Assembly (NCBI GenBank): GCA_030272585.1
Contig: BSYQ01000002.1
Coordinates: 2,418,001 to 2,482,000 of the forward strand
Direction of reading: 5' to 3'
Source of the DNA: Bryopsis sp. KO-2023
Taxonomy: Eukaryota > Chlorophyta > Ulvophyceae > Bryopsidales > Bryopsidaceae
DNA: 64,000 nucleotides
The stretch's first letter is position 1. Each line of letters begins with the position of its first letter. The translations under genes were made by a program, and so were the position numbers. Below, one piece after another: positions 1 to 64,000 of this stretch. The notes beneath the pieces are model-generated. The model searched no databases, was not told the DNA's origin, and worked only from the letters and a program-made list of their open reading frames with translations.

Positions 1-7
1 ATCTCAC

Positions 8-1522
8 ATGATGGCTAACCATCGTGAGAATGACCTCCGCAAACAAGCTCTCGGGGGAATAGTGGATCGATTTACCGCGGTAGAGGAAACGCTGCAGCAA
101 GCTGTAGCAACCGCGTGGAGTGCAGCAGCCAACAACCTTAAGAAGGAATTGGCAGAACAAGAGCTGCAGATCGATTTGCTGGGAGAATCCCTCAGAGACG
201 GCTCTGAAAAACTTCAAGTGCAGAGCGAAACAACGGACAAGATGCTGCGTTTGAACCCGGCGGTACCAGCACCACGGGTACGCGAAGAACTGGATCGCCA
301 AGTCCAAGTTCTGTTGTCAAACGCAACACTTGATCTGGAACCGTCCAAGGACGATGATGCGGGAGGCTCAAGCAAGGGCAAGGGGAAAGGGAAAAACAAA
401 CGTCCAAGCTCGCCGTGTAGGGATGCAGATCCACACGGAAAGAGAAGGCGAGAGGACGGTGACGATGAAGGTGGTGAGCCACCGAGGGATCGTATGCCTG
501 GAGATGCAGCAAGAGCCAACTTGTTACTCAAGTTAAAGGCTGCTGCATTAAAGACTCCAGCACCCTCACAACCAGCACCAACAGTTCAGACTCCCGGAGA
601 TGAGGCTACCGCACTAGCACCGGGGGAGGACTTATTCGACATGAGAGAGGAGGAGCTTTTGGACTTGGATTTTCACGAAGAAATTGACTTCGGCAGTCCA
701 CCTCCTAGGCTCGAAGGTCCTAGTTCTGAACTGGAGGACGGGGAAATCAGGAATGATGAAGGGCCAAGCCAGGTGACAGAGGTTCAGCGTGCGGTACATC
801 CACCGTTGGAGTTAGCTCCAACAGAAGCAGCACTTCGGGCTTTCCGAGAAAAGGTTAAGCTCAGAAGACTAAGGGCGGCTGCTCAGGACAAAGTGGATGC
901 TGCACCCGGCGAAGTGAACCTGTCACGGGAGGATATCGAGGAGGCTTGCAACCCCATCACTGCGTCAGAGAAATGGCCGAAGGTCCAATATACTAACCCC
1001 AGGGACCGAGCCTTGCAAAATTACCGCGGCAACCGGCACTTTCACGAGTTGCCCATGTGCATTTGGTGCGGGAGAAGCCCAATGCAGGCAAGTGCTCAGC
1101 GGCTGACGCAGAAGAAGTATTCCGTCCTTCCTTGTGGGTATCACCTCGTGTGTGATGCTCACTGGTTGGCATACTCGATGCTGGGGCGCATCGTCACAGC
1201 GGTCCAAAAAGTCGCGGAAGTGGACAACAAGTCCATCGCCACCGTCTCCCCATTCTCTCTACCTGCCCATATGTTGAAGCTGACACGCTCGACGTTCGAA
1301 GAAATCCCTCCGTTCCCGGCTGAGCACGAGAAGTTGCCACACTGCAATATGTGTGTGAAGCGGCAGCTCAAGGTGTCCGGCATCACAAGGGATCTGCCAT
1401 TCCTTAAATCCAAGAGGGTGGCTGCCGCATTTGATCCCTGTGTCCGGTATCGTGCAGTGCAGCAAGCGCATGCGCAAGAGCAGCGTGCTATCCAGCAAGC
1501 GCAAGCGCAGGAACAGCGTTAA
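8..1522 (+). CDS. Coiled-coil/RING-like accessory ORF of an LTR retroelement
   Basis: The 504-residue ORF is intact. The N-terminal part (about residues 20-70) is heptad-like and rich in Leu, Glu and Gln. A low-complexity basic/acidic middle with Lys/Gly and Pro-rich stretches follows. The C-terminal part holds a RING-like metal-ligand series: C351-x2-C354-x21-C376-x2-H379-x2-C382-x2-H385-x60-C446-x2-C449. The spacing follows the RING pattern except for a long third gap. The tail ends in Gln/Ala repeats. The ORF stops about 195 bases before a polypurine tract and a 3' LTR (1718-2140), so I read it as the last ORF of an LTR element whose gag-pol lies left of the window. An unrelated element downstream has a similar ORF (4130-4996) in the same relative place. 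Function is unknown. It could be a nucleic-acid-binding, Gag-like or ubiquitin-ligase-like protein; none is proven. The start at 8 is the first ATG in view and the true start could lie further left. Confidence 0.6.
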   Translation: MMANHRENDLRKQALGGIVDRFTAVEETLQQAVATAWSAAANNLKKELAEQELQIDLLGESLRDGSEKLQVQSETTDKMLRLNPAVPAPRVREELDRQVQVLLSNATLDLEPSKDDDAGGSSKGKGKGKNKRPSSPCRDADPHGKRRREDGDDEGGEPPRDRMPGDAARANLLLKLKAAALKTPAPSQPAPTVQTPGDEATALAPGEDLFDMREEELLDLDFHEEIDFGSPPPRLEGPSSELEDGEIRNDEGPSQVTEVQRAVHPPLELAPTEAALRAFREKVKLRRLRAAAQDKVDAAPGEVNLSREDIEEACNPITASEKWPKVQYTNPRDRALQNYRGNRHFHELPMCIWCGRSPMQASAQRLTQKKYSVLPCGYHLVCDAHWLAYSMLGRIVTAVQKVAEVDNKSIATVSPFSLPAHMLKLTRSTFEEIPPFPAEHEKLPHCNMCVKRQLKVSGITRDLPFLKSKRVAAAFDPCVRYRAVQQAHAQEQRAIQQAQAQEQR

Positions 1523-1700
1523 GGAGGAGGGAAAAGGAGTTATCGTCGACCAAGTGTGTGCGTGCAGCAGCTGTCAGAGACGTCAGAGCAAGAGACAGGT
1601 CCAAGACAGTTGGGTGTGGGTATGGGAGTGGGTGAGTTTTGTGTTTGTGTTTTTGTGTTTTTGTTTTTCTTTGTGTTTTGGTGTGCGTGGGCGCCCACTT

Positions 1701-1717
1701 TTTGCGGGGGGGGCGTA
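1701..1717 (+). promoter_or_regulatory. Polypurine tract before 3' LTR
   Basis: A G-rich run (8 consecutive G within 1701-1717) lies directly before the TG that opens the LTR. This is where the plus-strand primer of an LTR retroelement is expected. A tract with a C inside is not perfect, so confidence is moderate. The preceding 1523-1700 is GT-rich non-coding sequence. Confidence 0.5.
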
Positions 1718-2140
1718 TGTTAGTCTTTTAGCGCTATACGAGGTAGTTTGGGATAGAGCCGAGGGTGGCTGACGCATGTGGGTTCACGAGTAAGACAGAT
1801 TAGACCCAGAGTTTGGGGCATGCGTCAGCGTACTACACTTAGGGGTACTTAAGAGGCCCACTCGTTGTTTTGACACTCATAGTTACTTTGTAAGAACTCG
1901 GGATTCGTGGGATTGGTGTGTTCCCGCTTGTGTGTGTGTTTGTGTGTGTGTGTGTGTTAAGTGTTTGCCTGACGCAATCACTTCCCAACCCAAGTGCTCT
2001 AGTAGCGTTCACAACCGCGCTAGCTAGAGAGTTGTCTAAAGCAACAAACCCCACAAGTATACTTGCGTTAGCCAGCAAGTTATCACGAATCCAACCAACA
2101 CAGCCGACCACTATTGCGTCACCCACAAGCTTCACTATCA
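1718..2140 (+). mobile_element. 3' LTR of the upstream retroelement
   Basis: The 423-bp segment starts TGTTAG and ends CTATCA, giving TG...CA ends. Its last ~245 bases (a GT microsatellite, then a conserved stretch ending in CACTATCA) recur almost unchanged at the end of the solo LTR at 8410-8748. The 5' parts of the two copies differ. The sequence right after its end (2141 on) is the middle of another element's pol gene, so this LTR marks the right border of a nested insertion. The 5-bp target duplication should be CAGGA; the left copy is outside the window. Confidence 0.75.
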
Positions 2141-3955
2141 CAGGACCATGGACAGGGTCAGCAACCTGTGGCCTATGAAAGCAGGAAACTGCAACCTGCA
2201 GAACTGAATTATGCTACCCATGAGAAGGAGCTCTTGGCCATTGTACATGCACTCAAGGTGTGGAGGCACTATCTGGATGCTCAGGAGTTTGTGGTGCACA
2301 CTGATCATGCACCACTGAAGTATCTACAGACTCAGCCTCAGTTGTCCAAGAGGCAGGCAAGGTGGATGGAGACCTTGCAATCCTTCAAGTTTGAGATCAA
2401 GTACAGACCTGGAAGAGACAATGTGGTGGCAGATGCACTGAGCAGGGCCACACATCAGACTGCAAGGGAGCAGCCTGAGGTCAATGCACAAGCAAGATTG
2501 GACCTGACCCAGGGATTTCAGGAGGAGGTCAAGGAGGCCTATCAAAAGGATCCTTTGTGCAAGCAATTGATTGAGGCACACTACAGACCAGCTCATGTGA
2601 AATGGGATGGTCAGAGGCTTTGGAGAAGGGTTTGCAATGCCTGGAAATGGTGGATACCTGATGCAGACGGGCTCAGGGAGAAGTTGCTCCATGACTGCCA
2701 TGAATCAGCATTGGCAGGACATCTGGGCAGACGAAAAACGCTGGTCAGAGTGCAGGCGCATTACTTCTGGCCACGCATTTCAGGCACAGTACAGAAGTAT
2801 GTCAAGAATTGCATCCCCTGTCAGAGAAATAAGGCTTCTAATCAGAGGCCTTTGGGTAAGCTGCAGCCTCTGCCTATTCCTGATGGCAGGTGGTCCAGTG
2901 TTTCAATGGATTTTGTAGGCCCTTTGCCTAAAACCAGGAAGGGGTCAGATTATTTGCTTGTGGTAGTGGACAGATTCAGTAAGATGTTGCGATTGATTCC
3001 AACCAAACAAACGGTAACTGCAGCAGGTGTTGCAGATTTATTCTTTCAGAATGTAGTTCGTTTCTTTGGGTTGCCTCAAGAGATTGTTTCGGATAGAGAC
3101 AGTCGGTTCACTAGTAATTTTTGGAGAGCTCTGTGGAAGAGAGCAAATACTAGATTGGCAATGTCTAGTAGTTACCACCCTGAGACAGACGGGCAGACAG
3201 AAAGGGCTAACAGAACGGTGCAGGAGATTCTGCGAAGTTATGTTGAGCCTGCAGGTGCAGATTGGGAAGAGCATTTGGCTGCTGCAGAGTTTGCTTACAA
3301 CTCCAGCATCAATGCCACTACAGGATTCTCTCCCTTTTTCCTCATGTACGGGCAGAATCCCCGAACTCCTGCAAGTGCTGTAGCAACTACAGCCTGCCCT
3401 GCGGTGGATGATTGGTGGACTACTTGGCAGCAAGCAGAGCTTGCTGGCAGAGACAACATTGCTCAAGCTCAGGATCGACATCGCCAGGTGGCGGATCAAA
3501 CCAGGCGGGGAGGGGGCTTTGAGCCAGGCGAAAAAGTTTTTCTGGCAACCAAGGACTTACCCCTACCTGATGTACTGAGCAGGAAACTAACTGCAAAGTT
3601 CTGTGGGCCATTTGAGGTGGTAGAAAGGCTGTCAGAGGTGACAGTCAGGTTGAGGCTGCCAGGGCATTGGCGAATCCATGATGTGTTTCATGTGTCCAAG
3701 CTGAAGCCTGCCTTTATTGATCAGGAGGGCAGTTTTCCAGCCAGGAGGACACACACACTGCAGCCTGAACCAGAGCTGGTTGAGGGGCAAGAGGAATACC
3801 TGGTGGACAGGATTCTTGCAGAAAGGACTGTCAGAGGCAGGAAGCAGTACCTTGTCAGGTGGCAGGGCTATGACCAGTCAGAGGATACATGGGAGCCTGC
3901 CAGAAACTTGCGAAACGCACCGGACAAGTTACGTGAGTTTGAGATAAGGAGCTGA
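2141..3955 (+). pseudogene. Ty3/gypsy chromovirus pol, 5' part cut off (RNase H, integrase, chromodomain)
   Basis: The reading frame opens at 2114 inside the LTR and runs 613 codons without a stop to 3955; the element's own sequence begins at 2141. Order of domains: RNase H (conserved THEKELLAI, VHTDHAPLKYL and GRDNVVADALSR blocks), then the HHCC zinc motif H196-x6-H203-x29-C233-x2-C236, then the integrase core D266, D327-x35-E363, then a C-terminal chromodomain (about residues 560-612). The chromodomain has the aromatic residues expected for histone-tail binding. Reverse transcriptase and the first RNase H aspartate are missing because the LTR at 1718-2140 interrupts the gene. The remainder is open, so the insertion looks recent relative to decay. 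Coding identity is secure; activity of this copy is not possible without the 5' half. Numbering counts from 2114. Confidence 0.9.
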
Positions 3956-4129
3956 AAGGACCCGACCAAACAGAGGTGACAGGTTGATATCTCTGACAGA
4001 CTGAAGCAACCCCTGACAGAAACAGCGAAAAGAGTGCAGCATACTGGAACAAGAAGCTGTCTAGCAAGTTACGTGCGCAGAGCAGGAAAAGAGAAAGAGG
4101 AGCTTATCGTTCGAAAGGAAGGAGTCAAT

Positions 4130-4996
4130 ATGGATCAGCAACCAGCAAACCAGACCGCCCTTATCGTCTCAACCCCCGCTGGCAGCAGTGAACCAGCAGA
4201 AAGTACCCCTGTGGTTATCAGCGGAGAAGCGGTGGAGAAAGCCGACGTGATCAAGGGGGCAGATGAGGTTGTGGCGTTTGAGGAGGCTGTGCAGGTTCTG
4301 CGGAAGAGGGCAGTCGACGTTGCGGAGTTGGAAAGGCTGAGGAGCAAGTGTCAAAAGGTGGAGCAGGAGAAGTGGAAGCTGCAAGGGTCTCTGAGTGCTG
4401 CCGAAAGTGAGCTGAAAGCGTGGCGAGAGTGGGCGAAGAAAATGCCGGTAACGCGGTTGGATTCCGAAGAGGAGTTGTCCTTCGGCTTCCTGGACACAGG
4501 GCTCCCTGAACCAGAAAAACCTGCAGCAGACCAAAAGAGTGAGATGGAGACGGCGCTGAAAGAAACGGGGCGTGGCTGTTCACTTTGCTTCAAGACGGCG
4601 AGGTCTCTTGGGGCACCAGTGCGGGAGCTCCCATGTCGGAAGCACAGGATATGCTGCAGAGACCTCTGTGTCCAGAGACTCTGGTACGCGCCAGACGTAA
4701 CGGTGGAAAAGACGAACCCAGACGGGAGCTTGGACGTGGTCGGACAACTCAGCGAAACGCGAAAGGGGGTTTCGGTGGATGCAGCGAAAGAGTGTGGGCT
4801 GTGCCAGCTTCGGGTGCACACGGCCATGGCGCCGAGGGTGCTGACATCCTTGCGAATCGCGCTCGTCAGTCCACCCCTGCCGACGCAACCAGCCTCCCCG
4901 GGACGAACCAATCGTGATTGCGTGCCGCTGCGAGAGGTCCGCTGGAGTGTGCCCGCGCTTGCGCCAAAGAGGGGCTTGAAACGTCCGGCGACCTGA
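4130..4996 (+). CDS. Coiled-coil/RING-like accessory ORF after chromovirus pol
   Basis: This ORF encodes 288 residues from the ATG at 4130; the open frame extends upstream to 4034, but 4130 fits better as a start. A short Thr/Ser/Pro-rich N-terminus is followed by a coiled coil (about residues 58-105, Leu/Lys/Glu heptads). The C-terminal metal-ligand series is C150-x2-C153-x15-C169-x2-H172-x2-C175, with further Cys at 176 and 180, then C222-x2-C225. It matches the layout of the ORF at 8-1522, including the LPC-x2-H-x2-C core. It lies about 170 bases after the pol stop and about 900 bases before the element's polypurine tract, so it belongs to the chromovirus. Function is unrecognised; the RING-like fold is inferred from ligand spacing only. 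Confidence 0.65.
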   Translation: MDQQPANQTALIVSTPAGSSEPAESTPVVISGEAVEKADVIKGADEVVAFEEAVQVLRKRAVDVAELERLRSKCQKVEQEKWKLQGSLSAAESELKAWREWAKKMPVTRLDSEEELSFGFLDTGLPEPEKPAADQKSEMETALKETGRGCSLCFKTARSLGAPVRELPCRKHRICCRDLCVQRLWYAPDVTVEKTNPDGSLDVVGQLSETRKGVSVDAAKECGLCQLRVHTAMAPRVLTSLRIALVSPPLPTQPASPGRTNRDCVPLREVRWSVPALAPKRGLKRPAT

Positions 4997-5882
4997 GGCA
5001 GGAATCGACAGGAGGTGTGACCATGGGAGTTGTGGCAGGATTGAATGTGGTTTGCTCAGTGGGTGCAGTGAAAGAGTTGGAGTTTTTTTTCAAGGGCTGT
5101 CCAGTTTCTGGTGATCAGTGTGTTGGAAGTGGAATTTTTCAGGCAGGGTTAAACCCTTAGGGCTGTCCAGTTTCTGGTGATCAGTGTGTTGGAGGTGGAC
5201 AAGGATCTCTTTTGCAGTTTCTGGTCAGGTTGAGATGAAAACTCTGAAGTTTGCAACCTGTTTTGGTTATGAAAATGGTTCACCTGTTGATACATTACAA
5301 GTCCAGTCAAATGGGTTTTTATCTTTGTGAGGTTGGTATTTGTTGCCACTTGAGTATGGCTGGTTAAAAGGACAGATACAGCAACCTGCATGGAGTTTTT
5401 ATTTCAGTTTTGAATATGGAAATTGGTTTGACAAATCAGTGGCAGAATTACAACACTTGAGGGGCTGGAAAAATGAGAGATTTGGGTTCTATTTCAGACT
5501 GCAGATGGAGTGCAGTGTTTGCTTGAAAGAAGGGCTCTGATTTCTATATTACAGGTCCATGGATAGTTTGTTGAGCTGAAACATTTCTGTGGGAAATTTG
5601 GTCCCTTTGAAAGTTATGGTTGTATCAGGGTGCATAAGGGATAGCAATTTCCAGTGGTAGGACTTGGTATGGTTACATTTATTTTGGACTTGATTATCAG
5701 TGACTGAAATCTGAAAGATGTTTTATTTTAATTCGATACATTGGATCAGGTCTGAATTGCAGATATGAGTTTTTCATTGGCAGAAGTTGGACTAAGAAGT
5801 TCTTCACTGATATGGGTTTTGGTTAGCTTGCAGTCTCTTGGGTTTTTCCTTTCTAAGTTGCAGTAGGGGCTACTGCAGTTCA
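4997..5882. other. Non-coding 3' region of the chromovirus
   Basis: No convincing ORF is present. The stretch contains a tandem repeat (5093-5205) and T-rich sequence. It lies between the accessory ORF and the polypurine tract, so it is probably a long 3' untranslated region of the element. Confidence 0.5.
5093..5205 (+). repeat. Two-copy 66-bp tandem repeat
   Basis: The sequence beginning GGGCTGTCCAGTTTCTGGTG occurs at 5094 and again at 5160, with nearly identical following bases (GATCAGTGTGTTGG). It lies in the untranslated 3' part of the chromovirus. Confidence 0.8.
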
Positions 5883-6438
5883 GGTGGGGAGGAATGTAGT
5901 GAATCGCCTGATTCAGAGCCTGCTGCGCCCTGAATCAGGAGATCTGACTGTAGGTTGGCGAGCTGGCAGCTCAGCAGGTGTCCCTGCTGAACTGGCAGCT
6001 CAGAACATTCTGTGATCTGACCTGATACAGTGATGGGTTCACTGTGTCAGCTCAGTAGTTGTCTGATCAGGGGATCAGGTCTTGTCAGAGGTGCTGCAGC
6101 AGGGTATTTGGGCAGCGCCTCTAGGGTATTGACACACTTGGTTTTAACCTAGCTTTTAACCTTGTTTGGAGTGCTTTGCACCTTGGTCTTCCTTTGTTTC
6201 ACCTTCAGCTTGGCTGGCAGACTTGCAGAGTCGCAGCCGTTGCACTTCCACTAAGTAGACTCGACTTGCAGGAAGGGTGCTTCGGCTCCGAAACCAGTTT
6301 GTTAGGCCCCTGTAGGTTTTAGTGAAGTCGTTGCTAAGTTTGAGACTGGGGTCACACACTTTCACAAACCAGAGAATTAATTTACACAGTGTTCTCTCTG
6401 AACTTAACCCCCTAGAACCCGTACTAACCCGTACTACA
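5883..6438 (+). mobile_element. Polypurine tract and 3' LTR of the chromovirus
   Basis: The purine tract GGTGGGGAGGAA (5883-5894) is followed by TGTAGTGAATC at 5895. The LTR (5895-6438, 544 bp) ends in TACTACA, giving matched TGTA...TACA ends. The solo LTR at 17020-18009 starts TGTAGCGAATC, shares the TGGCAGAC..CAG.GTCGCAG block and ends TTACA, so the two belong to one family. Short TAACC repeats precede the presumed transcription start. The next five bases (CACTC) would be the target duplication; the left partner is outside the window. Flanking DNA on the right is a LINE remnant. Confidence 0.75.
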
Positions 6439-6506
6439 CACTCGTACTGCAAAATGAGTGCGACAACGTATCATATAGGATCTATTCAAATTTACTTTAA
6501 TATAGA

Positions 6507-7992
6507 ATGAAAATCATTGGAGGAGATGAGGTTATTTCGAGTTATCAGACGGGGTTCAGGGAGAATTATAGCACACTCCTACAGGTGTTTCTACTGTGGA
6601 GTCTAGTATGTTGTTATGCTCGAAAAAAATCGAAGAGGTTACTAATCCTCCTTTTTGTAGATTTTTGTTGTGCGTATGACTCGGTGGATCACTCTCGTTT
6701 GTGGGAAACATTAGTGGAACTAGGTTATGACCCGAAATTTTCTCGAATTTTCTCTAAATTATACATTTAAATGGGCTAAAGGGTGCGCTCGGCTGAAGGG
6801 GTTTCAACACAGTTTCGCCGGACGGCCGGAGTAGGCCAAGGGGACCGGGGCCCCCCTGCTGTTATTAGGAGAATCTAGTGGGGCTCCTTCGGAAGGGGTC
6901 CAAATCTGTGAAAGTTGAGAACAGGGAGATTGAGGGTATTTATTACGCAGATGACTGCGTCTTACCAACGGATTCAATAAGAGGGGTAGACGAAAAAATA
7001 GAAGTACTAAAAAAATATGAAAAAGAGGGTGGGGTGAGTATGAATTCAGAAAAGAGTGTTTGCATGGTGGTGAACGGGGTATTTGATGATGCCAGTTCAC
7101 CCATAGAAGTGGTATATGAATTCAAAAATCTAGGTATTTGGGTGAGTGATAAATCCGAAAAGTTTTCTGACAGTCATTTAGGTCGGTTGGAGGAACTCAT
7201 GAAAAGTAAGAGACGGGAATATTTCGAATGGGCATACCGCCTTGAATTCAAAGATCCCAAAGTTCTTTTGCATGGATTAGACATTTTTGTATTAAGTGCG
7301 ATTCTGTATGGTTGTGAGGTATGGGGTGCAGGGATTTACCTTAGCGTTTTCGACAAGTTGGAAAAATTATACCTCAGTTGTTTACGTTGGATATTATGTC
7401 TTCTGGAGCGGACTCCAAAAGGAATCGTTTTTTGGGAATTCAACACCTTCAACATGGAATATCGCATACAAGAGAGAGTTCTTAAATTTTATAATAAATT
7501 GATTTCTTTTTTTGAGAACTCGCCGGTTTGTTTTCTTGCGGATAGAATGGTAAAACGATATAGAAATATGGGTCGGTCATATGGAAATCTTTTGATTAAG
7601 ATGGTGGAACCTCTAGGGAGTCGTTTTGTGTCGTGCATTAATAATGGGGAGATTATTGACATTCGGGATTGGAGGGAGACTAAGAAAGATGTTTTGAGAT
7701 CTGCATGGGTGGAGTCGGTGTGTTTCAGAGAATGATAAAACTTTATTAAGAGAGAAGAGAGGCTGGGTTATTTTAGCCAACAATTGAAATTTGTTTACGT
7801 TGGGGCAATCGCACGTTTCAGATGCGGTGTTCACTTCCTTCATGTAGAAGCTTATACAATGAAAAGAGTTAACCGGGTAGAAAGAAGTGATAGGGTGTGT
7901 TGGTTTTGCAAGAATCTAGTGAAGATGAAATCCACTTTCTGTTCAAGTGTTTCTCATAAACCATTCTACGTTGTACCCTCATGTAAAGCTTA
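6507..7992 (+). pseudogene. Decayed LINE (non-LTR) reverse transcriptase
   Basis: Three pieces in different frames make up one LINE-type reverse transcriptase. The first (6507-6770) has the QTGFRENYST and FVDFCCAYDSVDHSRLW blocks typical of RT motifs 1-2. Between 6771 and 6877 the GVGQGD block survives out of frame. The second (6878-7735) carries the catalytic YYADD motif near its start and the thumb region. The third (about 7784-7970) resembles the C-terminal segment of many LINEs: an ARFRCG..F block, C-x2-C, then EDEIHFLFKC in a shifted frame. Frameshifts separate all pieces, so this copy is dead. No apurinic endonuclease domain is visible. The chromovirus LTR abuts its 5' side. Confidence 0.8.
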
Positions 7993-7999
7993 GCCTTGA

Positions 8000-8404
8000 A
8001 GACCACTTTCGACGGTTGGGAAGTTGGGCAACGGACCAATTATTCAAGTGTAACCCAACAAATACGCCAAAGAGCTTGATGGAGGACTCCTCATCGACAT
8101 CTTAAAATTTATAATATACGTATATGCGCAATAACTTATTGCCAATAAGATGTTTTAGCAAAGACCTTCATGGGTGTATAACGAAGAGAGTTGGAAGGGA
8201 TCAAGCATCTGGCTAACCATCCAACTACGGCCATTAAGATTTCAGCAAACAGAAATGGAACAATCCTCGTGTACTTCCCCTAGTTCACACAAATCCATGT
8301 AAATATAAGGGGCAGGCGGTTGAAGCCCAATATAAAACATGCATGTTTTTGCGGTCAATAGCAACTCTTCTTGTTCTTGTTTTTTTAAAAGCTCCTAAAT
8401 GAGA
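8000..8404. other. Intergenic stretch, no gene seen
   Basis: AT-rich sequence after the LINE remnant with frequent stops in all frames. Nothing recognisable. Confidence 0.5.
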
Positions 8405-8535
8405 GGATGTGATACACGATACGGGACGTTGGTGGACCAGCCCGCCCCCTTTGCGGGTTGTGCCGCTTTCGTTCTTTTGACATTCATTTCTATTTTACTT
8501 GTAACCGGGATTCGTGGGATTGGTGTGTTCCCGCT

Positions 8536-8566
<31 letters not shown>

Positions 8567-8753
8567 CTAAGTGTTTGCCTGCCGCAATCACTTCCACCCA
8601 AGTGCTCTAGTAACGTTCACAATCGCGTTAACTAGAGAGTTGTCTAAACCAACAAACCCCACAAGTATACTTGCGTCAGCCCGCAAGTTATCACGAATCC
8701 AACCAACACAGCCAACCACTATTGCGTCACCCACCAGCTTCACTATCAGGATG
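8405..8753 (+). mobile_element. Solo LTR with 5-bp target duplication GGATG
   Basis: The LTR spans 8410-8748 (339 bp), from TGATACACGA to CACTATCA. The direct repeat GGATG occurs immediately on both sides (8405-8409 and 8749-8753). The right ~245 bp match the LTR at 1718-2140, including the GT microsatellite. No internal sequence lies next to it, so it is a solo LTR left by recombination between two LTRs. Confidence 0.85.
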
Positions 8754-11700
8754 AGATATGTTTAGGAGTGTATTAACGTGGTGATACCAACCTTCAACGC
8801 GATTGTTGGTTTGAGACGATATGAAGGACAACCGACTGCAACGATACATGTAACTTGGCCCATCTTATTTAATGAGGTAACAAGTGCTCAGGGGCGTTAA
8901 GTCGGCAATGATTTAATATGGCACCGTACGTTGATGTAATAACGATGTTGGATTTTTTTTTCTAGTTCAATAGACCCATGTCGATCCTTTCAATAGAGTT
9001 ATAGAATCGATTTTCGAACACTTTAAATGCTCAAGTGAAAATACCCTTGTTTTTCCGAGAAAATTGTGGGTTTTTTTTCTCTTTTGGTAATCTCAATAGT
9101 AATAAGCTGGTCAACGATTTAATCTTTCACACTTAAGCGAAGATACTTTGCCATCTCGACCACCGATTTCCTCTTCTTTTTTTTCTAATCATTTTCCTTC
9201 GCCTCTCGCTCGGTTTATTTTGATTTTTTTCAATGCTTTTTTCATATTAAAAATGCACCGTCTGACCACTTGGACGAGAAACACCAAGTGAAATCTCACG
9301 CGGTATTGCGACGTCAGCCTAAGACAAAAGAACTCAAGCTACTTTATACAATACTAACGCATATAGTTCGAATGACCGGGTTCTATTTTTCTTCTTTGAT
9401 AAGTCGAAATTTTTTGCTCGACATACACAACATATTCCGCACATTTTCACGCTAGCATAAAATGGCATCATAGTTCTTCGCTCATAGCGTTTCAGTGCTC
9501 CAAGAAGATCCAGAGGAGCTGCTAGTCGACCTAATGATCACGAAGCCGTCGGCGATTGGAAGCATTATAGTGAGGATTATATTTGGCCCAAGAGGGTCCG
9601 CCCTTTTAGCCCCAGGCAAGACAACGTATTGGAAGGTCGTCACCCCCCGAATGTTCATACCTCTAAATGTATTCTGAATTCTTGTTCCAGCTTGGGGTTG
9701 GAGGGACTCTTTTAAGAGAGACTTCATTTTGTTCATTCATCACATCTTCCATTCATCTTGGACCCATCCTTGTATAGAGCATCTTTTCTACTTCTTATAT
9801 GGCTCTGTCCGCTTTAATCCATCCCTCATACTTTTGAAGGAAGTAGTCAACCTTATCCTTCATAACCATGAGTTTATTTGATTACGTGTCAATAATCTAT
9901 CTAGCCACGGTATATCATATAACATGGTGCCCGCCAAACGTTTTTCGCCTTACAAGTGCAAAACTCTACGATGGTATAAACAAGGTTACTCAACAACATG
10001 GAATCCCCTAATCCCCTGAGGTAAAGTCAACGTAGGTCCTGCACTTATGCAAACCACAAAAAAAAAGGACAAATATTTATATATACATCTGACCTATAAA
10101 CAATATAGGGTTTTTCATGATTCGACTCGATACACATAACGTGCCGCCCAACTTTTTGTGGAGACTTGAAAAGAGCGTTCCTCGACATAATGCGGGAAAA
10201 AGGCTTCCTTTAATTGAACGTATCAAAACCGTCCATCTATGGTGCACTTAAATGAGGATGAGGTGGAGCATCTAATCGATAAAACCAATCATCTTCTATT
10301 GGGAACGTTTGTACCCAATTAATTATCGTTTTCAGTTTTGTTGAGAAAAGTGGATGTCCGTTAAAGTATGGAACTAAAATGACCAAAGATAATTGTATCA
10401 TTAAAATTACTGAGCGAAGGCAAGAAAGCTAGGGATGACCTTTAAATTGATAAAACAAATACTCTAATACTTTGTTAAGGTAGCATCCGGACACTTTGTG
10501 ATATTCACTCCATTTCTTCACTACACGTCGTTTCTTTTTTAATCCCACTCTCATCAAAAGTGCATACAAGTAATGAAAAGGTAATGAGGAACGAATGGTT
10601 CGCATTGTTAGGCTACAACAAGAACCACCTCAAGAGAATTAGGAAACCTCTAGTTTCCCCATCGTGGAAGACATACTCAAGGGAATTGATATCGGGTCGA
10701 ACATGAGGTCGAATTCTCATATTGATTTAGCTACTACTTGCCGATTCACAAGGTTTATCCAAGGTCCCATGGGTTTACTTGCAAATGCTTTTGAATCGAT
10801 ATCGAGACAATCGTTTTGTTCTTCCGGACTCATATTAAAACATACCGCTACGTTATAAAAAGATACACAGTTTCACCACACGATTGGATTAGCTCAAAAG
10901 AAAGTAATTTTGCCAAGGATCGACTTCGAGTCACATATCTTACCAAGGAAGAATAGGGTCAAGGTAATATCATATATCTCATACAATCCTTAAGACTTGG
11001 AAAACTTTATGCTTGAAGATTATAGAAGTCAATATGAGACGGGGTTTAGGGCCATATCTTTTGTGAACGACACGGATATGTTTTTTGCTCTCCTTATAAA
11101 TATATATTTTTTTCATGAACTCGTCGCTAAGACGTACATTTTGCTTTAAGGCAACACCAAAGCCAGTACGTGACTTTCGTTGTAAAAGGCATTGCTTGAT
11201 CAATGAAAATGCATGCTGGCTGAGTAGGTGGTATTGTAACAGCCAGGTTAACCAAGGTAACGACGAGTTGAATACAAGTCCCGTTTCTTACCTAAGTTTC
11301 CCAACATCAACGAATTATCTATTTACTCCAAGAATCTCTTTATAGTATCATAATTGAGAAGGGTCTCTCTAGCTTCTTTTGAAGCGGTTTTTCAAGAAGA
11401 GGATGAAGATCCTGAGTTTCACATGAGAAGAGATGAAGCATAGGGGCAACCTTTTCAAATATATGAGGGATGTTATCGTTCACGGATGAACGATAACATC
11501 CCAGATACATAGGACTGTTAACACTCATTTATACTTCAGCAAGTCGGCGCGAAAGGCAGTTGAGGTTGTCTTCGCTTCGCATCCAGGTGAACCCGATGAT
11601 TGCGAACGCGATTATCATGAGTGCGCCGCTCAAATCCGTTCACATAGGACTCTAAAGCTATCCTTTGGTGTCTCTTGAAGTCGAAGACTCATTGTTATGG

Positions 11701-11928
11701 CCAGCTTTTGATCTCCACTCGTTTTGTGGGAGATCCTTAGTTGCCACTGTACTTCTTAGTTGAACTGTCTAGACATTACGTACATAAGCTACGCGGACGT
11801 TGTTCTGATGCAAGTATCTTTACTAATGAGTATACTCGTGGACCTCGTTGTTTTGGCGAATAGCAACAGGGCGATTAACAACACCTCGAATATTAAGATG
11901 GAAGGGAAGAGGGAGTACAATTAGTTTA
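8754..11928. other. Gene-free 3.2 kb
   Basis: Only short, unconvincing ORFs occur on either strand and there is no recognisable domain. The one distinct structure is the hairpin at 11467-11502. The sequence is probably old decayed repeat DNA. Confidence 0.5.
11467..11502. repeat. Perfect 16-bp-arm hairpin
   Basis: GGGATGTTATCGTTCA (11467-11482) is followed by a 4-base loop CGGA and its exact reverse complement (11487-11502). No TIR element or terminator context is evident. Confidence 0.8.
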
Positions 11929-14318
11929 ATTACATAATATATTTTTGTTTTGGATGCAGATAACAGAAATAAGGCACGTAGTTTTGGGGGGTTTTCCTCG
12001 AAAGAAAATTACGTTGGTGTTTTTCCCTTTTGAATCACCTTTTTTTGGGTTTCTCCTCTGGGTCCGGGATGGTGACGAGTGCAGCCAACCTTGAAAGTAA
12101 AAATAAGAAAAAAACAAAAATGTGGTGAATCAACCTTTTATATATTTTTGAAAAAAAAGTTTCTTTTAAAATATTGAAAAGAAAGGATTCGCTTGTGTGG
12201 TAATTGGAAAAAAAATTGAACAATAGGAATTGAAAAAAAAAAAAACTGATTCATAAAGAAAATATATACACTTTTTTCCACGTCTCACTCATTCTTGCTT
12301 CTCCCCACCTCACTCTTTTCTGTTCTCAATTTTTTTTGGGTTGTTTTTTCAAGCACTTGGGATATCCTGCCAAAAACAAAATGTGGTGTACCTGGTTTGG
12401 AAAAGAAAAACAAAAAAAATATCACCTCTCATTCTTTTCTGATTCTTCCAACCTCACTATTTCTTTTTCATTGTTCATATCTCTCAACACTTATTTTGGG
12501 GAAAATATCTTTGTGTGTTTTGTTCTATTCGACTTTTTTTTCCCCTCTTTCCTTACTAACACTTTATTCTTTTAATATATTTCTAAAAGGAAAGAAAGGG
12601 AAAGAACAAACCAGAAAATTGCTGAGTTTTTTAGTTGTATATATATATATATATATAGACGCAAGGGAAAAAAAAAGTATAAAGCGTAACTTTTTCTTGG
12701 CAAAATAGCACATATATGTATTAAAAAGAAAAGAAAAGTAAATAAATGAAGTTTGTCAAAGTACCTAATCTAGAAAGCTACGCATTTTTTTTCCTTCTCT
12801 ATTTTTTGGTGCTCCAGTTTTCCTTTCCTATGATAGGTGAAAAAAAAGGAAAAAACAAAATTCAGTAAACAGGTGATACTTCAATTTTTTGAAAAAGAAT
12901 TTATTCAAAAATAGAAAAAAAAAAACAGCCCATTTTGTTTTTGGTTTCAACAGATTTCTTCTTCTTCTTTTTCTCCCTAAGAATAAAAGAGAAGAAAGAA
13001 ATATAGTGTTCACCAATTAAATCCAAAGAAAAAAAAAAAAAAAATCTGAGAGGAAGGGGTGAAGGATCAGGATACAATTGTTCGGGAGGGGGGGGGGGGG
13101 GGGGAGTTTTTAATTTTTTATGTTCGGGGAAAAAAAAAAACAGGAAATTACCAAGTGTCGGGTAAAGGCCAGCTCATTCTCACGGCTCCTTTTCCTATAA
13201 AAGGCCAAAAAAAAAAAAAAAATAGAAGGAGAATTTTAGCACAGTAAAAAACCAGATTTTAAAGCAGGCTCCAGAAATAGATTCTGTTTTTTTCATGACT
13301 TATTCGAAGATTTTTTTCTAAGAGAAAGAAAAGAACAGGTCACAGAACCCCCCTTTTTTTGCCCTCCCCCCAAAAAAATTGGAAAGACAAGGTTTGTTTT
13401 TTTGGGGGGCAGCAATCAGAAATATCATACACAAAAAAAGAGGTTGGGGGAAAAAAAGCCCTCCACAGAAACCCCTTTCTTTTCCTCCCATAAAAAAAAC
13501 TGGAGCAACCAAATAATTTTAACAAAAAAAGAAAGAAAAAAAAAAGCAGAAATAAAATGGGTTCACCCCCCCCAAAAAAAAAATAAAAAATATATATATA
13601 TATATATAGAAATAAACCAAAATTAAATAGAATAAGAATGAGATAAAAATAGAAATGAAGACGGGGCGATTCCACACCGTCGACCTCCTGTTCTCAATTT
13701 TCGTTTTTCGCCGTTCTTCCTTTTTTCGCTACGACTCTCTCTCTTTCTGTGCAAGAAAAAGAACAAGAGAAAAAACAGGTTTCAGAAATTTAACAAAGAG
13801 AAGGGGAAACAAATGGATGCGCTGCGACCGTCAACTTTTTTCTTCTCAACCCTCTGGCGTCGCTTCAAAAAAAAAAGATCTGGGGAGGATGCAGGGAAAG
13901 GGGGGGAATCGCTTCAGAGGCGCCCGCGCGCGCTGCCCACCTTCTCGACAAGGGTTTCTGTTGTTTGTTTTTCTTTCCTCTCCCCCCCTTTCCTTTTTCC
14001 TCCATTCCAACGATTCAACAATATTTCTGGAGCTCAACTCGGGTGTTAAAACAAAGCACGTCGGAGTGGAGGGCTTCGTTATGTTTCAAACAAGAGCGCG
14101 CGCAATCCCATCTTCCCTGTTGATTGTTTTCCAAAAAAAAAGAAAGAAAAGAGAACGACTGACCCGCACCCTGAACGCGCGAGATTTTTCCTCCCTCACC
14201 TTTCCCCTTTCCTTCTTCTTCTCTATCCCTTTCCTGCGTCTTTCCTGCGGCCTCTTTTTCTCCGTCAATTTTTTTTGGGGGTGGGAGACAGGAAAAGGTT
14301 GGCCTTGCATTACATAAT
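11929..14318. mobile_element. A/T homopolymer-rich block flanked by a 10-bp direct repeat
   Basis: Between two copies of ATTACATAAT (11929-11938 and 14309-14318) the sequence is dominated by runs of A, T, G and C, with (AT)n tracts at 12638-12656 and 13590-13608. A 220-codon ORF at 13655-14317 is composed largely of low-complexity residues and is not credible as a gene. Terminal inverted repeats are not evident. The direct repeat may be a target duplication or chance in AT-rich DNA. A similar block lies at 30050-32600. Confidence 0.4.
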
Positions 14319-16210
14319 TGAGGTCAGCGATTTTGGAAGGCCGAAAAAAAACAATACCCTGCCGAAAATGAAAGCTTTAAGAGAATCATGTAAAGCCTGT
14401 TCTAGGGGTTCATGGAAAGTGAGCAAGATCCAAGAATAGCTGCGGTTACAAATCGTTGTACGAGGTAACGAATTAAGCAGCAAGGAAAAACAATAACGTT
14501 AATTCTTGTTTTCCTTTTTGTTTTTCCCAGCCCTATACCCTCCCTGAGAGAACTGGAGTGTTGAAGCTTTCAAAGCTTAAGAAAGGAAAGAGTGTCTTTT
14601 GTTTGATGGGTGGCAAGTAAAAGTGAAACTGTAGAACTATAGTTAAGGAGCTGACTCAAAGAGATGGTAATCTGAAACTGTCTTTCAGAATGTGAAATGT
14701 GATTGGATCTGACAGCTGGAATAACCAACTGTAAAAAAATCCCAAATTCCTCAAAGCACGATTTATTGTTGTCATCATCGCATGGTGTCGAACGGGTTCT
14801 TTTATGACCGACAAACAGACGCTCTATCCACCAGTCTGACACAGATATCGAAGCGTTTTCAGAAACAGAAGCCACACACAGGCAAAAACTCACACAGACT
14901 CCAACACCTCAGTCCAAGTGTTATCTTTGCAGAAGTGCTGTCACTGTTAAGAAAACACTTAAAAAAAAAAGACGTCACGCCACCAAGTAATCGTCACAAA
15001 GAATGGGGGAAAAACAACAGTCCCTTGGAAAATTATCAAACCCAAGGGCCTTTGCAAGCACCCTTCTCCTTCAAGTTCATCCGGAGATTCAACCCCCAAC
15101 AACCTTTCTATCCCCTTCGCACTTTCTAGCGGCCCTTGACGCCTTAAGGCCTTCCTAGCACCATGTCGTCAGTCCTACTTCCTTGCCTATTCCGCAACAC
15201 AGCTGCCGCTCAGGTGCAGCACGGACGTACATGTGCGCCTGTTCAGTCGTCACCCCATGTCTGACTGCGTTACCTCAACATTCGCTACTGAACGTGTGTA
15301 GAGCTGTGCACCTCCAGCGAAAGGTACCTCCAAGTAGACGTGGAGATTGGAGGTCGGAGGTCAGTTACCATTTTTGAGTGGAGGTCGACAGATCTAAATG
15401 TGTGAATCTCTTGACGACTTTCTCGTCCTACTTTTCAAATAGAGTATCGACCATTGTGGGGAAAATTACAGGTTACAGAAGAGTCCTAGGGTTGCACCTT
15501 GCTTACACCTTACATGTTTTTGGATCAACCGGCCCGTTCAAACCAAAACTAAATAAACCTAAATTAAATTTATGTCCTAGCAATAATGAACCACTTCTCT
15601 TGGCATCATCATTGACCTACACCCGCGTTGCATGTGTGATGCCGAGATGATTGGTTGACCAAAATGTAAACAATAATGTAATCTCATGTAAGAAGCGTCA
15701 CCTCCAAAGTCCACGACACGGATAAAGAGAAAAAGATGAGAAAAATGACAACTCATACATACAAGGAACGTACCCGATCATCTTAAATTATCTCTCGAGG
15801 GGTTCAATTGACTTCAATTGAATAAATCAGTTGTTTAGAAAGAACATCTATGCATTACCTAGAATCAGAGAGGTGAAATCGTAGGGCGGTTGCCATGAAG
15901 GAACGTTGCCGACAAACATCCTAAGCGTTGACTAAAGCTTTTGTCATCATTTCTATCCTGGGCAATTATCGCTACCTATGGTGATTTCATAGGGTTAACC
16001 CTCACAAAAAACGTACTCCATACGGTCTAGAAGCCAGTTGATTATGATCTAGGGCCGCGACCCAAGTGCGGGTCTAGTTGACATATCGAGCCACCAACAT
16101 TAATATTCTCCTAGATACACTTGCATCACGTATGCTGTGGTTTGGCCCGTCTTGCGACAATACTCGTTTTCAAAGTAGTAGAGGTCGCAAAAAGCCTTGC
16201 AACAATATTT
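14319..16210. other. Gene-free 1.9 kb
   Basis: Short ORFs only; no domain, repeat boundary or RNA gene recognised. Confidence 0.5.
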
Positions 16211-16469
16211 GGTTCCTATCAGAGTTGTGCCGATGTCGTTTTTGCGACAACGACAACGGCCGTTAACGGTGTTAACGGTTAACAGCCGTTGTCGTTGTCG
16301 CAAAAACGACCTCGGCACGACTCTGAAACGTTTTCCAATTATGAGATGTGACTTCAAGAACGCGAAAAAACAAGTAGCTACGAAAGTGTGAGCGAACTCG
16401 CCTATCCAGTGAGTGTGATTTGATGGAGAGTTGTGCGCCGTTGCAACGGCGCACAACTCTGGTTCCTAT
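16211..16469. mobile_element. Fold-back TIR element, 9-bp target duplication GGTTCCTAT
   Basis: GGTTCCTAT occurs at 16211-16219 and 16461-16469. The 241-bp element between them (16220-16460) begins (C)AGAGTTGTGCCG and ends CGGCGCACAACTCT, which are inverted repeats. Each end is itself a hairpin. The left end folds over about 105 bases (16221-16325) around a GTTAACGG core. The right end is a near-perfect palindrome at 16427-16460. There is no coding capacity. A 9-bp duplication is typical of Mutator-like elements, so a non-autonomous Mutator-like MITE is the best guess. Confidence 0.7.
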
Positions 16470-17295
16470 ATATCTTGCTGTGTGTGGGACGATATGAGAT
16501 GAGGCTTTCCATTTGAGGGACAAGGAGCGGGAGTTCAAACCCAACTTCATTCGATTAAACATTGTGCCCCCACTCCATAATTTTGGAATAGCATGAAGCA
16601 AAGAATGATGCGAGATTTAGGACCGACTATTGGAGATAATCTGCAAAGATTCGACCGCTGTGGCCAATGTTTGACCAAGGACGAAATATGCTAGATTTCT
16701 TCAAATCTAAAATGGTTGCTCACACGGGCTCGGGATCACTACCTCCCAAAAGGGAAAACGGGGTGAGGGGGAGTTCTCTACATCTTGACGAATTATGGCC
16801 CGAGATCAAGGCTGCACGTGATGGTTTTTTACAAGTTGGCTTCGAGCGGCACATTCAGTTGACTATAAAAGTCCGAAAAGCATCACATTTCACGGCAACA
16901 TATTTCAAGAGGTCCTTTACCTGTTTTAGACGATTGTAGATGTTCAAGAGGGAAACTATAGATGAAGAGAGGCTTTACGACTCTGGTATTCTGGCAATGA
17001 AGGCTTGTGTTATGCTAACTGTAGCGAATCAGGGTTTTTGCCAGCCCTGCAGTACGTCAGCAGGCTTGCTGATAGTGCTGCAGTACTTTAAGTAGGAGTC
17101 TGGCTGCCCTGAGGCAGCGTACAGTCAGTCAGGATGTGCTGTCAGTGAAGTAGTACGTGGACTACTAAGCTGTCAGCTAGAATGTTCTAGAAGGTCGCTC
17201 AGCACCACAGAAATGGCCGTGGGGCTGAGCTGGGCTCTGATTGACAGGACTGCAAGATCTGATAGCTTGCAGTACTGATGCATACTGATGTTACA

Positions 17296-17779
17296 GCCTA
17301 TGATCAGAGATAGGACTTTCCGGTTACGGTACCGTAAACCGTACCGTAACCCCACTCCGGTCACTTACGGTTACGGTAGTTACGGTCCGGACCGGAGTGG
17401 TTTTCGTGCTCGGAACCGGACCACCGTACCACTCCGTACTGCTCCGGTACCGGACCGTACCGACCGTAACCACCGTACCAACCGTAAACCGTAAATAGTA
17501 ACCCCCGCAGGGTCCCGAGAACCCAAAGGAACCCAGGGGGATTCGAACCCACGACCTTACAGACTACAGCCTAACGCTTTAGCACTGAACCACACTACTT
17601 CACGATGATTTAGGGGCTACCGTAGCTATACCGTACCTGTTCCGTACCGTAAAAACAACATATTACTCCGGTTACGGTACGGAGTTACGGCCGTAATACG
17701 GAACCGTAACTCGACCGTAACCGGACCGGACCGTAGCCGGACCAGAATTTTGGCCCAAGTCCTATCTCTGCCTATGATC
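17296..17779. mobile_element. Palindromic TIR element with CCGTAAC-motif arrays, 10-bp duplication GCCTATGATC
   Basis: GCCTATGATC flanks the element on both sides (17296-17305 and 17770-17779). The element (17306-17769, 464 bp) begins AGAGATAGGACTT and ends with the reverse complement AAGTCCTATCTCT, a 13-bp perfect TIR. Both arms are filled with short variants of GGTTACGGTACCGTAAC in both orientations. A tRNA-like sequence sits near the middle. No ORF of interest. It lies inside the solo LTR, so it is younger than that LTR. Confidence 0.8.
17533..17605 (-). other. tRNA-like sequence in the palindromic element
   Basis: On the minus strand an A-box-like TGGTTCAGTGCTAAAGCG is followed about 30 bases later by a T-arm with GTGGGTTCGAATCCCCC (B box). 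The matching 5' acceptor strand is not present, so I call it a tRNA pseudogene or SINE-like module rather than a working tRNA. Confidence 0.55.
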
Positions 17780-18014
17780 AGTTGGGATCAAGGCTGCTAG
17801 GGTATTCTATAAGTTCTTGGGGTTTGAACGTTCTTGTAACTTAACCTAACCTTGGTTTGGAACTTATCTCGCCCTTGAACCTTGCTGGGTTCAAGTGTCT
17901 CTCTCATGGCCGTTCAATAGAACAGACGGTTCAGACTGGCAGACCGACAGGGTCGCAGTCTTCGGTGGACTGAAGCGGAAAAAGCGATCTGCAGGGCAGA
18001 ATCGTTACACTAAC

Positions 18015-21000
18015 ATAGATTTGATCAATATCGTGGTGCAACGCTTGTATATACAATAAAAAAGAATAGGGGTCTTGAAGGGTTCAAAATAAGTCATATT
18101 GGTGTGGGCAACATTCACGATATTGTGTAAAATCGGTGGGACATGAAGCGTGAAAAAATATTTGTGGGAATCAAGTGTAAATGAGTGATGAAAGAAGCGG
18201 CAAAAAAAATGTCATTGTTAAGAAAAGCTAATACATTGGCATGAAAGAATATCCACGAATCGTTCAAACTTTGAACGTGATGGTTCAGCTGCGATCATCG
18301 CAATTAGCGTGTATGTTTTTGCCCGCTCATACAAATGCCAGAATACGGAGGGACAATAAATCCTAGGATTCATGGCGTTACTGTATGTTGACGGAAGTGT
18401 GAAGAAGAATGGAATAGAAAGTTTTTGTGCAATGGTGTCCCCTGTAACGATGCAGAACTAGACTAGTACTACTGGCAGTTCTACCTTGAGAAGGGTCCAC
18501 CCACAACTACTACAACTGCTGCTGCAGCAGCTAAGAATACTGCTGCTGCAGCTGCCATGATTCCTCTTGCTGCATGCTGAACGAATAGTTCCAGAAGATG
18601 TAGCAAGGAATGTGGATGAGCAAGTAATGACTGCTGCAGGCATCATTACGTCAAGAAGTTAATATATCAGATGTACGACTGGTTGCTGCAAGCAGAGAGA
18701 AGTGCAGCAACGAGCGGACGCACAGTTGAGTCAGCAACGCTGCAAGGGAAAGCATGACGGCTGCAAAGCAATGAAGTCATGATGGGACTCCTACAATAAT
18801 ATTACTTTCCCTTGCGCGACAATGAGGAAGGTGTCGTAACACCGTTACAGGCAAGCACAACAGTCTATGACTGACATCGGGAGTGCTGCGGAGATTGCAG
18901 CAACATCGCGCTGCAGGAGATGCAGCACGTAAGAGGGATGCAGCGTCGGCGACAGAGATCACGTGATACGTCGACAAGCTGGCATCGAAAGCAGGAACTT
19001 CGTGTGAGGCGTCAGCCGTCACTGCAGCGAGAGTTAACGAAGGCGCGACAAAGGCGCGACAAACCTTCTAGAAGACGCGAAGAGAGGCTGAAAGAAGATG
19101 ACATGCTGTCGGAGTTCCTAGTCGACTAGGCGGAAATACAGTCAGGAATAGAGGATGCAAGGAAATAAAAGAGGTTGTTGTGGTTGTTTGTATGTCTTGG
19201 TTTTGTGTAAAAGAGTTCCTCCAAAGTCGTAAGTCGTTCGAAAAAAGATCACTCGTTTCATCCCCTCCCTCTCGCCCATACTATGGTACTATCACTAACG
19301 TTAGCACGCGTTGACGAGACAAACAAAAAACATCCCGGCCTCCACCTCAATACATCAGGAAGTGGATCGAAACTTACGGCTCTACAAGAGGTCGAAAAAT
19401 TGAGCTTGGACTATTAGATGGGGACAGACTCGTTTTAGAAAGGAAGGCTTCGTGCATTGCCGACCTCAATCTTACATCTCTTAAAAGTGCACCCAAATAT
19501 TTCCTTGACCTTGGCACAAGCTCGATGCAACTTGTCAGTCGTCCCATTGTTCGAAATTGCTTCTCACTGTGCTGCCGCATTTACCGCTATATTCACCAAT
19601 TAATTCTTCATATTCATTAGTGACTAGGAATCGAGATTAGCTCCTCCATGGATTGATTAGAAATGTGCACATTAGCCCTATTGTATTTCTGCAGCAAACT
19701 CGTGGCCTTGAAGTATGTTGGATATAGAATTATATTTCGAAATGTAGTCATTTATGCTTTCCTTGCATGAGTTACTTAATGGCTAACAAAATTATATCGT
19801 GGGTATCAACCCGCCGCCAATCACGTTGCCCTCAATATTGTTATCCGTGTAGGTGAACAAACAAACACTTGTGGTTTGGGGCACGAGCAAGGAGGGTTCA
19901 AGAGCTCAATAGGGGTGCAGCTAAGCGAAAAAAGGCCTCCAAGAGGCAGCAGGGGGTGAGAGGGGCCAAGAGATCAACAACGCCAGGGGAAAGAGACGAG
20001 TCTCCAGAGGAGGAACATGTGTGGAAGGGCGGTGATGAGACAGGGAGGAGTTTCTCGTAGGTAGGATTTCGTCAATTTTATTTGGAAGAAAGATGGGTAT
20101 CAGGTGGTAGTTGAATTGGTCGTTCCGGAAAGGGTTGGAACTAGATCATATCGGACTAGTTCGATAAGTGGCTAATTGATCCATACAAGTGCACCGTGTT
20201 GAAAGTAGTAATAAATCATTGTCAACTTGGTCGATATAAATTTGACCTCCCCAAACTTTGTACTCTAGATACCACTTGCCAATAACGCCGGAAAGGATCA
20301 AATCTTCCTGAGGGGCTGCGTTTTTGTTGATTCTCTTCGCTAACCTCTCCAATTTCGATCTAGTTTGAGAAATTGTCCCCACGACAAGAAGTGGGAGAAG
20401 AAGCGGACTAATAGTGCTTCGACAATTAGTCAATCATTATGACATTACGGAGCTATGGAGCAATAAATTTTGGCTGTGTGGCTCAGGAGGATTAAGCCAA
20501 ATGAAATGTTTTAAAATCAAGATGGAAGATAGTGTTAAGAAGGGTTATTGCACAAGGGACCACAGGGATGTGAGAAGAAAAATACAACACTCCAGAAAGT
20601 TTGGAAATGAAACGATGTTGTTTGCAATTGAGGGGGAAATCCGCCCGAGGATTTAATGCGAAGAAACATTTTGATGATGATGTCTTGAAGTACAACATAG
20701 CACATGAGGCATTTCTTCTCGCTTTTTAACATGATGTGCTCCGAAATCCTCATCCCGGAATATGATATCGTTGCATTCTCCAAAGACAACGCACGTGAGA
20801 GCCACATCACACCCTTAGAAAAGTTTTTTTGATTGGGACAGTTGCTTAAGGGTTAGGGGCGAGAAAACTCGTGGGGGCAGTTTGAATAGTTAAGGGCCCC
20901 ACAAAATGATCAAATAGAGGTATTTGACACAAGATGCTTGCCCTCGTGTTATTGAACGTCCGATGTAATAGTTTTTGGAAACACTATGTGTCATCTTCTC

Positions 21001-22860
21001 TTCTCCTCAAGTCCGACCAATCCACGTGAGCACTCATTTTCCGTACGAATTTAATGCATTGACATTGTTGGAGTTTGTTAAGGAGACTGAAACATTGACC
21101 AACAAAGTTTCCGGAAACAGGTGTAACATTTCCCCACCCAAGACTAATGATCGTAAGTCCTGTTCTAACGATCCACATATGTTAATTTAACGTGTTTTAA
21201 CCTCCAAGGAGAAGAGTTTCAAAGTTAGGGAATGGTTTGGCAAATGAAGTGTCCGAGGGCTGATTTTCCAAGATAGGAACCAATACCCCATGTTCTTTGT
21301 ATGTCCTCTAAATTGAAGCAGCTTGTTGGTGCACGAGATAAAAAAGCCTTATGGTCCTAAAAAAATGAAGGTGCGGGTGACATTGATAGCATGCAATTAA
21401 GCGAGTGGGCTAACCGAAACCTTTTATTGTTTAGATTGAATCCAACATGACACAGTTAGTAATAAACAAATTATGGAGTTATCAATAAGGGTTCAGTAAG
21501 TACGAGTAAATAAATGTGGAATGAGGTGTGGGAACTGTATTTGAAGCATCTATTCAAGCTTAGACCATGAAAGTTTGACATATTTAGGTGATAGGAAAAG
21601 AACCCCTCTTCATTACTGCCAAGAACATTGTAGCGTTAGCAAAACTCGAAGGTAATATGCTAAGGCTAATTATTGTCTGAAAATGTGGCTTGATTTGGTT
21701 GTAATTATTATCTACTATGCTGGAACCACATCTCAGGCGTATGAATATGAAAAAGCGAATTGAGATTGAGGAGACCTCGTAAATCGTTTTGATTGGATTG
21801 ATTTAGGAAACTTTTTTCGTTCATTGAATATGATATGGTCGTTGCATGAAAGTTTTGCATTCCAAGCACTAAGTAAAACCAACACAACTTATATGCCAAC
21901 AATTATGTTTCAAACAAGAACCTACCTTCGGACTTACAAGCCCAAACTACTTAATTGTTGACAGATTGTGAGTGGAGCGATATCGTTAAGGATGGCCGAA
22001 AGTGATGTTATAACTCATAACTTATTACAACGGAGGAACCAAAACTTATCTTGGGGTTTTCTTTTCTATCCCAACATAGACTACTCAATAATGACAATCG
22101 ACGAAAGCTTTTTTACGTACGAAGAGTTGAGTCTCTTAAGGTGCCACAAGGGAAGCATGGCGACGAGAAGGACATACCTTCGACCACGACAAAGCTAAAA
22201 GACTTTGCGTGGCATGAAAGGCTGCTGTCCACCTCCTCCGCTGTTGATCAAAGTCGATGCACCCAAAAACTGCCTTAGCGAGTTCGGATTCTGGTATTCA
22301 AACGTCTGGGACTTTCTGCGGCCTTGTTGCACCATACCACTAAAGTGCTTAGCCACAAGGACAACAATCAATTGCGTTTGAAAGGCCAGATGGACTTCCG
22401 CATGTTCGCTATTTCAAGCATTCATTCTTTGGTGCTGATGCTGGACCTTTTGTTGCCCTGTAGGATCTTAGTCAAGGGGGATCAATTCTCTCGTTTTAGA
22501 TTATTGGTTTCAAGCTTAGTGTCTTCAGAAGTGTCCCCGTTTCTCAATCATCAAATTAAGAATTCACAATTGATCCATGCTAAGATTACCCCAAGGGGCA
22601 ACTCATGAAAAATAAAGTTAAACATCCATAATCTCTACTTTCGTATTTAAGTTTTTGCTTTCAGATGGTGCTCTTTGAGCGTTTGCGTCTTACTTTTCCG
22701 TATTCAGTTTTTTCTTTTTATCTCCCACAGAATATAAGATCGACCTATAAGGATCTGAGAAGAGAATGAGATGAGAAAGTCTTGAAATTGTTTAGATAAT
22801 CAGCCCTCGCTATTGCAAACATGTAAAGGTATGTACTTAGAGATCAAGGATTGCTACTCA
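18015..22860. other. Gene-poor 4.8 kb
   Basis: No recognisable gene. A CTG/CAG-rich patch lies at about 18500-18720. A 69-codon Arg-rich ORF at 18920-19129 is too short and compositionally odd to call. The rest has short ORFs only. Confidence 0.5.
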
Positions 22861-23289
22861 GCTCGCCGCCAGACATGGGCTGAGACCTCTGTGCACAGGA
22901 CAGGACAGAACAGACTGTCTGTTCTGTGCACAGGGTCAGACCTGTGCTGCACAGGTGCACAGACCTGTACAGCACAGCACAGACAGGGTCTGTGCAAAAT
23001 CTGTGCAGTTTCTGTGCAGTTCTGTGCAGATTCTGTGCAAAATCTGTGCAGATTCTGTGCAGTTCTGTGCAGATTCTGTGCAGTTCTGTGCTGTGCTGTG
23101 CAAGTCTGTGCACCTGTGCAGCACAGGTCTGACCCTGTGCACAGAACAGACAGTCTGTTCTGTCCTGGCCTGTGCAATTCCGCTGCACAGGACAGGACAG
23201 CACAGGGTGCACAGAACCTGCACAGAACCCTGTCCTGTGCGATGCACAGGACAGGGGTCTGTCCTGTGCAGCCCATGACTGCTCGCCGC
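22861..23289. mobile_element. TIR element made of CTGTGCA/TGCACAG arrays, 9-bp duplication GCTCGCCGC
   Basis: GCTCGCCGC occurs at 22861-22869 and 23281-23289. The element between (411 bp) begins CAGACATGGGCTG and ends CAGCCCATGACT (imperfect TIR). Nearly all of it is built from CTGTGCA or TGCACAG, often spaced as TTCTGTGCAGTT or TCTGTGCAAA, in both orientations. ORFs run through it on both strands because of this periodicity and are not genes. A GACAGACTGTCTGTTCTGTGC block near 22908-22930 recurs inverted near 23139-23165, giving a long fold-back. Confidence 0.75.
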
Positions 23290-25793
23290 TTCATACTCTG
23301 CGGTTCCTGAGATTTTTCTTTCCTGCTAGAACAACGTTAACTTGCCGAATCAATCGAGGAGCTAGTGGAAGTCAAATCAAGTCTTATGAAGTCTTATGAC
23401 GTGCTCTACGGTTATGTTAGGTGTCTAGAAAGCGACACAAGGTCCCCGTTTACCCTGGAAAACTTTACAGACAAAACTTGGCGTGTCGTAAGAGATGATG
23501 TTTTGGGAGATTTAGCTTTTTTAATATGTTTCAACAAATATTATTCGAGGTGAAAAAGCTCGAATCCTCTTGAATCACGACTAACGGCTTGTACGCAACG
23601 AGCACTAAATAATTTATCGTCTGATAGGTTGAACGTCACTGGAGAATGATCCGAGGCAGATTAATGAATTGGTAACGTTTTTTAATCCATAATCAGGTGC
23701 TCCTGATCCGTCAAAGTACCATCAATTTAGTGATGCGATCCTTGAGGTGGGATCCACGTAGGCTGATATAGATATTGGTTTTCAATCAACAAGTTGGTGT
23801 CCAAAATGATCCAAGTGAGACCTCTGGCGTTCTTAACTTTGGAAGAGCGTCCGCCCCCAATATGATCGTCTTATTGGGTACGGCCGGCACTCAGCGTGTC
23901 TCGCGCACAACACGGGTCTTCGTTTAGCAGCTAGGGTGGTTCGTTTCCATCGAGAAGATGATTTCCTCCCCGAGAATGAAGACGTCCCGCAAAACACTTG
24001 GACGCCCCTCCTTGGCAGGTATACGTGGCATTGAAATTTTGTGGTCCCCACCACTCTGTTTTAACATTAGCATCCATACCGACAATCAATGGTCCTGAAT
24101 CGTGATCCACTCAATCCTTGCCAAATTAATTCAGGAAATCCAAGTCGTCTCCCGTACGATCATACATATACTTATATACATAGTAAACCGAAACAAACGT
24201 GTGGTGCCCAGGTCTATTGCATCGATGAAGAGTGCCAGGTATCGAGAGTTAGAACCAGCAAATAGATAGCATAGAAGATCCCACTTAAACACACCATAAT
24301 TGCCACGAGAGATTCCTCACCGGATGGGAAAAACACCAAATATGTTGTAGGAGATCTAGTCCGTATAGAGGTCGGAGGATCCTCTAGGTGCATAACGTTA
24401 GACATATGTGGCAACTCCCGAAGCATGTGATCCACACCATGACAATTTCTGTGACAGTTCCATTGGAGTACCCGAGAACCATCAACTTAAATAAGAATTA
24501 TTCACACAAAGAACAAGTGAGTTGTCCCAACCGGAATCCCCGCCAAAAAAAAAGAAAATGTGATCGTCTCCATGAATCATGTGAATTGTCTAATACCCCC
24601 TTCAAAACCCAGAAATCGGAAAAGAATATCTCACCCCTGAAAATCGGACATAGGAAAAAACCATTAGATAGCGAAAAGCTAGTAGTATTGAAAGTCCCAA
24701 GTATTTAAGTCAACGAGGTACGTGCGGTACCGCATATATATAGCTACCATATGAGGACCACGATTGTTGACAAATCACAATTTTTAACATCGAAATTGTT
24801 CTTCGAATTGAGATTTTGTTCCCCCGAAAATGATTTATGATATAGATAACCGCCTTTTGTGGAAAGAAACGCGACAGATATGATAGAAAGTGATAGGAAA
24901 ACCGAGAAAGTAATTTTGGTATTTTGGGTTGGAACTTGTTTCATATTATTTCTCTTCACAACCAAAATTGAAGAAAGCACGACAGGAATGTGATCGAGCT
25001 ATAGGCATCTTTTTTCAACCGGAAAAATTTTTGGTTAACTGTTCACAATACATCAAGATCGATTGATTGACGAGGGCTGAGCGATAGGAATCTTGTTGTA
25101 ACAGCGAATTCTGGAATAGGTCTAGATTGGTTTGTTGGGTTCACGTCATGAAGCAAGACATCAGCATTATTGGGAGGGTCAATAAACACACGGCCTTACT
25201 ACTAGAGGCAATAGATATGTTGAAAGGGGTGGCAGCCCATGTACCGCGATCCTCTACATTGAAAAAAAAAAAATGTCAAGCACAAGTAGAGATGGGGGAA
25301 AAGGGGGAAAGTCCACCTGTTATGAGTCCAAAACGCATTCAAAAAAAAGGGGTCCATGGACATTGCTCTAGATGTCGAAACGAATCAGCTGCAATCATAT
25401 TTAAAGAGTTGTGTACAGCGAAAAGGAAGCAGAGTCAGGTCAAGGTTAGGTAGCCCATTATGAAGCGCAATTACTGTTGATTAATTTGTGGCATCCCGAT
25501 TTTGCGAGCGGGTTTGGGCTTCAAGGATGCATAGAAGAAATGATGATATACATTCCTTTAGAAAGTCTTGGGAAAACTTTGAAGGGTTCGAGTAGCGGTG
25601 GTAAAAAGAATGTAACAGCAAGCAAAAAACAAGACGATCTAGGAGAAGTACCACTCTTTCATGAAATAAAAAAGGACAAAGTTGAGTAAGAAACACAAAG
25701 CCACGTTCGTAGTGGCATCTGCGCCGAGCTCCGAGATCAAGGTTCAAGTGGAGACACAGCGAGTTTGCAGCGGTACGATCGCTGTGTGAGGCC
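23290..25793. other. No clear gene
   Basis: Open frames at 25127-25453 (108 codons, with a CSRC motif) and 25477-25689 (70 codons) precede the retropepsin remnant and could be decayed gag. They show no family signature I can name. The rest is featureless. Confidence 0.4.
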
Positions 25794-26243
25794 ATGAAGA
25801 ATCAACTTTCGTTCAATGCTGCGAAAACCAACGGAGTCGGTCCGCTTGTGAGCATACTATGGATCCGATCACGATCAGATCGGTCTCCGATCAACCGGGA
25901 GACCGATCATGATCGTGATCGGCCGATCACCGATCTGATCGGTCGCCGATCAGGTCTGGCAGGGCCGATCATCGATCACGATCGGCCGATCACCGATCTG
26001 ATCGGTCGCCCAACCTGATCGGCAGTTTTTGATCGGCCTGATCGTGGTCGGCCGATCAAAAACTGCCGATCAGGTGCCGACGGGGTCCGACGCTTGATCG
26101 AGATCGTGATCGGGATCGTATTATCCGATCAGATCGGTATCATGATCAATTGATTCCGATCATGATCGGTCCCATGATCAATTGATCGGTCAATTGATCG
26201 GTCCATCACAAATGCCCACAAGTCACCACCCGAAGGTGTTTCT

Positions 26244-26320
26244 GGAGGTGTAAGGATTCGAACCTAGGACCTCACTGACTGGAATCAAGCAAATCAACGC
26301 TTGGACCACCCTGAACCACG
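26244..26320 (-). other. tRNA-like sequence, left arm
   Basis: On the minus strand a D-arm/A-box-like GGTGGTCCAAGCG, an anticodon-arm-like segment and the B box GGTTCGAATCC are followed by TTACACCTCC. The complementary 5' acceptor strand is missing. Sequence matches the plus-strand copy at 26404-26481. Confidence 0.6.
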
Positions 26321-26403
26321 ATCAATAGGTCCTCCGTGTTATTATATACCTCAGTTTGTCGGACTGACTGATCAGGTATATAATGACACGGAGCACACTC
26401 TAA

Positions 26404-26481
26404 CCGTAGCTCAGAGTGGTCTAAGCGTCGATTTGCTTGATTCCAGTCAGTGAGGTCTTAGGTTCGAATCCTTACACCTCC
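26404..26481 (+). other. tRNA-like sequence, right arm
   Basis: CGTAGCTCAGAGTGGTCTAAGCG (D arm and A box) is followed by GGTTCGAATCC (T arm and B box) and TTACACCTCC. It is a near-identical inverted copy of 26244-26320. The acceptor stem does not close, so function as a tRNA is unlikely, but the internal promoter boxes look intact. Confidence 0.6.
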
Positions 26482-27112
26482 AGAAACACCTTCGGGTGGT
26501 GACTTGTGGACATTTGCGTAAGACCGATCAATTGACCGATCAATTGATTATTGGACCGATCATGATCGGAATCTTAAATTAAATTCCGATCAATTGATCC
26601 ATGGCCGATCATGGTCGGAGCTGATCGGATCAACGGCCGATCAATCGGCGTTTCACCGATCTTGATCGACCGATCACGTGCCGACAGGTCGCGACGCTTG
26701 ATCGTGATCGTGGTCGTGATCGGAGCTGCCGATCAGATCGATAATCGGAAGCCCGATCCCGATCACGATCAAGCTTTGATCGGCCGATCACGATCATCGA
26801 TCAGGTTTTAATCGGCCGATCACGATCACGATCATCGATCATGATCGGTAAAAAAAAAAAAAAAAAAACCCGATCATTTTTAGAATCATGTGGAACGAGA
26901 TCGTGTCAGGTCAGATCAGTGAAAAGACCTGTCCTGACATCGAAAATGGACGGCCGATCATTTCCGATCACGTCCATAGTATGCTTGTGAGCCAACAATT
27001 GATGGCTAAAGTAAAGATCAATGGAATTTCGAAGATGGACACAACCCTTATTGACTCGGGCTCCGCTTGTATTTTCGTGCCCTCGGCAAAAAAAAAAAAA
27101 GAAAATGCCTAA

Positions 27113-30050
27113 AATGCCTCCGTAGTTTCGCTACCCGTTTTATGATTAATGTTGTTGTTCTTGTTCTTCGCCACTCGTTCTGTTGCGCGCTTTGAAAAAA
27201 GAACCCATTACCTGCACCTGCGTTTATCTGGTGGCCACTCACCAACCGCTCGGATGTGTAAAACTCGTCGAACTCATCGTGGAGAATCCTAATCTGAGTC
27301 TGGATGGAAAGGGAATGGAGCCAGGGGACGCAGAGGATATTTTCTTGTTCCTCTGCCAGTTACGGCGTTTTTTTCTTAATCTGCCCCAAGTGAGCTTTGC
27401 TTTGATTTTTTCCGCTTTGAACCGGTTCATTATCCAATCAGGGTTTTATAAATGTGCAGCGCGAGTTCATCCTAGCTGCTCGTGCTTGGGACGGCCCAAC
27501 CGGTGGCACGCTGGTCACCAAGGCCGTGGACTACCGACCTTGCATTAATAAAAAAAGATAATAATAACTATATCTTCGCTTGGTGAGTTATGGCCAATCT
27601 GTCTTTTTCGCTAACGAAAAAAAGCTGAAAAAAGCCCAAATGGGCCACCTTTGAGGCCCAAGCGCTTACAAATGAATCATTAGAATCACCTAAAATTTTG
27701 AAGACATGTTCCCACATAGAGGGGCAACATTTGCGAAACTATTTTCAGAAATATAATTAACTGATAGAGCTCCGTAACCTTGTGGGGGTACGCATCCTTA
27801 AACAGAGGTGATGAAGTTCGATATGCACCGCATTCATGCAAATGTAAGTCGACATTGAAAGTGTTTTGCAGCCACAACTTCCACTTGAGCATATGTTTAA
27901 GAGATAACGACAAAACCATCGGCATGGGTATTGGAAGGTGAACAAACCCAATATTCACTTGTTATACTTAATTCCAGACGGATATCATGCGTTGGAGCAT
28001 ATCAAGCTCAGGTTTTGTTCAATAAACGCACCCGGTGCGCACCTCATGCAAAGGTCCACTTTATGATTCAAAGGAAAGATTTCCCAAACATCCTGCAGGA
28101 CCCACCATTAGGCAAATGGTGTTTACGCGCTTGTATGCACACGTTATGTCGTCAGATCATATCCATTACACGAGAGTGATGTCGGATTTCTTCGGGAGGG
28201 AAGAAAACTCCGCTTTGGGGGTAATACAATCGTGATGTTGGGACCTTGGGAAAAAGTTAATATATACTTGATGAATCTCACGTTTAGGTTCTTCCATCCC
28301 CAGTGGACGAAAGACTGCAACCTCTTCGAATTTTAATGTGACAGCAAACGTTACACATACGTGACTCTATCAAGAGGGGGTAATAACCTATTCCACCACT
28401 ACATCGAAGTCCGGTTAGTCGGTTAGGATGCGAACCTATTCCACCACTAGATCGAAGTCCGGTTAGTCGATTAGGATGCAGTTAGGACGTCACCAAAAAA
28501 GAAAAAAAACTATCATGTTGCGATTATCTATATCTTCCCCAAGTTGGATCCTCTTTCGAAAGAAGCTTCTAACACCTGGAGCAAAGAAGAGTCCAAGCGG
28601 GGTTCAACAAATCAATAACGCAATTAACGCATCGGAATGAAGAAGGTGGTTGATGAGAGCAAGATTTGATATGGGCTATCAAGGTCAAGAACACGGTTCA
28701 CCTACACTCCTCTCTCGTTCCTAGTGATGAGTGGTTTACATTAGAGCTCGCGTTGGTCGAGGAAGTCCAAGTCGGATTTACATCGAAACCGGGATGATCG
28801 CACGAGCCAATGTGATAAGGCTTTGTGTGGGAATAAATTAAACAATATATAGGAGATCTTACGCGCCGGCCAAACCTCCCCCCTTTAGTGCGGAATATTA
28901 AATGCATATCAACAGATAGAATTTGATTTGATAACCCCTCTAGACTGAAGCTCAACCATAGTGAACTCGCGAGACTCCTTTAGATTGAACACCGTCGGTA
29001 AACGAGAAAACGGTGTTAGTCGGACAACTTACAAGGGTTCGGACGTTGCGAACATCATTTATGAATCAAGATGGATAAGGGAAGAAACCTCGAGAGTTAA
29101 GTTCGCAATATATGGACTAAATTTTCTAGGGATAGAAGAAGATAATTTCCCGCTCTCTCCTCGTTTTCTAATTTGTTTATGTCCACAAAAACGATAGGTT
29201 CCACGATGGGCTGAAGTCGCCCCAGAGCAAGAACCCCTTTCTGATAAAAAGTTGAAAATTAATTGATTGGAACGGAATATAAGCGAGAGAAACAAGAGAC
29301 GATCTTGGTAAACAGGTTTTTCGTCCGAGGAGCAATCCTACCCATTGATCTAGCAAGAAAGAATACTTCTAAGGACATTGGGGGCGAGTTGGCCGGACAA
29401 TATCCGTAGACAACAGTAAATCGATTTATTTGGGGGGAATTGTCAAGACTCTATCAGGGTAAAATGGTTCAAGCGGAGAAGGGAGGAAGAGGATAATTAT
29501 TACAGTGAAAATAATATACAAGACGACATCGGGATAAGCAGGTTCAAGTCGACTGGAGAGCGAATATGATTTTCCATATGGTAAAAGAAAACTTAAGAGG
29601 ACATCGGGATAAAACCGCAAAGTCCACCAAATAACAAGCCTGTCTGATATGTATGGGACGATAAATATTCCTTAAGATAGTAGTAGGGTGGAAAGGCGAG
29701 TTAATCATACGGCAAGACGATCGACCATACGATAAGGAGAAATGCTCGAGGTGTTTTTCTATGAGTGTTGAGGCAAGTTGACAAGACAAAGAAGGTTTGC
29801 CATACCTGCTCTTGTAACAGATTTCACAATTTCAAGCAATCTTGTAATAGATGGGCAAGCCAAGTGCAAGACGACTGACTCAAGGCAAAGTTGTAAGGTA
29901 TCATCGATATACATCGATATGATGACTCATCATTGATGAGGTCCGCATTTTGAAGTTCGCTAAGGCGAGCGATTGCAATTAAGCAATTAGCACACTCCAT
30001 TTCGATTTGATAATAACTACGAGGGAAAAAAGAGAGATGCTAACATCCCC
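27113..30050. other. Gene-free 2.9 kb
   Basis: Short ORFs only. It contains a 48-bp tandem duplication (28386-28480). Nothing else recognised. Confidence 0.5.
28386..28480 (+). repeat. 48-bp direct tandem duplication
   Basis: ACCTATTCCACCACTA at 28386 and 28434 start two copies with only a couple of differences (ends TTAGGATGC). Confidence 0.85.
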
Positions 30051-32600
30051 CTTTTTCTCTGCTTGTGTTTTTTTCCACTTCGGTCGAAGTATTCGGACGT
30101 GTTTTCTGACTTAATAGGGGTATTCGGATATCTCCAATTGAAATCTATTTATAGTAACCTATTTCATAGTGTCTTTATGACTACAGTTGTTACTTTTCAC
30201 TTTCAAAGTGTTTTAGCTATTTATAAAAAAAGTAAAAAAATGAGTGAAAGAAGTAAGAAAAAGTAAATTCTTTTTTTTACTTCTTTTCAATTAGCTAGGC
30301 CTTTAGGCAAAATGAATACCTGAACAATCAAAACTCCTGCTCAGAGGGGGGTGGCCAGGTCACCTCGATTTTTTTCTTAAGGAAAAGGAAAGTTGAGTGA
30401 AAGCCATGTCACCCGACTTTCACTTAACTTTCCTTTTTCTGTTTTTTTTTGTTCTATTTTCAGAACACTTTTCGATTGCGAGTGAGAAATAATCCTCCCC
30501 CCTCCCTCCCCTAGAAAAAAAAATAAGTAAATAGAAAAAAAAGAAAGTCGGTCACCTGAATGCTTTCCCTCTCCTGTGTTTTTTTTGTTTTTTTTTTCGC
30601 CCTTGGTTCAGCTTAGCGAAAAAAAAAAGTCGAGCTTCGTCTTTCTTCAGGCCAATTTTTTTTCAGATGCTCCGACCAACCTGGGGGGAAACAAAAAATC
30701 GAACCATGAGGACTTATGTTTTTGTTTTTGAAGCAATCAGACATTCTAGAATTCATTTTATTCTATTTTTATTATATTTTTGGGAAAAAGCCTTCACCTC
30801 TGCCTCATTTTTTTTTTTACTAGTAATTTTTTTTCCAGTTCTGGTGAGGTCATGACGGGAAGAAGAAAAAAATGAGCTAAAAAAAAAGAGAAGCCCAAAA
30901 AGAAAACAAGCTAAAGAAAGAAGCTGCTGGAAAAAAGAAAGCTTGAAAAAAGCAACTTAACAAAAAAAAAGATTGAAAAAAAAGGAAGCAAACATTGCTA
31001 GGGAGTGTTTGTATTCGTGAATAAATTCGACTCGAAAGAAGAATATGATCTTGAATATTATATTTTCAGGTGATTATTTTTTCAACACCCCCCCCCAGCA
31101 CTGAATAAGAAATATTCTTAGTTTTCATGAAGAAATTTTACAGCACAATCAACAAGTATTCCATCCACTGTCATTCTTTATCAGTGAATCGTGATACACA
31201 GCAAATGCTGAAACGGTTTTTTTAACAACTGGACTGACAGGACTCACTCACTCTTTCTTTCTTTTTTTTTTTTTTAAAGGACAATGCTTTGCTTTTTGAA
31301 ACACCCAGCTGGAGCCACCACACCTTTTCAACCCACCCACCCCCCCTCCCCCCCAAAAAAAACAAATAAAAAACCGAAAAAAACCAAAAACTAAACCAAA
31401 CACACCTTTGGAGAGGGATAACCTCGGGTGACAGGCAGCCACTCACAGCAATTTCCATTTTTTTGCTGATTTCTGTGAAAACAGGGAGGGGTTTTCGGCT
31501 CTTTTTTCCTGGAGCGGAAAATGGTAAAAGAGGAAAGGGTGGAAAACCTGGAGAAAAAAAAAAACAAGAAAACATTTGCATTGGTGAGACTCTGCCGATA
31601 TCTCCCCTTCCCCCCCCCCTTTTTTTTTTTTTAGGTAGAAATAAAAAACGTGGGTTTCTGGGAAAATATGAATCTTTTTGGCAATCTGGAAAAATGTCCT
31701 GTCGCTGGGGAGGATGAAAAGTCGACCTGTTTTTTCTTATTTATTTTCACTCTATTTTTGGGTATCTCACCATGACTGTCTGGGAAGTTTTTTTTTTCAT
31801 TTTCATTGGGCAGGCTTTTGGAATTTTAAAAGGGGGTTGGGGAATTAAAAAATAAAACAGAGTGTGGATGTTTTTTTTGCTTGAAACAAGAAAAAACAAA
31901 GAGAAAAAAATAGAGCCCATTTTTCTCTCAGAAAATCTAATATAAGGGAAAGAGAAAGAAAAAAAATCAGAGGGTTTTGTTATCTTTTTTTGGTTAATAA
32001 ATAAATAAATAAGGTAAATGGTTTTCCATTTATCTAGGGATACAACCATTCTGCTTATGATTCTCATTTCTCATATATTTACTCCTCTTTCTAGTTTTTT
32101 TTTTTCATTTTTTTTTTGGGGGGAAAGGGGAACAGAGGGAAAAAAAAAAAACAAGGTCGAAGAACTGTCAGGAATTTTTTTTCTAATTTGCTTCCCACAC
32201 TCTATTTTTTAGTTTTGCTGTCGAAAACCACTGCACCTCATTCTAAAAATAAATCGAAAAAAAAAAAGCTCCATCCCGCTGGCGATCCTTTTCGACGACC
32301 TCCCCCTGCGCATCGAGAAAGAAAAAAAAAACAAATAACGAGCAAGCAGTTAACAAAATAATCGAAACAGAAAGAAGAAAGGAAAAACCATACGCAGAGC
32401 TCTTTTTTTTTCATCATTTTCGATTCGAAATCCTTTTCACCGGGGCGACCGCCGATCGGCAGAATGTTTTCCTTCCTACCTTTCTTGCTGCTCGTCCATT
32501 TTTTTTCTCGACCCTTTGGCGCTTCCCGTCGGGGGGAAAAAGAGAAAAAAGAAAAAAGAGAAAACCCAGAAACGAGTCTGAAGAAAGATCAACGGGGGGT
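30050..32600. repeat. Second A/T homopolymer-rich block
   Basis: Dense A and T runs with C and G runs resemble 11939-14308 in texture. Near its right end a stretch reading TCTCGACCCTTTGGCGCTTC (about 32506) resembles TCTCAACCCTCTGGCGTCGCTTC at about 13844, suggesting one repeat family. The 119-codon frame at 32464-32823 is not credible as a gene by composition. Confidence 0.4.
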
Positions 32601-34217
32601 CATTCTCCCCCTCCCCGTACCGTTACACCGTGACCGTGTTATTTCGAATGCGAGATTCGGAAGAGGAGGCAGTTCCACGTCTGATATGCGGGCTGCGTCA
32701 CAGACCGACTGGCGGCGCTGCTGTCTGACGGTCGATCGGCGCGGCCGCTCGTTTTTCGGGGGTGTTGAAACCACGAGAATTGTGGGAAGGACGGTTAGAA
32801 TGAACAAATATGAAGGAGAGTGAACCATTGTATCGAACAACTTTCAACACATGACATTGACGATTTTCGACGCCAGAGGGACTGGCATTGACAACAGGGG
32901 TGAAAGAAAAAGGACAGTGTTGTACCACCAAGTTGGTGTCGTGACTGTACGATAGTGGCAAGGATGAATCCATCTGTCGCAAAGTTCCTTCAAACACCAC
33001 AAACCGGAGTTCTAACTGCTGAAACTGCACAGCAACCACACAACTGAATTACCCCTTTCCACATCTTTACACTGTCGGTTAATTGTCTTGTTTAAAGGGC
33101 GCTGTTGTATGAGTTTCAACGGGGGTGATGCGAGCTCAGGGAATCGACCAAACAAAAATATCACCAGACATGCCAGACCTGTAGCATCGGGGGCATACAA
33201 AGAGAAACACCCTAGCCAGCAAAGTTCAGGGAAGTGGAAGTTGCATGAGGAGCCAAACGAGCGGCATACTCGCGCTTGTGAAAGCGGCCGCCACCCACCC
33301 ACCGGCGGCTGGAGGATTTTGGAGAATTCTTTTTCGATAAGGATGGGGGGGGGGGGGTGCATTCGAAAACTTTCACGCGACCTGAGCGTTTCACCAACCA
33401 ACCAACAATAGTGCAAAACATGCCAGGCCAGATTCTTTGCATCGGGCATAAGCGGTTCACCACTGCCAGCCCCCTCTACGGTGGAGGGGCTCTGGAGGAT
33501 TACACGCACCACGCCAACATGGTAGCACGCCGAGTAAACCCAATGCAGGAGCTATACGACTTTTGACCTCTGGGTTAAGTGGCAACTGTGCAGAGACCAG
33601 CCAAGGAGCGATAAAGTGCACGTGCGGATGGGGTCTCCGGAAGGTGTCATTACGTTGAAAACTTCTCCCTGTGAATCCCCCGGGCAGGATTTCCATCGGG
33701 GTTCTCTTTTTTTTTTCCTCCTCTACGTGGGCTATGCTAATCTTAGTTAAGATTGATATGGACAAGTCAAATCACCACCACCACCACCACAATACAAACT
33801 CGAGCATGTCAATAGTTGAGCATTCACAGAGCATCTGTCTAACCCAACCCATTGTTTGTGCATCCTATTGTACATCTCAGTAACTTTCTTGGAGCTATTC
33901 CACTCAAAATTCTGGTTTTTTTCTTACATCCCACTGTGCTAGTGCTTTCTCACCACCAGTTCTGACTCAACCTCCACTTAGCCACCACTTCTCTTCTCCA
34001 GTCCCCTGTTTCACGCCTGGCGCATGTCTGACCACCAGCTCGCAAACACACAGCCATTATCCTTTCCAAGAAAGCTTTTTTTCGGCTATTCGGGTCTTTT
34101 TTCTGAGGGCACTCCACAGCCCCGTATTACTGACTGATTTTTCTTATTGGAACCGCGTTGTCAGTAGATCTTTTCAACGCCGCTGTTGACAATTTCACCA
34201 GAATTACGTCTGGGCTC
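32601..34217. other. Intergenic region downstream of A2
   Basis: No convincing exon. Two stretches with an ACATGCCAG...GCATCGGG motif (about 33158 and 33418) resemble a third at about 43256. A G-run lies at 33346-33357. The 3' end of A2 lies just right. Confidence 0.45.
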
Positions 34218-37200
34218 TCATAAGATTTCCGCAAAGTTGCACTTCCAGAATCCATCCACAATTGAAAACGTTTTTCCAGCGGGCCTACAAAAAAGGGTGC
34301 TGAAACCGACGTTCTCAGGAACTGTATGGACGAACGGAACGAGAGTGTCCCTCGTGAGACCTTTTTGTCCCGTGCAATGTTGTAAACTGTTGGTTTTGTT
34401 GCTATTGCGCCGATCACGGCGCCGCTCAACTCTGGGACTTAATTGAGCCTGTAGACACATGAAAAGACGAATTGTTAGTTTCTTGTTCAAAGGTGTTTTT
34501 TTTTTTCAACCAAAACAATGGACAAGCACAGCAAGAACCTGAGAGAAGAAAGCTCCTCAAGACAGGAAAGGATGATGTACAGCTTGGTGGATTCGCTGGG
34601 CACTGGCATTTTAAAGCTCCTTTTGGCAAATCCATTGTGTGCCTCCCATCCAACGTTGCAATTGGATCCAAGTGCAGACCGTCCACAGGGTCTGCTCCAT
34701 TTCAGTACTTGGCAGGAAGGCTTGGTTTCTGCTTCCATATCATTTTTGATCGAGAGGATGGCTCCCGCCTTTTCTGGCATATCATACGCTTCTTCTTCAA
34801 CCTTCTACAGACCCAAGAGAAACAATTAACTTCCTTCCATCCAGAAAGCGTCACATATTCCATTCAGAACTCAGGAACGTCCACCATAATTTCAATTGAC
34901 CTGTGCTGTAGACTTCAATCGATTTTTCTCCCACACGATTTTGTCTGCCCAAGATTTTGCTCCTTCCATGCAATTCACTTCTCCCAGCCGCCTCGAAATA
35001 GCTTTCAACTGAAAGCACAACAGAATAAAATGGCAACGTCAACGACGAGCAAATATTTTAAGGTTTTCTAGACGACTTTTCGTTTTATTCGATCTGTGAG
35101 TCTGCAAATTATAGTACAGCCGCCATGAACTCACCTGTTCTTGCACTATTATACCGGGCAAACCTCCCTCCTGCACAACCCCGCGATTCGCTTGGTTGAT
35201 GCGATCCACATCCTTCTCCTTCGTGCCTCTTAAAACTTCTATCCAAGATATCACATCTTTTTTGATGTTCTTTTCCACAGCCCCGACGCTGTGTCCGGAC
35301 CCGAACGTCTCGGTTTCTTTTCTCAACTTCCCAATGTCTTCTTGGCATTTTGCGAGCTCTTGCTGAAGATCAGCCTTTTGGGTTTCTAGATCATCGCTGG
35401 CATGCTGGAGGTGTTCTATCTGATATGAAACAGAAAACACCTCATGATGGGGGACCTGGGGTTCTGCCAATACCTGCAAAACCAGAAAAGAACTACAAAA
35501 GAACTAAAAATGTATGTACATTTTATCCATTCATTGATTTTTTAGTTGGATTCTTGTCTTCCCTAAAGCTCAAAGTGAACAGGAGGAGGAAGGGGGGCAG
35601 AATGCATTCTGCCTCATCAATGGTTAGAAATAACACAACCTGTGAGACTACTGATTCCGAAACAAACAGACATTCCTATCCCAGTGTAATTTGTCCAATT
35701 CATCCCAAGGGCTCAATAACATCAACACCCCCCCCCATCGCAGAAACAGCCGAGATTAAGGAAAAAATGAATGACCTGCTGCTTGGTAACCTCTTGTTGC
35801 TGGTTGTCGTTCAGCTCGCGCAAAGCTTCCACTTTCTTCCCGAACTCTCCGACACTCGTTCGGAGTCCTTCGACCTCCCAAAGCACGTTGATCACGTTCT
35901 CCTAGCACTCACGTTACGAAAATTACCCAATTCGTACCCAAAACTACCCGCGGACTACCCGTTTTTTAATGGCATGAATTGGGTAATTTTGGGTATATTT
36001 GGGTATACCCTAGTTTGGGTATTCTATGGGTACGATTTGGGTAGATTTGGGTACGATTTGGGAAGTTATCGGAGTTGCTTGGTACGGATCGGGTAGTACC
36101 CAAACGATACCCAAAGTTGGTGGGTATGAATTGGGTAGTACCCAAACGATACCCGAACTTGGTGGGTATGAATTGGGTACTACCCAAACGATACCCGGAC
36201 TTGGTGGGTAGGAATTGGGTACTACCCAATTCATACCCATTCAATGTGGGTAAGGACTGGGTAGTACCCGATACATACCCACAACGAGACGGGTATGCAT
36301 TGGGTAGTACCCAAAAGATACCCAAAGTCGGTGGGTATGTACTGGGTCCTACCCAATCCTTACCACATTGTATGGGTATGAATTGGGTATTATACAGAAA
36401 GTACCCTATATTTACCCATAAACGCATAGTGGGTATGTATTGGGTACGCTTTGGGCAGCCACCCGCTATCAATCATTTGTTATAGATCAGGTACAAATCG
36501 GGTGGTGTCTAGTTCAAACCTAATCTGCCAAGAACAACAAAAGTGACAAAAAAGAAATAATTTACAAGAACACTTGTTCCTTCATTCACATCCAGCCCTC
36601 AACCTCCAAATGCATACAAGTGCATCTATTTGTGCACATCAAAACAAGCAACATCCCTCATTCAAATTTGTTTGGGACCTCAATTCTCAAAAAGGGGTGT
36701 CGAGTCTAATTCCCTTTGAAGAGTCTTCAACCACCTTGTCCCCCTCAGTTCTTTTCGGAGATTGCTAGCCTTGGATTTTCAATATCTTGAACCCAATCCT
36801 CTGACTCTTCTTTTCTGCATCAGAGGAAATGCACATACAAGGTTTGGCACGCTTCAGCTGATGCATTTTTTTCAATCTTTTGTTTATTCTTTTTCTGACA
36901 AGAGATTTCCAACTGGCATTACTGGGATCTGATTAGATCCCCCCTATGAAACACGCTGTTTCAGCAAAGTTTCTGCAAGAATAGATTTCTGTGAGGCCTA
37001 ATAAATTATATGCTTAAAGTAGGAACATGGATACAAATACCTGGAAAATCAAAGAACTCTGTTTTTCACCGTATGTGTGAATACACTTTCACACAAGAAC
37101 AAGAACCGGGCAGCCCAAATGTTGATGTCACCTTGTCCCTTCTTATATGTTATTTTCTCGTGTACAGGGCCACACAGAATGCAGGTTCATCCTCTCAATT

Positions 37201-40200
37201 CCAATCTGTCCTGAAAAAGGCTTTTTCTTAACCAAAGCAAGCACATATGCTCGCCTTACAAACACCTGAAACAAATTTCATTCTAAGGAGCCCTCCCTCC
37301 CCCTGTAAAAAACGTTCACAGGCCTCTCTTTAGGGCCAAAAAAAAATCAGAAAGGCAACAACATCATAATACTTTTTTTAGATGAAATATCCCTATTCAT
37401 GTTGCTGCTTAAACCTTGTGCAGTTTTATTATGTTACCTGACCTAGAATATTGCACATGCTGGGCAGAGAAGTGGAACATCACCGACCACGTGGGTGAAG
37501 CCTCGACATAGGGAGGAAGCCGACCGCCTCCACGAAAGCATCATAGCCTGTGCCCATTGACGCATGTCAGCGATAGATCCTCAGGGTGATACCAGCGTTT
37601 TCATCAGAGGCCCAAGGCACCGTCCAATGCTTCCAGGTCGCATCGCAGGCGCGACTCTGAAGCGGGGATGGCGAGCTTGTAGGTCGCATCACAAGCGCGA
37701 CTCTGAAGCGGGGCGAGCAAGCTGCGCGAACAGAAACGTTGTCGTTGTTCAACAACGCAGACAGAGATCTTCGGCAAGTTTAATGAGTCCGTCATGTGGC
37801 TTCTGCGCCGCAATTGTGTGACTTACTCTAAAGGAGTAGGGCTGGGTATTGCCCACATTGTACCCATTACGTGTCACATTTTGACACGTTTTGGGCACGT
37901 TTTGGGTATGTTTTGGGCACGTTTTGGTCGAATCTAGGTAATGTATGGGTACATGTGGTAGTTATGCCAAAAAGTACCCAAACAATACCCAAAACGTACC
38001 CATGCTTTTGCATAGTTTGGGTCAATATTGGGTACTACCCACAACGTACCAAATACGTACCACATGTGGGTATGCTCCGGGTATATTTGGGTAAAGTTTG
38101 GGTACCCAACAAGTAGTTCTGCCAAAAAGTACCCAATCTTTACCCAACACGTACCCATCCCTATAATTCTATTGGGAAACATTGGGTACTACCCAAAGCG
38201 TACCCACGACATACCAAGCATATCTCGCTTACCATAGGCCTGTGGTATGTGTGCGGTACTTACCCAATTCTACCCACTATTGGGCATGGATTGGGTATGG
38301 TTTGGGTACAGTTTGGGTAGTGAGGTGGGTAATTACCCAAAACGTACCCAATGTTGGGTACGGTTTGGGTATCTGATGGGTATTGTTTGGGTACTTGGGT
38401 ATGTTGTGGGTACGATTTGGGTAAAAGTGCCGTTACGCGAGTGTAGCAAGCAAATACGCACTCACGAATTCTAACAATTGTTGCAACAAGATTCAGTCTA
38501 TCACAGTGTGGACCTTCAAGGTCTTAAGTTAATGCAAGTAAAGTCTGTTTATAATAGAAAATGAAACTAATTATTCCTTTTGGAATGCTTTTGACTAGGA
38601 GCATGCGTGTGTGCTCCTCACCCGATCGGCAAGTTGCTGATGCAAGTATACCATGACGCCTGCCAAGAACGAAATCTCGCTCTCCGTTTTTTCTTCTAGG
38701 CAGTCGTTCCGCATTTTTTCGAACGCCACATTTGCTGGTTGAAGTTTCCCTGAGCAAAGTCACAACGCAAGAAACCCTCATCGCATTTTCGAGAGACAAA
38801 TCAGTCTTTAACCCAAACAACGACACGACTTCACGACCCCTGAAAAGGTCACCGAGTTTCGCCACTCTTGGTCAACATCTGTTTGCAAGTCCGGGCGGTA
38901 AAAATTATGTGTCTGTGATTTTCTGTTTCTCTCTATGTCTGGTATGTGCGTGCATTACGTTGTTTCTTTTACCTTGCTCATTCACAGATAATCGCCAACT
39001 GGAGCTACCTCGCTTTGGAACCGGATGCGAGCCAGACAGACTACTCGATCCACCTATCGAACAGTAGCTCAAATCGAATTGATTCACTCCCAGGGCACTG
39101 TGAAGTCGATCGAACTTCGGGATGGAGGGGCTACTCGCATGCAAAACAGGTCGACTTCCGTAGAACGGGTTAGTTCTGACCGCAAAGAGGGTGCTGGGTG
39201 GTATTTTGGTGGGGAACTCCGAGTAACCTGATTTTTCTGGACGACACAACCAAGCACCTCCTTCTTGCTACTTATTTGCTTAATGAAAAAATTGTGGGGG
39301 GTTTTCATTTTTTTTTCTTTGCGAGATATCATTTCATTTTTCTCTTGCACTTTTCACCACGTACGTTCTCATCTCCCCTTCCCCAAATGCACAAGCCTAC
39401 CTATTTTTTGGTTCCAATCGGTGCATTCTTTGTTTCCTATCGAGCGCTCAATCCCACAGTGAAACTTACGTGTGATGCTGTCGGTCTGGTCAACATCCGG
39501 ACTCGCCACCGACGATAACCTTGCTTTCTCCAGGTGCTTCATTGACATTTGCCCCGTCGTTAGCTGCCCCGCATACTGAACGGAGGGTATGGAAGTCCCC
39601 AACTTTAGGGAACTCCTCACACTCGCAACATTGGCCATACTCGTCGTGTTCTCTAACAATAAATCTGCCAGATGATCTGCTCTTCTCTCGTGTTGGGCGT
39701 GTTGCATATCGTGTGGCCCCCTGACAAGTGAAGCCTCGCACAATACGCCCTCGCAAGCTTCAGTGATTGTGGAATTGACGTCGTGAGGAATCGTTGGTCC
39801 CCCCCATTTCTCTCTGGGTCGAAGCTGCATGAAGCTGCATCTGCTGAAGAATTTCTAGATCAGACTCAAGTCTACTGTTGTCAGTGTTCATCCTTCCCAT
39901 AAGACTGCGCAGCTCCACCGATTCTCCAGGTGGACAAGAATCCGGTTGCGTTTCCAAGTCTTTTATCGCCAATGCCAAGGGGCAATGATATTCCTCAGAC
40001 TCGGTACGTTGTCCTTGGCAAGATCCCAGCTCCTCAAACAACGTGTTTCTTGCTCTCGACAAGCCGTCATTTGCAGGTTTCAAATCGACCGAGCCAGACT
40101 CTGAAAGGCAAATTTCGTATTCCAATTCATCCGCTCTGTGCTCGAGTCTTTGGGTCAAACTGTCGGCTTTGGAGCATAAGGTGGTGACAGTTTCAGCGAA

Positions 40201-42575
40201 GTTTTGCACGTTTTCGATCTTGTAACTCGATGGGCTCCTCTGAACCCGTACCTTCAGGTCTTGAACCTCGGTCCTGTGTGAGTTTTTTTCTCGTGCGTCC
40301 TGTTGTCCTGATGAAAACGAATGGAGAAAAAGATCAGGTTTGCCCCATCGATAACCATGGGGGGTATGATTTTGGTGGCATCTGGGGAATCCATCCCCAT
40401 GTTCTCAACCGAACCTTGTTTCGTGGCGTGAGGGAGCCTGTGTGTTGTGTTTGAAAACTTTCTGAAAGACTTGGCGAAACTATGAAAGCAGTCGGAAAGG
40501 TCCTCTCGGCTTGGCTCGGTGCCTATTCCAATCTTCACTGCGCCGTATTCATGCATCAGCAGTTTTCTGCCCATCATTGGCAGCTTGATGAACGCCTGCA
40601 TAACGTTTTTGCCATGAAACACCACAGACTGAAAGCGCATGACTTTCTTTTGGGCGGCGAAGTCCTCCTGTCCTTCATCGATTGCGACTGTAACCTTCTC
40701 GTTTGGGGGTAGGACCTGTGTTTTATCTGGAAAACATTTCCTGGAGCACATAGTGGACAAGCTTCCCTTCACTTCGTTTAAATTCCCCATATGTAGATGG
40801 AAACACGTCGATCTCTCCGAGGCCTGCTCCCTCACTCCGCAAAGAGTTCCAGTCTCAGCAGCAATGGTGGTGCAGGGGTGGATGGGGGGGCGCGTGTTTT
40901 TATCAAACCTTATCAGGACCAGGACCCTCTCAAATCCGATCAATGGAAACGCCTGTGAGTTCAGACAGGGGGAATCGTGGGTGGGCACCTCCGACAAAAC
41001 CAGCATTGGCCCTTGCGTCTTGACATCTTTCATTGAATCGATTTTCACCACGCCGTCGCCTTTCTCATTTTCTCCCAGTCGATGTGTCTCCCATATTTTG
41101 CCATTATTCATCCTCAACCCCAAAACAGGGCTTTGTTTCCCCACTTCTGATCTGTTGGAGTAAAATTTGGAGTGATTTGGAGTGAAATTTGGAGTGAAAT
41201 GTTTAAACATATTATGCGAAACGATGCGAAACGTCTCCAATTTGCAAAAAAAAAAAAATTCAAGTGAATTGTCGATCCTTACTTTTTCACTCCTGATATT
41301 GACGTTTTCTTGGTCGTCCATGTATCCCCTGTGCTACTCTGGAGAGCTAGAATATTTTGGTACTTTAGTAGACGGTGTAAAATCCAGCTCTGATTTCGAG
41401 GGTCAGGTCGATGAGGAGCTCGAACGACGGTCTGTAAAAGACTTGTATGCAAGGGACCTCCACATTGGAGAAACTTTTGCCTGGTTTCCTTCCAAAAATC
41501 CCAAAACACTGGGATTTCCTCTGAGTCTGGTGACAATAAACTGGAGTCGGTACCAATGACTTCCTTTTTGAAACGTTGATTCATTTGTAAAGTTCTGTCT
41601 GAACACCCCGGTGGGGTGAACACTCCGCTGCAGTCATTTAGGAGTGTCCATTCCTTGGCATCCTGGGATTTGTTGAAGTTTCGATGCCTTGGCAGATTGA
41701 AAACCTTCAGCGTCTTGGAAAGCGCTCCCACTGTTTCCAGGCATCTTCGGCGGACGAAACCTTTCTCATCCATCGCATTTGCACCATCTGCTTGGACGTT
41801 CCATGAAATCGTTTCACAGCTGTTCTGGTCCAGCGCCTGTCGCCTATATCCTCTAACCTTCATTCGCTGTTCGAAACCTGGAAAACGGCATTCCCTGTCT
41901 CACTTTCGGTGGACCAAAGTTGCATCTCTCCATGCAAAATATACAGACAACTTCTCGTTTTTCTCTTTTTCGAGCACTCATATCCACGTCGAACTGTTTT
42001 ATTCAGACCAGAGCGATGCTTGCGGTTTCCAATCAATTGACAAACAACTTGTGATATCTATTTCAAGCGATTGACTATACTCACCTCTAGGTCTCTATTA
42101 GCTGCGACGATTTTTTCCAGTTTTACAGTGGCCCTCAGCACACGGAGCTGTTGAACAAGAAAAACATTTAAACAGTTAGAACACTTTAAACATGTAAACA
42201 TTTTCTATGTTTAAAATTGGAAACGTATATTCCAAATGTCACCTAAATCGAGAAACCTATTTTCTAAAATATACGTATTTTCAGAAATATATTTTTCTGA
42301 CTGAAAAATATTACCGCCGCCCACGCAGGATCTTCGAAGAAGTTGTGTGGTGTCGATGGAGGGACGGGATAAGGGTCACTGATCGAAAGGGAGGTCTCTG
42401 TTGTTCTGAAGAGGTCTTCTTCGTATCCGTCGTCCGAAAAAATTGGGGCCTGCTCCTCCACAATCACTGGCGCTTGCTCCTCCGCAATCACTGAAGAAGC
42501 TTGGTGGTCGGAAACTATTGGCAGGTCTTTCGGTGGTTTACCACAACACAGTTTGCGAATCCAACCCAACATCAT
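34218..42575 (-). CDS. A2: large coiled-coil protein, 13 predicted exons, one frameshift
   Basis: Predicted exons in transcript order: 42575-42315, 42147-42085, 41866-41283, 41151-40415, 40307-40252, 40239-39470, 39227-38973, 38749-38622, 35901-35776, 35473-35135, 35008-34901, 34804-34709, 34448-34218. Phases join throughout except for one single-base shift in exon 6, at a G7 run (about 39800-39806). With one base removed the total is 1251 codons including stop. The N-terminus begins MMLGWIRKLCCGKPP, with vicinal Cys that could be lipid-modified. Exons 3-4 encode a roughly 440-residue region of unknown, probably globular fold. Exons 5-6 and 8-12 are rich in Glu, Gln, Lys and Leu heptads (for example QIEHLQHASDDL). 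Exons 7-8 and 10-11 are paralogous to gene B exons. A CACTA-like element occupies intron 8. No family name can be given. Exon 4 donor and the last exons are the least certain. Confidence 0.6.
35903..38446. mobile_element. CACTA-like element with GGGTA/TACCC subterminal arrays, TSD TAG
   Basis: The element spans 35906-38443. Its left end reads CACTCACGTTACG and its right end CGTTACGCGAGTG, so both ends open 5'-CACTC. Terminal inverted similarity continues for about 35 bases into TACCCAA..CGTACCC. The flanking three bases are TAG on both sides (35903-35905 and 38444-38446), the duplication size of the CACTA (En/Spm) superfamily. Dense GGGTA or TACCC motifs fill 35925-36460 and 37845-38425 in both orientations. 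Part of the left array is a 42-bp tandem repeat (about 36100-36230). The middle (36480-37835) has no clear transposase, so it is non-autonomous. It sits in intron 8 of A2. Confidence 0.75.
37637..37714 (+). repeat. Two-copy ~44-bp tandem repeat
   Basis: AGGTCGCATC[G/A]CA[G/A]GCGCGACTCTGAAGCGGGG-type units occur at about 37637 and 37681, within the CACTA-like element's interior. Confidence 0.7.
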
Positions 42576-43798
42576 CGAAGGTGGAGCCGTCCTGTGGATT
42601 CCTTGCTTATGTAGAGCCCTGAAGGTCAAACAAAGATGGTTACGCAGGTCAGACCGTCCATATAACCGCCAACCGTGGGAAAGAATACAGTTTTTTGGCG
42701 GCGGATAGTCAGAATACTCATGGATATTTTTGTCTCCTTGCCTATTCCACTGTCGTTCTCTATGGTAACCCCCCCTCACCCAAATATAATACCCCCGCCG
42801 CCCCTGGAGCAAACGGGGAATAGTGTACCCCCCTGAATTTTTTTTCCAAAGTTTAAACTAATACAGTAACGAATACAGTACCCCGGGGTACAATAATTAA
42901 AATTTTATTATTGTACCCCGGGGTACTGTATTCGGGGGGGGGGGGGGGTTATGTCTCAAGAGGCTGTTTTATTGAATCGACTTTTATTGGATGGTGGCTA
43001 AATTTTCGATGCTTTATCTTTGCTTTGTCGCCACCGAAGAGCAGTTTGAACAATTGCTACAATTGTTGGATGCTGATAATATTTGTTGAGTTGCCTCTGG
43101 GTGGATCCATGCTCCGGATGAGTTTCCCCCCTCCATTGTTCTGAGCTCTTTAGTGTTTCGAAATTCGCCTCATGCTACTCATAAATTTCACGAACTTGGT
43201 ATTATTCAGACCAACAACGGATCTCTGGTACCGAACCAATCAAAAGTACTACAAGACATGCCAGGCCACAGCCTATGGAATCAGGGGGATTCAAAAGGAA
43301 AACCCTCAGCAAGCAAAATTATCTGCATAACATCAGAATCAGGCAGATTCCCTCTCGACACCCCTCTCGATGCTTTGGTCGGTTCTCTCAGAGCACATCA
43401 TCTTCTGCAGGCTCAAACAAACGCGCGATAAAACGAAACACTTTATGTATGTTGTCTCTCTGTAAGTATACATGACGATGTGGGTCTTCGATACACCGTT
43501 TCTTCGCACTGTCTCATAGCAGTTCCCTACTCTTGATCAAGAGTGCTCCCCTTTCATTATGTGGCAATTCACTATTGGTTGATTGATCGACCCATTGTCT
43601 CTCTAGAGTCGCATCTCAATCAACTCCAACAACTTCCAGGGCTCATAAAAATCAACAGGCTTTCTCAATTTTCAACCAGAATTGGGCCACTCGTGGTCAA
43701 AAAATTCAGGCATGCATTTTTTTGAGAAGATGGATCAAACACAGCACTCCTCGTTTGCACCAGCAAAAATTTGGAAAGACTTGAAAAGTCTAATATTT
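42576..43798. other. Intergenic region between A1 and A2
   Basis: It holds a double palindrome and G15 run (42871-42948) and an ACATGCCAGGCC repeat (about 43256). The presumed A2 promoter lies here. No TATA box can be assigned with confidence. Confidence 0.45.
42871..42948. repeat. Nested palindrome with GTACCCCGGGGTAC arms and G15 run
   Basis: GAATACAGTACCCCGGGG (42871) and its inverted copy ending at 42933 form a hairpin with arms of about 31 bases. Each arm itself contains the 14-bp palindrome GTACCCCGGGGTAC. A run of 15 G (42934-42948) follows at once. Confidence 0.85.
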
Positions 43799-45441
43799 TC
43801 ATCTTGTGGAGGTGATCGTAAATGATTGCCAAGAATCGCTGAAACCGGGAGCCAAAGCGTCCAGAAAATTATCAGCTAGAAGTCTACCGCGCATCATTGT
43901 TTTTTCGACATTCGCTCTTATTATCTCCTCTCTGCGTCTGATCACTTCGTCTTCCTCCTTGAATTGTTTCTGCTTGAGTGTTTCGAGTTCACCTGCAGCA
44001 GAAAAAGAGAGCGTGTATCCGCACTGTTTCGTTTTCTTACTGGAAAATGTGCAAGTTGTAGAGACAGAAATCTTAAGGGTACACACTGGTGTGAAGGGGA
44101 GGTTTATTTCCTGGGAAATGTACCAGGTCGATCTCTGGGTTCTTGTGTCCTTAGTGTTGCTGCGCAATTGTATGGCTAAAACACAATGTAGCTAAAAGTT
44201 GAGAGGAATGCTGTTGCTTTTTTCGTTGAACCCTTACACAAGTCAAATACGGATGAAAGCGTTTTTCGTTCTTGGTATCGGGGCAACATACCTCGCAGAG
44301 CTTCGATTTCATGCTCCTTGGAAACTCTGTGGGCGACGTTCTCCTCGAGGGTCGCTCGAAGGGATCTTATCTTATCAGTTTTCTTCTTCAACTGCCCCAC
44401 TTTAGCCTGCAGCTGCTCATTAAGGGAATTCACCATGGCCCTATCTTTTTCGAGACACTCCAGGAGAGACTTTATCGTCGTATCTCTCTGATCAATTATG
44501 GCGTCCCTCGCAGATATACAAATATCCTTTTCTTCCAGTTGCTTCAGAACATCGTGCAGATGCTTTTCTTTCGCGTCGACGGTGACCTGAACGACCGCAC
44601 ACAAACCGAAAGTTTTCCTCTAGCCTTGTATAGTTCTTGTCGAGTTCAGCTGATCAAGAGGAGCTAGACTGTTAGAGTACCTTGAGCAAGTGTATCGTTT
44701 CAGACACGTTGTTGACTCTCATCAGCGTTTGCTGCATCCTCGACCCTGGGGCACCTGAGTTGCACACTAGGAAAGAAGATTCTTAAATCATTTTATGAGC
44801 GAACGGGGTCTTTTGGAGACACAGTTCACGAATCAGGAACAACACCCCGATATGTTCACTCCGTTGAACTGAAGGCGAAACGGGAGAACAAAATGGAGTC
44901 GTACATAAAAACTGTAACGGCCCTGTCATCTTCAACGAACTCCAGCACAAAATGTGAACAAGGCAAGCGACAAGTGGCGCAGACCAGCGCACTGTGGCCG
45001 GGTGAGAAAATTCCTCTCACCTAGCACAGGGTCCTCTTGAGAACTGCGCATGACCTCCCTGGGAACATCAGCGTTGCCTTCCAGTCCATTGAGACGGTCA
45101 GGAAGATTATCGCATTCCACTTCAACGTCTAAAGTCTCCGAGCAGTTCCCTGCATAAAAGCACACTGTGGGCCCCTGACTACAACAGTTCCAAAACATCC
45201 AGAAACAACTCGTGAGGAAGCGCGCGCATTTGCTGGCTGAAAAGACACCAGGACCGAACTAGCCAACTTTTCATAACAACGCGGAGCTTCAAAGGTGTCG
45301 CTATCGTGGGCTGAGAAGGAAATATGGCTATGGTATCGCTGCTGTGGTAGCCGCGTCCCTTTCGTGTGGCGAAAAAACCAGGGAAAATGGGTGCGAACAT
45401 GTTTAGTTACCTTGCAAGGGATGACTCTGATCGAACGACAT
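43799..45441 (-). CDS. A1: coiled-coil protein, ankyrin-less paralog of gene P
   Basis: Predicted exons: 45441-45411 (31 nt, MSFDQSHPLQ), 45149-45021, 44754-44681, 44586-44292, 43992-43799 with stop. All junctions have GT-AG and consistent phases, giving 240 residues. Exon 4 encodes a long coiled coil beginning VTVDAKEKHLHDVLKQLEEK. It aligns with P exon 50053-50377 (VAVDVKDKQLHNVLKQLEEK). Exon 5 begins like its P counterpart (GELETL versus GEFAAL) but then ends after about 60 codons, so the ankyrin domain of P is absent. The 74-nt exon is the same length in both genes. Head-to-head orientation with P indicates an inverted duplication. The role is unknown; a dimeric scaffold is a guess. Confidence 0.75.
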
Positions 45442-47432
45442 GGCCGCCCTGCAAGCCTTTTCTTCCACCGTTCCACCTCAACAGTTCCTCCGACTACTGA
45501 GGGGAGGCTCGCCTGTGTCAACAACTCGTTTGGAACTGCGGAGCTCCAGAAAAACTATGAGCTTCCAGGGCGCGTAGTCGCGTGTGTTGCTGGCGGTCGC
45601 ATTTTGAGGGAACACTCGCAAGTATGTAGCTTCCTTCCATCGCTTCAGTGAGCGAACCCCACCCAACCCTCACGTTCCCCCATATTTTGGATAGTCAGGA
45701 ATCCCCTTTTTGTGACCAAAAAGAAGACCGGAAGGAGGCGAAAAGCCAAAGGCGGCACGACACCTTTTTTTGCCATGTAGACCAGATGCCAATCCTGCAA
45801 CGGAAATCCTTGCGTTAATTGTTTGGTTTGGCCCTGCCTTCAACTCTTCGTTCATTGATTTACTTTGTTCTTATTCCTGGTTTGTCTTCCTTAATTTTAT
45901 CAACAGGCCGGGCCAAAAAAACGGACGCGCGAACTCATTGGTTCAAACTTTCAAACAGCAAGACGCTTGAACGCAGACCTTTTTAGGTGTTTGCCCAACA
46001 TGTTCGTGAGCGCCGCCTGTGAAACGAGTGCGGAAGAAGACCTCGACCCACGACCTCAAAAAACGGACTTTCAGTTTTTGCGATTGTTGGTTTTTTTTGT
46101 TTTTGTTTTTATCGAAAATCGAAAGCGCGTTCATCCCCCGGCTGAGGTCGGGTGAGAATGGTGGAGCCCTCGAAATGCGATGGGTCATGGGTTGGGCAGT
46201 TGAAGAACCAGATGTTGGTTGGGTTGGTTCTACGTATCGTTAACGACGACGGTTATCCCCGTCGATTAACGGTCAGGCGAAGAGCAAGAAGGACGCAGGT
46301 CCACTCGTCTTGCTTCCTACTTTCGACGCTCAGACCGCAGGACAAATCCAGAGGTGGATATCCTGAACACCCAAGGACCAACAAGGTAAACGATCTCCAT
46401 GCACTTGCTTGCAGCACCCAATTTGATGAATTTTTTTCTCCGGAGGTACTTCTTAGGTATCCATTGGAACACTGCCAGTCACAGTCTACTCAAAGGTTAG
46501 CTCTTTGTTCTGTAATGAAGCTCGTAGGGATGCAGGTAGCCATACTGACGAGATAATCCACACTCCAATTCCATGATAGAATCTTGTTGTTCTTCTGAAC
46601 CATTCATTGTGTATTTGAAAACCAGGATGGTCTACTTTTTCTTCCACCAAGTATCAGGATCGACAACTCATGGGGACGACGAAGAGACCTCCATAGAACC
46701 CTTTTTTAATTCTCCCAAGAGAGGTGTTGAGGACCAGGTGTCGACTTCTCGACATCAACCTTGTGGTGTGTTTTCCCAAGTATTTCCAGGGAAAGAAAAA
46801 GTTGCCTTGTCGAGAACTGAACTATCCCTCAATACATATGAGATGCTCATTTGTTGGTTTTGATATGAACCTCCCAGATATCGATCTAATCTGTAGAGAA
46901 CTTCAATCTGACAAGAAGAATATGCCTTATTGGAATACAGATGGGGGTTAATGGTGTATTATCTGACGGGTGACTCCTTTATCACCATGCATGTTGTATT
47001 TCAGAGTCCCAAGAAGAGAGGAACGCAGCCCCCAGCTACGTCGACGGTTCTGAACCCCAAAAAGCCATGCAACAAAACAAAGCTGATTTCTTGAACTGGC
47101 CAGAGTGCCTTGCAGTTTCTGCTGAAGATTCCAGTGAGGGGGACGCACTGGATATCGTCGCCAATCGAAAGGTTCATACCAAATCGTAGCAACAACTGAC
47201 CATGTCTTGTTGTTTTTTCCTCCCCGCACCCGCCCTCTTTTCGAAAATTGCCCGGGAAAAAAGAAAGAGTTAATATATTTCCACACCTTGACCCAATGCT
47301 CATCTGCGTGCGATGAAAATGAATAGGGAAGTCCAACGCAAAAAAAGGATGAAAATGCTACAAGAGATTCGATGAACAACCGTACGGATTGCCCTACTGA
47401 GTGCATGAGGGAAGGTGTTTAAACTCACGCAG
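45442..47432. other. Divergent upstream region of A1 and Q
   Basis: About 225 bases immediately upstream of A1 (45442-45665) resemble 49340-49579 upstream of the P start copy, in inverted orientation, so promoter sequence was duplicated with the gene. Further right, frames at 46152-46556 and 46573-46863 are open but show no supporting splice or homology evidence, though they may include upstream exons of Q. Confidence 0.45.
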
Positions 47433-48248
47433 CCACCCCAGAAAAAGTAGTGGGTGTCCGAAAAATCCCTTTGACGACTAGTGTCAGTGAAGGGGTAAAA
47501 AGTAAGCAAGGCCCAGGAAAATCATACCCACTGCGGGGTGAGAAGGACCGAGAACTATATGCTGTGGAGGAGATGCCTGCTCGAGAAAAAACTATGGGAG
47601 GCAATGATGAGATGGAAACAGACTTGACAAGCAAGGATGATCGAGAGGCGGTCGTCTATGACCCAGAAACGAAAGTGGAAAGTCCAAAAGGTTGGGAGGT
47701 GGTTAGAAATGTTGAAGAGTACGAATATCGATCCGATGCTCGTGGAATGCAGAAGAGTGTTGATGAAAGTGAAATTGAAATAAGGAATGAGGAGGTACAT
47801 TCTTATGAGCGGGAGTTTCAAATCCCCTTTAACAGTGTGCCCTGTTTACACCCAGATGATAATCCCTGGTGTCCGATAGCTTCTTTCGACCTGTCGGCAC
47901 AGGTGCAACTCCAGGATGGGCCCAGAAGTTCACCACCAAAACCGACACACTACCAAAACGAGGGAGAGGCTTCGCACAAAGATGTCGGAACAGTAACCGA
48001 GGTCGTGGAGAAATCAGTTGCTGACCCCAACACCACCCGCGGGAATCTTCAGGGCAGTGAAGGTGAAAGTTCATTCGATGCGGTGTAAAACCAAGCCAAA
48101 ATTCGCGTCTACGGCAGTGCAAACTGAGGAGCTGGAACAGCGACATATAAAAACCCAAACCCAGGCCGAGAAGAACAGAAGGAGGATTCTCCGGAGGGAG
48201 GGAAACAAATTCGTGGTAAAACGACACGGGAAAGGGGGGGGGAAGTAG
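47433..48248 (+). CDS. Q: unclassified acidic protein, 3' exons
   Basis: A predicted exon 47433-48062 (acceptor CGCAG, incoming phase 1) is joined to 48118-48248 through a 55-nt GT-AG intron with correct phase. The first exon encodes about 210 residues, rich in Glu, Asp and Lys, with no named domain. The second is a short basic coiled coil (VQTEELEQRH... then Lys/Arg) ending at TAG 48246-48248. Upstream exons and the start are not identified. It lies between the A1 and P genes on the P strand. Confidence 0.45.
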
Positions 48249-48955
48249 TGCAGCAAGGAAACTTAAAGGGTTTTCTTGCAGCTGTTGGAGAGTTGTGTGA
48301 AGCCATTATTGGCGATTTTCTTAAAGTTTTTGTTGTTTTTTAGTATGTTTTTCCTGGGTTTCTTTCGTGCAGTTTGATTCGCTGCAATCACTCTTCTCAA
48401 ATGGCAATGAAAGCCACCCATCCTGACATACGTTCACGAACATCGGTCCAAGTCGGGCATCAATTACCATGTTCGTTTAACAAACAAGCCAAGCCAAACC
48501 AAACAAAACAAGCCAAGCTTCCAGCCTTCTTCTTTTGAATGACATTCATTGTTTGTAGAAACGGACTTGTGTAATAAAGCTTCCAGCCGTTGACGATTTG
48601 ATGAGGGTATATGTCGTACAGGTTACGTGAGCGTTTCCAACTCGTTCGAAACGCTGGTGTGTGCGCTGAAAGTGCATTCTGATCGCCCACGCCTGGGTGA
48701 CAAGAGAGGCTCCTAAAAGCAAAGAAATTACCAAAAAAAAAAATGTTGCACGTCGCAACACAAACCAGCCGTATCGAAGCTTGGAAACTGACGTGTCGTA
48801 CGTGCACACGTCCAGCATTGTGCTGTGTAGCAACGGACACAGCAGACGCAATAAAAAACTCTCGCAGCTCCACAGTTTCAAACCAGTTTTGTGGATTGGC
48901 TTCCGCCCCGCAGTCAAGGGGTGAAGCAGGCGAAGACGCGCTTTGCAACAAACCC
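48249..48955. other. Intergenic region before P
   Basis: A 210-codon minus-strand frame (48546-49178) overlaps the P 5' exons and has no domain; I regard it as chance. The 80 bases before 48956 resemble those before 49580 (a GGGGTGAAGCAG...GGCTTTGCA-like block), a copied 5' flank. Confidence 0.4.
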
Positions 48956-51900
48956 ATGTCAGACGATATGGATAGTTCCATCCAAGGTAACACCACCTCC
49001 TCTTTCGACTAAAAACGTTGCTACTTCTTCCCTTGTCGAACGCACAAAAGCGACGTCTTAGAAACTCCGCGTTGTTTTTCCGTTTTCTAAAGCGGTCTTG
49101 GTGCCTTATCGACCAGAAAACGCGCGCGTTCTCACCCTTGTTTTTTGAAGTTTTCGCACGGTTGTAGTGAGGGGCCACATTGTGTTGTTTTGCGGGGAAA
49201 GGTTCGGGTGAGCGTGAGAAGCCAGATGCTCAACAGATAACGCGCAGTTGTCAAGAAGATCCTGTAGAGGGTGGGCTGTTTAGATGTTCCAAAAATTTGT
49301 CAATCTGGGGGATGACAAATCTCTGTCCGTGTGCAACACGCCCAAGGGTTGAGTCGGGTTCGTTCACTGAAAAGATCAAAAGGAGAGAAACGTGTTCGAT
49401 CACTGCCTCAGACAAAGATGGACAGCGACAGACGCGACGAAGCACCCTGGAATCTCCTGTATTTCTCCAGTTTTAGCTATTTTTTTTCTGACACAGGCAA
49501 GGCTTCCCTCCCGCTGCAATCAAATACTCGGAGTAACTCTTGGGGTGAAGCAGTTGGAGGCAGGGTTTGCAGCGCGGCCATGTCGGGAAATCAGGATCGT
49601 TCCTTGCAAGGTAGTTGTGCTTTGGACGCGGTTTTCTTCAGCCCAAGAAGTGGTGGCGGCTCCCATAACAGCCACAGCATAGTTTTCTTCACCCACTCCC
49701 CCACCCCTGCTGGGGCTCTCAAGTACTGGGGGTATTATATGCGATTCCACATTGTGTTTCAGCTTCCCCCTCCAGCTCAGGGGCTATATCGATATATCCC
49801 AATATCGGGGTGTTGTTGCTCATTAGCGACCTGTTCGTACAGAACGTTTTGCTAAACTCTCCCTTTTTGGCTTGCCCCTCAGCTACCCCTGGGTCGAGGT
49901 TGCAGCAGTCGTTGATGAAGGTCGACAACGTGTCGGAAGCGATACACTCGCTGCGGGTACTCCAATCGTGTTACTTCTCTTGATCAGCTCAACTGGACAT
50001 CAATCATACAACGCCAGAAGTGGATTGTTGTTTTTTGTGTGCGGACCTTCAGGTCGCAGTTGACGTGAAAGATAAGCAGCTGCACAACGTTCTGAAGCAA
50101 CTCGAAGAGAAAGACAAATGCATATCTGCCAGGGACGCGACGATCGATGAGAGAGATGCGTTCATTTCGAATGCACTGTCTGACATAGGAAAAACACAAG
50201 CACAAGTTGCGAATCTCGTAGAAAATCAATCCATGGCGGACTTCCTTCGCGAGGAACTGAAGGAGGTACGTGGGCAGCTGAAGGAGAGAGACCTTCAGAT
50301 CGCTGCTTTTGGTGAGCGGTTGAAAACGGCCGAGGATGAAGTTTGCAAGAAAGAGACGGAGATTGAATCTGTGCGAGGTATGCGCAGTGCCCACTCTATA
50401 TTCCAGGAACGAAAAACATCTCATCCAAACTTTATGTGGAGTTGCACAGTTTCTACTCTCAGTCAGTGAAAAAATGGTATTGGAAAAGGCTTTTTTTTAC
50501 TCGTTTTAGGTGAGTTTGCAGCACTCGAACGTGAAAAAGAGTCGATGGTTTCGTTGCTTGAGGAAAGAATCAAGGAGCAAGACGGAGTGATTGGCCGGAA
50601 AGAAGAGATGATAGAAGCGCATGCTGACAGTTATGAGCAAAAAGAGAAAGAGATCATCCAAGAAAAAAATGACGAGATACGAGCGTTGCAAACAGTGGTT
50701 GAGAACACAAGTATGGCTTTGTTCATATATCTACCCAACGTTGATTTCCTTTTCTTGGCAGATGCGCTATTTTTCAACAAGTTCTCCATACTAAATTTTT
50801 GCTTGCTTATCCCAACAGACTGAAACTGAGAAACAAGAATTGATGCAAGTAAAAATCACCCACAAATTTGTTTGCCTCTCCAATGCATCAAATACTTCAG
50901 TGCTAAGAAGCATAATTCTTTTGTTGTAGAGAGACTTGTTCAATGTCATTTCAAGGTGGGGGAAGCAACCTGACCATTTGTTGCAAATTTTTCTCAATAT
51001 TACATCTTCTTTCTTTTGTTCAGGGGTAAAACGCTCAGTTTGCCTGTTTTGAAACAGGAGACGGATGTTGAATCGTTCTTGGAGGCTGTGAGGGGTGGTG
51101 ACCTTCAAAAGGTCAAGGTAATAATAAAAAAATCTAATTCAGTGCCGCAATCCATTTGTTTCTTGATACCACAACATGTGATAATGTTTCCTTTTGCGTG
51201 TATCCTTTTTATTTTGTGCAATGCACTTTCCTAGGATTTTTTGTCCATGGGATTCAATGCAAATGTTCATGATAAGAAGGAGCGGACCCCACTCTCTTAT
51301 GCAGCCGGAGGAGGTTATATTTCTGTCGTCGAAACACTGCTTTCGACAGGTCAGTCAAGAGCATCAGGAGATTGCTGCAAGCGTTTTTCGACTTCAATTT
51401 TCACCTCGCCAAAAAAGTGTGACAGTGGCGGCTGTAACAAAAAGGGTGGAAACATCTCTTCAAGAATTCTTGCATAAAATTTTAAGTCTATCTGGAACCA
51501 TTTATTGCACACACCAAACATACATGAGTTGTCTTTGAGTTATTTCGGTGCGGCCCGAAGGATTTTGAAAAAAAAATAATAAAACGGACTATGATTAGGT
51601 TTCCACGTTTGAGCTTAGAAAAAAATCCGTTGTGTGAAAGAGCCGCGTGGACATAAAGATAAAAAATAATAATAATCATAAAAAACGTCAAAGATAAACT
51701 GAATTGATTGTGCCATTTGGTTATGTTTGTTCAGGGGCATGTGTTGATATGAAAGACAAATGGGAATATACTCCACTGCATCGTGCATCTAAAAATGGCC
51801 ACGACGAAGTGGTCAAGGCTTTGTTGCACGCAGGCAGGCACTTGTATACACTTTCTTTTGAAACGAGAATTGCGTTGGATGTTTCGTTTTTCTTTGCCTT

Positions 51901-53098
51901 GGGACATCAGGAGAGCCTTTTTTGAGTTTGTGTCATATCGATCATTCCAGAAAAGTCAGTTGTGAGCTGTGCATTTTTGAACTTTATTTTTCCCTGGCAA
52001 TCTTCAGTGGCTTCCTGAAAAGCGATTTGCTTTTTTTTTTTCCCAGAAAAACTGTTGTTCTCCAACGTCTTTAGTTTTTGTTTATCTTGAGCTCGAGAAT
52101 TGAAAAAGAAATTGACAGTTTTTCTTGGTCGTGCGTGTTCAGGGGCCGATGTCGATATGAAAGATAAATGGGAAAGAACTGCGCTACACCAAGCATCTAA
52201 AAACGACCACGGCGAAGCTGTTGACGTATTATTGCACGCTGGTAAACTTCGTCTTGCTTTTCTTTCCTTTCCGACCAATATTGAAAAACAACCGGGACAC
52301 TTCTGCTTGTTGAAAAAGAACATTATTGCACTTGAAAAAAATAGGATCGAAGAAAGTTCTGTTTTTTTCTCCCCTTTTTTTCTGTACGATTCTCAACGTG
52401 GACTTCACAACCATACACTTCGAAACTGACCCGACTTGATCAATTTTTGTCTTATCCTTAGTTTCCAGGAAAGAGCTCGATGTATTTGTCTTCTTTTATC
52501 CGTGTGACAAGATAAAGAATGAAATTTTCTGAGATCACTGTTTTCAGGGGCTCATGTCGATGCTCAAAACATCACCGGTAGAACCGCACTGCATTTGGCC
52601 TCCATGGTTAGCAACGTGGACATTTCCAGGAAATTGATCAAGGCTGGTACGTCCACTTAGATTTGCTAAATATTTTTTCTCAACTGTTAATTGTGTCAGT
52701 CACACCAAGATAATACGGAGTTATGCACAAATTTGATTGTGGAGGAAGTTCCTTAGGAACCTAGGAACACCCAAAACAGAAAAAAAACCCCTCTTTTATT
52801 ACACAAGATATGCTTATGCTGTAGATTAGAAAGTTTTTTCTTCTGGCAATCTCAACTGGAAACATCACAAATTCGTGAACGGATTCGAAAAGTGAGTCTT
52901 TCCTTGTGTGCGATACAAAAAGCCTCGAATCCATCATTTTAAAGAGATGATTTCGCTGGCTTTCTTATTTTCAAAGGTGCGTCGCGAGACATCTGCGAGA
53001 ATGAAGGAAAAACGGCGGCCGAGGTTGTGTGCAAAGAGAGAGAGGATAGCGACGATACCATCAAATACGAGTTGGAAAAGCTTCTGAAAAAAAATTGA
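48956..53098 (+). CDS. P: coiled-coil plus ankyrin-repeat protein
   Basis: Two alternative 31-nt first coding exons are present: 48956-48986 (MSDDMDSSIQ), followed by 49172-49270, or 49580-49610 (MSGNQDRSLQ). Both feed in phase 1 into 49883-49956. Then come 50053-50377, 50510 to about 50697, 50819-50848, 50930-50955, 51024-51117, 51235-51349, 51735-51833, 52143-52241, 52548-52646 and 52977-53098 with stop. The first half is coiled coil. The second half starts with an ankyrin cap (FLEAVRGGDLQKVK) and holds five ankyrin units with TPLHxAS or TALHxAS motifs. Three repeat exons are exactly 99 nt with phase-1 borders, one repeat each. The donor after 51833 is GC, not GT. The donor near 50697 is uncertain. 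Ankyrin plus coiled coil suggests an intracellular protein-binding scaffold. Confidence 0.75.
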
Positions 53099-53812
53099 AC
53101 AGACGAGGAGTCGCACTTTGACTGTCCTGTGTTTCTCCTACTAGACGTATGGCCGTCAACAAAAAATATCACCTCTGTGGTGTGTTGTTGTTGTTTTTTT
53201 CAAGGGGTTTCTTCCATTGTGTTTCTGTTGAAAAAGTCTTCTGTGGGACAATGCTCCTCCTCCAGGCAAGTGTCTGTGAGTTGAGCGAAAGAAAGATTGA
53301 AGCTCTGACTCAGAATTCATTGTTTGAAGCACTTCCTCAACTGTTCCGCAGTGTCACTCTATTTCTCGCTTTGTTTCTTTCGGAGGTCAAAAAAGGGCCT
53401 CAACCCATATCGTTTGTTCTTAAATAGCACGGTCAGTTATCACTGTTTTCCCATTTCTTTCCCAAGTGGGATCCTGTACTGTGGGGCATGCTTTTTTTTC
53501 TCAGGCAGACACGTCCATGAATCAGACATGTGATCCGTCACGCTGACGTGCAGCTTCGTTTCCGTGCACAGGGAGATCTCTTGGCGCTTGTCGTCACCCC
53601 TTTTGTAAAAATTGTAACACAAGACACATCGTTGTCTGTAGCTCAACGTCCCAGCTTCTTGGAAAAACTGAAGGCCATCCTCCTGGACGGCCATCTTCTT
53701 TTCTTTCCAAAACACGTTGTTGTAGGGTGTGTTCCGGCGCTCGCGTTTGTTGCAGGCGAGGTGTAGCTGATATTTTCGTTCCCGCGAAAAGCATCGCAAG
53801 CACGAAGCCTGG
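53099..53812. other. Intergenic region between P and the F-box gene
   Basis: It contains the presumed P 3' UTR and the F-box gene promoter. No convincing ORF. Confidence 0.45.
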
Positions 53813-54937
53813 GTGAAAAACAAATTGGGGACAAAGGCCGACCTGTTGCTATTCTGGGGTTTGAAACAAATGAGCGATTACGTAAGTGTTGAGTGGGAGC
53901 TCCCGATCGGCGTTCTCAGTCGAATTTTCGAGGGGCTCTGCCCAAGGGCTTTAGCCAAGTGCTCGTGTGTCGCTAAGGCTTGGAAGGATGTCACAAAAGA
54001 AGACAGTTTCGCTAGAAAACTCTGTCTAGAGAGAGCGTGGCGAAGTGGTACAGTTGTGCCGAAGTGTATCGAGCTCCCCAAGAATCGGTCGACTCAATTC
54101 GACAGATGTGTTATGTGGGGCAACTTGCTTGCGATCATGCAGTGGGGAGCGATTGTGTTGGTGAACGTTGAAAACGGCGAGGTCTCCACTCATTCCATGG
54201 AGTCAGCGTGGGGCTGGACTTTGTGTTTGATCGATGGAATGCTCCTGTGCGATTGTAATGACCAAAACGTGGAAGTGCTGGAAATACCTGGATTCAAAAG
54301 AGTCGCGTCTCTTATGCTTAGTTTCAAAGTTTATGCGACGGTGGACGTCGGAGAACACGTGGCCATTGGTGGTGCAGGTGGGGGTCTGGAATTGTGGAGC
54401 AAGGAGAGTTGGAATCGTGTCAAGGTCTTGAATGATGTGGTTGACGGTTGGGAGGGGAGGGAAAACAGTATCAGGTGTGCGGCTTTTGCAACGGAAGCAG
54501 ATTTGTTGGTGTGTGGATTGAGTTGTGGAGATCTCGAAGTGTGGAGCTTGGCGTCGTGCCATCGCGTTGCAACGCTGAAGGGGCACTTTCGCTGTGTCGG
54601 GTGCGTTGATGTAAACAAGAATCTGATCATTAGCTGCTCTATGGATGGCACCGTCCGGATATGGGTTCAAGAAACCTTTCAGTCTTTGAGGGTTGTTCAT
54701 ATGGACGACTATTGGTTGTGCGGTGTTGTGGCGCTGAGCGAAAACAAATTTGCCCATTGTGGACAAAGTCACCTCGACGTGGTGATTCGCGATATTGCCG
54801 AGGGCTGTTGCCTCAGCACGCTTAATGTGGGAGGTGGCTTCATGGGTTTTTTCTTGACGGAGGACGAGCTCACTGTTGTGAGGCGTGATGGGAAAATCTT
54901 GGTGTGGGACTTTTTTGCCCACTGCTCTAAGGAGTGA
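53813..54937 (+). CDS. F-box/WD40-repeat protein
   Basis: A single intronless ORF of 374 residues; a second ATG at 53870 (MSDYVSVEWE) sits closer to the F-box and may be the real start. The F-box covers about residues 29-76 (LPIGVLSRIFEGL...CSCVAKAWKDVT), the segment that binds Skp1 in SCF ubiquitin ligases. The rest is a run of degenerate WD40 repeats with clear units such as GHFRCVGCVDV...DGTVRIW near residues 263-285 and a final DGKILVWDF. By family knowledge it would be the substrate-recruiting subunit of an SCF ligase, the WD40 propeller holding the substrate. The lack of introns contrasts with its neighbours, which could mean retroposition. It lies 0.7 kb downstream of P on the same strand. 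Confidence 0.85.
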   Translation: MKNKLGTKADLLLFWGLKQMSDYVSVEWELPIGVLSRIFEGLCPRALAKCSCVAKAWKDVTKEDSFARKLCLERAWRSGTVVPKCIELPKNRSTQFDRCVMWGNLLAIMQWGAIVLVNVENGEVSTHSMESAWGWTLCLIDGMLLCDCNDQNVEVLEIPGFKRVASLMLSFKVYATVDVGEHVAIGGAGGGLELWSKESWNRVKVLNDVVDGWEGRENSIRCAAFATEADLLVCGLSCGDLEVWSLASCHRVATLKGHFRCVGCVDVNKNLIISCSMDGTVRIWVQETFQSLRVVHMDDYWLCGVVALSENKFAHCGQSHLDVVIRDIAEGCCLSTLNVGGGFMGFFLTEDELTVVRRDGKILVWDFFAHCSKE

Positions 54938-55339
54938 GAAATTTTGGTCTCGGATGAAGGAAACTTTATACATGGTTTGCCTGTGTGGTGCTGTTGAAAC
55001 CTTGCAACAAGTCAATGAGTGCTTTTTAACCGGAGAGGGATTTGAGCATCCTACATCAGGGAGGTGTCTATCAAGAGTTACTTTGTTTAATTTTTGACTT
55101 GGTGATGTCACAGATCACACTCTGGTCTTTCAAAGTTTCACGTAGCACTGGACTTCACACGATGTGGTAAACCTTTTTTTGGTTTCTCTTTGTTGACCTT
55201 GGGTCTCACTGGAGGAAATAAAACATAAAAAAAGAAAACATCACACCAGGAGAAAATGCTCTTTGTGGAATGATCCGAAGGAAAAAAAAAACAAAAGTTT
55301 TATGTCTTGAACAAAGGCCAAAGTTCCGTCTTCATCACT
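54938..55339. other. Convergent 3' intergenic region
   Basis: Between the stops of the F-box gene (plus) and gene C (minus). T-rich; an AATAAA at about 55217 on the plus strand could be a poly(A) signal. Confidence 0.4.
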
Positions 55340-56300
55340 TCACAGGCAGAATTCCACAAAAAACACTGTCGCCAGGGCAGGAACTCCCCACAAGTTCAGA
55401 AACGAGACCATTGGGGCTGCATTGCCCGTTTTGTTCGCAGTCTCCTTCCCCTCGCCGCCGTTGAGGCTCCCCTCTCCCCCAAAGCACCTAGGGATCTCAT
55501 TTACTGCTTCACCAAAAGCTTCACAAACAACGGTGACGTTGTGCAACTCCAGATGGTTCAGGAGAACCGGCGACCACGAAGCTCCATCCCCCAAGAAAGC
55601 TGGAAGGCTGACGTCGAACTGAGCGAAGAATATGCCAGCTCCCTCAAGTTTGTTGATCGAGAACGAAGGGGGGGCGATGGTGAGATTTCCGTAGTCCCTC
55701 TTGACGAAGTGTTCTTTGAAATCCTCCAGCGAAGCGATGAATCTGTCCAGGTCGAGGTTGGAAGGACATCTTTGATACACTATCGAAACATTGGCTATTT
55801 GAACAAGCGAGTCTTGGAGAGCGAACGGGTAGGGAAGATACAGCGGCCACTGCAGCAAAGTGACGTTCGATTTTCAATAGCTTTCAGGATGCGAAAGATA
55901 ACTCGTGCTGGGGTTTGATCAGGAAAACCACAGCTCAAACCACGATCAAGCTCACCTTGTAAAAGTAATCTTCACCATCACAGAACTGGAATTTCCAGTC
56001 CGTTTTTGAGAGGAAGCCCGGTTTGAAGCTCTCCAACTCTAATTTGATGTTCGTCAGCTGGAGCGTAAATACCCAAAGCGCCTTGATCAAGACGTCATTT
56101 GTTAGGAACGCAAGGGCTGCGTGACTCCCATCTTCCAAGCGCCCATCGATCGACAATCTTGTCCCTGTTCTCGCCTCAATCGTGAAGGGGTTCGACCACT
56201 GATGCTCGTAAACTACCACTTTCCCGAGCAAATGTATTTCCAGGATTTGAGGATCGGAGATCATTCCACCAATAGCAGCCACAAGCTGACGACTGTCGGC

Positions 56301-56336
<36 letters not shown>

Positions 56337-59097
56337 AATGAGAACTTCAAAAATGATGCCTTGCAATCATGTTGTGACCAAACGTTGTGAAGCTTGCCTT
56401 ACCGTGGAGACTTGCACGACTGGAATATCCTGCAGGCGATCGTTCATCTTGCACTTTTCAGAGCATGATAAAGAGGTGTTATGAAAATGGATGCTCCCTG
56501 TGATCTTGCTGGCATCCCACTCTTGGGGAAGCACACATCCTTCGTAATACTTGTATGTGTGGAAGGGCTCTTCCGCGTCTGGAAACGGGCAAGAGTCCAC
56601 ACCGAGTGCGCTGAGAGCTGCCTTCGACGATGGCACGATTATCCTCAAATCATCAGAAATAGAGGTGCACACTTCTGGGGGAAAGCAGCAGGTGGAGTTG
56701 TGGATGTGGATCGATTGGGGAGCATTCACACGGAACAGATTCATGATGATGCCAGCGCCTCCGGATCCGGAACCCCCAAGCGCGAGTCGGTATATTCCAT
56801 GAAGCTGCAGGTCATGAAAATGCAATTCCCCAGACGGCCCGCTCACAAAAGCCAAATCGGAGCCTCCACCAAGATCCAAAACGAAGTCTTCTGTGTGCTC
56901 CAATGGTCGAATCTCAACCTGAAAATATCAAATATGAAAACAGACACAGTCAAAGAACTTGTTCAGATTAGATTTTAGCCTGTGGTGAGCAAAAGATTTA
57001 TTTTGGAGGGATACTGTGCATATTTTCTCCATATCATATTTATATATGCGCAAGCGCTTTCGTCGCTGGCGGAGCATCTATTACATCCGACCCATTAATC
57101 ACGATTACCCAGGTGCCCCAGTCTGAGTCTCCACGGCCAGTTTGATGGCAGCTTGGCGACTGACGCCGAACGAAAGCCATCAAGCGCGCTAATAGAAAGT
57201 CGGGGACTGGGAGGTAAGGGTGAGCTATTTTTTTATGGACGGTTTGACCGTGTTGACCCAGTGGAGTCGAACACAAAACGCAGGTGTGACATCTTTGGGA
57301 TGGCGCCGAAAAGTTTGTTCGGTGGCGGGATAAAATTGAGGGGGTCTCGGACGCACTGGAAACGGTCCAGAATGACGGGGTTCGACTCCCCACTGCGTTT
57401 TGATAAAAACTGGAATGAGTGACAGGAGGAGGTGGGGAACGTGGGTTCGACTCCCACACCTCCTCACCACGATTCTCTCGACATGTGGGCCAGAAAATAG
57501 CGAGGGACAAGTTTTACACACAAGCCAGGACGAAGCCTGTGGCAATTAGCGATCGAGGGAGGAAAGATCTAATGGAAAAGAGATTTTTTGGAAGGAAAAA
57601 GGAGAGTGAGAGAACGGGGGAGGGGGGGGGCTGGATCTGGGACAGAGAAATCGGACCTCTGGCGATTTGGTTCACAAAGATCACGTTTGGTCGCGAAAAA
57701 CTCTAATATTTTTTAAACTTTGTTTTCTTTTTTTCTAACGATCAAGGGAGATTGTGGGAAAAAAGAGTGCCTACATGGTAGAGCATGTTTGGAGGGCTGA
57801 CGAGCCTGTTTGGGGAGCTGAAGAGGGAATTTTGACGGAAACAGTATCTTTTTACAAGGAAAAAGAAGAAGGTGAGGTAGCGGGGGAGTGGGTTGAGGGC
57901 GCCTGGGACTGGGGAAGACAAAAAAAATGTCCCAAAACACAGATAGTCTGCAGGACAGGGTTTTGAAGACTCTATGCGTTGTGGAAAAACTCTTAAACCC
58001 TGTGAGGAAAACTACAAGCGGTGACCTTTGGAAGAAGCTTTTAATAATGCCCTTAATACTTTCTTCTCTGTATTTTTTATTTGAACCCAAGAGATACGAA
58101 GAAAAAGAACATTTTCATCAGGCTTCAATCTGTTGTAAAACAAAAAAATAGATGTAGGTATTTTCTTTGAAAGATAAACAACTATGTTTCGAGTGAAAAG
58201 AACAAGGTGAGAGAGCATTGGGGGGAAGGGGGGAGTAGGGAGTGGACCTGGAAGTTCCAGGCTGGAAATGAGAGAGAGAGAAAATTACACTTTACTTGGG
58301 GTAACATATCACAATCAAATGCACAGTTTTCCAGAACTTGGGTAGAAAAGTACAGTCCAAGATTTAGTGATTTGATTGTCGCCCCGGATCTGGAAATAGG
58401 GTGTATGCAGCTCGAATGGGCAGGTGATTAGATGGCAATAGGTCAAGAAGAAAAATAACTCAAAAAAAGGAAGTTACTTTGGGAAGTTTTGAGGGTGGTG
58501 TCTCGGATCATTATACGCGGATATCAGTGTGCACACGTGCATTGTCAACTCAGCAATCGAGACATTTCTTGAAAAAACAAATAAAATGGGTTGTGGTGTA
58601 ACCTTTTTTTCCTTTCAAAATTTAAAAAGGAACGAAATGTTACAAAGAAGGGAAGAAAAACACAAATGTGAGGTATTTCATTCTGTGGGGATGTTTTTTG
58701 TCGAACAATTTTCTTCAAATAAACATTAGCTCTTATAGCTGTTACAGCCGTATGCGTTCACAAACGCAACTCAAAAGTTTTAAGATTAAAAGAATTTAGC
58801 TAACCCCATGAGTTATTTTACTTGCAAGCGAAGCTGCAACGGTCCTCCTAGTCATATGATAATTTTGGTCCAATTACCCCGTCTTTTGACGTCCGGCCTC
58901 AAGAATCCCCACTCTTCGCCTGATACAGTGAGAGGGTGCTGAAGATATATCGCATCGATTCGTGTGTCATACAGCGCCTTGCAAAACTCTTTGGTCGTCC
59001 TGACGACCGTGCTGTTCTGTGACGTCACGAGCTCCACTGTGGCCGTGAACACAAGGAGAAACCAGAGAGCGTTGACGAGCCTCCACATCATTGACAT
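55340..59097 (-). CDS. C: secreted protein with possible GPI-anchor signal
   Basis: Predicted exons: 59097 to about 58891, 56918-56403, 56300-55956, 55849-55340 with stop; 525 residues, all phase 0. The N-terminus has a signal peptide (MSMMWRL then a hydrophobic stretch to VTSQ). The following segment (KEFCKALYDTRIDAIYLQHPLTV) and later GELHFHDLQLHGI resemble secreted beta-helix-like proteins in algae, where an AI..I.L..L pattern precedes parallel beta coils. Several N-glycosylation sequons (NST, NTS, NVS, NLT, NVT) are visible. The C-terminus has a small-residue site (TGNAAP) then a hydrophobic tail to the end, as in GPI-anchored proteins. Intron 1 is about 2 kb and carries tRNA-like pieces. 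The exon 1 donor is weak (GTCAAA). The fold assignment is an inference. Confidence 0.65.
56304..56334. repeat. (CA)n microsatellite in intron 2 of gene C
   Basis: An uninterrupted CA run lies just inside the 3' end of the intron on the coding (minus) strand, next to the acceptor. There it reads as (TG)n before GCAG. Confidence 0.9.
57351..57398 (+). other. tRNA-like piece lacking a D arm
   Basis: ACGCA (57351-57355) pairs with TGCGT (57394-57398). Inside are CTGG/CCAG closing a 7-base loop (57356-57370), a 6-base spacer and a T-arm GGGG-TTCGACT-CCCC (57377-57391). This resembles acceptor, anticodon arm, variable loop and T arm with no D arm. It may be a degenerate tRNA. Confidence 0.4.
57426..57469 (+). 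other. tRNA acceptor/T-arm minihelix followed by ACCA
   Basis: GAGGAGGT (57426-57433) pairs perfectly with ACCTCCTC (57458-57465) around GTGGG-TTCGACT-CCCAC (57441-57457). The next bases are ACCA, as at a tRNA 3' end. The D and anticodon arms are replaced by GGGGAAC. It lies in intron 1 of gene C. Confidence 0.5.
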
Positions 59098-60083
59098 CTC
59101 TGGGCTTCTGTCGGTGGTGAGAGGGGTACGAAGAAGAAACTGAGTCGCACGGTCGAATTTGATATTCTAGGCGATTGGTGAAGCGCGTCTCAAGTTTGAC
59201 CACCTTTGTTTTCCACGTTTCCAGGACCTCCTGATTTTGTGGCTTTCGTGGTACGAACAGGTACTTCCTGAAGTCGTCGACCGTACCACGAGACCGATTT
59301 TTTGTTCACATGCTATTTAAACCAGGGCCAGTATGTCTGACAACATTACACTCGTTTGACCTAATAAAAATATCTGTGTAACCGTCATCAGTAAAATTTT
59401 TTCTGCCATCTCTTTAGATTTCTCAGAACACAGCTTTTCCTTGTTTAGGGGGCCTAGATCGACGGGATCTTAGCGGTTTCAAAAGCTTCCCACCAGAAGG
59501 TCCAACATTCTCTCTTCTAAATCACATGCGTAGACGAGTCTGATCTCTCTTGGATTTCTGTCCCAAAAAGGTGGTGTCGAGAGGAGCCCAGTCATGGTTA
59601 GTTGGGAAAACCAAGCCATGCTTCCGACGCTCAGCAATCGTTCACTTTTTTTTTTTTCTCTCAATGAAGAAAAACTTCTACGCTGTATGGTGTTAGTATA
59701 AGCACCCACACTCTGTGCGACTTCTGGAACGTTTCACGATGGACACTAGCAGCGAATCAAACATCTCCCTCACACCGACACTAGTTGGGAAAAAATTCGC
59801 CTCATGATCTGTATGGCTTTCAGTATTTCACAACCAAACTTGAACTTAATTTTTTGGTTCCTGATCGATCAGGTAGCCCGCAAAACAACCATTCCAAAAT
59901 GACCCACGCACCCCAGACTCTTTCTCTACAACACAGTGTACAATTTCTCCATTTTCGTTTCCTCCTTTGTCCATCAATCCGCCAAAAAATCAAAATGTAA
60001 AAAATATAGTGAGTGTTTCTTATGGGCTGGTCATCCATCCCCCCCAACCTTAAAACAAACTGAACAATGAGGTTGGAGTGTGA
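59098..60083. other. Intergenic region between B and C
   Basis: No convincing exon. It should hold the gene C promoter and the 3' end of gene B. Confidence 0.4.
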
Positions 60084-63000
60084 CTATTTGGGCTGCCCTG
60101 TTTGATTTTTTTCATATCCTCCAGCCCGAAGTCCACTTATCTTGTCAGGACCTTCACCATGGGGGCTGTCATTCGACAAAGTTCCCTTCTCGAAACCCAA
60201 GACCACCACGTTTGTTCGGGAAGTCCTGTCCACTTTCCCTCGCCTGCTCTTCCTTCTCAGCTCAGCAGTTTCGGACTCCAGGATGTTGTTGGATTTGTCG
60301 CCCAACACCTGCCTCCTTTCATTATCTCTGAGCTTTTTCGAAAAGTTGAGCGTCCTGGGCGAGCAATTGCCTTTTTCTACCAGACGTTTCCAAAGATAAG
60401 GGGGGCCCACCCAGCTTGAAGAGAGTCGCATTTCTGTCTCTCTCGGCCTGACGCTCTGCAAGCGATTCCTTGATAGTTTCATCATTCGTGGTTGACCCAC
60501 GCTCGCCAAAATTTGTGGGTGGAGCAGTGGGTGGAGCCACATCCTGTCCAGGATTGACTGCAAATGAGTATGCCGGGAAGACGGACCCTGGAAGGTCATG
60601 AACTGTGACTGCTGTAAGTTGAGGAGTTGGCAACTTCGATTCTCTGGACATCGACGAGGTTCGGCAGCTCCCCCCGCTGAGGACTACTCGAGCGGGTGCC
60701 TTGAGTGTTTGAACCTGTTTGTCTGTCTCCATCTTCATTGAACGCGGCTCCTCCTGCATAGCCACAAGCTGTAACAACAGAGACACCTTCCCAGGTTTCA
60801 AATTATCGTTTTTTCTCACCAAGTGTAGTTTTGCTCAAAAACAGCACGGGCACTCATTCGTGCAACGAAAACAGTATTCAAGGTTTCAACAAGCAGATGA
60901 AATTTCCTTTCGACAAGAGGTCTTTCGCTCGGATTTTCACTCGGTTGGAAATAACCTGTCCAACACCTACTGAAATAAGTAAATGATTCATTGAACTTGA
61001 TCAGAACGAATGTTCATTTTTTTTCTCTGACCAGTGGAGCAACACAACATGATTACATATTGAAAACCCCCTCACGTGGCAGTGGTTCTCTTCAACGGCA
61101 TTTGCAGTGCATTTTATTTTTAATTCTTTCGTCGTAGCAGCATTCTCCAGTTTTTGCAAAGTATCCAAACCCTGGGATTCCAACCGATCTCTCTCTGAAG
61201 CGGAGGACTCCTATGATAGACACACAAATAGATGCACAATCTTTCCTTCAAAGAGAAAATTCCGTTTTTCTACGCTTTATCAAGTTTTCACTCCGGAAAG
61301 GAAAGAATGTTGCAAGCCGCGGTGAATATAAAACATTCTCTCCTTTTTTCCTTTTCTAAACCACTGTGATCTGTACCTGTTCAAAGACAATTTGAGCTGC
61401 TCCCTGCTCATAATCAACATCGTTTGTGAAAGCTTCATTACTGTAAATGCAAAAGGGGTCGGTTTCAAAACCCCCCTTGGAGGAATCTCCAGAACGATTT
61501 GGTTCCTCCTCCCATGATGATCGAGCTGGGGCGCTGGACCTCTCCTTGTCAGTCCCCAATAATTCATTCAAACGCAAGACTTCGGCTTGCGAGGCTGTCA
61601 CCCTGTCCTCCAATCGATGGACCACCAGCTCTATGGATGCGATTTCCTTCAAAAAAGAAAAACCGGGAGATGTGGATACTCAATCCAACAAGACGTCACG
61701 ACATGAGTATTTCCAATTGAAAAAAACTCGGGTGGATTCGGAAAAATGTGTTTTTTCTTGCTACCGGATCTATTGTAATGTGATATTTTCACCCAGCGTT
61801 CTGGACTTCGGCCACGTTGTATCTCAAAAGGGAGAATCGCTCCTTGTGTGTTGCTTTTTTCGCTGATAATATGCCCTACCTGTTGGAGTTTTTCCACGGT
61901 CGAACTGAGGATCGATGACTTCTTGCATTCTGTATCCAGAGCTGCCTCTTTCGAGGCCAGCTGCTCAGATAATTCCTTCACTTCTTCTTTCAATTCCTCT
62001 CTCTGACCATCAATGACTTCCGTCTGGAACGAAATTGGAGGAAAATGTCAGAAGGAGTACACACGCACCAAACTGGCCTGTCTATCTTCTGGAATTTGGC
62101 GTTGCTGAAGCAAGCCCTGCTCTCATATGCGCTGAAACGCGACATGTGATACGTGCACCCTTTCTATTCGACGATACTATGATTCAACACAAATTCATAA
62201 GCTCATATTTGATCTGAAGGACACAGTGCATGGACAGATTTCTGCAAAACACTTGTGGAGAAAAAGAACACGAGTGCTTTATCAACACTAGATTCCCCCT
62301 CCTCTTTAACCTTAGATTTCCATTCTTCGAGCTCATTCAAAAGGTTTTCACGCTCAGCTTCCAGCTTCGCGAAGGCACGGTCCACCTCCCCCTTGAAAAA
62401 ACGCACGCCAACTCTGGGATATAGACTACAGTGGGGTGTGGATACTGCCATACTTCTCCCAAATCCAAAGCTCAATGATCAGTTTCTTTTGGGTTTTTGG
62501 AGGGTATTGATCGAAAGGGTTCGAGAACGGGAGAAGTTTTTCAATGCACTTCCATCGAAATAGAGCGGAACACCTCTGTGCTGATTGAACAACACCACCA
62601 CTGTTGAAAAGTCCTTGGCTCACCTCTTCATATTTCTTCAGCTCAACCACGGCTTTTGCTTCATCCATCGAGCGACTCAGGTCACCTTGCCGGCTCAAAA
62701 AATGTTTCTGCTGATAGCAAAACGAAACAAACGTACAATGTGAGGAACGACCGAATGTACTTTTTTTTTCTTGAACGACACCATTAGCTTTTTCGATTCA
62801 TGAGTCCACTGGAGTCTCCCACATCCTGTCTTCTGCGAGGAAAAATTTCTTTTCCAAGGATTTCTGTCCAAATGAACCTTTTGCTCCTGAACAAGCTTCG
62901 GTACTCAATCGTGTGACTCAGACAAAACCGCAACAGCCACCACAAGCACACCTGTTTTCGCACTACACCACCCTTGAAATTTCCCTCCAGCACAAGCCCG

Positions 63001-64000
63001 TAATTTGCTTGAATATCACCCTCCACATCCTCTTCCTCCTCACCATTTCCTCCAAAAACTTCTGTCCCAGAGATCACTTTCTCACTGATTTGCTTTCCCT
63101 CCACCCTGACGCTAGGTCCCGACCTGAGCGTCTCAATTTCCTTCCGCAAGTTTGCTACCTCCTCTTGGCGTGACGCAAGCTCTTGCTGCAGCGCAGCCTT
63201 TTCAATAACCAGTTCTTCATTGGCTTTCTGGAGGTGCTCTACCTGTTGTGCGACAAAGGACACCTCAAGATGATGGACCTGAATTTCTACCGATGCCTCT
63301 ACACCACACACAAATCTGAAAAACCTAGAAAAACATATAGATTTATTTGTTTTAGAGTCCTTCAATCCCTCACTGGAGTGGCAAGTTGTTACTGTAAGTA
63401 CTCCACCTGCACTTCATGTTGCGACTGCGACATTTCCGCCTTCGGCTGCTTGGACTTGTCTGAAATGGAATACATCTCGTTCCCCTTTTCTTCAAGGACT
63501 TCGTCAAGATCATCCAGCCTCTTTTCGACCAACCCATTCACAGCTTGCAAGCTCAATTGAGCTTTCCCACCTGCGAAAATCCACAGATCAAGACGACCTT
63601 ATCAAATTCTCCATAGACATATTAGTCCTAAACCCGAACAGGCAAAAACAATCCCAATATCGCCACGCTGGCGATATGTATATGTCTGTGTCCTTTTCTA
63701 TTTCTCTCTGGGTTTCGTGTGTGTGTGGTGCATTTGTCTTTGTACCTTCCCCATCCACAGATGATTGCCCCATGGAGCTACTTCTCTCTGCAATCGGATG
63801 AGAGTCAGACAGACTCCTCAATCCAAGTGTGGAACAGCAGCCTGAATCGAATGGCTTCACTTCCAACGCGGCGTGGAGTCCATTGAAGTTCGGAATTGAG
63901 GAGCCGCCGACATGATCGTGGTCCAGGTTGAGTTGAGTGTCGTAGGATGGGTTCGTTCTGGCCACGAATAGGGGGCTTTGGCTGATGGGCTCGTCAAGCA
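60084..64000 (-). CDS. B: coiled-coil protein, paralog of A2, 5' end outside window
   Basis: Predicted exons in transcript order: 64000 (window edge) to 63746, 63570-63407, 63278-62952, 62886-62782, 62707-62624, 62391 to about 62304, 62023-61880, 61646-61377, 61210-61076, and 60768 onward. Junction phases agree. Exon 1 here matches A2 exon 7 (both share ARTNP/VRTNP, SSIPNFNGLHAAL/PSIPKFDRLHSAL). The 327-nt exon matches A2 exon 10 (VEHLQKANEEL / IEHLQHASDDL). Later exons are dense coiled coil, for example MKEEVKELSEQLASKEAAL. A2 exon 9 has no equivalent. Near 60320-60340 the coding frame shifts in the last exon, which then stays open to 60084. The role is unknown, probably a rod-like scaffold. 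Confidence 0.6.

Follow-up and report, generated by a model that had tools for sequence, protein, structure and literature searches.

This locus raises the question of why four short transposons in one stretch of DNA should each be packed with a different short motif. The window, the whole 64-kb stretch that was analysed (contig positions 2418001-2482000), belongs to an assembly of 91.1 Mb in 28 contigs, and it also carries gypsy-type and F-box/WD40 reading frames, which point to a eukaryote. A first-pass annotation had proposed that the motif is a multiplied transposase-binding site, each family being keyed to its own transposase. Our results make it highly likely that the four elements, here E1 to E4, are non-autonomous members of separate hAT families, with arms that are predicted arrays of docking sites for the transposases that move them in trans.

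All 64 kb were scanned by fixed rules (CA...TG ends, an exact 8-bp duplication, a TIR match of at least 10/12, and a length of 60 to 9000). The scan returned five matches, namely E1, E2, E3, E4 and one within a further motif array at 36242-37860, and none in the reversed window or in 20 block-shuffled windows. Relaxing the TIR to 8/12 added a single match, at 30692-32118. The scan and the shuffle counts given below thus recover the four annotated elements, with their TIRs, the duplications at their flanks and arrays whose motifs face both ways. E1-E4 have the attributes of MITEs or other non-autonomous elements, being 242-1131 bp long and present in many copies, with intact TIRs and duplications and without a transposase gene. 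Their longest ATG frames range from 11 to 135 aa; the earlier statement that they contain no ORF stands for any known gene but not literally, given that E3 holds a repetitive 135-aa ATG frame. Exact left-end patterns occur genome-wide 356 times for the E2 type, 223 for the E4 type and 211 for the E3 type, counts which take in full-length elements too, and 88 times for the E1 type; the backward-pattern control of each of the four types gave 0 genome-wide.

E1 is a hAT-like non-autonomous element of 242 bp (16220..16461; TIR CAGAGTTGTGC/GCACAACTCTG), between copies of the 8-bp duplication GTTCCTAT at 16212..16219 and 16462..16469. It is built of a left palindrome, a linker and a right palindrome, with the words AACGG/GTTAACGG. 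Its start had been placed correctly, but only the left half had been seen, and the true end is at 16461. Most of the 40 E1 copies scored, of 107 candidates, are 78-85% identical. E2 (17305..17770; 466 bp) has the TIR CAGAGATAGGACTT, the word TTACGG/CCGTAA and the duplication CCTATGAT at 17297..17304 and 17771..17778. Among 576 first-look candidates, the best 40 show 99-100% identity, so that at least these copies spread recently. E3 (22870..23281; 412 bp; TIR CAGACATGGGCTG/CAGCCCATGACTG) contains 34 CTGTGC words and is flanked by CTCGCCGC at 22862..22869 and 23282..23289. E4 (25853..26983; 1131 bp; TIR CATACTATGGA/TCCATAGTATG), with 46 GATCGG words and the duplication CTTGTGAG at 25845..25852 and 26984..26991, retains both ends of a 6.8-kb hAT element.

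The middles of E2 (17429..17666) and E4 (26119..26543) do not align to their full-length partners L069 and L070, respectively, which are described below. On its minus strand, the E2 middle contains a tRNA-like B box at about 17539-17549. The E4 filler is also tRNA-like, and is situated inside an inverted pair that bears tRNA-like B boxes (arms 26152-26351 and 26374-26573). That these parts are tRNA genes was rejected, as neither ARAGORN nor Rfam gave any tRNA gene in the window; under permissive settings E4 gave a single doubtful tRNA-Gly* and E2 gave none.

The duplications were followed in 68 copies, the window's own four among them, taken as the best 8 of 40 scored matches for E2 and the best 20 of 40 for each of E1, E3 and E4. 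An exact 8-bp duplication was found in 58 of the 68, and a further 7 match at 7/8: E1 has 14 exact and 6 at 7/8, E2 has 8 of 8 exact, E3 has 18 of 20 exact, and E4 has 18 exact and 1 at 7/8 among 20. In the other three copies (two of E3, one of E4) no close match was found at the ends. Consistent target duplications, the lack of which had been named beforehand as refuting the proposal, are therefore a property of these elements. Their length is another matter. The annotation gave 9-10 bp, a reading that arises because the terminal letters of the TIR also fit the flank; across the 68 copies the duplication is of 8 bp. Mutator-like elements make a 9-bp duplication, and the flank and TIR letters of the window copies permit a 9-10 bp reading. 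Even so, membership of that group, or of a new superfamily with 9-10 bp duplications, is so improbable as to be set aside, since no exact match longer than 8 bp with CA...TG ends occurs among the 68 copies, and the partners of E2-E4 have hAT domains.

The 58 exact duplications comprise 56 different sequences, and the flanks of E4 copies coincide in two pairs. Among the 56, symmetrised, T stands at position 2 and A at position 7 in 59% each, a bias that fits the hAT target-site preference nTnnnnAn. The TIRs of hAT elements are short, start with CA and often read CAGNG. E1 and E2 start with CAGAG, and E3 has CAGAC/CAGTC; the CATAC of E4, which agrees in CA only, counts against the assignment. 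With their CA...TG ends, the biased 8-bp duplications and their hAT-domain partners, E2, E3 and E4 are non-autonomous hAT elements. E1 fits as hAT-like by its ends only, and we infer that it follows the same rule as E2-E4.

Insertion is also seen from the other side, as empty sites. Two insertions were sought, with a 72-base join of the flanks minus one duplication as query, and both have a paralogous empty site, that of the E3 copy L030 with 1 mismatch in 72 and that of the E4 copy L065 with 0; each query matches L070 once. The existence of such sites argues against the growth of satellites without transposition, an origin further weakened by the duplications and by the positional conservation described below.

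The search for enzymes was based on PF05699, the hAT dimerisation domain. Of 185 candidate places 150 were scored, and the domain passed the cut-off at every one of these; the candidate search gave matches in none of 14 control genomes. The DNA was examined at nine of these loci. Six complete partners were found, each with an exact 8-bp duplication: L069 for E2 (4990 bp, TIR 14/14 with E2), L074 for E3 (5727 bp, E3 ends), and four with E4-type ends, L070+L075 (6773 bp), L071+L082 (6850 bp), L072+L083 (5991 bp, TIR one base off) and L073+L084 (6965 bp). The exact duplication was a search criterion for L069 and for L085, a further complete element, and a check for the other five. The partners were chosen by their hAT domain, which passes the cut-off in 6 of 6 and is thus given, and the agreement of the ends is the result; L074 was picked for an E3-type end beside a PF05699 match. 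Searched on both strands, the ends of E2 align to those of L069 over 124 and 105 bp at 95 and 91% identity. E3 aligns to L074 in reverse orientation over 171 and 117 bp at 91 and 90%, and E4 to both ends of L070 over 110, 164 and 441 bp at 100, 97 and 90%.

The autonomous elements with the same subterminal motif that the annotation had suggested seeking were accordingly found for E2, E3 and E4, but not for E1. On both strands, E1 gave no alignment to the seven full-length elements, and no long copy appeared among the 40 scored of its 107 candidates. L085, a complete element of 3770 bp with an exact duplication GTTGCGAC, was considered as its partner for its TIR, CAGTGTTGTG, which looked close, and was rejected on its word, GGATA. 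L086 has ACCGTAA words but no TIR pair within 5.1 kb. L087 was read over 1.2 kb, one arm, the stretch being chosen by eye.

Proximity in the genome points the same way, among the ends listed. Within 5 kb, a 788-aa group has an E4-type end at 13 of 15 loci, a 350-aa group an E2-type end at 6 of 9, and a 146-161-aa group an E3-type end at 3 of 4. The cross background, again among the ends listed, is 4 of 13 for the 788-aa group near E2-type ends and 3 of 12 for the 350-aa group near E4-type ends, perhaps as a result of nesting.

Identity to the first of the four E4 partners is 53-64%, and residues C65, C68, H85 and H89 are invariant in all four and in P0001. By their cysteine-histidine pattern, these residues have a BED-like spacing and indicate a probable N-terminal BED zinc finger; the Pfam zf-BED model matches only 1 of the 4, and there below its cut-off. 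No zf-BED match was found in five scanned fragments of the E2 and E3 partners, whose genes look split. PDB sequence searches of one E4 partner and of the E2 partner matched Hermes; a profile search against PDB sequences gave four matches, all Hermes by title. One of the PDB sequence searches also gave three weak ribosomal matches. The structure model, built from five sequences, is poor (mean pLDDT 46); the fold search run with it gave 12 matches at E <= 0.001, all of them Hermes chains, at TM-scores of about 0.2.

The words were counted in the window elements against 500 dinucleotide shuffles, the shuffle maximum being given in brackets. CCGTAAC occurs 9 times in E2 (3), CTGTGCA 26 times in E3 (6) and GATCGG 46 times in E4 (10), so that arms packed with a motif of their own, as annotated, exceed every shuffle in these three elements. 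In E1 the proposed motif GTTAACGG is likewise above the shuffles (1), but it occurs only 3 times, and AACGG is commoner, at 7 (4); bare CGG, at 9 against a shuffle maximum of 11, is not enriched.

Since the words had been picked on the window elements or by eye, the ends of the partners provide the test. Terminal 500+500 bp, or the whole element if of 1000 bp or less, were compared with 300 dinucleotide shuffles. TTACGG was found 15 times in E2 (5) and 35 times in L069 (7), and CTGTGC 34 times in E3 (8) and 26 times in L074 (6). GATCGG was found 46 times in E4 (10), 27 in L070 (7), 28 in L071 (10), 40 in L072 (9) and 19 in L073 (7). Throughout E2-E4 and their partners, an element has its own word 15-46 times and those of the other families 0-1 times; the maize word AAACGG occurs 0-2 times per element. 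L085 has 23 GGATA (7) and L087 39 GACMGG (6).

The placing of the words differs among partners. In the middles of the E4 partners the word drops to 0.7-1.1 per kb, whereas interior words persist at 4.2 per kb in L069 and 6.5-7.4 per kb in L074, where they are in part arrays with 11-bp spacing. The words occur in either orientation, and the spacers between them vary. E3, E5 (a further element of the window, see below), L069 and L074 show an excess of same-strand neighbours 10-11 bp apart; in the ends alone, the excess stays in L074 and goes in L069. E2, E4, L070-L073 and L085 have no such excess, and helical phasing as a general rule was therefore discarded.

The core of the E4 word appears not to be free to change. 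L072 and L073 have left arms that can be aligned free of gaps across 330 bases; with the first 12 left out, the columns of CCG/CGG in L072 are kept in 88 of 99 cases against 116 of 219 for the other columns, a proportion that none of 308 circular shifts of the mask reaches (highest 0.78). With the mask of L073, 88 of 97 are kept, and again none of 308 shifts is as high. As triplets, CCG/CGG are kept in 27 of 33 cases each way, compared with 38% for all triplets; when the arms are slid by 4-40 bases, the matches fall to 6% for CCG/CGG and 3% for all triplets. With an aligner, four pairs of arms gave 73% for CCG/CGG against 40% overall. Non-homologous control arms also show an excess (28% against 17%), and the claim therefore rests on the gap-free pair. 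Other triplets with CpG are not favoured when pooled (CGC 36%, ACG 35%). At the 13 CCGATC sites of the L072 left arm, L073 reads CCGACT, CCGATA or CCGACC at nine, is unchanged at one, has CCGGTA at one and is without the core at two. The core is kept while the outer letters drift, and it thus looks to be under selection, as judged from these alignments within the E4 clade.

The same word and the same ends recur on the transposase-bearing, full-length kin of three elements, and for this reason the word is a predicted docking site. Judged from sequence, the word of each family is very probably the site at which the transposase of that family docks. The short elements would keep what this enzyme needs, namely CA...TG TIRs to be cut and arms dense in the word. 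The DNA-binding domain of the transposase, a BED-type zinc finger in the E4 partners, would bind the subterminal word, and a full-length member of the family would supply the enzyme in trans. Excised from its place, the short element would then be inserted elsewhere, with an 8-bp duplication as the result. Because it follows its transposase, the word would differ from one family to the next; we infer both this movement in trans and its exclusivity to the family. The proposal of a binding site keyed to each family is supported by the link to partners in three of the four elements, by the lack of word crossover and by the kept core of E4, and not by E1, for which no partner was found. Some observations count against it: a short element inherits the words of its parent by plain descent, the words are not confined to the ends (they occur in the middles of L074 and L069), and the BED finger was seen in the E4 clade only.

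Two other explanations of the arrays have to be weighed. That the arrays bind a host factor or have a regulatory role, as a promoter of the transposase or in silencing, instead of belonging to the transpososome, finds some support in the words inside L069 and L074, and in En/Spm the protein that binds subterminal repeats is also described as a regulator (PMC2613891). A shared host factor would, however, predict a shared word, and here the word is specific to the family, tracks the transposase family and is retained by short elements without genes, which makes this explanation unlikely. Alternatively, the arrays may be satellite expansions within transposons, in which slippage multiplied a functionless word and the transposase needs the TIR only. 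The tandem parts (in E3, repeats of 11, 21 and 43 bp by TRF), the same-strand excess at 10-11 bp and the interior arrays of L074 all suit slippage, and for Hermes it is reported that about 70% of activity is retained when the inner sites of the left end are mutated, auxiliary binding inside the ends being deemed unlikely (PMC10368747). Slippage accounts poorly, however, for words that face either way at uneven distances, for E4-type arrays without the 10-11 bp excess, for a core that is kept where the rest drifts, and for arrays at the ends of all partners of E2-E4; we regard it as very unlikely. Docking arrays for the transposase of each family remain the preferred reading.

The first-pass annotation knew of no described class with this look. 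The look is not new in kind, as the literature has ample accounts of subterminal repeats in hAT and CACTA elements. In maize, according to PMC3260210, Ac/Ds have 11-bp TIRs, 8-bp duplications and AAACGG hexamers, to whose repeats the Ac transposase binds cooperatively, and Ds2 elements keep both ends around a filler. The present elements resemble Ac/Ds so described: they are non-autonomous, their TIRs are short, their duplications are of 8 bp, and a hexamer recurs in the subterminal parts, its binding being here a prediction. E2 and E4, with both ends and a filler, resemble Ds2. Unlike Ac/Ds, several families with separate words (TTACGG, CTGTGC, GATCGG, GGATA) occur in one genome, and the arrays take up most of E3 and, in E2 and E4, the arms. 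Hermes, which the E4 partners match in domain, sequence and fold searches, has a BED finger that binds short repeats spread through the ends, with 17 AAG(T/C) sites in the left end and 14 in the right; left-end repeats are part of the transpososome, and BED domains were not seen bound to right-end repeats (PMC10368747). This, together with the activity kept after mutation of the inner sites, speaks against every repeat having a role. Compared with that account, the words found here are longer and denser. The Herves transposase also binds a subterminal motif (PMC3143072). For four hAT proteins, motifs from protein-binding arrays match their own subterminal regions, and most contain CGG (PMC8097297). 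The words of E1, E2 and E4, here read from the sequence, end in CGG like these motifs of hAT-derived CGG-binding proteins; the E3 word CTGTGC, with no CGG, and the lack of enrichment of bare CGG in E1 set them apart.

In the literature consulted, mostly outside subscription journals, we found no description of a comparison of words across several hAT families of one genome. Here, four hAT families were read at both ends and a fifth at one arm, and E1 is likely a sixth. Studies of single elements (Ac, Hermes, Herves) thereby become a comparison within a genome, with matching short elements in three families, many predicted binding sites in each and recent copies in some. Two questions become testable, the manner in which a BED-type domain recognises its DNA and the possible role of subterminal words in preventing mobilisation across families; with the word as a guide, orphan short transposons can also be assigned quickly to their enzyme. 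A stronger proposal is that the words form a legible code, in which each DNA-binding domain has drifted with its words, dispersed by the dozen, and families cannot move the elements of one another. We hold this as tentative, a little short of an even chance. Within the E4 clade the words do shift, from GATCGG in L070, L071 and L072 to a relaxed TCGG in L073, where CCGAC is enriched (30, shuffle maximum 14; 0-11 in the other elements and never above the maximum). If the code is real, pairing domains with arrays over all hAT loci would yield a recognition table for BED domains without an experiment on each.

A motif array of another kind is also present in the window. E5 (35906..38443; 2538 bp; TIR CACTCACGTTACG) is CACTA-like and carries the word TGGGTA in both orientations. 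In CACTA elements (En/Spm) an element-encoded protein binds subterminal repeats that differ between families (PMC2613891). E5 resembles these, and E1-E4 differ in having 8-bp and not 3-bp duplications. For E5-type copies the guess at the right end missed in two; in the two with both ends read, the ends are CACTC and the duplications are TAG, as in E5 itself, and TGA.

A fifth motif-array element, E5 (window 35906-38443), carries the TIR CACTCACGTTACG and has TGGGTA as its word, which occurs 62 times within the 1000 terminal bases, against a maximum of 10 in shuffles, and at a spacing of 10-11 bp for 30 of the 37 neighbours on the same strand. The duplications of this type are 3 bp long (TAG and TGA, in the two copies read at both ends), and E5 looks CACTA-like. 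Words of their own were also found in two further hAT groups, namely GGATA in the complete 3770-bp element L085 (525-4295 of the fetched stretch) and GACMGG in L087 (~450-1050), fetched at another hAT-domain locus. In the 5727-bp partner of E3 (L074), CTGTGC recurs in 11- and 22-bp steps at ~1566-1720 and ~2306-2700, within the transposase gene region, and these arrays are perhaps intronic. The hAT-rule scan gave a weak additional match at window 30692-32118, obtained at a TIR match of 8/12, in A-rich surroundings.

The non-autonomous elements E2 (window 17539-17549, minus strand) and E4 (26254-26264, minus, and 26461-26471, plus) contain tRNA-like stretches whose B box (GGTTCGAATCC) is perfect, the two in E4 being arranged as an inverted pair. 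None of the seven full-length elements, six E2-E4 partners and L085, carries the B-box pattern. These stretches are possibly captured tRNA-derived pieces.

The 6773-bp partner of E4 (L070+L075) has a second, convergent reading frame of 476 aa on the minus strand (~5093-6521 of the reverse-complemented join), with tandem repeats upstream; an E3 copy, L030, is inserted in a paralogue of this region. Reading by eye shows a nested insert of ~390 bp (TGATACGAACG...CGTTTGTATCA) in its left array (L070 reverse complement, ~740-1127), with GGCAG on either side.

Elsewhere in the window, a reading frame with F-box and WD40 (53813-54937) has just one relative at E <= 0.001 in the database search; sampling of the lineage may be thin. 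A Gypsy-type retrotransposon fragment (2114-3955) comprises RNase H, integrase and chromodomain.
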